64,000 bases of DNA from Sipunculus nudus (Eukaryota; Annelida; Sipuncula; Golfingiida; Sipunculidae): contig CM049308.1 in NCBI GenBank assembly GCA_026874595.1, positions 78,850,124-78,914,123 on the forward strand, read 5' to 3'. The position numbers and the translations under genes were made by a program. Positions 1 through 64,000 of this stretch are shown piece after piece (the stretch's first letter is position 1; every line of letters starts with the position of its first letter). Under the pieces are notes generated by a model, which did no database searches, was not told the DNA's origin, and saw only the letters and a program-made list of their open reading frames with translations.

Positions 1-469
1 AAGAATAGATTGAGTTTTGGTTGAGTCGTGAAAAACTTAAGTTGGTCTTATGGCCATCATTATGTCTATTTCAAACTGAGGATTGCAATAGTGTTCTTCT
101 ACAAAATTGTTGTTTTAATTATAACTTATGTGACATTGCACAAAAATTATTCATAGGTGGCCTTTGTTAAAGTTTACTTGAATGATTTTTGGCAGAATTA
201 TTGGACTTTTAGCAAAATAAGAACTGCATCTTTTATTATTATAGATATTTTTTGGTAAAAAGTTTATGAATATGTCAGCTTGAAAAAAAAGCATTTTAGC
301 CAAAGTCATTCAGTATGTGTAAACAGATATACAAACAGGCAAAGATTGTGTCTGTATCATTAAATAGGTTGAAAAACTGCCAACTGTTTCAGATTTTGCA
401 ACAGATCAAGAGTTCATTCAGTGCAGCCAGATATAGGTCAAGAGTTCAGTCAGTGCAGCCAAGCACAGG

Positions 470-590
470 CATGTGATCACTGCATGGGTGTCATGTGAAC
501 ACCTCATGGCCAGCATGTGATCACCTCATGGGTAGCATGTGATCACCTCATGAGTATCATGTGATCACCTCATGGGTGTCATGCCCCTCA
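470..590. repeat. Short tandem repeat, about 27-bp unit
   Basis: About five diverged units built around CATGTGATCACCTCATGGG follow each other. A second simple repeat with GTTCACTCAGTGCAGC surrounds it (about 400-930). The same arrangement is present in the partner duplication at about 44815-44935. Both lie in the intron preceding the last methyltransferase exon. No coding potential was seen. Confidence 0.75.
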
Positions 591-1549
591 GGGCTGCATG
601 TGGAGCCAATCTGTGAGCTTATGCAATGATGGGGCTACTATTTCAGATTTGGCAACAGGCCAAAGGTCAGTCTGGATCTATTTATAGCTTTGTCAGACTG
701 CCAACTGTATCAGATTAGGTAACAGGTCAAGAGTTCACTCAGTGCAGCTAGGTACAGGTCAAAAGTTCACTCAGTCTAGCTAGTTCACTCAGTGCAGTAA
801 CTGCATTATATTTATAGCATTTGTAGACTGCCCACTGTGTCAGTTTATGCAACAGGTCAAGAGTTCACTCAATGCAGCCAGGTACAGGTCAAAAGTTCAC
901 TCAGTCTGGCCAGGTGCAGGTCGTGATCAGTTCCCTTAAAGCAGTAGCCTGAGCTAGCAATTTGTCACAATTCACTTGGGGCAACTGCCTTTCTCACCTA
1001 AGCCTGGTCAGCCCCATGCATCAGACTCAAGGTAAGTGACATTGGTGCCTGTCTGTGATGGCTTTCTTGTTCACAAGACAGGTGTCGCCACCTACAATGA
1101 CTTTTGCACAATGTCTTTGCCTCCTTATTTCTACAGAGGAATTTGATATAATCAACCTGACATTGGGCATATTTATACATATCGAATATCTTTGTCATAA
1201 ACAAGACTGGTGGTGCCACCTACAATAATTTTTGCAGTGTTTCCCTGCTTATTTCTCAGGAGGGGTTTGATATATCAGTCTGAAATTGGGCATATATATA
1301 TATATATCTGATAGCTTTGGTGTATACAAAACTGGTGGTGCCAGCTACAATCATTTTTGTGTTGTGTGCACCCATACGAGAATTTCAGCAGTGATGATTG
1401 TGTAATTGTTTCTTATTCAAAATGTTTAGTACTTGCATTGTTCAAATACATGAAAAATAATGGTCCAGTATTGAAGAATTATACCTGGTGTATTTCCCAA
1501 TGCACAGGTTCGCAGTAGGCCTGTAGGCCTTGTTATTCTTATTTTCTAG

Positions 1550-2114
1550 AAACCGGAATTCGGGTGTTGGACGTTGGATGTGCACAAGGTCACTTGGCCA
1601 TGATAATGGCCAAAAGGTTTCCTAAGAGTGAATTCATTGGAATAGACCTTGACAAAAGAAACATTCGTATCGCAAGGGAGAAGACGGAAGCCCAAGAACT
1701 GAGTAACATGGAATTCGTTGCCATGGATATGTACAAGATGCCAACTGACTGGACAGGAAGGTTTGATGTCGTGATCAGCAAGAATACGATTCACCACTTG
1801 TCGTAAAAGGTTTGAAGGAAGTGCGTCGTGTGCTGACACCTGGTGGTCGCTTCCTGTTGCATGAAGCAGCGGGACACTCTTATATCGCTGGTAACATAAA
1901 TCATCCTGGAATTATGTTTCGCCAGGCAGGCAGCTTACTGTATTGTATGCCTTCCTCCCTTTTTTATGAAAACGGAGACGGTGTCGGGATGACCTGGGGA
2001 CAAGAGAAGATGAAGTCAGATGTGGAGGAGGCTGGTTTTGACGTCATTTTCGAGGACAACATTTCACCGAAATGGAGGCTGGTTATGTCCAAGCCTGCTG
2101 AAAAAAAAACATGA
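1550..2114 (+). pseudogene. SAM-dependent methyltransferase copy A, last exon, frameshifted
   Basis: This is the terminal exon of a class I SAM-dependent methyltransferase, related to the Rv2258c-like or arsenite-methyltransferase-like proteins with an N-terminal winged helix. The acceptor is ATTTTCTAG ending at 1549. The exon opens with the SAM-binding motif VLDVGCAQGH and continues with EFIGIDLD (motif II acidic region), DVVISKNTIHHL and RVLTPGGRFLL. Compared with copy C, 7 bases are missing near 1800-1806, after the HHL codons, which shifts the frame. The downstream half (LKEVRRVLTPGG to the stop at 2114) is open in another frame. Upstream exons lie outside the window. The family call is firm; the substrate is unknown. 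Confidence 0.8.
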
Positions 2115-4125
2115 ATACAGATCCTTAATAGGAGAATTATAAAAATACCTTTAACAATGTTTCAATATAAGATTAATCGGAAATAGAACCTAGGTTCGGA
2201 CGAAATAATTATATTCTACTGTTATCGTCTGGAAACATTGACATTGAGAATCAACCGTAGTGGTCACCAAGATTCAGTGTTCATAACAGTGTTGTCTTTG
2301 TCACCAGTTGATATTCCTTTCAGGCTGACGTCAGTCTCAGAATGGTACAGGACAGAGAACTCGTCCTGCAAAATCGTAGGAAAATTTGAACCGCCAGCAA
2401 ACACCAAGGAAAGGGTTCAATCCCTTTTTAACAGTGCTTTATATGCAACTGATGCTGTTTAAATCTGCCTACTTCTTGTGTTTACGTCCATATTATGACT
2501 TGTAAGCATGATGCATGGATCAATTGATGAAAGAAAGACGGATGCTGCATTCATCAACGACATTAGTTAATGACAAAACCTTCATCAGGAGCAAGAAACC
2601 TGCGACTACAGATTAACTCGAGACGATGCAATTAATTATGATGCTGAATTTAACTGCTTTATTAATTGTTAAATGATATGTAACCGTATAAATAGATGAA
2701 TGAAATGTGTCTTTTGTTGATAACTCGGACAGACGATCAAATTTTAACAGCATGATCTATCAAATCTGTTGACTGATTACATTTCATAGACATTATGAAG
2801 GTATAGTTTACCCTATTTGTAAACGTATGTTTGAATATATTATCAAAGAAACACGATTTATTATGGGATTTTGATTATTTATTACACTGAAATGAATATA
2901 AAGGTATTAGAGTTGTCTAGTCAGCAGAACCTATAATATACTATTGCCTGAACATGGCTAAATATTGTTTTATAACCCCCTCTTCACATAAATAACAATC
3001 GAACGGATTTATTATGGGCGTGCTCGTAGTGTAGACCCTGCATATTTCGCTCCCTTGCATATCAAAACAAAGCAAAATTTTTAACTATTTGACCTTGAAT
3101 CTTCTAATTATACAGGAGGACTTTGAATAATTTCCTTTAAATTATGTCACTGCGACATATATTCTTTGAGTTATGGGGCCTATTCAGAATACGAATCATT
3201 TAAGAATATGCATGAATTGCTATGTTTCTTCCCAAGCATATGGATCATCATTAGTTTCATCATTTCCTCGAGGCTGTTTTTTTTTCTAATCTTACGCATT
3301 TTCTTCTCTAATTTTAAGACCTTCAAATGAAACAGTCTCGGTGTTAACAGGGCATAAATTGTAATTTCTTAGTAAACATCCAAGGAGGTCTTAGACAACT
3401 CTTCATAGAACCATAAATACGGTAATCATTAGGGCTGTATCATTATACCGATATAACGATACCCCACATCGATACTGTTAGCGATACGCTTTGCTTGCTG
3501 TATCGTCGTTTCGATGAAACACAATTATTGCTAACAATTGTAGATACAACCCTGACCTAAATACCATTAATATGAACTTTTTATACAGCTTACGCTACTT
3601 TTGTATCTTATGTTGGCCTTTAAGATCGCATGTATTGTCGTATGATCGATTAAATTAGAGATGTATGTATACGTCGAAGCATCCATGACAAGCCGACTAG
3701 TGTGCGCGATTGTAGATGGATGTTGCGAACGGTTCTCGTTTGTGCTGAAATCGATGCCCATTTGATATAATTCTACCATTAAAATATCTATTGCATATTT
3801 TTGTTCATCCTTGTTCTCAGTAAGGCATGTTTTCCATGATTTTATCTCTGACTGGGGATTTACCTTGGGGAAATCATCTATGGAAAAGGAATGGAAAAAT
3901 TACAAGATTGAAATAATAATAGACAATATTAATACCCCATAAAGATATCAGATAAAAAGACAAAGGAGATATAATGTGTCTGAATATATGATATCTTATG
4001 CAAACTTAGAAACGGAAGAGTTGACCCATCATTTGAAATGAGTACCTACAAAACCTCAAAGTGAACACTGCAGCATTGAGATTATGGCGATATGTGCCTC
4101 GAGCGGTACAAATGAACATGCCAAC

Positions 4126-4127
<2 letters not shown>
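2115..4127. other. 3' flank of methyltransferase copy A; no gene seen
   Basis: Non-coding sequence closely matched by 46495-48480. It contains a diverged piece of a dispersed repeat (about 3100-3420, with an AGGGCATAAATTGTAATTTC-type core and a TCACTGCGACATA box) that recurs at about 4490-4960 and 56740-56850. The only ORFs are short and unsupported. Confidence 0.6.

Positions 4128-4177
<50 letters not shown>
4128..4177. repeat. (TA)n microsatellite
   Basis: A pure alternating TA tract. It is much shorter in the duplicated copy (about 48490-48505), so it has changed length since the duplication. A second (TA)n tract lies at 4326-4367, on the other side of the palindrome. Confidence 0.95.
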
Positions 4178-4180
<3 letters not shown>

Positions 4181-4285
4181 AGGGTATACACAGAAAAGTG
4201 GTTCACTGCCACTTTTGATGTAATAGTGATGTAATATATATATGTATATACTGCCAGTGAACCACTTTTCTGTGTATACCCTTTC
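4178..4285. repeat. Palindrome with perfect 31-bp arms
   Basis: The arm 4178-4208, starting GAAAGGGTATACACAG, is the exact reverse complement of 4255-4285, ending CTGTGTATACCCTTTC. The spacer is 46 bp and TA tracts flank both sides. It looks like a small foldback or MITE-like element. In the other copy of the duplication only the left arm and part of the loop remain before the sequence changes at 48557. Confidence 0.85.
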
Positions 4286-4324
4286 CATCTGTAAAACAAT
4301 GAACCAGCATGGCTAATCATATAT

Positions 4325-4369
<45 letters not shown>

Positions 4370-4489
4370 TAAGGTATGTGATAAATCTGAATCACTACCG
4401 TCGGTTTCCACTCATCGGCTGATCAGGTGACTGAAGTTCAACTAATTGCGATATTGGATCCCACAGATCAATTACCGATACTCAGCCCT

Positions 4490-4960
4490 AGTAATCATGG
4501 CCCATATTTTTCGAGCTATGGGCTGAAAACATGATTTTAAGCATCAAGACATTTAGACCGTCCATAAATCGCATACATTAGACCTAGAAACTTTTAACAT
4601 AATATTAAGGTGGGTCCTGAGAAATGTCCTATGGAACATGAAATTAGGTCACTGTGACCTAAATTATGTAAGCTGTGTAATTTGAGCACCTTGTATGTCA
4701 AATGATCTCAAATTGTATCCGTTAGGCCTAGAATTTTTTAACGCAGCATCCAGGGAGAATAACCTTAAACCTGAAACTAGGTCATGATGAACTATATTCT
4801 GCAAGCGACCAGCTAAAAACATGATTTGGAGCAACCAGACTGCCAGACAGGGCACACATTGTCACCAAATTTCTAACTAAGCATCTAGGGAGTTCCTGGT
4901 GAAACCTTCATGGAAACCTTAAATAAGATGTTACCTATTTTCTATTTTTTTTAGGACAGT
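4490..4960. repeat. Diverged tandem repeat, about 142-bp period
   Basis: Three degenerate units are recognised by TAGACCTAGAAACTTTTAAC (about 4580), the related GGCCTAGAATTTTTTAAC (about 4725) and a weaker match at about 4864. Each is followed by a GAAATTAGGTCACTGTGACC-type box. The box is close to palindromic. The same dispersed family appears at about 3100-3420 and 56740-56850. Confidence 0.6.
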
Positions 4961-6359
4961 AGGCAAGAGACTAAATTTTGAGCTCTCTGGAAGTCATTCT
5001 ACCCATTGTTCAAGGTTCCTTAACATATATTTTTTACCAGATCATAACATAATTAATACGGCTGAGCGTCATGACCTACGGTTCACTGGTTTTATGGTGT
5101 TGCCATGGTAACGTATCAGGCTTACTAATAAAACATCTCACTTGATTTCACAAAATGATCTACTAAATAGGGTTATTAAAAGGGATATAAATCGAGACTA
5201 TTTTACCAACCATTGAATCAATATACCAGAAGATATTACTTTAAAAAGCGAATGCTATCATCAAAGATTTGAAGCCCTCAGGGCTCCATTTGTTTAAATT
5301 ATTTAAATCTGGAGTTTGACAATTGCCAAGTTATCAAAGGACTTTAACTAACTCCTATTACTCACCTGGGAAACTAAATGTCCCTTTCGACACAAAATTC
5401 TGTAACCAAAAAGTTTTTGTAACAGACTGTATATATTATTTGTTAATTAACCTTTCATCAATGTATCCTTTTACAACAGGCATATACGTTGCAGTCAAGT
5501 CATATAATGTCGTATGTAACACTTTATTTCGCATGTAGACCAATAAATGGTATATTATCTTATTCACGCTCTTCCCCAGTAATTTTATCCTTTCGATCCC
5601 AAATCAGGGCACACCTTGGGCAACAGCGTGCCTAAAATTTTCCGTTACCTTGCAGATGCTACCATGAATAAAATTATACCGATGTGGAGATACTTAGTTA
5701 ATACATCTCAACCATCAGTCCAGTTAAATTTTTACATTTTTTTACTTTTTAATTCCAATAGATGGAATTCAAAATTTGAGTCAAGCCAAATTAGTAAGAA
5801 TATGGAGACGACAATATATTTGTAGTTTATCTGCGTGTACAAACGATTCACAAATCGATTCATTTTAGTAGGAAATATTAGCACGTGTCATTTCTAATAT
5901 CCAGGGCTTTTATATCCTCAGAACCCACCATACTTTGCATTTCACACCAGAAAGTCTTGTGACTAACGGCACAAGTGAACTACTGAAGCGCCCTCGTACT
6001 AATTCATCCCGTACCAATATTCAAGGAGACTGCTACATGCACTGCTCTTGTCGCTGCGCTTTGAACTTTATGGATTTGGATAATTTTAGCAAGGATCAAC
6101 GGGCAAATCGGATTAACATATACTTCTCACAAGTCCTTTGTCCTACGTACTTAAATACTTGCGTCGCGGTTTGGTGTTGTATATTAGTTGCACATGCTAT
6201 GTGTGAATCTTTCAGGAAATTGAAAGTGTTTAAAGTTTCATTTTATACACGTTGCAAGCGAAAGTTGCATACGTGTATAACCACAACGTAGCGACATTGG
6301 CTGTATAGTTCAACAGGATCTGATCAAGGGATGCAATGTCAGCTCAGTTCATGCACATT
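4961..6359. other. No gene or named element recognised
   Basis: AT-rich sequence with only short ORFs (70-118 codons). None has a recognisable domain, splice context or paralogue in the window. Confidence 0.5.
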
Positions 6360-6700
6360 AATGGACAAGCCAAAGTTGATTTTTTTTTCACTTTTAATGG
6401 CATCCTTGTTAATAGCAGGCATCTATGCTAGATCAATCAGCCATAGAGTAAAAAATTTTGGAGGATGCCCCCAGAAATTTTGAATTTGAAGGTCATTTTC
6501 AAGGTCAAACTGAAAAATGGGCCAGCCAAGGTCAATTTTTCACTTTTTGGGACATTGCTTGGTAATATCAGGCATCAATGGTAGTTCAACCAACCAAACA
6601 GTGATGGAAAAGGTGTAGGTGGATGCCCTCCTACATTGAGCCTTCAAGGTCAAATTCAAGGTCATTTTCCAGGTCAAACCGAATAAAATTGAACCTGAAC
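6360..6700. repeat. Two diverged tandem units, about 170 bp
   Basis: Two units share AGCCAAGGTCAATTTTTCAC-like starts, a GGCATC(A/T)ATG core, a GGATGCCC box and a GGTCATTTTC(A/C)AGGTC end. This is typical of short dispersed AGGTCAAGGTCA-type repeats, also seen at 56885-57560. Confidence 0.6.
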
Positions 6701-8839
6701 GGGTATAGTTTTTCCCTATCAATTAAAGCAAGGTCTTTTCGGTAGCCTTAAGCTTTAGAGATATTTTGTGTCAAGTGCAACGTATCCAAGCCATGTAATA
6801 ATAACTTTCATAATTTCTTACACTAAAAAGTATAAAAAGTACAACTTAAAAGTGTGTTTTTATTAACACAGTAACGTTTTTACTACTCTGAATCAAGACA
6901 TAGGGAAGCGGAGTAAAGGGTCACTTTTAATGTGTTCCTCAAAGTGTCTTTAAACACTTAATATCTTAATAGAATGGCCGCATTTGGTAAACTGCAAGAT
7001 AAAAGGTCCATGAATAACGGATATATGCTGATAATAATGTTGTTTTGGAGGCGAGTTGTGTGTATCAGAACAGAGGTGGATGCAGGATTTAGGAAAAGTT
7101 GGGGTCCAACTCAGGAGAACTAATGATAAAACCTGAAAAAAAAGTCCCCAGGCCAGAAAAAGAAAAGGGGGGGGGTCAATTCCGGAAACATTGGTATGAT
7201 TACTTTCAAAAGGACTAATTGATTACAGCAACTGACGTTTCCTAGCCTTTCATTTAAGTGCTGATAATGTACCTAACCTGGCCTAAGTGTCATTATATAT
7301 GAACAAGTAAATTATCGAGAAAAAAACATTTTTCATCTGACATGGCCTTTCTTCCCAACCTAAAATAAATTCTACAGGTATTTCAACAGCTAAAGAGAAG
7401 AATTAAAATGACATAAAATAATAGACTATTAAAAAAATTGATGTCCGAGTTAAGAATCTGTACAAGACCTCTACATCTTACAGGAAATGTACAAATAAGA
7501 GCCACAAAGGTTTGTATCTCAAGATTTTGACAGCTGATATGAGGACTGTTTAACTCAAACACAAAATCTAACATAAACAGCATACAGGTAGACTAATAAT
7601 CAAGGAAAAAATAGTGGATAGTACATTACCAAACTTACTAGATGATATATTTGTATTAACTACTATCTGATAAAAGGTATAGCTCTATAGGGCAATAACA
7701 GTCAAATTACCAAATACAGTACAGCGCCGTATTTCCGAATGCCGAATTTCAGAAAATTCGTCTTTCCAAAACTTAAAATGGGCAACCGAAAATTTATTTG
7801 TATTTCTGCAATATTTTTCAAGCATGTAAATACCTGAAATGGATTTTTGTAATTACCGAGTCACAAAGGCCTTGAGTCAGGTGGTTAAGCGGAGTGGTGA
7901 CCCTATTGAATTAGTTCCTGGCCGATGCTGTCGCCGGGGCAATGATGTGATAACTACAGCTAGTTGCGCAATGCCAGGCTCCGTATACCCTATAGTAAGC
8001 AGCTGAGCAGTTCATCCAAGAGCACTTGTATATTATCAACCATATCTCGTTTGTACGTCGTAACCCATAGTTCGTCGGCTTGGGCTGGGATGTCAGGCCA
8101 CTGACTTAGCAGTTTACTCGAAAGAGTATTGGTGAGGTATCATTTGTCAACGTTTGTGCACAAGTAGGTTTAGATGAGCGGCCTGGCAAAAGCACGCGGC
8201 CATACAATTCATTTCGAGAGAGCAATTATGTCACTTACTTAAACTCGCCGTTATTTAGCTTATTCATCATTTCAATTTTACTGTCAAGAAGAACACCAAA
8301 CGAACACGATAGTCTTGCTTTCACTTGCCAGAAATATGGAGTCAAAGAAAATAAAACGGACTGCGTTATGCATGTGCTGAACTAGCGAAGCCTGTGCGCT
8401 GTTATACAAACTAACCGAGCAACAATAATAGCGATGTCATTTGACCTTTCCCTTCCGTTAATTTGTTGAAAAAAAATGGCACACAAGTATCCTAAAACAG
8501 GTTAAAATAGGTTTACCTATCAAAATCTGCAATAAATCCTATATTTTTGTAAGTTCTGGTCATAAAATACGCTGGTCGAAAAGAAACACGGTATTCCCCA
8601 GTAATATAGCCTTAAGTTAATCATTAACTGTCGTAAGAAATTGGCCCTAACCCCCGACAGAATTTCCGAAAATTCGTTTTTCCGAAAGAAAAGCTTGTCC
8701 CCCGGCGCTCTACTGTAATTATTATTGTTATTTGTCACTATTACTGTCATTTCATTTCCATATGACTTAAATGGTTTCAAACCATTTTAGAGGTCTTTTC
8801 AGTGTTTTGCTGGCCCACTAAATGGGAAAACGTATCATC
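6701..8839. other. No gene; one MITE-like relic near 7072-7190
   Basis: Mostly AT-rich sequence without support for genes. Around 7072-7190 there is a degraded relative of the element at 63788-63985: GATGCAGGATTTAGGAAAAG followed by GGGTCCAA and a G-run. The rest shows nothing identifiable. Confidence 0.45.
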
Positions 8840-10208
8840 TCACAATTGTTGTAACGCAGTATATTAATATCATACATCATGTGATGTGTTTCAATTTAGA
8901 GTGAAAGCCGAATTTCTTTATGATTTTACTTCTATAAGCTTTCTCCTATAATGTTCAATTCCAAACTATATATATATATAAAATTAATCATAAAGTTTTA
9001 AAAAGATTAACAAATCAGGTGCCGTTCAGTTTGATTATTTTCACCTTGGACGCTAAAGGTGGCACTCGGTGTTCATTTGAATTGTCGGACGTCGCTTTCT
9101 AATCTATGAACCAGTATTGTCAAAGTATCGGTAAGGGCATTAAACGATACTGACACGATATAAGACCTGTATCGTGATGTATCGTCCCTGTCGTCTCTCA
9201 CGATGACCAGATTGTATTGTTGAGTGGTTGCAGTTTAAATTCAGTTGTTCACTGTACTCTTTGTAGAACTATTGTTCCTTCTCGTTTACGTAGGCTACCT
9301 ATTAATGCACTTTAGTTATTTCCTGTTATTATGATACATATAATTATAACATTAAGCATATTTGCCTAAATGGCTACACTTAACATAAAGAAATTCCCTC
9401 CTAAGAACTGGAAGAATATGGTCCCTGCCCCCCCCCTCCCCCGGCTGCGAAACAAGGTGTCACACAGTTTAACCAGGAACTAAATAAAATGGCGCTGTCT
9501 CTCTCTTTTAGTTGTCCTTTTCTGTGTCTAAATTCTTTTTGACAAACGGTTGTTCAGTTTTGGGCAATATGCTTGTTTGATACAACATGCATGCACAATA
9601 ACCCTCACACACGCACAAACAAACATGTAGACATGACTGGTATCATATCATATACACAGATATGAAACTATACTGAAGAAAAAAGTTTTTGGGTTGTTCG
9701 AGTGATAATAAGGATTAATGCATGTTCAACCATCAATGTGATTATTGAAGCAGTTACCGTTATTGCACAATACAGTCAAGCTAACTACTTACTCGGTTAC
9801 CCAGTGTTCAAAGACTGCGGCCAGAGGAGGATTGCAATATATTGAGTAACAAATGGTGCCACAAAGATTAGAGGAGGTATTTCAGACCTTCAAATTAGAG
9901 TTAATGTACAGGCATGTATATCTAGTTGATCTTTGAACATGTAAGTAAGAACATACTCACTATGGCTTAACATGTTGGTAACGTTACATGTTTGTCTCGC
10001 CTGTGACTACTAGTCCAAAGGGACCACTGGGACTTCACCGGGAAAATGCCATTCGAGTGTGTGCTTGTATCAGTGGGGTTGGGTCAAGGGTAGTGGCAAA
10101 ACGGGGCATTACACGCAGGGCCGGATCCACAGAGTGTCGATTTTGAGCATAAATACATGCACTCGCATCACGCATGTAGGACTATAATTAAGCGTCTCTG
10201 ACATAAAT
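8840..10208. repeat. Duplicated intergenic block upstream of methyltransferase copy B
   Basis: This block is paralogous to pieces between copies B and C. About 8840-9140 matches 28620-28908, about 9130-9330 matches 32524-32700, and about 9330-10208 matches about 26600-27610. The order of pieces differs on the other side, which is also interrupted by a 3.6-kb insertion. It continues after the BEL/Pao insertion at 18422. It shows that the upstream region was duplicated together with the methyltransferase gene. Confidence 0.75.
10204..10208. repeat. 5-bp target site duplication, left (TAAAT)
   Basis: TAAAT directly precedes the 5' LTR and recurs at 18422-18426 directly after the 3' LTR. The paralogous empty site near 27605 reads GACATATATACTTAG, in agreement with one TAAAT-like site before insertion. 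Five-base duplications are usual for BEL/Pao elements. Confidence 0.93.
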
Positions 10209-11268
10209 TGTTACACCTGTGAGCCTACTGTCATGTGCTGCCATATGTTGTTTAGTGTAGACACTATTTTTTTGTTCTGTGAGCATGCTCAGTGGGCCCT
10301 TCCGCCCAGCAGTTGTTTTTTGTAAAGGTTTGCCACGCAGTTTTTTGTTTCAAGAAGTTTAGCCAAAAAAGAAGTGATTTTAAACCATATTGGAACCCCA
10401 GAAGAACCAGGAATGTAAGTTATTAGTTTATATTAATTCCCGGCAGTGTGTTATATGTTTGACTATGGTAGATTTATAGATAAATGGTAGATCTGTGTTA
10501 TAAATCTCAGCCTTGTAACTTTCTAGTGAGCCTAGATACAGGACAGCGTAATACGATGCTGCCCTGGTCTTTGCAGTCTGTACGCTTTATGGCCTGACCC
10601 TGTTTTTTCCCCAAGTGAATATATAGGGTAGTGTGCTGATACCAGAGAGTCTCAGATTATGCTGTATTGCCTGTTACACTTAGGAATGGATATTGTTTGT
10701 GTTTTTAAAGGATCCCATGGAAATCTGTCAGAGATGCAATGATTTGTTAAATACTACTGTAGTTGCTTAAGCTCTATACTATATATGTGTATGTATTCTA
10801 GTGTCAGCTTTCATGTTTGACTAGTATATTCTGTAGAATGGTGTTAATTACACACATCATAGTTGCTAACTTAGCTGACTTGATCCTGCTAAGCCACGGT
10901 GATACATTATAGTTAATAGCTCAGCTGACTTAGTTTTACTGAGCCATAGCAATATGTCATTGTTGCCCATACATATACAACTGTAAGTTTATAATACTTT
11001 TATGTTATTGCAACATTATAGGGAAAATATATTTAGTTATTATTACCATGTCAGTTATTTAACTGATATTTCATTATTCTTAGTATCCCTATTTGTTTGT
11101 TACAGTCAAAACCGTCTGAAGTTAACGTCTGAACGTCTAAATCTTTGTACTGTCAGCATGGACAGAATACCTGGAAATAAACCTATGAGTTACAAACAGA
11201 CGCGTCTAGATTCCTGGTTTTAGAAGTGACTGAATGTATACCGCAGTCTAACACCTACGGGTGTTACA
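10209..11268 (+). repeat. 5' LTR of BEL/Pao element
   Basis: 1060 bp, bounded by the 9-bp inverted ends TGTTACACC and GGTGTTACA. It matches the 3' LTR apart from 10955. An AATAAA at 11176-11181 could serve polyadenylation. A possible intron (GTAAGT at 10415, pyrimidine-rich TTTGTTTGTTACAG ending at 11105) lies inside. A short ORF in the LTR (11002-11223) is repeated in the other LTR and is probably not a gene. I could not assign a primer-binding site with confidence. Confidence 0.95.
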
Positions 11269-11313
11269 GTTTTGAATTCCTTAAGACTGTGTATGCAATA
11301 AACCAAAGACAGT

Positions 11314-14300
11314 ATGTCAAACCCTAGTGACAAAGAGCTTGATAAACCAGAAGTTGATGAGGAGAGTGGTAAGCCTGTTGACGATAAATCACAGGCAAAA
11401 CTGCAGCGAAGCAGAGCTAAAGCTGTGATTACGCGGAGCATGGGAACCATAGACATGCTCACAAAGGATACCAAGAATGTACCCCAAGTGAAAGAAAAAA
11501 TAGAAATGTTCCAGAAACAAGTAATCAGATTCCAGGAAGCGCATGAACACTATGCAAGTTTTTTAACAACTGATAAAGATCGAGAGGATGCAGAATCCTA
11601 TAGGGCCGATGTGATTTACCAGGCGGTAGGCTTTGGGGACACGATATACGCCTGGATAGCGGAGATTGAGGATGATGAACCGACCACAGCTGATAATGAG
11701 GGCGAGGCCCAGACCATGGTCGAACCCCCCGTGCTGCGACCTAAAGGGTCAACTACCGAAGCTGAGAACGAATCCTTGCAAAGAGAGATTGTGGCTCTGC
11801 GTGAACAGCATCAGTTAGAAATAAAAAAGCATCAATTACTTATTGAAAAGGAAAGACAAGCACATGAGTTAGAAAGAGCAAAATTCCAGTTAGAGATTGA
11901 GAGACAGAGAGAGAGGATGCATTTGATTAAGCAGCAGCAGGAACTGCAGGCTGAGCTTCAACAGAATACCAAAACTATAGAAGAAACTCCAAAGGTTGCT
12001 ACGACAGGGCTCAACAAAACAACTGAGCGAAACCCAATGCATACGCCAAGGCCAGCCGAGGTCGGCGGAACCCCACTCCGAGCTGAAAGTACGCCCCATG
12101 CGAACTTCGATAAAACCCCAAGAATGTCCTGGGAGCCATCGCATGTAAACAGTGATGTGCCAGCCAACGCTGCCTTTGCGGAAATGATGCACCAGGTCTT
12201 AAATGAATCTAGGTTACAACAACAGTCACTGGTCGATACCTTACAACTGCCGCGAAATGAGTTACAGCCCTTTGATGGTGACCCGTTGAATTACTGGCCG
12301 TTCATAAGAGCTTTCAAGCATACGGTTGATAATAAGTCTGCTGATCCTGGAACAAAGTTGACGTGTTTAATGCAATATTGTTCAGGACGCGCAAAGAGTT
12401 TACTCCAGTGCTGTTTGGTTAAGGAACCAGCTGAGGGTTACAAACTTGCCTTAGATCTGTTGGAAGAAAGATTTGGCAACAACTTTGTTATAGCCCAAGA
12501 GTGGGTAAAAAGGATCACAAATCGGCCAGATGTCAAGGGTACTGTCGCGCTGCGAGAATTTGCAGATGACTTGAGATGTTGTCAAGAAACCCTTAAGACA
12601 ATGGGATATGCATCTGAGATGGACAATTCACATAGTATGTTGGCCATTGTAGAAAAGTTGCCATACCACCTACAGACCAGATGGCTTAGAGAGAACCACA
12701 ACATAAAGGTCAGGGAGAGAAGAAATTCACAGTTGCGTGATCTTGTGGATTTCATTGCTTTGGCTGCTGATGAAGCATCAGACCCAGTGTTCGGAAAGGT
12801 CCTCTTCATGGACAATAAAAGGCCACCTAGAATCAAGGGTGAAAAGAGACAAACCGGTAGTTTTGCCACACAAGCGTCTCTTGCACCAAATGCCAAGTCT
12901 GAATATGTGAAACCAAAGAATATTGACCCATGTTTGCACTGTGGGCGTGCCCACTACATAACGCAATGTATGACATTCAAGGCACTACGAGTAAAGGACA
13001 GAAGGGCCTTCATTATATCAAAGGGACTTTGCGTTAACTGTTTCAAACCTGGTCACTTCGGTAAAGATTGCCCTAGACCATTTACATGTTCTGTGGATGG
13101 CTGTGGTCAGAAACACAGTAAGTTCCTTCACATGCCTATGAGAAGACCGGATACAGATCGGGGATTAGCACCGGTCCAAACCAGCAACCAAAATGCACCA
13201 CCGAGCCTGCCAGTAACATCAACTGCTCCTAGTCCTGTTCCTGTGATACACCCGAGAAACCAGGTCAGCAATTTTGTGCGATCCCAAGGGGGCAAGGTAG
13301 CCCTGCCTATTGTACCTGTGAGAGTCCGGTGTTTGGACTCCAGCCGCTGTATAGACACATATGCTATGCTAGATCCTGGGACAACCTCTACATACTGTAC
13401 AGAGGCTCTGAGCGAAAGCCTTGGAACAAAGGGAGCTGTTAAGCACTTTGAGCTTACAACCATTGCACAGACAAGAGTCGCGATGGACTGCACTGTTATA
13501 TCCCTACTGGTCTCAGACCTTCATGATACTATAGTGCCAAGGTGTATCCCAGAGGTAACAGTAAGGCCAACACTAAACATTGACCTTTCAGGCCTATGCA
13601 ATCAAGTTAACCTGGACTATTGGCCTCATCTTAGAGGTTTGGATGTACCAGAACTTGTTGATGTAGATCAGGTACATCTGCTTATCGGTCAAGATTGCTC
13701 CGACCTTTTGCTCCCCGAAGAGGTGAAAAAGGGTAGCCCAGGTGAACCATTTGCAATCCGCACTCCATTGGGTTGGGCCGTAAACGGTCCCGTCGACCCT
13801 TTCACTCCAGGCGTAAGGTCTTCTCATTTTGTACAAGCGCAAACACCACTGGAGAAGGACCTGGCAAATCTCTGGGCTCTTGAAGACTCAAACAGTGAGG
13901 AGTATGGGATGTCGATCCATGATCGAAAGGTTCTGCATATTTGGGACAATTCCATAAATGTCGTGGACGGACACTATTCTATGAACATCCCCTTCAAGGC
14001 CGAGGGGCCAAAGATGCCTGATAACCGTATCATGGCTGAGCATCGGCTTCAAGCTCTCAGAAAACGTCTCGACAGAGACAGTAATTTAAAATCGAAGTAC
14101 ACCTCTGAAATCAAGCAACTCCTAGACAAAGACTACGCTGAAAGGGTCCCCTTGAAGGACTTAGATCGTGATGATGGCAAAGTGTGGTATTTGCCACACC
14201 ACCAAGTGCGTAATCCGAAGACACCTGACAAGTGTAGGATCGTCTTTGATTGCGCGGCACAGTACAAGGGAACGTCTTTGAATGAAAATGTACACCAAGG

Positions 14301-17142
14301 GCCTGATCTTACCAATAAACTAGTAGGTGTACTACTGCGCTTCAGACAAGGTCCTATCGCATTTGCGGCCGACAAAGAAGGCATGTTTCACCAAGTCAAA
14401 GTGACCTCAAAGGACAGAGATGTATTGCGTTTCCTTTGGTGGGAGAATGATGATACTACAGGTCAAACTATTGTGCTTAGAATGACTTCCCACTTGTTTG
14501 GCGGTGTATGGAGTCCGAGCTGTGCAAATTATGCCCTGAAAAGGGTAGCCTATGACCACAGTGATTTATACCCAGAGTTGACACTCAATACCATATTAAA
14601 GAGCTTTTATGTGGACGATTGTCTTAAATCCGTGGACAGCTTGGACAGTGCGGTGACACTCGCAAAGGAGGTCACAGAATTACTAGCACAGAGAGGCTTT
14701 AATCTGACAAAATGGATTTCAAACTCCCCAAAACTTATGGAGACCATACCTAGGGAGAAATGGGCCAAGGCGTTTGTCAACATGGACATAAGCTTTGGAG
14801 AGTTGCTGGCTGAAAGAGTTCTAGGAATGCTATGGCATATCGAAACAGATAGCTTTGGCTTTGATGTACAAGTGGCGGAGAAACCAAAGACTAAGAGAGG
14901 GGTACTAAGCGCTCTTAGCACCGTATACGACCCAATGGGGTATGTTTGTCCGTTCGTGTTGAAGGCAAGGTTGCTATTTCAGCAGTTGTGTCGTTTACAA
15001 AAGGGTTGGGACGACTCGTTGCCTGTAGACCTAGAGGACCAGTGGGGCCGGTGGTTGGCCGATCTTCCCGCTATACAGAATTTCAGAATTCCTAGATGTG
15101 TGAAACCCACAGATGTAGCGATCAGAGTTGCACAGCTGCACCACTTTTCCGATGCCTCAGAGCATGGCTATGGGGCAGTTTCATATCTTCGTTTGGTCTG
15201 TGGTGATGACATCTGTGTCAATATTGTCATGGCCAAGGCACGTCTTGCACCCCTGAAGGGCTCCACTATACCTCGCCTTGAGCTTGCTGGTGCTGTAGAA
15301 GCAGTGAAATTGGACAAACTTATTCACCAGGAGCTAGAAATTACTCTTGAGGATTCTGTCTTTTGGACGGACAGTACTATCGTACTTTGGTATCTGCAGA
15401 ATGAGGGGAAACGATTTCAGACATATGTCGCCAACAGAGTATCAAAGATATTGGATTACACCAAACCAATACAGTGGAGATATGTACCAACCACACAGAA
15501 TCCCGGAGATGATGCCTCCCGTGGCATGGCTGCGGAGGAATTAGTCAACAATAAGCGCTGGATTCAAGGGCCAGACTTCCTGCTGATGGATGAATTGCAT
15601 TGGCCAAACCAACCTGCATTTAAATGTGCAGAGCTCATGGAGGTCGCAGAACTGAAAAGAGAACCGTTGGTATATTCCATGAGCAGTGAATCAGATCCAG
15701 TCAGTTCTCTGTTAAAGTACTACTCCTCATGGTTTAAACTAAAGAAAGCAGTAGCATGGATCCTACGCCTTCGACAAATGCTATTGAGAAAAACATCAGA
15801 CACAGGCCCAATTACGTCTTCAGAGTTACTGAATGCAGAATTAGCCATAATTAGATACATCCAGAAACCCCTCCAAGATGCTGAGTCAAGACCTCTCATT
15901 AGCAAGTTGAAGCCTATAAAGTCTGATACAGGACTCCTGCGAGTAGGAGGCAGACTTGCACAATCAGATCTGAGTGGCGACACGAAACACCCACTGATCT
16001 TGCCTTTTAGACACCATGTATCCCAACTCATCGTTGAGGACTGCCATTATCGCACAGGTCATTCTGGTGTTGAACGGGTACTTGCTGAAACACGCCGTCG
16101 GTACTGGATACTGAGAGGGAGACGGCTAATCAAGGCGGTTCTTTCACGCTGCATTGTGTGCAAAAAATCACGTGGGAAACCTGAAGTACAGCAGATGGCG
16201 GACCTTCCTACGTCCAGACTAGTGCCTTACGAACCACCATTCACTCGTGTGGGAATAGATTATTTTGGTCCATTCACTGTAAAAAGGGGAAGAACTGAAG
16301 TAAAAAGGTATGGCTGCCTATTTACTTGCCTGGCAATTAGAGCCGTCCATATTGAGGTGTCGCACACACTGGACACGGATAGTTTTATCAATGCTTTGGA
16401 GAGATTCATATCACGCAGAGGGGAGCCGTACGAAATCCGATCGGATAACGGTACCAATTTTGTTGGGGCAAAGTCAGAGCTCCGTAAAGCCATCCGTGAA
16501 TGGAATCAGGACAAAATACACGAGCATCTCCTGAAAAGAGAAATAAAGTGGATTTTCAATCCTCCAGGAGCCTCCCATATGGGTGGTGTTTGGGAAAGAC
16601 AGATTCGCTCTGTAAGATCGGTCCTAGCAGGTGTTGTAAAACAGCAAACTATGGACGAGGAAGGCCTTGTTACACTACTGACAGTGGTAGAAGGAATCAT
16701 CAACGGTAGACCTATCACAAAGTTGTCTGATGACCCCAGAGATGATCAACCCCTTACGCCAAATCACTTGTTGATACTACGTTCAGGACCTGTTCTACCC
16801 CCAGGACAGTTCGACAATAAGGACCGGTATCGTCGACGCTGGAGGCAGGTACAATACCTCGCTGACGTATTCTGGAAGCGATGGATTCGCGAGTACCTAC
16901 CTGCTTTGCAGGAACGTCAAAAATGGCTGAAACCTAGACCTAACCTCCAAAAGGGTGATTTAGTGATCTTATGCCAGGAGAACACTCCACGAAACCAGTG
17001 GCCATTAGGCCTAATTATCGATACTTACCTTGGAACCGATGGACTTGTGCGTTCAGTCAACGTACGCACTGCCTCCGGGACTTACGAACGACCAGTAACC
17101 AAGATTTGTTTACTCGAGAGTTCAGTGACACAGCAACCATAA
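11314..17142 (+). CDS. BEL/Pao Gag-Pol polyprotein, intact, 1942 aa
   Basis: A single uninterrupted ORF encodes capsid and replication enzymes. An acidic, then coiled-coil-like N-terminal region (about 1-240) precedes a DUF1759-type Gag domain (about 310-460, starting near LQPFDGDPLNYW). Zinc knuckle motifs follow at about 539 and 572 (CVNCFKPGHFGKDC). The aspartic protease motif is LDPGT near 686. The reverse transcriptase has YVDD near 1098. RNase H shows FSDAS (about 1278), PRLELAGA (about 1320) and FWTDST (about 1350). Integrase shows an HHCC region (about 1577-1615) and acidic residues in GIDYFGPF (about 1647), RSDNGTNF (about 1709) and GVWERQ (about 1757). A DUF5641-like C-terminus covers about 1840-1935. 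The start is the first ATG after the LTR. Nothing is missing, so the copy may be mobile; that is inference. Confidence 0.96.
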   Translation: MSNPSDKELDKPEVDEESGKPVDDKSQAKLQRSRAKAVITRSMGTIDMLTKDTKNVPQVKEKIEMFQKQVIRFQEAHEHYASFLTTDKDREDAESYRADVIYQAVGFGDTIYAWIAEIEDDEPTTADNEGEAQTMVEPPVLRPKGSTTEAENESLQREIVALREQHQLEIKKHQLLIEKERQAHELERAKFQLEIERQRERMHLIKQQQELQAELQQNTKTIEETPKVATTGLNKTTERNPMHTPRPAEVGGTPLRAESTPHANFDKTPRMSWEPSHVNSDVPANAAFAEMMHQVLNESRLQQQSLVDTLQLPRNELQPFDGDPLNYWPFIRAFKHTVDNKSADPGTKLTCLMQYCSGRAKSLLQCCLVKEPAEGYKLALDLLEERFGNNFVIAQEWVKRITNRPDVKGTVALREFADDLRCCQETLKTMGYASEMDNSHSMLAIVEKLPYHLQTRWLRENHNIKVRERRNSQLRDLVDFIALAADEASDPVFGKVLFMDNKRPPRIKGEKRQTGSFATQASLAPNAKSEYVKPKNIDPCLHCGRAHYITQCMTFKALRVKDRRAFIISKGLCVNCFKPGHFGKDCPRPFTCSVDGCGQKHSKFLHMPMRRPDTDRGLAPVQTSNQNAPPSLPVTSTAPSPVPVIHPRNQVSNFVRSQGGKVALPIVPVRVRCLDSSRCIDTYAMLDPGTTSTYCTEALSESLGTKGAVKHFELTTIAQTRVAMDCTVISLLVSDLHDTIVPRCIPEVTVRPTLNIDLSGLCNQVNLDYWPHLRGLDVPELVDVDQVHLLIGQDCSDLLLPEEVKKGSPGEPFAIRTPLGWAVNGPVDPFTPGVRSSHFVQAQTPLEKDLANLWALEDSNSEEYGMSIHDRKVLHIWDNSINVVDGHYSMNIPFKAEGPKMPDNRIMAEHRLQALRKRLDRDSNLKSKYTSEIKQLLDKDYAERVPLKDLDRDDGKVWYLPHHQVRNPKTPDKCRIVFDCAAQYKGTSLNENVHQGPDLTNKLVGVLLRFRQGPIAFAADKEGMFHQVKVTSKDRDVLRFLWWENDDTTGQTIVLRMTSHLFGGVWSPSCANYALKRVAYDHSDLYPELTLNTILKSFYVDDCLKSVDSLDSAVTLAKEVTELLAQRGFNLTKWISNSPKLMETIPREKWAKAFVNMDISFGELLAERVLGMLWHIETDSFGFDVQVAEKPKTKRGVLSALSTVYDPMGYVCPFVLKARLLFQQLCRLQKGWDDSLPVDLEDQWGRWLADLPAIQNFRIPRCVKPTDVAIRVAQLHHFSDASEHGYGAVSYLRLVCGDDICVNIVMAKARLAPLKGSTIPRLELAGAVEAVKLDKLIHQELEITLEDSVFWTDSTIVLWYLQNEGKRFQTYVANRVSKILDYTKPIQWRYVPTTQNPGDDASRGMAAEELVNNKRWIQGPDFLLMDELHWPNQPAFKCAELMEVAELKREPLVYSMSSESDPVSSLLKYYSSWFKLKKAVAWILRLRQMLLRKTSDTGPITSSELLNAELAIIRYIQKPLQDAESRPLISKLKPIKSDTGLLRVGGRLAQSDLSGDTKHPLILPFRHHVSQLIVEDCHYRTGHSGVERVLAETRRRYWILRGRRLIKAVLSRCIVCKKSRGKPEVQQMADLPTSRLVPYEPPFTRVGIDYFGPFTVKRGRTEVKRYGCLFTCLAIRAVHIEVSHTLDTDSFINALERFISRRGEPYEIRSDNGTNFVGAKSELRKAIREWNQDKIHEHLLKREIKWIFNPPGASHMGGVWERQIRSVRSVLAGVVKQQTMDEEGLVTLLTVVEGIINGRPITKLSDDPRDDQPLTPNHLLILRSGPVLPPGQFDNKDRYRRRWRQVQYLADVFWKRWIREYLPALQERQKWLKPRPNLQKGDLVILCQENTPRNQWPLGLIIDTYLGTDGLVRSVNVRTASGTYERPVTKICLLESSVTQQP

Positions 17143-17361
17143 ATGGACTTAGTTGTGGACCTGTTTGTTATGGACACTTAAGTGCCACTTCGAACTGTTG
17201 GAGTTAATGTACCTTTGATGATTTGTACGTGTAATATATATACCTGAGCCATTATTGAATGTCATGTGTCATACCGTTTAGTATTGTATTAAGTAGTCTA
17301 TCCCAGGTGTTATTAGTGTATTTAAAATGCATTGTCCCATGAACATGCATTGGGGCCGGGA
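17143..17361 (+). other. 3' untranslated segment and polypurine tract of BEL/Pao element
   Basis: 219 bp between the Gag-Pol stop and the 3' LTR. The last bases (TGGGGCCGGGA, 17351-17361) are purine-rich and abut the LTR, the place expected for the plus-strand primer. Confidence 0.8.
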
Positions 17362-18421
17362 TGTTACACCTGTGAGCCTACTGTCATGTGCTGCCATATG
17401 TTGTTTAGTGTAGACACTATTTTTTTGTTCTGTGAGCATGCTCAGTGGGCCCTTCCGCCCAGCAGTTGTTTTTTGTAAAGGTTTGCCACGCAGTTTTTTG
17501 TTTCAAGAAGTTTAGCCAAAAAAGAAGTGATTTTAAACCATATTGGAACCCCAGAAGAACCAGGAATGTAAGTTATTAGTTTATATTAATTCCCGGCAGT
17601 GTGTTATATGTTTGACTATGGTAGATTTATAGATAAATGGTAGATCTGTGTTATAAATCTCAGCCTTGTAACTTTCTAGTGAGCCTAGATACAGGACAGC
17701 GTAATACGATGCTGCCCTGGTCTTTGCAGTCTGTACGCTTTATGGCCTGACCCTGTTTTTTCCCCAAGTGAATATATAGGGTAGTGTGCTGATACCAGAG
17801 AGTCTCAGATTATGCTGTATTGCCTGTTACACTTAGGAATGGATATTGTTTGTGTTTTTAAAGGATCCCATGGAAATCTGTCAGAGATGCAATGATTTGT
17901 TAAATACTACTGTAGTTGCTTAAGCTCTATACTATATATGTGTATGTATTCTAGTGTCAGCTTTCATGTTTGACTAGTATATTCTGTAGAATGGTGTTAA
18001 TTACACACATCATAGTTGCTAACTTAGCTGACTTGATCCTGCTAAGCCACGGTGATACATTATAGTTAATAGCTCAGCTGACTTAGTTTTACTGAGCCAT
18101 AGCAATAGGTCATTGTTGCCCATACATATACAACTGTAAGTTTATAATACTTTTATGTTATTGCAACATTATAGGGAAAATATATTTAGTTATTATTACC
18201 ATGTCAGTTATTTAACTGATATTTCATTATTCTTAGTATCCCTATTTGTTTGTTACAGTCAAAACCGTCTGAAGTTAACGTCTGAACGTCTAAATCTTTG
18301 TACTGTCAGCATGGACAGAATACCTGGAAATAAACCTATGAGTTACAAACAGACGCGTCTAGATTCCTGGTTTTAGAAGTGACTGAATGTATACCGCAGT
18401 CTAACACCTACGGGTGTTACA
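17362..18421 (+). repeat. 3' LTR of BEL/Pao element
   Basis: 1060 bp, the same as the 5' LTR except G at 18108. It is followed by the right target duplication TAAAT at 18422-18426. Confidence 0.95.
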
Positions 18422-19085
18422 TAAATACTTAGAATTCCATTAAATGTTACAGCTTTTGGACGCTCCAAACTCCCACGTGATTATATGCATAAATGTGACT
18501 TTTAAGGGACAAACAAAATTACTTTTATGCACAGGTGAAGTGTGGATTTGGGAAATATTCGGAGAATCGTGATCTGGGATTGGATTTCTTTTAAATTACA
18601 AGATGAAATGAAGGAATAAACACAGACAATTTCCAAATATTATTGTATATGAAGGATAATGTTGTAATGAAAGTGACACATTTGTCGTCATTAAAATTAT
18701 TTAATATTCTTACACTTTTAAGGTAAAATGTTATTAAATGCCTCGATAGAACTCAACACGTCAGGATTTTCTGTGCCTGGTTATCTTAACTACAAATGAA
18801 GGAAGGTTTGGAGAGGTTCGGGGGGGGGGGAGCGGGGAGTACATTCACAGGCCCTATCATTGGATTAGACTTGACTAGCAAAGGATATCATCGGGACCAA
18901 TCTGAACATTTGCACGAAGTGATATCAGAAGATCTAAGCAATTTGACGAACTAGAAAAAAGTTAATACAAATCTGGTTTGACAAGATCAAAATCAGTTAG
19001 TTGTAGTGGAGAATGAAAAAAAAAATGATGCATAGACAAGTTTCTCATAAGGCTATATGGCTATATATATGTTCTTAAAAACTAG
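18422..19085. other. Upstream region of methyltransferase copy B
   Basis: It continues the duplicated block interrupted by the BEL/Pao element and matches about 27606-27880 and then about 32980-33394 upstream of copy C. A G-run near 18820 (GGGGGGGGGGAG) is shared with copy C at about 33119. It presumably holds the promoter, but no TATA or initiator element is certain. Confidence 0.6.
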
Positions 19086-19294
19086 ATGGAAACCAATGAA
19101 GAGTATGAGAGTATCGTGGAGCCCATAAAGACCAAGGAGGAGGCCGCGGCTTACGTGGCTAAAACCATCGACCAGGGATTTGCCGCGGTATGTCTAGGCC
19201 TGGGGGCACAAGTCGGACTGTTTGACGTCCTTAAACATATGGATGGTCCCGCCACAGTGGAAGAGATAGCGACTGCAGGAGAATTCAAGGAGAA
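19086..19294 (+). CDS. Methyltransferase copy B, exon 1
   Basis: 209 bp, from the ATG to a GTGAGC donor. It encodes about 70 residues with AAAYVAKTIDQGFAAVCLGL and VGLFDVL, the N-terminal helices typical of this methyltransferase family. It is about 93% identical by eye to exon 1 of copy C, with the same donor and phase, and the reading frame is intact. Confidence 0.85.
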
Positions 19295-20282
19295 GTGAGC
19301 CATTTTTCCTAATTTATCCCACATTGTAAGGTACCAAATTCACCCCTCCATCATCAATGGCCTAACAACCAGCATCCCTGAATGGCAAGTGGGCGTTTCT
19401 GGCTGATTTTCCCATATCCGAGATAAAGTAGAGCACCTGGAATGGGTTTCAATATCCAAGACTGTCTTGATAAATAAACAATCTTGATAAACATTCGATT
19501 GCTATGGTAACCCAAGACAGGTCTCGGACAGCTTTGCCTGGTCCCGGGGGGGGGGGGGGGGGCCGCTACTCTTAAAGAAAATGATGTAAAAATAAATTGT
19601 TATAAGCAAATATAATTCTAAAAATTTTAACGTCAGGTTCTATATAATTTTATGCCACCATAATTTTGTCTAGCGTGCTCCCAATTAATTTCGGTTCAAC
19701 ACGCGGTATAAAAAATGTGCATATTTTTATATACGGTAAGGGCAAAGACTTCCCGTCATGAGTTAGACCGCGATGTTTAAACGTTCTTGACAGTTGTCTA
19801 AATCAAGTCCGTTTCAAAACTTAAGACCGTACTTCAAGACTCAAGTCAAGACCCTAATCTAGACATTGAGGTATATTCAAACCCAGCCCTGAGCCCAATA
19901 GCGTGCTTGAGTTGATGGTGACCACTGATTACCCATTGGTACTCATAGGTTTAAAAAGCTAATTGCCATGTTTACATTTTTTTACATGCCTGTACATTTC
20001 ATAAGTTTGCTTTAAGGCAAATAATTTACTTCAGTTCAGTTATGTCGTGTTAAGATGTTACTCGTTAGTCGACCTTAGAAGAAGTCTTTTGTGTGGCAAT
20101 ATAGTATGTTTTCGGCTTATTAATAATCACTCGAAATCCAGGCAGATTTTTTGCCGTTTGAATTACTGAAAATTATTTACATATGTAGGGGAAATCATAC
20201 AACGTACATTCAACTACGATGATTTAGCCACGCGGCTGAATAATTGAGTGCCTTATTGTTTGCCATCCTATGCTTTATTTAG
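19295..20282. other. Intron 1 of methyltransferase copy B
   Basis: 988 bp with a G-run at about 19546-19562. The counterpart in copy C is about 6.2 kb because of extra inserted DNA. No other gene seen. Confidence 0.7.
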
Positions 20283-20479
20283 ATACACAAAGAAACTCCT
20301 GGCAGTGATGATGTACCATAGGCTACTGTGTTATGACAAAAGGAAAGAAAAATACTGGCTGCCACAGAAGCATAAGGAATGTCTGACTGGAGTGACGTCA
20401 TCCATTCTAGCGCTGATCCCTCTAGTGACACTAAAATTCCATGACTTAGTGGCGTGTTTCAAGAAGAAAGGTCCAAGAG
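20283..20479 (+). CDS. Methyltransferase copy B, exon 2
   Basis: 197 bp between a TTTATTTAG acceptor and a GTAGGT donor. It encodes the segment with LLCYDKRKEKYWLP and LKFHDLVACFKK. The length and phase equal those of exon 2 of copy C (39857-40053), which supports the exon borders. Confidence 0.83.
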
Positions 20480-20799
20480 GTAGGTGGTCAGTCTACATTT
20501 TCGGATGGTGCCCTCTCCATTTAATGCTTCTAGCTCTAGCTGTCTACGCGGTGCATGCACCCTCGAAATATCCCAATATTTAAATCCCACTCCATCATTT
20601 ATTAGCCTGCTTTTTGAGAAACTGTAAAAATGTGTGAGTTGGTAGTCCGTATCTCAGATTTTTGCTTTCTACTGGCCATCCTTAAATCCTTTATTATATG
20701 TGAAATCGAGGTTCGGTGCATGTGCTGAGGAATCCCAACGGACCCCATTATAGACTTATAATAAATAAATGGAAAATACAAAGTATATAATTTTTTCCA

Positions 20800-23700
20800 A
20801 GGTGCGCTTTCACCATGGCGGATTGTTGCCACTCTTCGCATTTTTCACCTTGGCCCATTGTTGCCACTCCTCGCTTTTTCACCTCGATCCATTGTTGCCA
20901 CTCCTCGCTTTTTCACCTCGGCCCTTCGTTGCTACTTCTCGCTTTTCACCTCGACTCATTGTTGCCACCCCTCGCTTTTTCACCTCGACTCATTGTTGCC
21001 ACTCTTCGCTGTTTCACCTCGGCCTATTTTTGCCACTCCTCGCTTTTTCCCTCGGCGGATTTTTGCCACTTCTCGCTTTTTCACATCGACCCATTGTTGC
21101 AACTCCTCGCTTTATCACCTCGTCCAATCGTTTCCACTCCTCGTTTTTCACATCGACCCATTATTGCTACTCCTCGCTTTTTCACCTCGACCCATTTTTG
21201 CCACTCCTCGCTATTTTCACCTCGGCCTATTGTTGCCACTCCTCGCTTTTTCCCATCGGCGGATTGTTGCCACTCCTCGCTTTTGACCTTTGTGGTTTGT
21301 TGCCACTTCTCGCTTTTTCACCTCGAATCATTGTTTCCACTACCCGCTTTTTAACCTCGGCTCATTGTTGCCACTCCTTGCTTTTCACCTCGACCCAATG
21401 TTGCCACTCCTCGCTTTTTCACCTCGACCCATTTTCGCCACTTCTCGTTTTATCACCTCGGCCTATTATTGCCACTCCTCGCTTTTTTCCCTCGATCCAT
21501 TGTTGCCACTCCTCGCTTTTTCACCTCGGCCCTTCGTTGCTACTACTCGCTTTTCACCTCGACTCATTGTTGCCACTCCTCGCTTTTTCACCCCGGCCAA
21601 ACTTTGCTACTCCTCGCTTTTTCACCTCGGCCCATCTTTGCCAATCCTCCCTTTTTCACCTCTGCCCATCGTTGCCACTCCTCGCTTTTTCACCTCAACC
21701 CATTGTTGCCACTCCTCGCATTTGTACCTCGGCCCATCGTTGCCACTTCTGGCTTTTTCACCTCGGCCTATTGTTGCCACTCCTCGCTTTTTCACCTCGA
21801 TCCATTGTTGCGACTCCTCGCTTTTTCACCCCGGCCCTTCGTTGCTACTACTCGCTTTTCACCTCGACTCATTGTTGCCACTCCTCGCTTTTTCACCTCG
21901 GCCCATCAATGCAACTCCTCGCTTTTTCACCTCGGCCAAACTTTGCTACTCCTGGCTTTTTCACCTCTGCCCATCTTTGCCAATCCTCCTTTTTTCACCT
22001 CTGAACATCGTTGCCACTCCTCGCTTTTTCACCTCAACCCATTGTTGCCACTCCTCGCATTTGTACCTCGGCCCATCGTTGCCGCTGTTCTTTTTTCACC
22101 TTGGCGGATTGTTTCCACTCCTCGTTTTTCACATCGACCCATTGTTGCAACTCCTCGCTTTTTCACCTCGACCCATTTTTGCCACTCCTCGCTATTTTCA
22201 CCTCGGCCTATTTTTGCCACTCCTCGCTTTTTCCCTCGGCGGATTTTTGCCACTTCTCGCTTTTTCACATCGACCCATTGTTGCAACTCCTCGCTTTATC
22301 ACCTCGTCCAATCGTTTCCACTCCTCGTTTTTCACATCGACCCATTATTGCTACTCCTCGCTTTTTCACCCAGACCCATTTTTGCCACTCCTCGCTATTT
22401 TCACCTCGGCCTATTGTTGCCACTCCTCGCTTTTTCCCATCGGCTGATTGTTGCCACTCCTCGCTTTTGACCTTTGCGGTTTGTTGCCACTTCTCGCTTT
22501 TTCACCTCGACCCATTGTTTCCACTACCCGCTTTTTAACCTCGGCTCATTGTTGCCACTCCTTGCTTTTCACCTCGACCCATTTTCACCACTTCTCGTTT
22601 TATCACCTCGGCCTATTATTGCCACTCCTCGCTTTTTCCCCTCGATCCATTGTTGCCACTCCTCGCTTTTTCACCTCGGCCCTTCGTTGCTACTACTCGC
22701 TTTTCACCTCGACTCATTGTTGCCACTCCTCGCTTTTTCACCTCGGCCCATCAATGCGACTCCTCGCTTTTTCACCTCGGCCAAACTTTGCTACTCCTCG
22801 CTTTTTCACCTCGGCCCATCTTTGCCAATCCTCCCTTTTTCACCTCTGCCCATCGTTGCCACTCCTCGCTTTTTCACCTCAACCCATTGTTGCCACTCCT
22901 CGCATTTGTACCTCGGCCCATCGTTGCCACTTCTGGCTTTTTCACCTCGGCCTATTGTTGCCACTCCTCGCTTTTTCACCTCGATCCATTGTTGCCACTC
23001 CTCGCTTTTTCACCTCGGCCCTTCGTTGCTACTACTCGCTTTTCACCTCGACTCATTGTTGCCACTCCTCGCTTTTTCACCTCGGCCCATCAATGCAACT
23101 CCTCGCTTTTTCACCTCGGCCAAACTTTGCTACTCCTGGCTTTTTCACCTCTGCCCATCTTTGCCAATCCTCCTTTTTTCACGTCTGAACATCGTTGCCA
23201 CTCCTCGCTTTTTCACCTCAACCCATTGTTGCCACTCCTCGCATTTGTACCTCGGCCCATCGTTGCCGCTGCTCCTTTTTTCACCTTGGCGGATTGTTGC
23301 CACTCCTCGCTTTTCACATCGACCCATTGTTGCAACTCCTCGCTTTTTCACCTCGGCCCATTATCGCATTCCTCGCTTTTTTACCTCGGCCCATTGTTGC
23401 CACTCCTTGCTCTTCCTCCTCGGCCTATTTTTGCCAATCCTTGCTTTATCATCTCGGCCCATTTTTGCCAATCCTTGCTTTTTTATCTCGGCCTATTTCG
23501 CCACTCCTCGGTTTTTCACCTCGGCTGATTGTTGCCACCCCTCGCTTTTTCACCTTGGCGGATTGTTGCCATTCCTCGCTTTTTCACCTCGACCCATTGT
23601 TGCCACTCTTCGGTTTTTCACCTCGACCTCTTGTTGCCACTCCTCCCTTTTTTCACCTTCGCGGATTGTTGCCCCTTCTCGCTTTTTCTTTTCGGCCCAT

Positions 23701-23935
23701 TGTTGCGACTCCTCGCTTTTCACCTCGGCTAATTGTGGCCACCCCTCGCTTTTTAACCTCGGCCCTTCGTTGTCACTACTCGCTTTTTCACCTCGACCCA
23801 TTTTTGCAACTCCTCGGTTTTTCACCTCGACCCCTTGTTGCCACTCCTCCCTTTTCTCACCTTGGCGGATTGTTGCCATTCCTCGCTTTTTCTTCTCGGC
23901 CCATTGTTGCCACTCGCATTTTCTCTTCTGCCGAT
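20800..23935. repeat. 34-bp minisatellite array, about 90 units, with higher-order structure
   Basis: Units approximate CCATTGTTGCCACTCCTCGC followed by TTTTTCACCTCGGC, about 34 bp in all. Variants recur in blocks: a CTCGCATTTGTACCTCGG variant appears near 21715, 22053, 22895 and 23238, and a CCATCAATGC variant near 21904, 22747 and 23087. This gives higher-order periods of about 340 and 840 bp. The + strand is pyrimidine-rich and nearly free of stop codons, so long open frames occur in all three frames; they are artefacts. The array fills intron 2 of methyltransferase copy B, where copy C has a much shorter array. Confidence 0.96.
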
Positions 23936-24349
23936 CAACCCCATTTTTTCAGGACCTGTGTTTCAAGAAGAACAAACCTTTGAGGGAGACTATCCATTTC
24001 CAAACTGCAATGCAAAAGATTCATCGATGGAACAAAGGCTTATTCAAATATTGGGTAACTATAATCAAATTATCTGTATTACAGAAAGTGGATATAGATT
24101 TTATTTGTAATGTTTATTCCATTGTTTCCGTGTGAGTTTAATGTAATTTTCATACTGAACATATCAGATATCATACATCTTCAGTATAATTGAATCATAA
24201 TACTGAAATCCTGAACTTCAATGGAATATATACTTATGTCAATCTACAATATTTTCACCAAATGGACACAACCAAACATTTCAAAATTTTACCAGCAGTT
24301 TAAAATTAAACATGACGACGAATGGGTCATTTTTATTTCTATTTTCTAG

Positions 24350-24897
24350 GCACCGGAAATCGGGTTTTGGAAGTTGGATGTGCACAAGGTCACATAAGTT
24401 TCCTCAGAGTGAATTCGTTGGAATAGACCTTGACCAAAGAAACATTCAGATCGTAACGGAGAAAGCTGTAGCCGAAGAATTGAGTAACATGGATTTCGTT
24501 GCCATGGATATGTACACGAAGCCCATTGACTGGACAGGAAGGTTAGATGTCGTCATCAGCAAGAAAACGATTCACAACTTGCCATATGTCGTAAACGGTT
24601 TGAAGGAAGTGCATCGTGTGCTGACACCTGGTGGTCGCTTTCTATTGCTGGAAGCAGCGGGGCACTCATATCGCTGATAACATTAATGATCCTGGAATTT
24701 TGTTTCGCCAGGCAGGCAGTTTATCGCATTGTATGCCTTCCTCCCTTTTTTATGAAAACGGGGACGGTGTCGGGATGACATGGGGACAAGAGAAGTTGAA
24801 TTCAGATGTGGAAGAGGCTGGTTTTGAAGTGATCTTCGAGGACAACATTTCACCAAGAGGGAGGCTAGTCGTATCCAAGCCTGCTGAGAAACCATGA
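24350..24897 (+). pseudogene. Methyltransferase copy B, last exon, two frameshifts
   Basis: The exon starts after ATTTTCTAG with codons for TGNRVLEVGCAQGH. A deletion near 24391 removes the LAMIMAKRF part and shifts the frame. The next part (SEFVGIDLDQ to LLLEAAGHSY) is open, and a 2-base deletion near 24664-24675 shifts again before NINDPG to the stop at 24897. It matches copies A and C outside these points. Confidence 0.82.
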
Positions 24898-25159
24898 ATA
24901 CCAATCCTTAATTAAAAAAATTATAAAAATACATTCAGCAATGTTTCAATATTAGAATAATCGGAAATTGAACATTTATACATTTATATATGTAAATAAT
25001 TATAACCTAAGACTTTCCTTACATTTCTGACTTTTTGCTTGATCGTATTTATGTATTTGGTTGTAATATATCAAATAACTTTAGGTTCACTATTCTAATA
25101 GTTTTCCAACAGTTGCTTCAACATTCCCCTATTGAAAATCCCCTTGAAAATAAATTGAT

Positions 25160-25845
25160 TGGCGCGACGTCTCTTTTTCCATGGGACAGAACCTAAAAGG
25201 CCTGATCAGTATACCTGAAAAGCAAATAAGCAAATTGCAGCGATTACAAAAAGCAGCGGCTCGTCTGATTTTGGCTAAAAGGAAATTTGATAGTTTAAAA
25301 GAGTGTCTAAAGACTACAGTCGCTTTCGATACGTGAGCGAATAGATCTTTTAATTGCTCTTTTAGTGTATAAAAACAAATCAGAAATACAACCATCATAC
25401 CTAAGTGAACCGATAAAGGAGAAGACCAGTAAAAGAAATCTCCGGTCAAATTTTAGATACCTGCTTTGTACTCCTTTAATTATTACCGAACCTTACGGTT
25501 AGCGTGCTTTTACGTATGCAGAGCCAACTCTTTGAAATTGAATGCCCGAAGACATTAAGACAGCTGGCTGTATTGCCATTATTAAAAAGAGATTAGAAAC
25601 GTAATATTTTAGGCGAGTGTTTAGCTAATTTTATATGCATATTTTTTATTTGTCATTCTCTTTATATACCCTGTGTTAATGTTTTCAAATGCTGTATCTT
25701 GCATGAAATGTAATAATTTATCATTGTTTTAATGTTTTGTATGTAATTTTTTGTAAGAATTCTTGATTTGTAAACCGCTGTCGAGTATCGCATTATATGT
25801 ATGGGCGGTCTAAATAATCTAATAAACTATAACTATAAAGGCCGA
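25160..25845 (+). pseudogene. 5'-truncated LINE, reverse transcriptase C-terminal remnant
   Basis: The translation contains ISKLQRLQKAAARLIL, then after a frameshift RYVSERIDLLIALLVYK, and further on PSYLSEPI and RNLRSN. These are the conserved landmarks after the RT domain of many non-LTR elements (usually LQxLQNxAARLxL...LPVxxRIxxKxLxLxYK...PxYLSxLL). At least one frameshift and several stops are present. The 3' end is the low-complexity TCTAATAAACTATAACTATA, a typical LINE tail. The element is dead and 5' truncated; the clade is not determined. Confidence 0.78.
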
Positions 25846-26599
25846 GAAAGAGCAAGAACGCCTTTTCGTACTGTCCTAAGGTTCACACATAAAGCTTCGT
25901 CTTTCTTCCCTAATACACCCGATATGGAAACCTGATTGGTCAAAAATTTAGTCCCGACATCACTTGGCCAAATCAAACAAACAAAACCATAGAAACGAAA
26001 CGAAAAAAAAAAGATTTTTATGGCCATTTTAATGTTTCTTCAAATACTTACATTCATGTTCGGTCTTTATTTCCAAGGTTATCTTGGCCGGGAAAACAAA
26101 TAGTTGCACAAAAAAGCACAGGAGATTTCGAGATGTCGTTTAAAATGTGATCCAAAACTTATGCTTAACATTGCCAGTATTATTAAAAATTCATCTACAA
26201 TCTATGTCAAATAAAAAGGAGCCATGGATGGAAGCATATGTTGTACTGATATGTCTATCAACCTATTGGTGACTGATATTCAGTGAAATGTTGAATATTC
26301 AAGAGACACTGCTACGGTCAGCAGAACAGTATTTTTATCAGGCCACTAATTATGTCATGGAATGGGCCGTGTCTTTATTTTACAGGCCTTTTGACGTAGG
26401 TTCACACTAATTATATTTTGAAAAAGAAAGGGCTGCCCTAAACCAAGTTTTATTTGATAATAAGGATTGTTCCTTCATATTCCGATAATTCATACCGGAC
26501 TTTGAAATCAGGCCCAGTCCATCTCGATATATATAGAAAACAACTATGTCACATTATAAAGACGTATATTTGAGGACTACTCACAGAATGTATTGGACT
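25846..26599. other. No gene recognised
   Basis: AT-rich spacer between the LINE remnant and the duplicated block. Short ORFs only. Confidence 0.5.
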
Positions 26600-27890
26600 C
26601 CACATCAACACTGATACATATAATTATAACATTTAGCATATTTTCCTAAAATGGCTATACTTAACTTAAAGAAGTTCCCTCCTTAGAGCTGGAAGAATAT
26701 GGCCCCTGGCCCCCCCCCCCCGGCTTCGAAACAAAGTTTATCATACAGTTTAACCAGGAACTAATTAAAATGGCGCTGTCTCTCTCTTTTTGTTGTCCTT
26801 TTTCTGCGTCTAAATTCTTTTTGACAAACGGTTGTTCAGTTTTGGGCAATATGCTTGTTTGATATAACATGCATGCACAATAACCCTCACACACGCACAA
26901 ACAAACATGTAGACATGACTGGTATCATATCATATAAACAAATATGAAACTATACTGAAGAAAGAAGTTTTCGGGATGTTCGAGTGATAATGAGGATTTA
27001 CGCATTTTCAACCACCAATGTGATTATTATTGCAGCAGTTACCGTTATCGCACAATACAGCCAAGCTAACTCCAAATCTGTTCAACAGAGGGCGCCGAGC
27101 TTGTTTGTTTGAAAATCCAGGAAACAAGCACCCAGCGACCCGATGGACTGATCTCGGTTACCCAGAGTTCAAAGATTGCGGCCAGGGGAGGATTGCAATA
27201 TATTGAGGAACAAACGGTGCCACAAAGATAAAGAGGAGGTATTTCAGACCTTTTAATTAGAGTTAATGTACAGGCATATATATCTAGCTGATCCTTGAAC
27301 ATGTAAGTAAGTATATTACTCACTATGACTAAACATGTTGGTAACGTTACATGTTTGTCTCGCCTGTCAGTCAATCCAGGAATGTTTGGTGCGATGCGAT
27401 TGAATGGGACTGCTAGTCCAAAGAGACCACTGGTCATCCATTCGAGTGTGTGCTTGTATCAGTGGCGTAGCACGCATTAACATACTTAGGGGTTGAGGTC
27501 AAGAGTAGGGGCAAAATGGGCATTACACGCAGGGCCGGATCCACAGAGTGTCGATTTGAGCATAAACACACTCGCATCACGCATGTAGGTCTATAATTAA
27601 GCATCTCTGACATATATACTTAGAATTAAAAAAATGTCACATATTACAGCCTTTGGGCGCTCCAAACTCCCACGTGACTATATGTATAAAGGTGACTTTT
27701 AAGGGACAAAGAAAATTATTTTTATGCACAGGTGAAGGGTGGGTTTGGGAAAAAGTGGGAGAGCGTGGTGAGGGATTGAATTTCTTTTAAATTACAAGAT
27801 GAAATGAGGGAATAAACACAGACATTTTCTAAATAGTATTGTATATGAAGGATAATGTTGTTATGAAAGTGACACACTTGTTAGATTCTA
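26600..27890. repeat. Duplicated intergenic block, empty-site copy of the BEL/Pao insertion region
   Basis: It matches about 9330-10208 and then 18422-18700 continuously, without the retrotransposon, and so shows the pre-insertion state near 27605. Both copies include the CCCCCCC run near 26710 (9425), the hydrophobic TTGACAAACGGTTGTTCAG stretch and the CAGGGCCGGATCCACAGAG piece. Confidence 0.82.
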
Positions 27891-28233
27891 GATACATCGA
27901 ATATTTGTTATTCAACAACATCAGCATCTACAACATCAGTAATGGTCTCAAAAATAGAGAAACAACTGCTTAAAAATTCGAAAAATTCAAGGTGGCGCAA
28001 CAGGTCTGCAGGAACTGATGAAACACTTGACGATCAATATGCATGCAAAGAATGATGCTGATCAATGCAAAATGATATACAGCGTCTTACAACTGAGAAA
28101 AAAATGTATCTGTTTCCTTATTGAGATATCATTGTGATCTTACTTCCGCTAAATTAATCATAACCTTTAACACTGCCAAAGCAACAATAAATATAATTAA
28201 ATGAGAAGTGCTGAAATGGGAATGTAAGTATTG

Positions 28234-28347
28234 GTTATAGCCCAATAAAATGTTATGCAAGCCGTGAGGTTTGCGAGGCTTGTGTCACATGATTGACACA
28301 AGCCAAGTAAATCTCATGGCTTGCTTTACATTTCATTGGGCTATAAC
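28234..28347. repeat. Imperfect 114-bp palindrome (foldback or MITE-like)
   Basis: The arms of about 55 bp start GTTATAGCCCAATAAAATGT and end ATTTCATTGGGCTATAAC, with a central GGCTTGTGTC / GACACAAGCC stem around an 8-base loop. About 85% of positions pair by eye. It could fold as a long hairpin RNA or be a small foldback element. Confidence 0.85.
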
Positions 28348-28619
28348 TGATTTGTCCCACATGCTCCGCCCCCTTGGTCGAAGGTCACGCGTGTCATTTT
28401 TTTTTGGCTACGCGCCAGTTCTTTGCCATATTTGGAAAGTCGCTATGCAACTTCACTTGCATGGTCACTTTTCATGTCCCTGTGATGCAAGCAGATTTGA
28501 ACGTACAGTTAGAACAAAGGAAAATACGCCCCGTGTGGGACAAGATGTCATTGGATCGAGGACTTTGGTAAACAGATCAATGGAAAAAAACTTATCATCC
28601 TCATGGTTTTGCGTCTCAA

Positions 28620-28908
28620 AATTGTTGTAACACTATATATTAATATCATACATCATGCGATGTATTTCAATTTAGATTGAAAGCCGAAATTCTATATAAT
28701 TTTATTACAATAAGCTTACTCCCATAACATTTATTTTTAAACTATATAAATATGGAATTAATTTTAAAGAGATTAACAAATAAGGTGCCATTCAGTTTGA
28801 TTATTTTCACCTTGGACGACTTAGGTGGCACTTGGTGTTCATTTTAATTGTCGTACGTCGCTTTCTAATCTATGAACCAGTATTGTCAAAGTATTGGTAC
28901 AGGCATTA
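28620..28908. repeat. Paralogue of 8840-9140
   Basis: It shares the TATATTAATATCATACATCA start, the TTTTCACCTTGGACG segment and the TTCTAATCTATGAACCAGTA segment with the region upstream of the BEL/Pao element. It is interrupted at 28908 by the 3.6-kb insertion and resumes at 32524. Confidence 0.8.
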
Positions 28909-29524
28909 TGGCCGCAGGATTAGAAAATGTCAATAACCTGAGATATAATGTCCCCAGAATACATTGCAGAAACTCTGATATTATGTTTTTTTGGGGCTGA
29001 GAAATTCAATTTTTGAAGTTTTAAATCTCTCCAGATGCTCATTAGCTGGGTTTTTATCAAGAATTTGGTAATATTCCCATTAGTCAAGCGGGAAAGCTGC
29101 ATATTTGAAAGAATTGTGCAAAAGATGAAAGAAGAATGAAACTTGGCATAATAATTTTCAAGACCATACTCTATATGTTCAGATATGAGGCCGAGTGAAA
29201 TTCACTATGTCTTGGTAAAAATCCAAGATGGCGGCCAAGATGGCCACCAATATATAAAATACCAATAAAGCCAGTTATATTTGTCCTAGAATGTATTGCA
29301 ATGGACTGTTTTTATGTTATTGGGGTCGAGAAATTCATTTATAAGGGTTTGAGGTCTGTATCATGAATGTGTGAATGAAGTCTGATTTTGTTGGTATTGA
29401 AATTGTACTAAAATTGCCCTTTTTACCAGCACATCTAACGGTAAAACGTATTTGTTGATTACCCTGCTGATATAAATATATTTGTTAATTTTAAGTATTT
29501 AATTAAACACTGCCTCTTTCAGTG

Positions 29525-29740
29525 TAATGAAAGGGACTATCGATTGGTAAAACGCTCGGTTCTCTTCACTTGCGGCCAAGTTTCTATCCCTGATGTTGCT
29601 ATGAGAGTGGGTTGTAGTGGTCTGTACAGAGTCGGTTGTTTTCTTCGTGTCCTCTGATTCGGTCCACTACTTTGCCATCCTACCCATAGAAAGTGCCTTG
29701 TAGTTGCTATTATAACCAGTTGTACAATCCATGTTAAAGA
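29525..29740 (+). mobile_element. Candidate tRNA-derived SINE
   Basis: GATTGGTAAAACGCTCGG resembles an A box, and CAAGTTTCTATCCCTG about 40 bases later resembles a decayed B box. A non-tRNA body with GTACAGAGTCGGTTGTTTTC and AAGTGCCTTGTAG follows. This layout suits tRNA-headed SINEs of invertebrates. No clear tail or target duplication was identified. Confidence 0.45.
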
Positions 29741-31731
29741 ATTTTTTATTTATAAGTTAATGGTTTTTTGCCCGCTTCCATACTCTTTGCTTGCATGAAG
29801 ACTCAGTACATATTTTATCTTCAAGTGCACAATGATCGAACTGAACCTTGCTCATAAGATAAAAAGAATCGATAGTAAGTTGGAATTGTGTGTGTTTTAC
29901 GAGAAGGAAAACACTCTTGTCCTGCCAAATCTAGAAGAAAATATTCAGGCACAGGTAATAAAAAATTGCTGGCAATATTACAAAGAATGCTGTAATAAAC
30001 TGTTCGGTTCAGTAATAATATTCAGAAGTAGTGTATTCTCAAAAATGTAGGCTCACTTAATGAAGCAGATGGTATGAAATACAAGTTTCCCAAGCATTCT
30101 GCAATTGGACATTAATCTGACAGGAAAAGTGTAAATGTACTGAGGTGCCAGATCTCAGAAGCTAAAAGCACAGAAGAGTTACAATCACCAAACAAGTCGA
30201 TAAAAACTCAACCAAACTTTGTACTGAATTTTTAGGTAATCAAGTGGAAGATAAAATGCATGTCTGGAACCTGAGGGTGCATTATATTTTTCTTAACCTT
30301 GTTTTGTGAATTCGACTCTCTATATCTTCCGCCTTGCTTTTCCATTTTCTGAGCATCCATCAATGAAAGTTCAGCTAGCTTGAACCTGACAGCAACGACT
30401 CATACATGTATTGAATATTCCTAACAATACATGCAGGTACTACATGAATCTACAAATGTGCATAATGTCAGCAATTAAAAGTATTTTGTTGACATAAGCA
30501 CATTATGCAAAGTTAATTTTACTGGCAACTCGTTGGCAAGGAACTAGTTCTATATCCCAAAGAAAGCATCACAACAAAGGACAGTGATAATTTACTGACA
30601 CTTGTTGGTTCTTTCATACGAACATACAGTCTAAAGTCTGCATCATCACCATATCACAAAAATAGTAATCTGCAAAAGGTATCTACATGAATATTGATCA
30701 TTTCATGCATTTATCACCATTTTACAAAGGCAGCATATAGCAACATGTTGCGCACCTCTAAATGCGTGTTGATTGAGTTTTCATGCCAACATACAGTCTG
30801 AAAGCCATCACTTCATGGCAAAAGAAGCTTAGAATCTATACAGCAAACAGGTGTGACCTTCTACATAAGCGCGTATCTTGTCATGCACGCATGTAATCTA
30901 AATAATTTATAAATAAAAGTCTTTCCTTTGAAACAGACATGATATTCAGATACATGTAACTAGTACATGTAAATTCGATTTCAGCTGAACTCTTTTATAT
31001 TTCTTAATTGCACTAGTAAATATTTGAATGTTAAGTTGATGGTAAAATATAATATCATGTTTATATTTTTAAAAATTCCTAACTATTTTTCACGGATAAA
31101 TCAAGCTCCCACTTTGATACGAGACCTATGTTTCTTTCATCTCTCATCTCTGCAAAGCAGTTAATACATTCGTTAGCATGCAAATAATGGAATATCAAAC
31201 AGAGGAAATCAGATATGAAATATTAATTTAATAAAACCTACCCCAGCAAAAAACTTTCATTTAAAGGTGCAGTATTCAAAATTTTTTTATCCGTTGGGTG
31301 TGCTGATGAAAAAGGGACTTTTAGCACGTACAATTTTAGTAGGTACACATGGCAGAATCTTTACATCTGACAGGTGTCAGCTTCTTACATCTATAGGTCT
31401 GTATCCTGCCACGCACGCATTCAGTCTGATATAAAAGTTAGAAGCAAGATAAAACTCTATATTATATGGATTGTCTGATTTATTTTATTTTAATATATAG
31501 GTTATATGGACAGTTAGTTATAATTACTCTTACAAGCCACTCTCCATGGCTCGGATGGTTGGGTTTGGTGGTATATATACAGGGGTGGAGAAAAGCGAAG
31601 GAGAAGGAGGAATTCACCCACTTTGGACAGGCCATTACAACCCACTTATAGGAACTACGTTGATTAAAAACGGGGCGCCAGTGGAGATAGCCGAGCGTTT
31701 TACTACTCGGTTGTCCATTACATTACATGAA

Positions 31732-31735
<4 letters not shown>

Positions 31736-31791
<56 letters not shown>
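31736..31791. repeat. (TA)n microsatellite
   Basis: An uninterrupted TA tract of more than 50 bp inside the 3.6-kb insertion. Confidence 0.95.
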
Positions 31792-31792
<1 letters not shown>

Positions 31793-32523
31793 GTCAGCAC
31801 AGTTTGATTTATGCCTTTGATATTTCCCAATTGCACTTACAGAGGTTTACATGAAGCTGATCGTAAAATCTAATTACATGTATGTAGGTTTAAAACATTC
31901 TAATGATAAGTGTTTACGGACATATCAAGTTCAATCCTAATTTTATTGCAGATTTCGACAGAAAAGTTTTTTTGCAATCATCACCTCTTCAAAGCAATTA
32001 CATTTGTAAGCATGCAAATAAAGGAAAATTCAAAGGAAGAATATTGCAATAAAAACTGTTCTACAATTCAAGCATCCAAATGCATGGCAAAGCAGACAAA
32101 CCTAAGCCATCAAAGGACACTTTCATTTGAATACAATCACAATGTATGATACTACTGTGCAAAACCCAACAAATAATATTTACTGTACATGTGCTAGCAA
32201 ACGAAAGCAAATCTAGGCCAATTTCAATATAAACTAAACCAGGATTCATTCAAATAGTCATTTTACAGACTTTAAACCCTTATAAATGATTTTTTCGTCC
32301 CCGAAACCATAGGAATTCTAGGACAAATATAACCGAATGTATTGATATTTTAAAATCTGGCGGCCATCTTGCCCGCCATCTTAGATTTTGACCAACATTG
32401 GGTGAATTCCGCTTGGCCCTATATCTGAAAATATTGAGTATGGTCTGGCCAACTATTATGCTAAGTTTCATGCTTCTTTCACAATTTGCACAATTTTTCT
32501 CTTAACAGCTGGACTAACCGGAT

Positions 32524-33394
32524 GATACTGATACGATATTAGACCTGTATCGTGATGTCTCTTCCATGTCGTCTCTCACGATTACCAGATTGTATTGTTG
32601 AGTGGTTGTAGTTTAAAGGCAGCTGTTCACTATACTTTTCTGTAGAACTTATGTTTCTTCTCGTTAAGGTATGCTACATGTAATGCACTGTAGCTAGATC
32701 CTGTTATTATGTCTCTTTAGTGGATGTATAAGCTTGTTCTTCTACAAACTGTTATTATACACGGAACGTGCGACAATGTCGACCAAAAAAAACCTGGTAA
32801 CCTGGGGTGGTATACTGCAAATGTGAGGAAGATGAAAGATCCCCAGTTGTAAAACGCTCCATATAACATTTATTTATTACAAATAACGGCTTTTCTTGTG
32901 TATAATCATTAATTATTATATATATCGCAATCGTACAAAATATGCTTATTTTATCTGAAAATCAACCGCTAGATCTGCCAGGTCGTCATTAAAGTTATTT
33001 TATATTCTTTCACTTGTAAAGTAAAATGTAGTTCATTTCCTCGATAGATCTTAATCCTACAGGCGCTTCTGTGCCTGGTTATCTCAGCTGCAAATGAAGG
33101 TAGGTATGGGGAGGTTCGGGGGGGGGGGGAGGGGGAGTACATTTACACGCGCTATCATTGGAGTAGACTTTATTAGCAAAGGATATCTCTCGGTACCAGT
33201 CTGAACGCTGAACGCAGTGTGATCAGAAGATCTCATCACTGGCAACTTGACGAACCAGAAAAAAAGGTTAATACAAATCTGGTTTGACAAGATGAAAAAC
33301 AGTTAGTTGTAGTTATCTTTCTTAGGAAAGATTAAACATTAGTTGCGTGGACAAGTTTCTAATATGGCTATAGTGTTATGTTCTTTACATCTAG
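32524..33394. other. Upstream region of methyltransferase copy C
   Basis: The first part matches about 9150-9330, and the part from about 32980 matches 18690-19085 upstream of copy B, including the G-run (about 33119) and the ATGTTCTT before the first exon. The promoter probably lies here, but no element is certain. Confidence 0.6.
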
Positions 33395-33603
33395 ATGGAA
33401 ACCAATGAAGAGTACAAGAGTATCGTGGAGCCCATGAAGACCAAGGAGGAGGCTGCGGCGTATGTGGCTAACACCATCAACCAGGGATTTGCCGCGGTAT
33501 GTCTAGGCCTGGGAGCACAAGTTGGTCTGTTTGACGTCCTTGAACGTATGGATGGTCCCGCCACAGTGGAAGAGATAGCGACTGCAGGGGACTTCAAGGA
33601 GAA
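33395..33603 (+). CDS. Methyltransferase copy C, exon 1
   Basis: 209 bp, intact, same length and GTGAGC donor as copy B exon 1. It encodes NEEYKSIVEPMKTKEEAAAY and VGLFDVLERMDG, the N-terminal winged-helix-like region. Confidence 0.85.
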
Positions 33604-34290
33604 GTGAGCCGTTTTTCTAACTTATCTCACATTGTAAGGTATCAAATCCATCATTAATTGCCTAACCTATACCAGCACCCCTGAATGGCACGTGGTCGTT
33701 TCCGGCTCCTTTTCCTTGATCAGAGATAAAGGAGAGCATTCGGGGTTGGTTTCATTTTCCAAGACTGTCTTGAGACTATTCGATTGCTAGGTAACCCAAG
33801 TCAGGTCCCGGGCTGTCTTTGGGGGCTCAGAGGTACAGTACTGTAAAATAAGGCCCGTTTATTAAATATTATATTATAATACGTGAATAATTACGAGAAT
33901 ACTTAAAGGTAATAATTAACCGATATAGTGACATAATATGAGTAAAATTAGCCTGCGTTGTAGAAGATTGACAGCTGCGAAGCGAGTGCAGTTGAAATTT
34001 ACAAGCAAAACAATAGCATTGCTACTTGTCGTAGTCACGGGTTGATATTCCGTTCAGTCATACATCGTCGTGGGTGAGGGAACCAATGATTTATCTGCAG
34101 GCCACGCGCACAAAAAAGACCGAAAATAACTTATTTTAATGCACATAATACTCACAAATGTTCCAGTTTAGTTTGATTGCATATCATGACCCATGCTACT
34201 TTTATGCATACCTTAATCTTACATGTAAACTCCCACATTATACACGTGAACGGAGGGCCTTGCCTCCGTGTGGCCGCCATGTATGGAGGG

Positions 34291-35085
34291 TGTTACGACC
34301 AATAATGTAATAACCGGCCCATATTGTAATAACGGCCCTTATTGTAATAAAACGATCCATATTGTAATAACCTTACCCTGGCAATACTGTCAAAAAACTG
34401 GCCCCTATTGTAATAACGACACATATTGTAATAAAAAAGACCCATATTGTAATAACCATACTCTGCCCATATTGTAATAATGGCCCATATTGAACTAATC
34501 ATACCATACCCATATTGTAATAAAAACAGGAAATGGGGAATACGGCCCATATTGTTATAACACATGTTTAAGCTCAAGAATGAATCCCAAATCTAACAGG
34601 CGATATGTCGTTTGAGAATACCTCCTAAAATGACGATCATTTTTGTTCCTGATTAGTATAACACATGCAGTCATAATGGAAACCCAGTGCTTGTCATATT
34701 TTTATGTTCACGTAAACATTCGCGTCACAGGATGTCACGATTTCTGTAGTCTAGGTAAATTTGATATGAATTTAATCATAATCTTCTAAACTTCCTTTTT
34801 TACAATATTGGTATTTTTGTCCCTTTTAACCCCCACCATGCTGATTACAGCAAAGGTGAGGAACAGTTATTACAATGTTATTAATTTATTATTACAGTAT
34901 TGGCCATTATTATAATATTAGCTGTTTTATAACAAAATTAGCCATTTCTACTACAATATTAGCCATTATGACAATATTGCACGGTTATTACAATATGGGT
35001 CGTAACAACGACCTATAATGTAATAACCGTCCCATACTGTAATTACGGCCAATATTTTAATAAAAACGACCCATACTCTTTTAAT
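34291..35085. mobile_element. Element with inverted ends and repeated CCCATATTGTAATAA motifs
   Basis: The left end, starting TGTTACGACC, and the right end, finishing GGTCGTAACA at 35007, form 26-bp inverted repeats with a few mismatches. About eleven copies of a motif close to CCCATATTGTAATAA lie on the + strand at 34291-34560. Diverged reverse copies (TTATTACAATATGGG) lie at 34860-35007, and further forward copies run on to 35085, making a second inverted junction (GGTCGTAACAACGACC). No ORF of note. Dense subterminal repeats on both strands are typical of transposase-binding ends, so a non-autonomous DNA transposon is the likely explanation. The class is unknown. Confidence 0.65.
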
Positions 35086-35892
35086 TTCTTAGTGCCAATA
35101 TTTTAATGAAATAGGACAACATTGTTTTTTTTTTCAGTTTTAGAATATTAGGGCATCTGGCCATGACTAATTTTCGGAACTACTGAACAAGAATTAATAA
35201 TTATATGCATTTTAAGATTCTTCTTAGTAAAACGGATGGATTGCCCTTGAATTTTGTATGCATAATTATCTTGAAGAACGTGGATTGCTCAATTTTCATA
35301 ATTTTAATACGTTTCTATTTTTATTTTTTAGAACAACATTATAACAGTTCTCCTAAACTTCATTTATTAAGCCTCCTTCCGTAGGGAGGGGACACTTCTA
35401 GTGGTTGATGCGTTTATTTCTTTATCAATATTTGGGGCTAAATATTTTGTTGGACTTTCTTAGGTCCCCCGATTGCAAAACCACCGATTATTTTTTTCTT
35501 TCTTCTGTCCCTGTGTAAGCTTAAATATGAGTATTTCAAAAACTAAATTTAGATTGCAATATTAGTCACAGGAAACAGATTTGCACCTGATATTTATTTT
35601 TTACTTTGACCTTATTTCCAAACTCTTACACTGTATCCGATCATTCATTATCGCTCTATTCTTTCCAAGTTTGAGCTAGATCTCCAATACGGCTGATTAT
35701 CCAAAATTTACTATGGGTCACAGTAATATTGACAGGTAATATATTTGCAGCTGGTGTTTATTTTCGACAATAACTTAATTTTCGAGCCATACATATTCAT
35801 AGAGCTATCCTTAATGCTTGAACAGCATTTTGATTGGGGACGGGTAGCAAAATATATAACTTTGTTGGAAGATGTGTTATACACAAAAACAC

Positions 35893-35961
35893 ACATATAT
35901 ATATATATTTATATATATACCAATATATTTAGCTTAAGTGGACTCAAGCACTTAATCAAAT

Positions 35962-36006
<45 letters not shown>
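35893..36006. repeat. Two (TA)n tracts
   Basis: Alternating TA at 35893-35919 and 35963-36006, inside intron 1 of methyltransferase copy C. The short ORF across them is an artefact. Confidence 0.9.
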
Positions 36007-36007
<1 letters not shown>

Positions 36008-37937
36008 TTCTTTTTAAAATTTATCCTGTTTATCTATATATTAATAGCGTAAGGCGATTTTTGTAATTTTCCGTATCTTCTCTGATACCTCTGTACGGAT
36101 TGCCATGAATTTCGACATAAAACTTCCGGGTTTGTCCGAAGAGATTCCATCCACTTTTATTTGCAATATTTGCGTATTACGTGCATTATTAACAATTAAA
36201 ATATGTGTCCCCCAGATGCGCCTCTTTTCTTTGTATCTTCGGGCCTGGTAACCAAATGACCATAGGCGGGGGCCCTATCTGGGTTTTAGTAGCGACAGCC
36301 TCTCACCCCAAACGTCGTTTTTAGATGAACTGAAGACGATGAGGTGACAGTACAAGCTTTTGGGTTCGCATCATTTCTAGTATGTACAGATGTGCACGCC
36401 ATTTCTGACACTACTTTTTCATTTTCATCTACTTCTCGAACTGTCATTTTCCTGAGTTAAGACAAAAAGTGACGTTATTCTGTTGGGGGAAAATAATAAT
36501 TATTACATCCACGGTTTACTCGGAAAAACTCGTCTCCACTCGCCTGTAGTGACGGCTTCAGCGGGAGAACCATAACTTCCGGTAGGGTATTCCCCAACGG
36601 CTATCTGTAAATCTCGGAACTCCGAAGTCGGAAGCAAGGATATTTTAAAATAAAGCAATGATCGAAGCATAATATATATGCTACTACATCAATGGAAAGT
36701 ACCATTTTATGTTTATTGAAAGAATAAGGTCTTTTCTATCATTATGTACAAAAAATCAAATTTTTCCATCGAAGCTATAGACTATTTTTTACTCGGAAAT
36801 GCCCGGTTATAGTTCAAATGTGTAAAAATCGGAAGCCAGTGATGGCTAATTATTATTAATGCACTGGTCATCATATCGTCAGCAAACGTGTCAAGCATTT
36901 TCAATTTCTTCAATATGACATATTTTTCATAATCTCAATCTGTTTTGTAACATTCATGATGCTGTTTTTTATAATATATTATATTGATATTTTATTTCTT
37001 TTTGTAAAACAAGATTATATTAGCTCATCAATATTTTACGCTGTTACCGTATTATATGATGGTGGAAACATGAAAAAAATAAAGGTATTTTATTCACGTT
37101 GCAAATGTGCCCCTATAAAAATTACCCTGATAATATCATAGAGACATAAACAGAAAATTTGACGGAACCACAAAACGTCCAGTAAATGTTTTTACAAGAT
37201 AGTTTCGAAAAAAAAAATATTTTTCCATGTATAAATTGAAAAACCTTTTCCTCTTCCATTGACCAAAAATTTTCATCAGAATTATGAATCTCTTAATCTC
37301 CTATCTATTATGTAATACTTTATTAGCCAAATTATATTTTACAATTCATGGTCAGGTTGCATATATTGATTTGTATATAAACTAAGTGTATTTTAAATCA
37401 CAATGTAACATTTCCCCCTATATGTTCCTGCTGTAAATGAAACCTGTTTCAATTCATGTTTTGAAATTATGCCATTTTATAGCATAATATACATGATGCT
37501 TTACAATCATTTGTTTGATAATGATTTCATCAGACGTATCCTGCAAATTTAAAAAGAAAACATTAAAAATACCTTGACAGGAAGAAATACACAATGCATG
37601 TGTAAATAGATATGATGCCGATTATAAGATTTTACAATCATTTAAAAAACATAGTTTCTGTTTTGCAGTACGATTAACTATTTAATCGATATTTTTAATG
37701 CTGTTAGCTACAATATTCATCAAACAAATGTTCTGAAAATTTGCAAAACCGCAGGGCACAAACATTTATACTTTTTGAATAGCCAAAAAAGTTCAGTAAA
37801 TGTTTTAAAATTAATTGTTACAGAGCTGATGTTATGGATATAAAAAAAAAATCTGTTTAATAAAAGAACCTGATACCGGCAACTATTAAGTCCGGAGAGA
37901 ATGAGGTCCGAAAGCGCACGGTACTGCTATACTACGA

Positions 37938-38480
37938 AAATTCCGACTTTAGTCTGGTGATTAATGTTTTTTTAATATCGTAGAAATCTAACATATTGAA
38001 AGACATTTCGTTTAAGTTTTGTGTGATACATGTATGTTTGTTCCAGCGATGACTTACTGGGATATATTGAATTTTCATATTTGTTTAACGTATGGAAAAT
38101 ATATTACTGTTTTTATATTAAATGACATTGTAATTTATAACCGTATTTTTAATGCCGTATTAGGGTTTATTATACCATATTTATTATTCATGCAGTGGAG
38201 CATCCATAAGGTGCGCCAGCCGGTTCAGACGTAATATCTCTGATTTAACGAGTTCTTTTCCCATTTTTATCGTAATAAATTTAATTTCTTTTGCAGATTA
38301 CCTCTTTGTTCCCTAGCAATTTCATTATTATATTTATTACTTTCCAATTCATAAGTTGGTTATTTACTCCACTGAGAGACCATCCAAAATATACTAGTAT
38401 ATTGAGAGAGGAAGTCTTTTCTGTTATCACACTTGTCTCGGTCATAACACCGAGGAATACCCCCCACCCCCCATCGCATT
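37938..38480. repeat. Dispersed duplicate, partner 54933-55400
   Basis: It shares AAATTCCGACT, ATTTTCATATTTGTT, CAACGTATGG-like, TGCCGTATTAGGGTTTATTA and CGCATTACCGTG segments in the same order with 54933-55400. It is probably two copies of one unclassified interspersed repeat. No coding potential seen. Confidence 0.75.
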
Positions 38481-39529
38481 ACCGTGTGAGTCAAAAATGC
38501 TTCAAAATGTCCTTTTTAAATTGCATATTTTAAACATTAAAACCATCCCTTAATTGCCATACCCTCTCCATGTAAATATAAATATGTTTAACAAAAACAT
38601 AGCTCTAGATTTTATTAATATATTTCATGGGGTGAAATATATTACGTGAAAATACACCCACATATATGAATAAATATATATTCAATTTACAAAACAAAAA
38701 ATTAAGAACTTATAGTTTTCCGATTATGTATCATGTATTGCCTTATACACTCATTAAAAGCATGCAACTATAATTATAATTAAACTGCATTTTGGCTGTG
38801 GCTCTTAACTGACCAAAGGTTAACCAGTGCGTCTCTGTGACTTCCGAGTTAAACACATTGGATCACATCCCAGCACTTCATAGGGACTTCCGAGATGGCT
38901 TCCGAGCTCAAAAACGTCAGGTTAAAAAATGGATAGGCCTAACTATTGTTCTTCGCAGAATGATAATTAAGATCTTATTCTATCGGCGAAAAAAAAACAA
39001 AAAAAAAAGGTTTTGAAGCGTTAGCATTTTGTATATGCTTTAAACTGCTTTATTTATAAAACAATTCCTTTGTTTCCGGCTTCCGGCTTCCGACTTCCAA
39101 GTCTACATACACGACCCCGCCAAGACACCCTTAGTTTTGAACGAGAAGTACCGCTTCACGTGAATCGGTGGCACAGTGATGAAAGGAGGTAATAAATGTA
39201 ATTAATTTTGTGTAACAACATTTTTTCTTCGATATTAAGCACATATAATACGACCATATAAGCCTGTGATGCCGTATAATAGCAGACAGAAAATATTTCG
39301 ATCCGACCGTTAGAATGGACGTTCTGTTGTGACTGTCATCATGATACCAGGCGCTATCAATTATTTCCGAAGGCCTGAGTGTCATGTTGTCATGGCTAGG
39401 GTTTTAGTGCATTTCAAGGTCACTGGCCCGAAATAATCCCCTTCTGAAAAGGGAGATATTTGAAAGAATTGTTTGGCAGGCCTTCCTGTGACCGGGGGTC
39501 GCACCTGGTGGACATGCATGCATTTATTG
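38481..39529. other. No gene recognised
   Basis: AT-rich end of the extra DNA in intron 1 of methyltransferase copy C. Short simple sequences only, for example TTCCGGCTTCCGGCTTCC near 39076. Confidence 0.45.
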
Positions 39530-39856
39530 ACAGGCCTGTTCATTTTTATAGGCTGACAAGTAATTTACTTCAGTTCAGTTATGCCGTTAGTCGACCTAAG
39601 GAGAAGCCTTTTTTTATGTATCCGCTATCAAAATGGGACATCACAGTGCCAATAAAGTATGTTTCGGTTTAAAAATAAAAATCAATCTTAATCCAGGCAG
39701 ATTATCGGCCGTTTGGATGACTGAAAATTAGTTACATTTGCAGGGGAAATCATACAACGTACAGGGGAAACCATAAAACGTGGATGTAACATCGCTGATT
39801 CAGCCACGCGCTCAATAACATTTTGTGACCAAATGTCTGCTCCTATGCTTTATTAG

Positions 39857-40053
39857 ATGCACAAAGGAACTCCTGGCAGTGATGGTGTACCATAAGCTTC
39901 TGTGTTATGACGAAAGGAGAGAACGATACTGGCTGCCAGAGACGCATATGGAATGTCTGACTAGCGTGACGTCATCCGTTCTGGCGCTGATCCCTCTGCT
40001 GACACTAAAATTCCATGACTTAGTGGCGTGCTTCAAGAAGAATGGTCCAAGAG
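39857..40053 (+). CDS. Methyltransferase copy C, exon 2
   Basis: 197 bp, intact, with a TTTATTAG acceptor and a GTGGGT donor. It encodes LLCYDERRERYWLP and LKFHDLVACFKK. Length and phase match copy B. Confidence 0.84.
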
Positions 40054-40424
40054 GTGGGTCGTCAGACAACATTTTAGGGTGGTTCTCTCTTCATTTAATG
40101 CCCTACTAGCTCTAGCTGTGAAGCACCCTCGGAACATCTCAAAATTTTAATCCCACTCCATGAGTTATTAGCCTGCTTTTGGAGAAGTAGACCAAAGGGT
40201 GAGCGGGTAGTCAGTATTTCAGACTGCATTTAATCCCTTTTCGCAGACCAGCTTTCCACTGGGCATCCTATGTGCATTCGCATGTGCCGAGGAATCCGTA
40301 CGGACCCAATTTGACAAAATGTATCATTTTTTCCATCATACTTGTACATATACTCCGATTCCGTGACTTATGTTCAATCTGCCAGGTAATCTGACTCAAA
40401 GGTCGGTTGTTCTTGCCTAATTGT

Positions 40425-40832
40425 TGCCATCTCTCGCATTTTCGCCTTGGCCTATTGTTGCCAATCCTGGCTTTTTCACCTCGACCCATTGTTGCCACTC
40501 CTCGCTTTTTCACCTCGGCCCATTGTTGCCACTCATTACTTTTTCACCTCAGCCCATTGTAGCCACTCCGCGCTTTATCACTTCGGCCCATTGTTGTCAT
40601 GCCTGGCTTTTTCACCTCGGCCCATTGTTGTCATTCCTGGCTTTTTCACATCGGCCTATTTTTGCTATTCCTGGCTTTTTCACCTCGGCCCATTGTTGTC
40701 ATTCCTGGCTTTTTCACCACGGCCAGTTGTTGTCATTCCTGGCTTTTTCACCTCGGCTCATTGTTGCGACTCCTCGCTTTTATACCTCGGCCCATTGTTG
40801 CCATTCCTCGCTTTCACCTCGGCCCATCCATC
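40425..40832. repeat. 34-bp minisatellite, short array (about 12 units)
   Basis: Units such as CCATTGTTGTCATTCCTGGC plus TTTTTCACCTCGGC match the large array at 20800-23935 and sit in the same intron, directly before the exon beginning GACCTGTGTTTCAAG. The array was therefore present before the gene duplication and has grown in copy B or shrunk in copy C. Open frames across it are artefacts. Confidence 0.95.
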
Positions 40833-40842
40833 CCCTTCTCAG

Positions 40843-41559
40843 GACCTGTGTTTCAAGGCCAGACTTTTGAGGGAGGCTATCCATTTCCTACCTGCAATAC
40901 AAATATTTCTGGAAATGTAATCCTCTTTACAATCCAAAAAGTGCCGATCGGTCTCTCCCTATAATTTTTACATATCCACGTTTTACGTCCCTCCAAATAT
41001 TAAACGATTGCATGTGAATATCTCACTCCGGCAACATACATCTCCCTGGCTATCGTTAATTGTCTGTCCTTGCGTCCGACGGTCATAAATTATTTCAGCA
41101 ATGGTTAGACAAATTCTAGTGAAATTAACGCTGGTTAAGAATTACTCACTTCACTGTATCCGCTATTTGATCTCTGGTCAGTATTAGCTTTAATATTATG
41201 GTCTAAGGACTCAAGGCGTCTATAAAACTGAAGTCGTCGCATTATGGTTTGTATGTGTAAAGTTTGAGGTAGAGAGCTGTGTGGGGCTTATTGCTTGTTC
41301 GGTGATTTCCTATTGCGTGGTAGCCCCTATTGGGCGGTAGTCCAGTGTCTCTCGCACCAATACATTCTATTGTCGGTGACCAAATTACAATGTATATTTT
41401 CCAGGGCGTGATTACCATATTACGTCTTTTCTATCGGTTTTCTTCCTAATGATCCGGTGGTGTATGAACACGCAGAGAGACTGAACGGATTCAAATATAC
41501 CGCAGAATTCATTGAGAGCCAGATTCTATCGAAGGAGCCAGGGCTTATTCAAAAACTAG
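40843..41559 (+). pseudogene. Methyltransferase copy C, exons 3 and 4
   Basis: Exon 3 (40843 to about 40916) encodes FEGGYPFPTCNTNISGN before a probable GTAATC donor. Exon 4 starts after ATATTTTCCAG at 41404, and its clear part from 41451 encodes DPVVYEHAERLNGFKY and ends at 41559 before GTAACT. Just upstream of 41451 the coding-like signal changes frame by one base. In copy B these two exons are fused by a deletion. Confidence 0.65.
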
Positions 41560-42489
41560 GTAACTATTATCAGATTTATCTGTATCAGAGAAAGTGGATA
41601 TAATTTTTTTTTTAATGTTTATTCCGTTCCTTGCGTGTGAGTTTAATATAATTTTCATACAGAACATCTCAGACATATCACAATATTGGTCGGCAGTCAT
41701 ACATCTTCTGTTCAATTGAACCATAATACTAAAATCCTCTACTTCAATGGAATATATAATTCTGTCAATCTACTATATTTGCACCAAATCGGCCCAACCA
41801 AACATTTCGAAATTTTACCAGCAGTTTTTAATGTTGACTGCAATTGGTTCATTTTTTTGGTAAATATTCATACAGTTGTACCAGTTCCTTCGAAATAATG
41901 AATGGATTAACTTAAAATTTGCTATCTTTGTTGACTTTTGATAGCATCATCCTATGCAGGAAACTGTTTTCTCGTTTTTGAGTATCAATTAGTCTTGTAC
42001 AATATGTTGCGTTATAGAACATGGAATTGACAAAATGTGTGCTTCAAATTATACATATTCCTGCATCCTGTGAGGAATGACCACATTTAAGCCAATGCAA
42101 TATAAAAATTAAAACAAATAGATGTGAGATATCTCATTTAGAAATCTCAATTACGAATGTACGGATTAAGCCAGTTCATTTTAAACCACTTCTTGCTTAT
42201 TATATTAATGCCCAGTAATATCAATATTGGTGCATAGACACGATATGTTTTCTACTGGACCAGAAAATTGAAGGTTCTAGCTGGCAAACGTTTATCACAG
42301 TCGTCTGTCAATTTATAACAAGACTGTGTATTCATTTAAAATGTCAAATAAAATTGTCAACTCTTTAAAAATTGTCACATAATATTGTTCAACGTAACTA
42401 CCATGGTCATCTATACAGCTGGGTAATTGCTAGGCCATAGTATCACACGTCGTGCTTGCAAACTAAACGCGAAGACGCATGGGTCATTT

Positions 42490-45400
42490 TTAGCGAACCT
42501 GTGAGCTTATGCGATGGTGTGGCGTCGTCCGGCGTCCGTCGTCTGTACGTTAACCCATACTATCTTGAAAACGGCAAGAGTTAGCATTACAAAATTTTAT
42601 GCAAAATATTAGTCATCTAAAAAACTCCATCGGATTTTGCTTATTTTTTGGCTAACTGCATTTTCTTAGATTTTATAGGGAAAAAAGCTTAAAAACCTTT
42701 AAAGATCTTCTCCTCTAAAACTGTTCAGCCAAATTGTCCAATATTTCACAGAAATGATCCCTGGAACAATCTCTCTAAAGATTTTTCAAATGGTTTAAGT
42801 TTGGTGATTTTTGGCCGAGTTACAAGAAGTTAAACTTATCCATCTGTCCAAAAAAGCATACTAAAATTACAATCTCAGAAACTGCTGGAGCTATCATCAC
42901 CAAATTTTATGGGAATGTTTGTCACATGAGTCATATCTGAAATTGAGGTATTGGTGGCGCCACCTGCATCAGCCTTTTTTGTACGGGGGTCATCAGTGCC
43001 CTTATCATACTGAGGGCTACAAAAAACTTCTTCTCTGAAACCATATGGCCAAATTGTTTAATATCGCACAGAAATGATCTTAGGGTACTGGCTGAGTTAT
43101 GGGAAGCTGAATCTAGCCATATGCCATGACAGCCCATTTTAGCTCAGTGGCTAAAAAGATCTTCTTCTCAAAAACCACTAGGCCAAATTCTTAAATCTCA
43201 CACATTAATTATCCTTAGATGTTGATAATTCATGTTTGTTCAAATGGTTTTGGTTCAGTGATTTTGGCCGTGTTATGAGAAGCTTAACTTAGCCATTTTT
43301 CTGTATTTTTCTATAAGAGTTATAAACCTGCAAAACATTTTTGAAGGACACAACTGAGGCTAATTTGTTTAATATTTTACAACGACTTGAGCTAGCTTCA
43401 TGAAATTTAATGTAAAAAATTAGCCATATGAAAAACTCTGCATTTTCTTAGATTTTATTGAGAAAAAGCTAAAAAATTGTTTACAATCTTCTCCTCCAAA
43501 ACTGTCAAGCGAAATTGTTCAATATTTTAAAGAAATAATCTCTTATACCATCTCTCTCAAGTTTGTTCAAATGGTTAAATTTGGGTGAATTTTGGCCGAG
43601 TTACAGGAAGTTGAACTTAGTCATCTGTCTAAAAAAGCATACTAAAATGACAATTTCAGAAAAGGCCGGAGCTTTCATCACCATATTTTATGCCAGTGTT
43701 GGTCACATGAGTTATTTATATGAAATTCAGGTATTGGTGGCGCCACCTGCCTTGACCTTTTTTTGAACTGGGGTGATTGGTCATCTGTATATTAACCCAT
43801 AATTTCTCAGGAATAGCAGGAGCTACCATCCCCAGATTTTATGCAATAATCTCCCACATATCAAATGTTGTGGAATTCAAGTTTTTTTTTTGTTATCTGC
43901 ATTTACTTAAATTTTATAGGGAAAAGGCTGAAAACCTTTAAAAGTCTTCTACTTGTAAACAGTCCAGCCAAATTGTTCAATATTTTACAGAAATGATCCC
44001 AGAGGCAAGCCTTCTAAAGTTTGTTCAAATGGTTTGCATTTGATGAATTTTAGCGGAATTACACAAATTTGAACTTATTCGGCCAAGTAAGCATAATGAC
44101 ATAGTAATCTCAGAAATGACAGAACCTAGCATTACCAAGTATTGTGCAAATGTTGGTCACATGACTCATATTTGAAGTTGCAGATATAGTGTTGCCACCT
44201 ACATTGACCTGGTTTTTATTTGCAAAAACTTCATTATTTTAACCTCTTTCAGCTGATAATGTTTATGATGAAACTGTCAAGTTTAATCGTTCAGTTTTTC
44301 AAAAGAATTATCCTAGGACATGGTTCTTTCAATCATATAAGAATAGATTGAGTTTGTTGATTTTTGGTTGAGTCGTGAAAAGCTTAAGTTGGTCTTATGG
44401 CCATCATTATGTCTCTTTCAAACTAAGGACTGCAATAGTGTTCTTCTACCAAATTGTTGTTTAAATTATAACTTCTGTGACATTGCACAAAAATTATTTT
44501 TAGATGGCTTTTGTTCAAGTGTACTTGAATGATTTTTTGCAGAATTGTTGGACCTTTAGCAATGAAAGAACTGCATCTTTTATTATTATAGATATTTTTG
44601 GTAAAAAGTTTATGAATATGTCAGCTTGAAAAAAAAAGCATTTTAGCCAAAGTCATTCAGTATGTGTAAACAGATTGACAAACAGGCAAAGATTGTGTCT
44701 GTATCATTAAATAGGTTGAAAAACTGCCAACTGTTTCAGATTTTCCAACAGATCAAGAGTTCATTCAGTGCAGCCAGATATAGGTCAAGAGTTCAGTCAG
44801 TGCAGCCAAGCACAGGCATGTGATCACTGCATGGGTGTCATGTGAACACCTCATGGCCAGCATGTGATCACCTCATGGGTAGCAAGTGATCACCTCATGA
44901 GTATCATGTGATCACCTCATGGATGTCATGCCCCTCAGGGCCTCATGTGGAGCCAATCTGTGAGCTTATGCAATGATTTGGCTACTATTTCAGATTTGGC
45001 AACAGGCCAAAGGTCAGTCTGGATCTATTTATAGCTTTGGCAGACTGCCAAATGTATCAGATTAGGTAACAGGTCAAGAGTTCACTCAGTGCAGCTAGGT
45101 ACAGGTCAAAAGTTCACTCAATCTAGCTAGTTCACTCAGTGCAGTAGCTGCATTCTATTTATAGCGTTGGTAGACTGCCCACTGTGTCAGATTTTGCAAC
45201 AGGTCAAGAGTTCACTCAATGCAGCCAGGTACAGGTCAAAAGTTCACTCAGTCTAGCCAGGTGCAGGTCGCGAGTTCCCTTAGTGCAGTAGCCTGAGCTA
45301 GCAATTTGTCACAGTTCACTTGGGGCAACTGCCTTTCTCACCTAAGCCTGGTCAGCCCCATGCATCAGACTCAAGGTAAGTCTGATGTATTGGCCTGATA

Positions 45401-45800
45401 TATTTGCCTGTCTGTGATGGCTTTCTTGTTGACAAGACAGGTGTCGCCACCTACAATGACTTTTGCACAATGTCTGTGCCTCCTTATTTCTACAGAGGAA
45501 TTTGATATAATCAACCTGAAATTGGGCATATTTATACATATCGAATAGCTTTGTCATATACAAGACTGGTGGTGCCACCTACAATAATTTTTGCAGTGTT
45601 TCCCTGCTTATTTTTTTCAGGAGGGGTTTGATATATCAGTCTGAAATTGGGCAAATATATATATCTCTGATAGCTTTGGTGTATACAAAACTGGTGGTGC
45701 CAGCTTCAATCATTTTTGTGTTGTGTGCACCCATATGAGAATTTCAGCAGTGATGATTGTGTAATTGTTTCTTATTCAAAATGTTTAGTACTTGCATTGT
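42490..45800. repeat. Long diverged tandem repeat region before the last methyltransferase exon of copy C
   Basis: Units share TGTGAGCTTATGC, AAACTGTTCAGCCAAATTGT, CAAATGGTTTAAGTTTGGTG and GGCGCCACCTGCATC-type segments. They recur near 42700, 43040, 43500 and 43960, and in weaker form (GGTGGTGCCACCTACAAT) near 45430, 45570 and 45700. The last part is duplicated at 1-1450. The repeat with the CGTCCGGCGTCCGTCG head is a common type in mollusc genomes, to my knowledge. No gene is supported. Confidence 0.7.
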
Positions 45801-45908
45801 TCATATACATGAAAAGAAATGGTCCAGTATTGAAGAATTATACCTGGTGTATTTCCCAATGCACAGGTTCGCATTAGGCCTGTAGGCCTTGTTATTCTTA
45901 TTTTCTAG

Positions 45909-46494
45909 AAACCGGAATTCGGGTGTTGGACGTTGGATGTGCACAAGGTCATTGGCCATGATACTGGCCAAAAGGTTTCCTAAGAGTGAATTCATTGGAA
46001 TAGACCTTGACCAAAGAAACATTCGTATCGCAAGGGAGAAGACGGAAGCCGAAGAACTGAGTAACATGGAATTCGTTGCCATGGATATGTACAAGATGCC
46101 AACTGACTGGACAGGAAGGTTTGATGTCGTGATCAGCAAGAATACGATTCACCACTTGCCGTATGTCGTAAAAGGTTTGAAGGAAGTGCGTCGTGTGCTG
46201 ACACCTGGTGGTCGCTTCCTGTTGCATGAAGCAGCGGGACACTCTTATATCGCTGGTAACATAAATCATCCTGGAATTATGTATCGCCAGGCAGGCAGCT
46301 TACTGTATTGTATGCCTTCCTCCCTTTTTTATGAAAACGGAGACGGTGTCGGGATGACCTGGGGACAAGAGAAGATGAAGTCAGATGTGGAGGAGGCTGG
46401 TTTTGACGTCATTTTCGAGGACAACATTTCACCGAAATGGAGGCTGGTTATGTCCAAGCCTGCTGAAAAAAAAACCATGAATACAGATCCTTAA
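45909..46494 (+). pseudogene. Methyltransferase copy C, last exon, single-base frameshift
   Basis: It has the same acceptor as copy A (TTTTCTAG at 45908). The exon opens with TGIRVLDVGCAQGH. One base is missing in GGTCATTGG near 45950, after which the correct frame (AKRFPKSEFIGIDLDQ, DVVISKNTIHHLPYVVKGLK, RVLTPGGRFLLHEAAGHSY) is open to TAA at 46494. Copy C has the LPYVVKG part that copy A lost. The C-terminus is extended (KKTMNTDP) because one base differs from copy A at the stop. Confidence 0.8.
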
Positions 46495-48556
46495 TAGGAG
46501 AATTATAAAAATACCTTTAACAATGTTTCAATATAAGATTAATCGGAAATAGAACCTAGGTTCGGACGAAATAATTATATTCTACTGTTATCGTCTGGAA
46601 ACATTGACATTGAGAATCAACCGTAGTGGTCACCAAGATTCAGTGTTCAGAACAGTGTTGTCTTTGTCACCAGTTGATATTCCTTTTAGGCTGACGTCAG
46701 TCTCAGAATGGTACAGGACAGAGAACTCGTCCTGCAAAATCGTAGGAAAATTTGAACCGCCATTAAACACCAAGGAAAGGGTTCAATGTAACTGATGTAA
46801 CAATGTTCAGTGTAACTGATGCTGTTTAAATCTGCCTACTTCTTGTGTTTACGTCCATATTATGACTTGTAAGCATAATGCATGGATCAATTGATGAAAG
46901 AAAGACGGATGCTGCATTCATCAACGACATCAGTTAATGACAAAACCTTCATCAGGAGCAAGAAACCTACGACTACAGATTAACTCGAGACGATGCAATT
47001 AATTATGATGCTGAATTTAACTGCTTTATTAATTGTTAAATGATATGTAACCATATGAAGAGATGAATGAAATGTGTCTTTTGTTGATAACTCGGACAGA
47101 TGATCAAATTTTAACAGCATGATCTATCAAATCTGTTGACTGATTACATTTCATAGACATTATGAAGGTATGGTTTACCCTATTTGTAAACGTATGTTTG
47201 AATATATTATCAAAGAAACACGATTTATTATGGGATTTTGATTATTTATTACATTGAAATGAATATAACGGTATTAGAGTTGTCTAGTCAGCAGAACCTA
47301 TAATATACTATTGCCTGAACATGGCTAAATATTGTTTTATAACCCCCTCTTCACATAAATAACAATCTAACTGATTTATTATGGGCGTGCTCGTAGTGTA
47401 GACCCTGCATATTTCGCGCCCTTGCATATCAAAACAAAGCAAAATTTTTAACTATATGACCTTGAATCTTCTAATTATACAGGAGGACTTTGAATAATTT
47501 CCTTTAAATTATGTCACTGCGACATATATTCTTTGAGTTATGGGGCCTAATTAGAATACGAATCATTTAAGAATATGCATGAATTGCTATGATTCTTCCC
47601 ATGCATATGGATCATCATTAGTTTCATCATTTCGAGGCTGTTTTTTTCTAATCTTACGCATTTTCTTCTCTAATTTTAAGACCTTCAAATGAAACAGTCT
47701 GGAAGTTAACAGGGCATAAATTGTAATTTCTTAGTAAACATCTAAGGAGGTCTTAGGCATCTCTTCATAGAACCATAAATACGGTAATCATTAGGGCTGT
47801 ATCATTATACCGATATAACGATACCCAACATCGATACTGTTAGCGATACGCTTTGCTTGCTGTATCGTCGTATCGATGAAACACAATTATTGCTAACAAT
47901 TGTAGATACAACCCTGACCTAAATACCATTAATATGAACTTTTTATACAGCTTACGCTACTTTTGTATCTTATGTTGGCCTTTAAGATCGCATGTATTGT
48001 CGCATGATCGATTAAATTAGAGATGTATGTACACGTCGAAGCATCCGTGACAAGCCGACGCGTGTGCGCGATTGTAGATGGATGTTGCGAACGGTTCTCG
48101 TTTGTGCTGAAATCGATGCCCATTTGATATAATTCTACCATTAAAATATCTATTGCATATTTTTGTTCATCCTTGTTCTCAGTAAGGCATGCTTTCCATG
48201 ATTTTATCTCTGACTGGGGATTTACCTTTGGTAAATCATCTGTGGAAAAGGAATGGAAAAATTACAAGATTGAAATAATAATAGACAATATTAATACCCC
48301 ATAAAGATATCAGATAAAAAGACAAAGGAGATATAATGTGTCTGAATATATGATATCTTATGCAAACTTAGAAACGGAAGAGTTGACCCATCATTTGAAA
48401 TGAGTACCTACAAACCCTCAAAGTGAACACTGCAGCATAGAGATTATGGCGATATGTGCCTCGAGCGGTACAAATGAATATGCCAACATAATATATATAT
48501 ATATAGAAAGGGTATACACAGAAAAGTGGTTCACTGCCACTTTTGATGTAATAGTG
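46495..48556. other. 3' flank of methyltransferase copy C; no gene seen
   Basis: It matches 2115-4228. The left palindrome arm is at about 48505-48536. No gene seen. Confidence 0.6.
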
Positions 48557-49231
48557 CACAGCGGTTAGTAATAGCCCTGTGTTGCATGTTTAATGCTACA
48601 GCTGGAGTTGCTGGTGTATCAGGTTCCCACTTGAGACACCAACAGAGACTGGAGGCTGGTCTCCTAGCAACAGGGTGTTTCAAAATGGCCGCCATGCTTG
48701 ACAACAGACTGACTCTGTTGATGTTAATGAGTGATGATGTGATTAAATGGGGTATAAGTCTGTGGTATTTGCCTCCAGGGGTAATCCCATCAATCAGTCT
48801 GTCTGATAACCCTAAAGGTCATAGGGTTCAAGTCATACCGGTCACACAATGTTGTGGTGTACTGTGTTGCTATGGGTAAAGGCGGGGGATAAGAATCCAG
48901 CTATTTGTAAGTTCATTTTTTGATGAATGCCATTTTTTATTCACTAATGTAAAATACCAATGGAAAGGTAAAGTTCTGATTAATTAATGAAAGTTGATAA
49001 ATTCACTGTGTCAATTTTAATTTTTAAGATATGATACCCTATTATATGCATGTGTGAGCCACATTGTGAGTGCATGTTCTAGGCTGGGCACTCTTACTCT
49101 TACAGATGCTGATGCTGTGCTTTTGTTATAACCATAATAATCATAAATATTGACAACAGGAATCATATTTCTGTATTTGTTAACTTGGATTTGCTTTAAA
49201 AATTTTATTTATCAAAATTTTTATATTTTAT

Positions 49232-49289
<58 letters not shown>

Positions 49290-49323
49290 ATATAATATAA
49301 AGTTCATGGATCAAATTTAGTTC
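48557..49323 (+). promoter_or_regulatory. Candidate left end and 5' region of the RAG1-like locus
   Basis: This sequence has no counterpart in the partner duplication and starts exactly where the match ends, at CACAGCGGTTAGTAATAGCC. CACAGCG differs by one base from the vertebrate RSS heptamer CACAGTG, and the first 25 bases begin CACAG and end CTGTG. A YY1-like AAAATGGCCGCCAT box is present near 48683. A (TA)n tract lies at 49236-49300 just before the gene. Whether this is the terminus of a transposon is inference: no matching right terminus was found. Confidence 0.4.
49236..49300. repeat. (TA)n microsatellite upstream of the RAG1-like gene
   Basis: Alternating TA grading into TATAA repeats, ending about 24 bases before the predicted start codon. 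Confidence 0.93.
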
Positions 49324-50469
49324 ATGGAGGGCACATTAGACTTTCATCTTCTTGCATTAGCTGATCTTTGTAGAATTTGTGGGAACAAGGCCCAGTCTAA
49401 AGCTGAAAAGGTTAAATACAAGCCCATCCTGTGTGTAGATAATTTTCAAAGGATACTTGATACATTTGAAATTGATATATCAACAGATCACTTGGATGTA
49501 CACCCAAAACATATTTGCAGGCAGTGTTATTTTAAACTCTTCAATCAGAAAAGAGATTCTGCCCATGCTGAAGACAGAGCAAAAAAACTTAAAAATGATG
49601 CCCAAGAAATAAATACAAATTGGTTACCCCATAAAAGGGGAACAATACAAAATTGTTTCACATGCAAACAACATGTTGTAATGAAGAAAAAGGGAAGGCG
49701 TCCTACTCTCAAAAGAGGGGCTCCAAAAAGGATTCCAGATAATTTAAAATTTGACCACAGGTCACTCAACATATTTGAAGGTGGAAGTGATGAAATCATG
49801 GTGCACAATGCCATAATTACTGGGTTAGATGACACACAAAAACAGTTTTTCCATTGTCCTTTATGTACAGAGGTTTATTCCACTAATTCTGTTGCTGGAG
49901 AATGTGGGCATTACTTTTGTTCACACTGTTTAAGTGCGGAGTTTTGTAATGCTCTAACTAATACACTGCCATGTCCTGTATGTGGTGCGGATATAGATTA
50001 CAGTAATGTGCACCATGCTGACAGCAGATTTAAGGAGCAGATTCTTGCTTTACAATTGCAATGTAAATTATGCAGTGCAGTGTCTACTACTAAAACACAC
50101 GTGGCTCACACATGTCATTCTGATCAAGATCACACAGTAGCTGATCTAAATACTGAAAACAGTTTTGATGACATGGAAAATGCATGTAGTATCCCTCCGA
50201 GATCAAATTTTTCCCCTGTCACCCCAGTCTTTAAGCCAAGTATCACAAGTACACCACTAGAATCACAAACTAGTAACCGTGTGCAAGTCTCAATGGCCAT
50301 TCAAACCTCACCTGGCATAATGCCACTGACTGTTGAGCAGAGTGTAAATAAAAGTCTTCATGAACCACCACTCAAGGAAGAACAGAAGCTTTACACCAAG
50401 TTGACCAAACGCATGCTCAATTTCTCAACAGAAAAAGGTACTATTCGCTGCAAGAACAAACGTGGGCAG
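49324..50469 (+). CDS. RAG1-like gene, exon 1: zinc-binding N-terminal region
   Basis: 1146 bp, 382 codons, phase 0 at the CAG/GTATGT donor. It contains DLCRICG and HPKHICRQCYFKLF, which resemble the short Cys-rich segment before the RAG1 RING (LCRICG...FCHNCW in vertebrates). The RING reads FHCPLC, then GECGHYFCSHC, then LPCPVC. LQCKLC followed by HVAHTCH is placed like the extra zinc finger that completes the RAG1 zinc-binding dimerisation domain. A basic stretch (KKKGRRPTLKRGAPKR, about 119-137) may be a nuclear localisation signal. The start is the first in-frame ATG. Confidence 0.85.
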
Positions 50470-53400
50470 GTATGTGTTCTTTTTTTATAAGTGTTTGTTC
50501 TATGTTACATAAAAAAAAACTTAATTTTCATTACAAAATCAGCATTTAAGTTCTGAACATTCATTCATTTTAAGAAATGTATGTTTTTAACTACTAACAT
50601 GTAAGGACTCTACGCAAAATTGAAATGGAACTCCATTCTTTGATAAATATTAATGTTTGCTTATCTGCATTGTAGCCCATAATTCTGCATAAAACTGTTA
50701 TTCCAAGGAAAGCATCAGTAAAAGCACCTTCACGTCTAATTAAGAGAAGGGCTGCTGCCATTGGAAAAATAAGGGCAGTGATGGCAGGGAAAGAAGGGGA
50801 ATGCAGTGAAATTCAACAATCAGCTGAACTTAAAAAACTGAGTAGAGGGACGAGAGAGTCTGTGTGTTCAAGAGCTGGAATTGTTCATCGTGCACGGCTC
50901 AACAGATACACCAGTTTGGCAATGAAAACCAGTCTCGGTCTAAGCTGGCGTCAGATGCGAAAACAAAAAAGGTGAATCTCAAAAGCAAATCAAATTAATT
51001 CCTCCTTTGAATGTAAAAGTTTCTTTTTATATTTCATACATTTTTCTTTAAATATTAACCAGATAGTTTCAATGTTTTCTTTGTTCATTGTTTGTTGTTC
51101 TGTTTAACAAAGAAGATTAAAATTACAGGTTTCTTAAAGCTGCTGGAGTTAGCCTCGAGAACGAACATGAAGAAAGAGCTGCCAAAGACAACATTATAAG
51201 TGATCATCTCAAGGGAGAACTGACTACATTAACTGAAAGAGATGAAAATAATCCAAACTGTGACCGGAATGGGCTTGTAGAAAAAAAAGTACCGTATGTG
51301 TATGTTAAGGATTTGAAAAAGTTTGTGGCTGAGCTCCTAAACAGATACAACAGGTAACAAGAATTTTTTTACGTTTAATTAATTGATTTATGGTAAACGT
51401 CTTCTTGATTTAATTAGTATGTTATTCTTGTAAAATATTAGGCAGCTATGCACAATTTATTAAATATGATATGATAGTCTGCTAAAAGAATTCACTAGAT
51501 AAAATCAGTTAATAATTTGATATTTACAGCCAAGGAGTATTGATATGGAGGGATGGTAAAATGCCAGAGGATGAAGTATGGGTGAAAATTGGAGGGGATC
51601 ATGGCGGAGGGAGTATGAAATATACACTGCAAGTCCTCAATATAAAGGAACCAAATTCTAAAACCAATACATTTGTTATTGGTTGTTTTGAGGCAAAAGA
51701 TAACCATGAAAACCTTCGGCGAACCATATCGGTAATGAAACCTGGAATATCTCAGCTTGCCTCTATGACTTGGAAGTAAGTAATGTTCATAACATTTAGT
51801 AAAACTGCAGATTTCAAGTTCCCAAATTTACATTTTCCTTCTCATGAAAAAGTATTTTCCACACACACATTTTATTTATTTTCCAGTGGCAAAAGGACCA
51901 GAGTGTTTGTTCAAGGTGATTACGACTTCCTTTGCAAACTTTATGGCTTGTCTGGTCACAACGGTGAGTAAATTTATTTTTCTTGTGTGTATAAATGGTA
52001 ACATATCCTTCTGCCTTTATTTATATTATTGATAAATATATAGAGGCCAGTCATTTATATATTTTTATTTTTGTTTACACAAGGTGTGTATCCGTGTTTG
52101 TGGTGCCTCATAAAGAAGCCGGAATTACAGGTCAAACGTTCACTTCGTGAACCTTCACAACAGCGCAAGTTGTCACAACTCAAGCAACACAATCTGTCAT
52201 TTCAAAGGATGGGTAAAGGAAAAAAGTCCAAAGCATCACTGTTCAAGAATGTGATACATGCACCATTATTAGACATCTACATCAGCCAGGTAAATACATG
52301 TGTCCATTTGACTTTTATTACAATATAGGTATAAATTTAAATATCATCCTTGACAGCTGTGACTTATTTTTAAATTTCTTCATCAGGTATCTCCACCGTA
52401 TCTCCACATCCTGCTTGGTGTGGTGAAGAAGCACCACGACATGCTTGTGAAGGAATGTCATGAGATTGATCTAGCGATTGCCAGAAAGTGGGCACAAGAT
52501 GGTCACTCTGTAGAAGGCACATCCAAATATGATACATATGTACAGCAACTAACCACAATCAGCAGACTGGATATCGAGGCTACTGATATTAGAGGGCAGT
52601 TGTTAGAGACACAAGGGCATGAAAACATCCCATTGGCCAGAATGCAGGCAAAACTAAAAAAGCTGGAGGGTCAGTTGGAAGAAATTGTAAGTGGCGATTC
52701 TCTATCCGGATGCATAAACTGTTGTAATTTATTTATCAAATGCCATGTTTATGCCATGTATATGCCAATAAATAAATAAAGATTTTTTTTATTCAGATCA
52801 GAAAAAAAAAACACCCTGGAGAAAACCTTGAAGTTGGATGTATATGCTGGACCTGTAGTCTCAAATTTAGATGTAATCCTGCAACAGCATGCCATCAAGG
52901 TACAAGCCTACCATAGCCACAGTCTGGTTGGAAACCATTGTAATAAGTACCTCAAGGTAACAGTTTTTATGTTTCAGATTTTATTAAAAAAATTATATTT
53001 GTTTGCTCGTTTATAAATAAATAGAGGTATTAATTGAATACATCTCATATTTCTCTTCCAGAGGAACGTTTACCAAGACCTCTGTGACCAGGTTGTCAAA
53101 AAAGTGGAATCTTTGACATCAGACATCCTGATAATAATAAGAGCTGCGATTGCAGCCTTCACCTTCCAGACTCTGAACAGGCGTTTTGCTGCGGTACACC
53201 AAGCAGTGTCTAGCGATGGAGTACTGGGAGAAAATGATTGTACCATAATTGGTAAGTAGTTTTCACTATATTAAGACACACACACGCACACACACACACA
53301 CATATACATATATTTATACATATATATATATATAATGATAGATTGTATATAATAATAATAATGAATATAATCAATATTTCTTTTCACAGAGAAAAGGATC

Positions 53401-53691
53401 AATGCATACATGGGCTACTACAGAGGTCATTTCAATGAGCATGTGATACCAAAACAGCATTTCCTAGAGGATCACGTGGTGCCATGGATAAGAAGATGGG
53501 GGTTTGGTATGAGCCTGCATTCCGAACAAGGAGGAGAAGGAGTGCATGCCATGATGAACTGTCTGAAGCGAAATACCTGGGCAATGAAAAATCCACTGAA
53601 CAGGATCATTTCTACGGTTAAAGAACAACACGCTATGTGTTCACCTGAACTACAGGCACAAGTGCCACCAGTTAAAAAGAGGAAACAATAA
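49324..53691 (+). CDS. RAG1-like transposase/recombinase gene, 10 exons, about 1048 codons, one frame break
   Basis: Exons: 49324-50469, 50676-50971, 51129-51353, 51530-51775, 51887-51963, 52084-52289, 52387-52686, 52797-52956, 53062-53251, 53390-53691; all introns are GT-AG, 97-206 bp. The protein has LCRICG (C16/C19) with C65/C68, then a C3HC4 RING at about 177-225, then a Cys/His cluster (about 240-262). In the core, VKIGGD (D579) and GDYD (D651) fit RAG1 D600 and D708. PCLWC (C668/C671) fits the RAG1 CxxC, and HFLEDH (H972/H977) fits its HxxxxH. SEQGGE (E994 or E998) fits E962. Phases agree at every junction except exon 8, where A10 (52802-52811) is one base too long. RAG1-type proteins cut DNA as DDE recombinases in the nucleus. 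It could be a transposon gene (compare N-RAG-TP of Aplysia) or a domesticated copy. Confidence 0.83.
51530..51963 (+). CDS. RAG1-like gene, exons 4-5: catalytic aspartates
   Basis: Exon 4 (51530-51775) encodes VWVKIGGDHGGGSMKYTLQV and NHENLRRTISVMKP. Exon 5 (51887-51963) encodes RVFVQGDYDFLCKLYGLSG. By position and context D579 and D651 are the first two members of a DDE triad. RAG1 has CDGMGD and GTGYDEK at the matching places. The split AA/T codon across the intron keeps the frame. The remaining part of the RNase H-like fold lies in exons 6-10. Confidence 0.8.
52797..52956 (+). pseudogene. RAG1-like gene, exon 8 with a one-base frame break
   Basis: 160 bp between ATTCAG and GTAACA. Exon 7 ends in phase 0 and exon 9 begins in phase 0, so this exon should be a multiple of three, but it is one base too long. 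Read in phase 0 it meets TAG near 52912. Shifted by one base after the A10 run it is open to the donor, with LDVYAGPVVSNLDVILQQHA. The lesion is therefore placed in 52802-52811. It could be real, or a base-count error in the homopolymer. Confidence 0.75.
53390..53691 (+). CDS. RAG1-like gene, exon 10: zinc H2 and catalytic glutamate
   Basis: The terminal exon encodes KQHFLEDHVVPWI and, 17 residues after the second histidine, SEQGGEGVHAMMN. The HxxxxH spacing equals that of RAG1 H937/H942, and the SE..E block fits the RAG1 SEGNESGN segment containing E962. The C-terminus is short (KKRKQ, possibly a nuclear localisation signal). The stop is TAA at 53689-53691. Confidence 0.82.
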
Positions 53692-53849
53692 TTCACCTTG
53701 TACACTAAATACGCAATACTGAGGAAGTTTTTTAAGAGATTAGTAACAAGCAACCATGGATTGGGACATGAGTATTTTGATCAAGTGTCTTTTGAAGTTT
53801 TAGTTATAAAAAATGTATCATCTTCCTCAATTATATATTCAGGTGGTAC

Positions 53850-53910
<61 letters not shown>

Positions 53911-54932
53911 CAACAGATGTTTGATCAGATTGACCTAGCAGATTAGGTATTTTTATCTGATTGAATGTATCAACTTTTTTATTCATATATTTATTCATAT
54001 TTATTCATTCAACATACAACATTAAGAAAGTGTGATTAATTATCACGGAATATAATTAATGTAGCGCACATGTTTGGTTAAACAAACGAGTAAACAACTC
54101 ATCAGTGACAGCTTTGATCACCTTGTGATGACGGTCACCAAAAAACAAGGGCACGGATTACCTGATCAGTGGAGGTTTCAGGTGTGAGAATCCCCTTTGA
54201 TATGGTGGTTTCTCTCGGCTTGCCTAAATCAAAGAGACCTTATTCAGTTGACTGTGAAAGCTGCCGGTAAGTATCGCCCACTGATGCGTTGGTAACAAAC
54301 AACCGTATTTATTTAAGAAATGTATTTATTATTTTCTTTATTTTGTCTGATATTATGTTTATGAAGCACATCACATGTTTTATTTTAAGAGAAACGTGTG
54401 ATGTTTGTACTTCTCACTTTACAAAATGTGTCATACCAGCGGCGTAGCATGCATGACTTGTGTTCACAAGCGGGCCGACATGTAACCTCCCCGCAAATAC
54501 CCCTGGCCCAACAATAAACTATAAACATTCCCCAAAAAGGCACGCTGATATGCAAATCGTCCGCAGTGTAATAATTACAAATTTTAAATGGTGTATGTCG
54601 ATCGTATTTTTCACATATTTTTATCTTGTCATGTTTAATATTCCGTATTACTGAAAAAGAATATACAATATTGCGGTCGTCCTTCGCTTTCGCCAGGCGT
54701 CCTGACGGGTAACCTAAACGACACTGGTCACGCCCAGTTCAACGATGAGCTAATAAATTCCATTTTCATTCTCCACATGATACCAGTTGTATAAAAATTA
54801 TTATCAAAGCAAATTGGTTCCAATATAAATAATATATTTAACAAATCTCGCTGACAAACATACAACATTAAGAAAGTATGATTAATTATCACAGAATATA
54901 ATTAATGTAGCGCACATGTTTGGTTAAATTCC
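53692..54932. other. 3' flank of the RAG1-like gene with (TA)n and a 75-bp direct repeat
   Basis: A (TA)n tract lies at 53852-53908. CATACAACATTAAGAAAGTG and the following 55 bases (about 54012-54085) recur with two or three changes at about 54860-54932. I searched by eye for the complement of the proposed left terminus (CTATTACTAACCGCTGTG) and did not find it. No RAG2-like kelch ORF on either strand. Confidence 0.6.
54012..54085. repeat. Direct repeat, unit 1 (partner 54860-54932)
   Basis: About 74 bp, ending GCGCACATGTTTGGTTAAA. The two copies are about 850 bp apart with unrelated sequence between them, and both are downstream of the RAG1-like gene. They may mark the ends of an insertion or a local duplication. 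Confidence 0.8.
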
Positions 54933-55400
54933 GACTACAGTCCGGTTAATTTTGTTTTCTGAGGATAAAAATATAAGAATCAAATAAAAATAGTCAGTAT
55001 ACACGGAATATTCAGATAAAGATTTTTATAAGGATCAAAATATATTAAATTTTCATATTTGTTCAACGTATGGGAAATATATTACTGTTTTTATTTTGAA
55101 TGACATCGTAATTTATTACTATTTTAATGCCGTATTAGGGTTTATTATAACATATTTATTATTCAGTGGTGCATCCATAGAGGGCGCAAGCCCGTTCAGA
55201 CGTAAAATCTCTCATTTTACCGAGTTATTTTCCAATTATTTCGTAATTAATTTTCCTTTCTTTTTTAGATTACTTTTTTTTATTCCCCAGCAATTTCATT
55301 ATTTTTACTTTCCAATTCATAAGTTTGTGATTTACTCCACTATGAGAGCATCCAAATATAAACTAATATATTGAGGAATCCCCCCCCCCCCCCCTTATCG
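54933..55400. repeat. Dispersed duplicate, partner 37938-38480
   Basis: It begins in the same AAATTCCGACT and ends near the C-run and CGCATTACCGTG at about 55400. It is shorter by several small deletions. Confidence 0.75.
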
Positions 55401-55414
55401 CATTACCGTGCGAG

Positions 55415-55535
55415 TCATGCACGGTCTCCCCACAGAGCTGAGCTGGGGGTGGGATCGACCGTGAAAAATCTCACGCCTCCTCGGCTGATACTCAGACTCA
55501 CGCACTGTGCTCTGCTGCCCGAGCCTAGGCGCTCA
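55415..55535 (-). mobile_element. Candidate tRNA-derived SINE, minus strand
   Basis: Read on the minus strand it starts GAGCGCCTAGGCTCGGGCAG with an A-box-like segment, continues GTGAGTCTGAGTATCAGCCG, and then has CGGTCGATCCCAC, close to the B-box consensus GGTTCGANNCC. The spacing suits a pol III promoter. The non-tRNA body and tail are not clear. Confidence 0.55.
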
Positions 55536-55559
55536 CAGATCACAAAAGTCGGTCAAATG

Positions 55560-56624
55560 CAATGATTGTCATAAGATTTAAACATATTAATTATTTGACA
55601 ACGAGTACTACCTTTAAATAGTGACATTTTGAAAGTTATAAATGTATAGACGCGCGTTTCATTATTGACATTAACATGTAACGAACTTTTGAATATTTGG
55701 ACTTTCCAGTTTATACCGTAATTTTATAGAAATATAAATATTAAAGCCCAACAACATCAGGTTTGAATATATTGTTCAAAAACAGCTCTCATTGATCTGA
55801 TTCTTGGCCCTATGCCAGAACGGGTGTTATCAGACCAACGAGAACGGGTGTCGCATGTTCAAAATTAGGGCTGGATGCACAATACATTATTAGTGGTCTC
55901 ATTACAATTATATTGAGCGGCATCTTATCTTGTCAAGAATAAACGTATGTTACACTTAATGTCTTCAGATAAAACAGTTCCCATTTCAGTACAACAGTTT
56001 ATATAAAAAAGTATACATTAGCTACCACTTTGATGAAAACACAGCAGTTACTAATTTAAGTGATGGCGAGAAGGAAAAATCCGTTTCTCTAAAGAAATAC
56101 ATACTCATATGGGTACATGGTTTTAAATAATTTCACAATTGAGAAAACATATGTATGATGAGCAATCCAAATTTGCCAGATGAATAAAGATTGAAATGTT
56201 ACGATAATAACTTTGATTAAAACTGTTCTCTGAATTACATATATCTTTTTTAAGTGACTGTGTTCTTTTAGGTATAATGCTTGTGTATAATAATGCGTGT
56301 GTGCACGGACGGAGGAGAAAAAAACTACCATTTGTTTATGTTTACGGGGTGTGATGTTAGTGCTTGGTATTCAAGTGCTGTTATAACCAGGTATATATAT
56401 ACAGAGACACATATCGAACCATTATCTATGATCAGTGGACTCTGTACATCTTATTCAGGCCAACAGGTCAATACAAGCGGCCAGTGTGAGGGTTAATACT
56501 TGATTATAATACACGCCGTATTTCTTTCTGTGTGTAATTAGTAGGTTATGGCCAAAGAGTATCACATATAACGAACAACAGTTCTCGTCATGAAAGTCAC
56601 GAACTTGTAAATCGTTTTTAGCTC
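55560..56624. other. No gene recognised
   Basis: AT-rich spacer with short ORFs lacking domains. Confidence 0.45.
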
Positions 56625-57610
56625 AGCTGACCTTCAGTCATGCTGGGCTATAGCGATGGGTCTTTGTCCGTCGTCCTTCCGTCTGTCCGTCCGGCCGGCC
56701 GTCCGGCTGTCCGGCCGGCCGTCCGTCCGTTAGCAGGGCACAAATCGTAACCGTAGGGGCTAGGGCCATGAACCCTATGCAGTCTTAGAGGTTATAAAAA
56801 GATCTCCTTGCAAACCTGAAATTAGGTCACTGCGACCTATATTCTCGAAGTTATGGGGTGTGTTTGCACCCCCCAGAAATAACTCTTTGAGACAAAATTT
56901 TCATCCCAAACCTTCATCTTTCACATACAGCTCACCTACCAACAGGGGAAGAACCATAATTTTTTTTAGGTCAAAAGGTCAAAGGTCAAGGTCACAGGAG
57001 CCTCTTCTTTGAAAAGCCTGTGGATGCATTTTAAGCCAACCCTTTCATCCCAATTCTTTGATTTTTCACATATTGCTCACCTACTAAGTTGGAGAAGAAT
57101 CCTATAGATTTTGAGGTCACAAGGTCAAAGGTCAGGGTCACAGGATCCACTTCTTTGAAAAGGTTGTGGACACATTTCAAGCTAGACTTTTCATTCCAAA
57201 CCTTCCAGCACTGATATCGCTTCTCTGCCAACAGGGGAAAAGACCTGTTGATTTTGAGGTCAAAGGTCAAGTTCACAGCACCCACTTCTTGCGTGGAGTC
57301 ATTTTCAGGCAAACTTTTCAATCTCTACCTTCCATCTGTCATATATGGCTTACCTACCAATAATGGAAGAAGCCTATTGATGTTGAGGTCAAAAAGTCAA
57401 AGGTCAAGGTCACAATATTTAATTGTTCTAAATGCTTGTGAGCATATTTCAAGTGTAACTGTTCAACCCAAACCTTCAGTCTTTCACATATGCCACATCT
57501 ATGCATCACTCAGTTTGACTCAAACTTCATATTTATGGGTCTTTATGCTTGAATAAATAACTTATTGATTTTGGGGTAAGCTGGTCAGCAGGTTAAAGGT
57601 TGCAGGTCAA
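56625..57610. repeat. Dispersed repeat with GTCCGTCCGGCC head and about 140-bp GGTCAAGGTCA units
   Basis: The head (TTTTTAGCTCAGCTGACC, then GTCCGTC/GTCCGGCCGGCC runs at 56670-56730) is followed by AGGTCACTGCGACCTA (about 56820). Four or five diverged units follow, with AAAGGTCAAGGTCACAG near 56980, 57120, 57260 and 57390 and a TCCCAAACCTTCA-like segment between. This is a familiar non-coding repeat architecture in mollusc genomes. The short ORFs inside are artefacts. Confidence 0.7.
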
Positions 57611-59597
57611 AGTTATTCACCCATTGGTTGCCAAGTAATTACACCAGATTTAAGTGGTTAGTAGTTACCCATCATTTAGAAAGAATCAAGTTGATATATT
57701 GGCAAAAGGCCAAGGTCATAGGTCAGGGATGTTCACAATTACTTATTTTAAAGACCATCTCTATTTTTCTTGTATATATAACCATCCCACTCCAGCTGGT
57801 ACATCTCCCTGTGTGGCTGTAATTGTGAGTGACACTGGTGACATATGACTCCCTTTTGTATCAGCCTATTAAGTGATAAGGCTCAGTGATAAGTACCTCG
57901 TTATTTCATAACAAAAACACTGTTGTCAGGATGATTCAGCCAGGCATTAAGACTATGAGAGTATAGTATTAAGGTTTAGCTACTGATTTATAAGATGATG
58001 GGAACATTTTGCAGTTTATTTTATGGAATCCTAGCAATAAACTTAGTTTCCTAGATATCTGAATATTTTAATATATATCACCACATATAAAAGCAAGTGT
58101 TTGTTCTCATTATATGTGGATGTGTACCTTGATTTAGGATGGCTTTTTGTTTTATTTCAAGACTCTTAGTCATGCTTTCTGCATTTCTTTTCTTTCAGGT
58201 TTGGCAGTTTACCTACCCTGCTGACCCCATTGAAAAGCAGAGTGATAATAAAAAATATTGGACTTACACTTTTTACAATTGCATATCTATAAATCTGATA
58301 TGAGGGCCTGGACATGCCTTTTGAATTATTTTGGGCATTCATTACTGGATAATTTGCCCCAAGTTTGGTCTCCTATTGGAGAATGTGGGATATCAAATGA
58401 CATACTTGTCAGAAATCCATTATGTCTGCCAGTTAGCCACCTAAGAAATTCTTTCTTCAGTGCAGTTTCAGTAATTTTTCTTTTATGTTTGGTCCGATTT
58501 AGGGAATGTTCTTTGTCTGATTTCAGACTTGTCAGAAGTCCAATATGGCCACCAGGCAACCATCTTTTAATTCCTTTTGATCATATTATCTCAAGAACAG
58601 TTAAAGTGAATGCAGTTGGATGTATATTTATGTAATCTTGTAAAGGATTGGGTCAAATATTTCTGAATAAATATTACCATCATTTATAAAAGTGCAGTAC
58701 AGTTGGCTTGTATTGAATAAAAATTCATACAGAAGCACCTGTTTCTCAATAATTCTTGCATGTATTTCCTTGATTTTTGCTATATATTTTGATCTTATAT
58801 TTTCCCTTTGTGGTGTTCCTTTGAGACTGACAGGTTTCAAGCAAGCTGTTGGAATAGTTCCTGATAGCTTAACAATCATGCATTTTCCTCAGACCATCAA
58901 TTCACTGTGTTTTAACCAGACATAGGTGATGTATATTTCTGTTGTCATAGAAAATTTTTAACAAATTGGCAAATTGGTTCTTCAAAATTTGACTGGAAGT
59001 TGTGAATCTCAGTCCATGATGTCACAGGTCATGCTTGGCTGCTGAGCGTCATAACCCATGGGTCACTTGTTGTAACTGCTGTCATCTCTCATAATCGTCA
59101 CTGGTTCGATCTCCCCCAGGGTCTAATGCAGTTTTAATTGTAGTTAGAGTATCCCTATATAACCTGCCATGAACAAATGGCTAACAAAATGCTAATGATA
59201 AGATGTGCAGTCGCAGCCTACATGGATCCCTCCGATAGTATCCTAATCTAACTCTCTTTTGCTCTGTACAGTGACTTGTTTAACTGATATGCGTCACACG
59301 CTAGCTGCAGAACAAATGACCCGACACCTGCCGGGGCAAAGGAGTAAATAATATTACAATGGTATACAATCCTTTGAACTGAAAACATATTAGAGCGGTC
59401 CAGATAAAAAAAAACACTTATGGATTGTTCCTTAGGTGTTACCATAGCCTTAACGTTTTGTGTAAAGTTGCAAACAAACAAACAAAACAACCAGCCAAAC
59501 AACCAAAGGGAAAACATAATGCCTTCTCCAACTTGCGGAGGTATAATAAAGTTATGTACCCAAAACCATTTTAAGAGCCAAACCTTATCATCCTATT

Positions 59598-59599
<2 letters not shown>
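57611..59599. other. No gene; weak internal duplication near 58400-58560
   Basis: ACTTGTCAGAAATCCATTATG (58403) and a related ACTTGTCAGAAGTCCAATAT (58528) mark two diverged units of about 125 bp. Otherwise nothing identifiable. Confidence 0.45.

Positions 59600-59631
<32 letters not shown>
59600..59631. repeat. (GA)n microsatellite
   Basis: About 15 GA units. The ORF across it encodes an ERERERE run and is not a gene. Confidence 0.93.
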
Positions 59632-59635
<4 letters not shown>

Positions 59636-61700
59636 GACGAAAAGGATATGTTTAGGTCATACCAAGACTAACACTTTAATAATCAATGACAAACATAAGA
59701 AAAAGGAGAAATGACTATGGTTCTGGTTTCATATTTAATTTAAAGAAACGAACATTAACTATCGGGGATGTGTTGCTGACTAATTGCATTATCCTTAATA
59801 AAAGATAAATATATATCATATATTGTATATTATTTATTATTGTTATTGTTACAGGTATTATATATTTAATTTGACTAACCAGTTACTCAGTTAGTGACCT
59901 ATATGTTTATAGGGACATGATACATCATTAAGTTAATACTGTGCAAACAGGAGACAGCGGAAACTCGAAATCTGCATTCTAACGAATGCAAGCCTCCGCC
60001 ATTCACTTATTCGGTCCATATTCCCAGATTCATTTGTTCATTTATTACTGTATTTGTGACTATTTCTTGATGGCTTTCCTGGATCCGGATCATGTGCAGA
60101 AAAACCAAAATATAATATCTTCTTCCTTGGCCAGTTCCCGAAAAGATATGAAAATTTCATAAGATTCCATTCAAAATGCGTGAGTTTTGTTGCGAACAAA
60201 AACACAGACTACAGGCCGGTGAGACGCAGATTTTTGGGACGTAGGCCGCCGGGACGTACCCACTGAAGCGTATCCCGATAGGACGTATTGTTAAAATAAG
60301 AGTACATGTATCACTTGTCTGACTGTCTAAACTTTACACGTACTAAAACAAAAAGACTAAGTAATAATAGTTAATTATACTTTCGTTAGTAAACCCTCTC
60401 TTGGGTCACTTTGGGAAATCATACAAGCTCTGTGATCGATGCAACATACGTCAGATCAGCACACGTTAATGCCTAGTATATCTGTGTTGTCCATTATTAC
60501 TATATTACCCTCATGCACTTATATCGTTGTGTTCCTTAACTGAAGTCTGACAAAATATTTAGTAATTTTATTGTTAATTAGAGCATTATTTTGGCTTAAA
60601 GTACGACTCAATAGTGATAAACTCCGGGTATGGTCAACCCATCAGCGTTCTCCAATTTATTGGCCTAACCAGAGGTTTAAATGACTGATAATTACAGGTT
60701 TAACGTGTAACATCTTACTTTATTTTCCATATTCCTGTTATAATTTTCACTATTATAAGTATGTATATCATGTCGTGAGAACATATTAAGTCTGCTCAAA
60801 CATGAACGAACTGCTCACCAGAGACCAGCGAAGCCGCAGTATAAACGCGGTCACGAGAAACCATTCACCCGACGCGGCCAATCGTACAGTTCAAAGGATG
60901 AACCTTTAATTAACGGACGAAAAATGTCGATCAAAGGTTTCTGGATGATGAATCATTTATATTGATCTCTTACACGTACTTAATGTATTAAGGAAAGAAT
61001 AAATATTTACATATTTTGATTATATTCGACTTCTGACAGGACCACATTCCGAATAAAAGACATTATAAATGGACAAAAATTTTATGACAAAAATAACTTT
61101 ATAAAATAAAAAATTAGGTTGGTTGTTATTTTGTTAACATGAAAATACTACCTGTGAGTAGTATTCAGTTAGTATCATCCGCTCTGGCGCAATCACAATC
61201 GCATACGAACGGAGATGAACGCATACCCTCCTGGTGGAGGCAATTATGAAACAACAGAACAAACAATCGGTGACAAGGTTTAATTGAAATGGCAGCACAT
61301 TATGTAGCGATCATTACCTCACTGTAATGGTAACCCTCACAAAATGAGACAAAAAAAGTCCCAAATGTTCTAAAATTTTAGAAGTTTTACTATTTATTTT
61401 ATCACAGGCATTAAACATAGAAAAGCTTAAGCATATGGCATATTAACAACATAACAAGGGTATAACTAGGAAAGTGATATCATACTTATATACGAAATCT
61501 GAGAGGATTTTTGTTACTGAATTCGACACTCCTACTTCGTTCGACCATCGACTTAATTCATTACCATGAAAGGTTTTGATTTTTTTTTGTGGTTAGGGTT
61601 TGAATAGGGCCGGAAATATGACAGATATTTCCTCCGAGGACCTATTCCAAATAGAAGCCGAACTAACGCTTATTGGATGACCGCTCTCGGTCATAAATTA
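59632..61700. other. No gene recognised
   Basis: AT-rich DNA with no supported ORF, splice pattern or repeat. A locally GC-richer patch at 60215-60290 repeats GGGACGTA-type words without clear structure. Confidence 0.45.
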
Positions 61701-61704
61701 TGTA

Positions 61705-61800
61705 CATGGGCGGACCCAGGATTTAGGAGAAATAGGGTGCAACCCACGAAGAATACTGACAAAACCTGATAATAAGGTAGCCAGGTCAGGTATAGGTCCC
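61705..61800. repeat. Relic of the GCGGATCCAGGA element
   Basis: GGGCGGACCCAGGATTTAGG followed by GGGTGCAACCCAC is a decayed relative of the left part of the element at 63788-63985 and of the relic near 7072. Confidence 0.55.
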
Positions 61801-62885
61801 TTATCCGCCACAGAAATACGGCATTGGTTTGTGTCTCATACACTTGAGTGCCACTAAAAAATATTGAGTTGGTGTGTCGGGACACGGAGCACTAAGCAAC
61901 CCGGCCCCCCCCCGGGCCGCGCAAATTACGAAGTCAACTCGTATCAAATAACCAGGTAATTGTTGTACGCGGCAAAGTTTGCTGCACTTAAATCTTTGGG
62001 CCATTGTTACAAGGGGACTGTTATTGGATTTAAACTAGCTTTATTTGTTAGAGATCATGGGGGCAATCTGATAATGGTCTGCCCCATGCCGGTCTAGCGA
62101 GAGTGCCTGTGTTGTGTAGTTTTGGTTTCTGTGTCATGGCTTGTCGATTGTATTGTATGGATACAGCCATACGACCCCTAGTGATTTGTTACTGAGAAGC
62201 ACAAGAACAAATGAGCACAAGGTAAGTTGATTTATGTCTAGTTAAATGTCCATGTTCCTTGTTTTATATTATACTTGCCTAATCGCTTACACATGCAGAG
62301 TCCGTTTAGACCTACTTAAGTCTTCATACAGACATCATGTGGGCTAGGAAAGCACGTATACAGTTAGCCCATAATAATGAACTCCTCAATTGCTTTTTTT
62401 TCAGTGACTGACGCATTGTGGAGTCCATAGATTGCACATGCAGTTAACTGTGATTAAATCACTCCATACACAACTGTGAGATTTAACATATATCCATTGA
62501 TTAATGTTCAGTACATCTATGTGTATTGTATATTTGACCACTGGAAAACATAACTGTTCTGTTCTCAGCCCTATTTTGCACCAAGGAAGTTGAAATATGA
62601 ACATAATAGTACACAGGCCTAAAGCCTTATACAGGACTGCCACCAAATGCAAGATGTCTGCGGGGCTGTTAATGCTTCAGTTCTCTCTGGACAAATACTA
62701 TCAGTTGCTGATGTTACAGGTGCTCCATGCTTTCCAGAATGGTTATTTTTTATAAAAGGCCTTTCGACTTACATCATTATGTGAACATAGGTTTGCTAAA
62801 CCAAAGGAAATATTTTTATTTAATTTTCTTTCTAAGAGTAACATATCGTATCGTGCTATAACCCCAGTTAGCCCTTCGGTGGGCC

Positions 62886-62922
62886 GGCGACGCAACAGAA
62901 ACCTGAAACCTGTTGCGTCGCC
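62886..62922. repeat. Perfect 13-bp stem hairpin
   Basis: GGCGACGCAACAG (62886-62898) and CTGTTGCGTCGCC (62910-62922) form a perfect stem with an 11-base loop. Weaker pairing extends outward (CCTTCGG...GTCGGCGG). It is much more GC-rich than its surroundings. Confidence 0.85.
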
Positions 62923-63787
62923 GTCGGCGGCTAGTATACAGTGTTTCAGCCGTGTGACTTTACGCTCCCGAGACCATGGAAAGACAAGCACATCTTGCTC
63001 TGTCTATACGCTGCCAGGTTTACTGGCTATTGACGGTTCTGACTCAAGATAGCGGAGAAACATGACGGAAATGCATCTTGCGTATCCTTACACAGCGTTT
63101 ATGATTAACCACTTGCAAAGTTGTGCCAAATTGCCAGGCGGGTCGGCTTATCGCTGCATTGCTACTGTACTTCCAATGTTGTACTAAATTACCTCTCTTA
63201 AGGTCGGTTCATGGTTGACTCTGACTCTACTTCATAGTCACACAAACAAGGAAGTGTTTCTGTGTTTACACACTAGATCATCTCTTGCGTTAGCCAAACA
63301 CAGCGTTTAGCAGTTGGCTGAACTTTTCATATCACATTCTCCTGGCCAAACCAGTTAACGATCCATAAAACCATGCTTGTACAAAGCACTGATATTAAGC
63401 GCTAAGTAAAGGAATAATATGTCAAAATATGATGTTTCCTCTGTACTCCTTTCTACCTGTCAATATTATTCCGAAATGTGTCCGAAAGGGATTATACTTA
63501 ATAAACAACAACCTCTAGTGTTTGCATTTAGAAGAATACATGAAGCGCTTTTTTGGTTATTGTCATGGCGGTAGATCATATATCATACAGCATACTTATT
63601 TTATCATATACCAGTCCACCGTGCGTTACGTGTGATTTCTAATGCTGAACTTTTCACTAATAATCTCAAACTTAGTGATGTTTCCCAACCTGAAAATTAA
63701 TCAATAATTTTGGAAAAGAAAACAATTATTCATTGCGGCGTTCGAAAAGATATGGAGCATGGGTAATAAATATCGTCTTGTATGCCC

Positions 63788-63985
63788 AAGAGCGGATCCA
63801 GGATTTTGGAAAGGGGAGGGTCCAATCAAGCAAGCAACATGCATATAAGAGGTCCTCTGATCCAGAACGGGAGGGGTCCAGGCTGGAAAATCTGGACAAG
63901 CTGAAAACCCCCGACCTACTCATTCCATTCCCCCCTCCACCGCCCCACATCTCCGCCACCCCCACCCTCCCCCGGATCCGCCACT
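63788..63985. mobile_element. MITE-like element with GGCGGATCC inverted ends
   Basis: The left end reads AGAGCGGATCCAGGATTTTG then AAAGGGGAGGGTCC. The right end reads CCACCCTCCCCCGGATCCGC then CACT, the rough reverse complement. About 200 bp long and without coding capacity; the short ORFs in both strands are artefacts. Relics lie near 7072 and 61705. The class and target duplication are not determined. Confidence 0.6.
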
Positions 63986-64000
63986 GACGCATAAACTGTT

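Follow-up and report, generated by a model that had tools for sequence, protein, structure and literature searches.

A RAG1-like, ten-exon transposase gene of Chapaev type in Sipunculus nudus

The gene at positions 49324..53691 (+) of the window, the whole 64,000-nucleotide stretch of Sipunculus nudus DNA analysed here (C3:78850124-78914123 of the 1.43-Gb assembly), very probably lies in a 3'-truncated copy of a cut-and-paste Chapaev-type DNA transposon. Its exon structure was observed, as were near-identical copies elsewhere in the genome, inverted repeats and target duplications, and an empty site was seen from its left side. The first-pass annotation had interpreted the locus as a RAG1 relative in which an N-terminal zinc region and a recombinase core are joined. 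The likeness to RAG1 does run from end to end, but the protein serves as transposase to a Chapaev-type element present in many copies; the locus is a new member of this type, and the RAG1-like layout of Chapaev is not itself new, the combination of Chapa and RING domains in Chapaev transposons being described by Kapitonov and Koonin (2015; PMC4411706).

Gene structure and reading frame

All ten exons of the first-pass annotation are present, with GT..AG borders throughout, on the + strand. Exon 1 (49324..50469) contains the whole N-terminal module (residues 1-382) and is followed by exon 2 (50676..50971), exon 3 (51129..51353), exon 4 (51530..51775) with the first catalytic Asp candidate, D579 (51597-51599), exon 5 (51887..51963) with the second, D649 (51918-51920), exon 6 (52084..52289) with the CxxC pair C668/C671 (52095-52106), exon 7 (52387..52686) with the conserved H739 (52405-52407), exon 8 (52797..52956), exon 9 (53062..53251) and exon 10 (53390..53691), which carries H973/H978 (53458-53475) and the Glu candidates E995 and E999 (53524-53538). 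Exons 1-7 can be read as a single open frame of 832 aa; a second one, spanning exons 8-10, has 216 aa plus the stop. Exon 8 begins with ATCAG and ten A, and it is the ten-A run behind its acceptor (52802..52811, +) that, with these borders, puts it out of phase with exon 7. The run is ten bases long in the window copy and in the copy on C15 and eight in the copy on C2, and the C2 copy has one extra base in exon 1. The 1048-residue protein proposed earlier is a fair reading of the gene (about 1049 residues with one X at the exon 7/8 junction), but it is not a proven product.

The best public protein match, P0002, covers 99% of the query at 38% identity (E 1.5e-204), and other single public proteins cover it to a similar extent (P0006, 99%; P0013, 100%; P0042, 100%). 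As single proteins match nearly the whole length, chance is excluded as the origin of the gene. The presence of N-terminus and core in one protein, as claimed before, is borne out by P0002, P0005, P0006, P0013 and P0042, each of which carries both halves. Among the 47 public protein matches, Nucella lapillus (P0022, P0030) and Elysia marginata (P0039) are the molluscs identified by name.

The N-terminal module

The module comprises a Chapa-type zinc region resembling the RAG1 N-terminus (49369..49665, +; C16/C19, C65/C68, C111/C114), a RING finger at residues 178-220 (49855..49983, +; Pfam zf-C3HC4, 22.5 bits against a cut-off of 21) and a Cys/His finger behind the RING (50062..50115, +; C247, C250, H262, C264). 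It ends at residue 382, the end of exon 1, directly ahead of the core; the Cys/His and DDE positions were found as the first-pass annotation had described them. On sequence comparison the N-terminal half is related to RAG1. The Pfam family RAG1_imp_bd scores 22.3 bits on the window protein, slightly below its cut-off of 23.3, is above the cut-off in the relative P0002 (30.9 bits) and is matched at E <= 0.01 by seven of 19 relatives. When a profile of these 19 relatives was compared with solved structures, only RAG1 chains were returned below E 0.1, with E 1.7e-9 to an N-terminal RAG1 chain and 5.1e-9 to mouse RAG1 (residues 99-491). The alignment between the zinc regions of the window family and of RAG1 is loose, and a structure model of exon 1 is similar along its full length to the RAG1 dimerization domain, but no more so than to other RING plus zinc-finger proteins. 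The Chapa assignment was made through the profile match to the RAG1 N-terminus; it follows the equation of Chapa with the RAG1 N-terminus in PMC4411706.

Exon 1 alone matched none of 1,080 public proteins of similar length at E <= 0.01. A profile search yielded three proteins, of which one was new, and among viral contigs there were 11 pattern matches and no relatives.

The core and its family

The core matches DUF1280 (PF06918) at 76.9 bits, against a cut-off of 25, and DUF1280 is placed in Chapaev by PMC3985635. The Pfam RAG1 family (PF12940) gave no match at E <= 10 on pieces of the window protein, a search in which the HMMER filters drop most very weak matches, and it is absent among the families matched by the 19 relatives at E <= 0.01. 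For the core, a RAG1-like fold is seen in a relative. The description of the locus as a RAG1-like gene holds for the N-terminal half by sequence and for the core by the fold of this relative, but the core family is DUF1280 and not Pfam RAG1. The order of its residues is Asp, Asp, CxxC, HxxxxH, Glu, in which D579, D649 and either E995 or E999 are the putative catalytic residues. According to PMC12730594, the CxxC and HxxxxH motifs are common to a wider group with CA..TG ends and duplications of 2-5 bp.

The RING was called by pattern in seven of the 47 public proteins. On a core tree of public-protein matches (FastTree, midpoint root, many rows being fragments and two of 49 rows dropped for short cores), the six RING-bearing rows among 20 need five minimal changes, compared with a mean of 5.3 for shuffled labels. 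This patchiness weakly suggests repeated loss of the RING, the case being weak because the change count equals that of shuffled labels, the RING was called by pattern and many rows are fragments.

The window copy as a transposon insertion

The element in the window spans 48557..53997 (+) and has lost its 3' end, with 5,441 bp remaining of the 6,269 bp of a complete element. Its first bases, 48557..48568 (+), are the left terminal inverted repeat CACAGCGGTTAG, and this start is identical to that of the complete copy on C2 (L021 1012). The complete copy runs from L021 1012 to 7280 (6,269 bp), starts with CACAGCGGTTAG, ends with CTAACCGCTGTG and has CATT on both sides. L021 1012-6448 matches window 48557-53997 at 98.8% and L022 1198-6449 matches window 48742-53997 at 99.2%; the copy on C15 lacks the first 185 bp. 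Pairwise comparison of the three copies, with gaps left aside, shows 6-8 differences over 3,146-3,148 exon bases and 6-10 over 1,210-1,220 intron bases. The 681-bp 3' end is complete on C2 and C15 only, with matching pieces of 73-85% elsewhere. Counts of synonymous and non-synonymous differences were discarded, as a gap in the exon 1 alignment throws the codons out of register. Under this gene model the frame is disturbed in all three copies, and any current activity is therefore hypothetical.

Searches of the window for inverted repeats flanking the gene gave just AT repeats and chance-level matches, since the window copy lacks its 3' end; as the left end alone is present, its own target duplication is likewise invisible. 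The insertion can be seen from its left side. The 4.2 kb to the left of the element have a second copy at the beginning of the window (10-4228 versus 44357-48556, 95.5%), and the match of this upstream duplicate ends one base before the element starts. Because the match halts at the element border, the duplicate displays the pre-insertion site at 4178..4285, from the left side only, as the window copy lacks its right side; the insertion point corresponds to 4228/4229, within a small palindromic element. This 108-bp palindromic element (4178-4285) has perfect 31-bp arms and lies within an AT repeat; its left part alone is found at 48506-48556, where the Chapaev copy starts. The 31-bp arms were considered as the transposon's own ends and rejected, as they belong to a separate small element whose right half was not found beside the gene.

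By the proposed mechanism, the transposase would bind the CACAGCGGTTAG ends, its DDE core would cut and rejoin DNA with the CxxC/HxxxxH zinc site as a brace, and insertion would leave a 4-bp target duplication behind. The Chapa zinc region and the RING would probably serve dimerisation, regulation or ubiquitylation and not the DNA chemistry.

Neighbourhood in the window

Behind the truncated end and outside the element lies a high-copy repeat (54011..54400, +) with at least 37 other places in the genome; within high-copy repeat sequence, a 72-bp direct repeat occurs at 54011-54082 and 54857-54928, 846 bp apart and 97% identical. The two copies of the 4.2-kb block (10-4228 and 44357-48556) are 44 kb apart; the block carries a methyltransferase frame (45886-46494, Pfam Methyltransf_31), of which a third, partial copy is located at 24330-24973. 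A BEL/Pao-type retroelement at 10209-18421, with a 1946-aa open frame (11302-17142; Pao peptidase and integrase parts), is flanked on either side by a 1,060-bp repeat, with 99.9% identity between the two, and its insertion is therefore recent. Tandem arrays of a 34-bp unit with related consensus are found at 20808-23915 (about 92 copies) and 40420-40827 (about 12), with several open frames on one strand. No Rfam families or tRNAs were found within the window.

The family across the genome

The genome contains at least 32 DUF1280 places, compared with none in 14 control genomes, and among the matches listed the N-terminal module lies within 8 kb of 30 of the 32. The sample comprised 14 (L031-L044) of the 29 remaining DUF1280 places and, in addition, L045, a relative of the 3' end with no protein match. 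Core matches were obtained in all 14 sampled loci, and Chapa and RING in 13, with neither in L034. Chapaev transposons produce 4-bp target duplications. Perfect 4-bp duplications are present at nine of 16 loci (the 14 sampled together with L021 and L022), namely L021 (CATT), L032 (ATAC), L036 (ACAT), L037 (AGCA), L038 (CGTC), L039 (ATGT), L040 (TGCT), L042 (CCGA) and L044 (GGGG), while the other seven gave none. Independent BLAST borders fall on the same ends at L021, L040 and L044. The duplication scan gave seven results with at least 12 of 14 matching end bases, four on element borders (L021, L032, L040 and L044) and three that are noise; its reversed-sequence control gave none in the 16 loci, a figure that understates the noise. 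The duplication at L042 comes from the scan alone (11 of 14 end bases), and those at L036-L039 from inspection by eye of the BLAST borders, where end similarity extends little beyond CACAC.

There are groups of copies whose members differ by about 1-4%, some by less than 1% of exon bases. The exon layout of L040 and L044 is closely similar to that of the window gene, with the exon 7/8 border unclear there, while L036 and L038 have few or no introns and both halves can be read through. These loci bear on whether the gene is a host gene domesticated from a Chapaev transposase, as its nine introns, its long conserved frame and the failure at first to find element ends inside the window could imply. 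Domestication is very unlikely: near-identical copies occur on C3, C2 and C15, and the one that is complete has inverted repeats and is flanked by a target duplication; the upstream duplicate preserves an empty site; all three copies have disturbed frames; and as the intron-bearing L040 and L044 have their own target duplications, the introns are a trait of one element lineage and not a sign of domestication.

It is extremely unlikely that exon 1 is transcribed apart from exons 2-10 and stands in line with them by chance. The N-terminal module does fill exon 1 exactly, and for 31 of the 61 N-terminal clusters there is no DUF1280 match closer than 8 kb (among the matches listed, strand ignored), many such clusters being weak or decayed; but both halves occur in the five single public proteins named above and in L036 and L038 with few or no introns, and the module lies near nearly all DUF1280 places. 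These 31 clusters argue against a module that is always tied to the core and leave room for true N-terminus-only elements. Two modules with long open frames and no DUF1280 within 8 kb among the matches listed are located at C17:24788125-24789282 (413 aa) and C5:68748569-68749759 (598 aa).

Comparison with known systems

Chapaev, to which the Chapaev-type element of the window is likened by description, likewise combines a Chapa region, a RING and a Chapaev-type core in one protein of a DNA transposon. The CA..TG termini and short target duplications of Chapaev are found in the complete copy (CACAGCGGTTAG..CTAACCGCTGTG, CATT), the window copy having the left end only. In contrast to the described elements, one lineage here has ten exons, and the 4-bp duplications and exon layout were mapped in one genome. 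A published tree in the earlier literature on such elements takes in an Aplysia sequence, and in the open-access literature no paper was found that treats this locus or a Chapa-RING Chapaev lineage rich in introns.

RAG1 and RAGL/ProtoRAG have N-terminal zinc and RING parts whose sequence is related to that of the window module, and share with the window family the core fold (seen in a relative) and the order Asp, Asp, CxxC, HxxxxH, Glu. The RAG1-like N-terminus, the fold of the relative and the occurrence of RAGL elements in molluscs (PMC7204232) would all be compatible with a genuine RAG1L element (ProtoRAG/RAGL) accompanied by RAG2L, the remotest of the alternatives considered. However, the RAG1/RAGL core is Pfam RAG1 whereas the family here is DUF1280, left unmatched by PF12940; target duplications are 5 bp in RAG1/RAGL, whereas the complete copy and its relatives have 4 bp; the Cx2Cx3GHx4C C-terminal tail that PMC7204232 describes for invertebrate RAG1L is a pattern absent from the window protein; and no RAG2-like frame, which in RAG1/RAGL would be a convergent neighbour, was seen in the parts searched. 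These were ten of the 12 minus-strand frames of at least 70 aa at 53692-64000, with no Kelch or RAG2 match in a search that split small exons would escape, and the terminal 1.15 kb of the copy that is complete, where the frames were read by eye.

Transib belongs to another sequence family and has a core without the N-terminal module that the window protein possesses; the earlier statement to this effect agrees with PMC4411706 and PMC8355894. N-RAG-TP of Aplysia is described in PMC8355894 as a mobile element with a RAG1 N-terminus-like module and only the N-terminal part. By this description its module is alike and mobile, whereas here the module is exon 1 with core exons behind it.

Conclusion

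In conclusion, the Chapaev-type family of this genome touches on the question of how RAG1 gained its N-terminal zinc and RING parts. One view holds that the fusion is old and common to RAG1 and Chapaev (PMC4411706); the other holds that it arose later, from Transib and the N-terminus-only N-RAG-TP (PMC8355894). The old-fusion view is favoured here, because the module lies near 30 of the DUF1280 places, which number at least 32, the copies within groups differ by a few per cent or less, and ends, duplications and exon layout are mapped. We tentatively propose that the module may be exon 1 of an intron-rich Chapaev lineage and N-RAG-TP such an exon without a core, so that no later Transib fusion would be needed, the RING being optional and repeatedly lost, as in RAGL. 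That the whole module lies in exon 1 suggests how an N-terminus-only element could be misread. A family with very young copies also provides a test case for the use of the RING.
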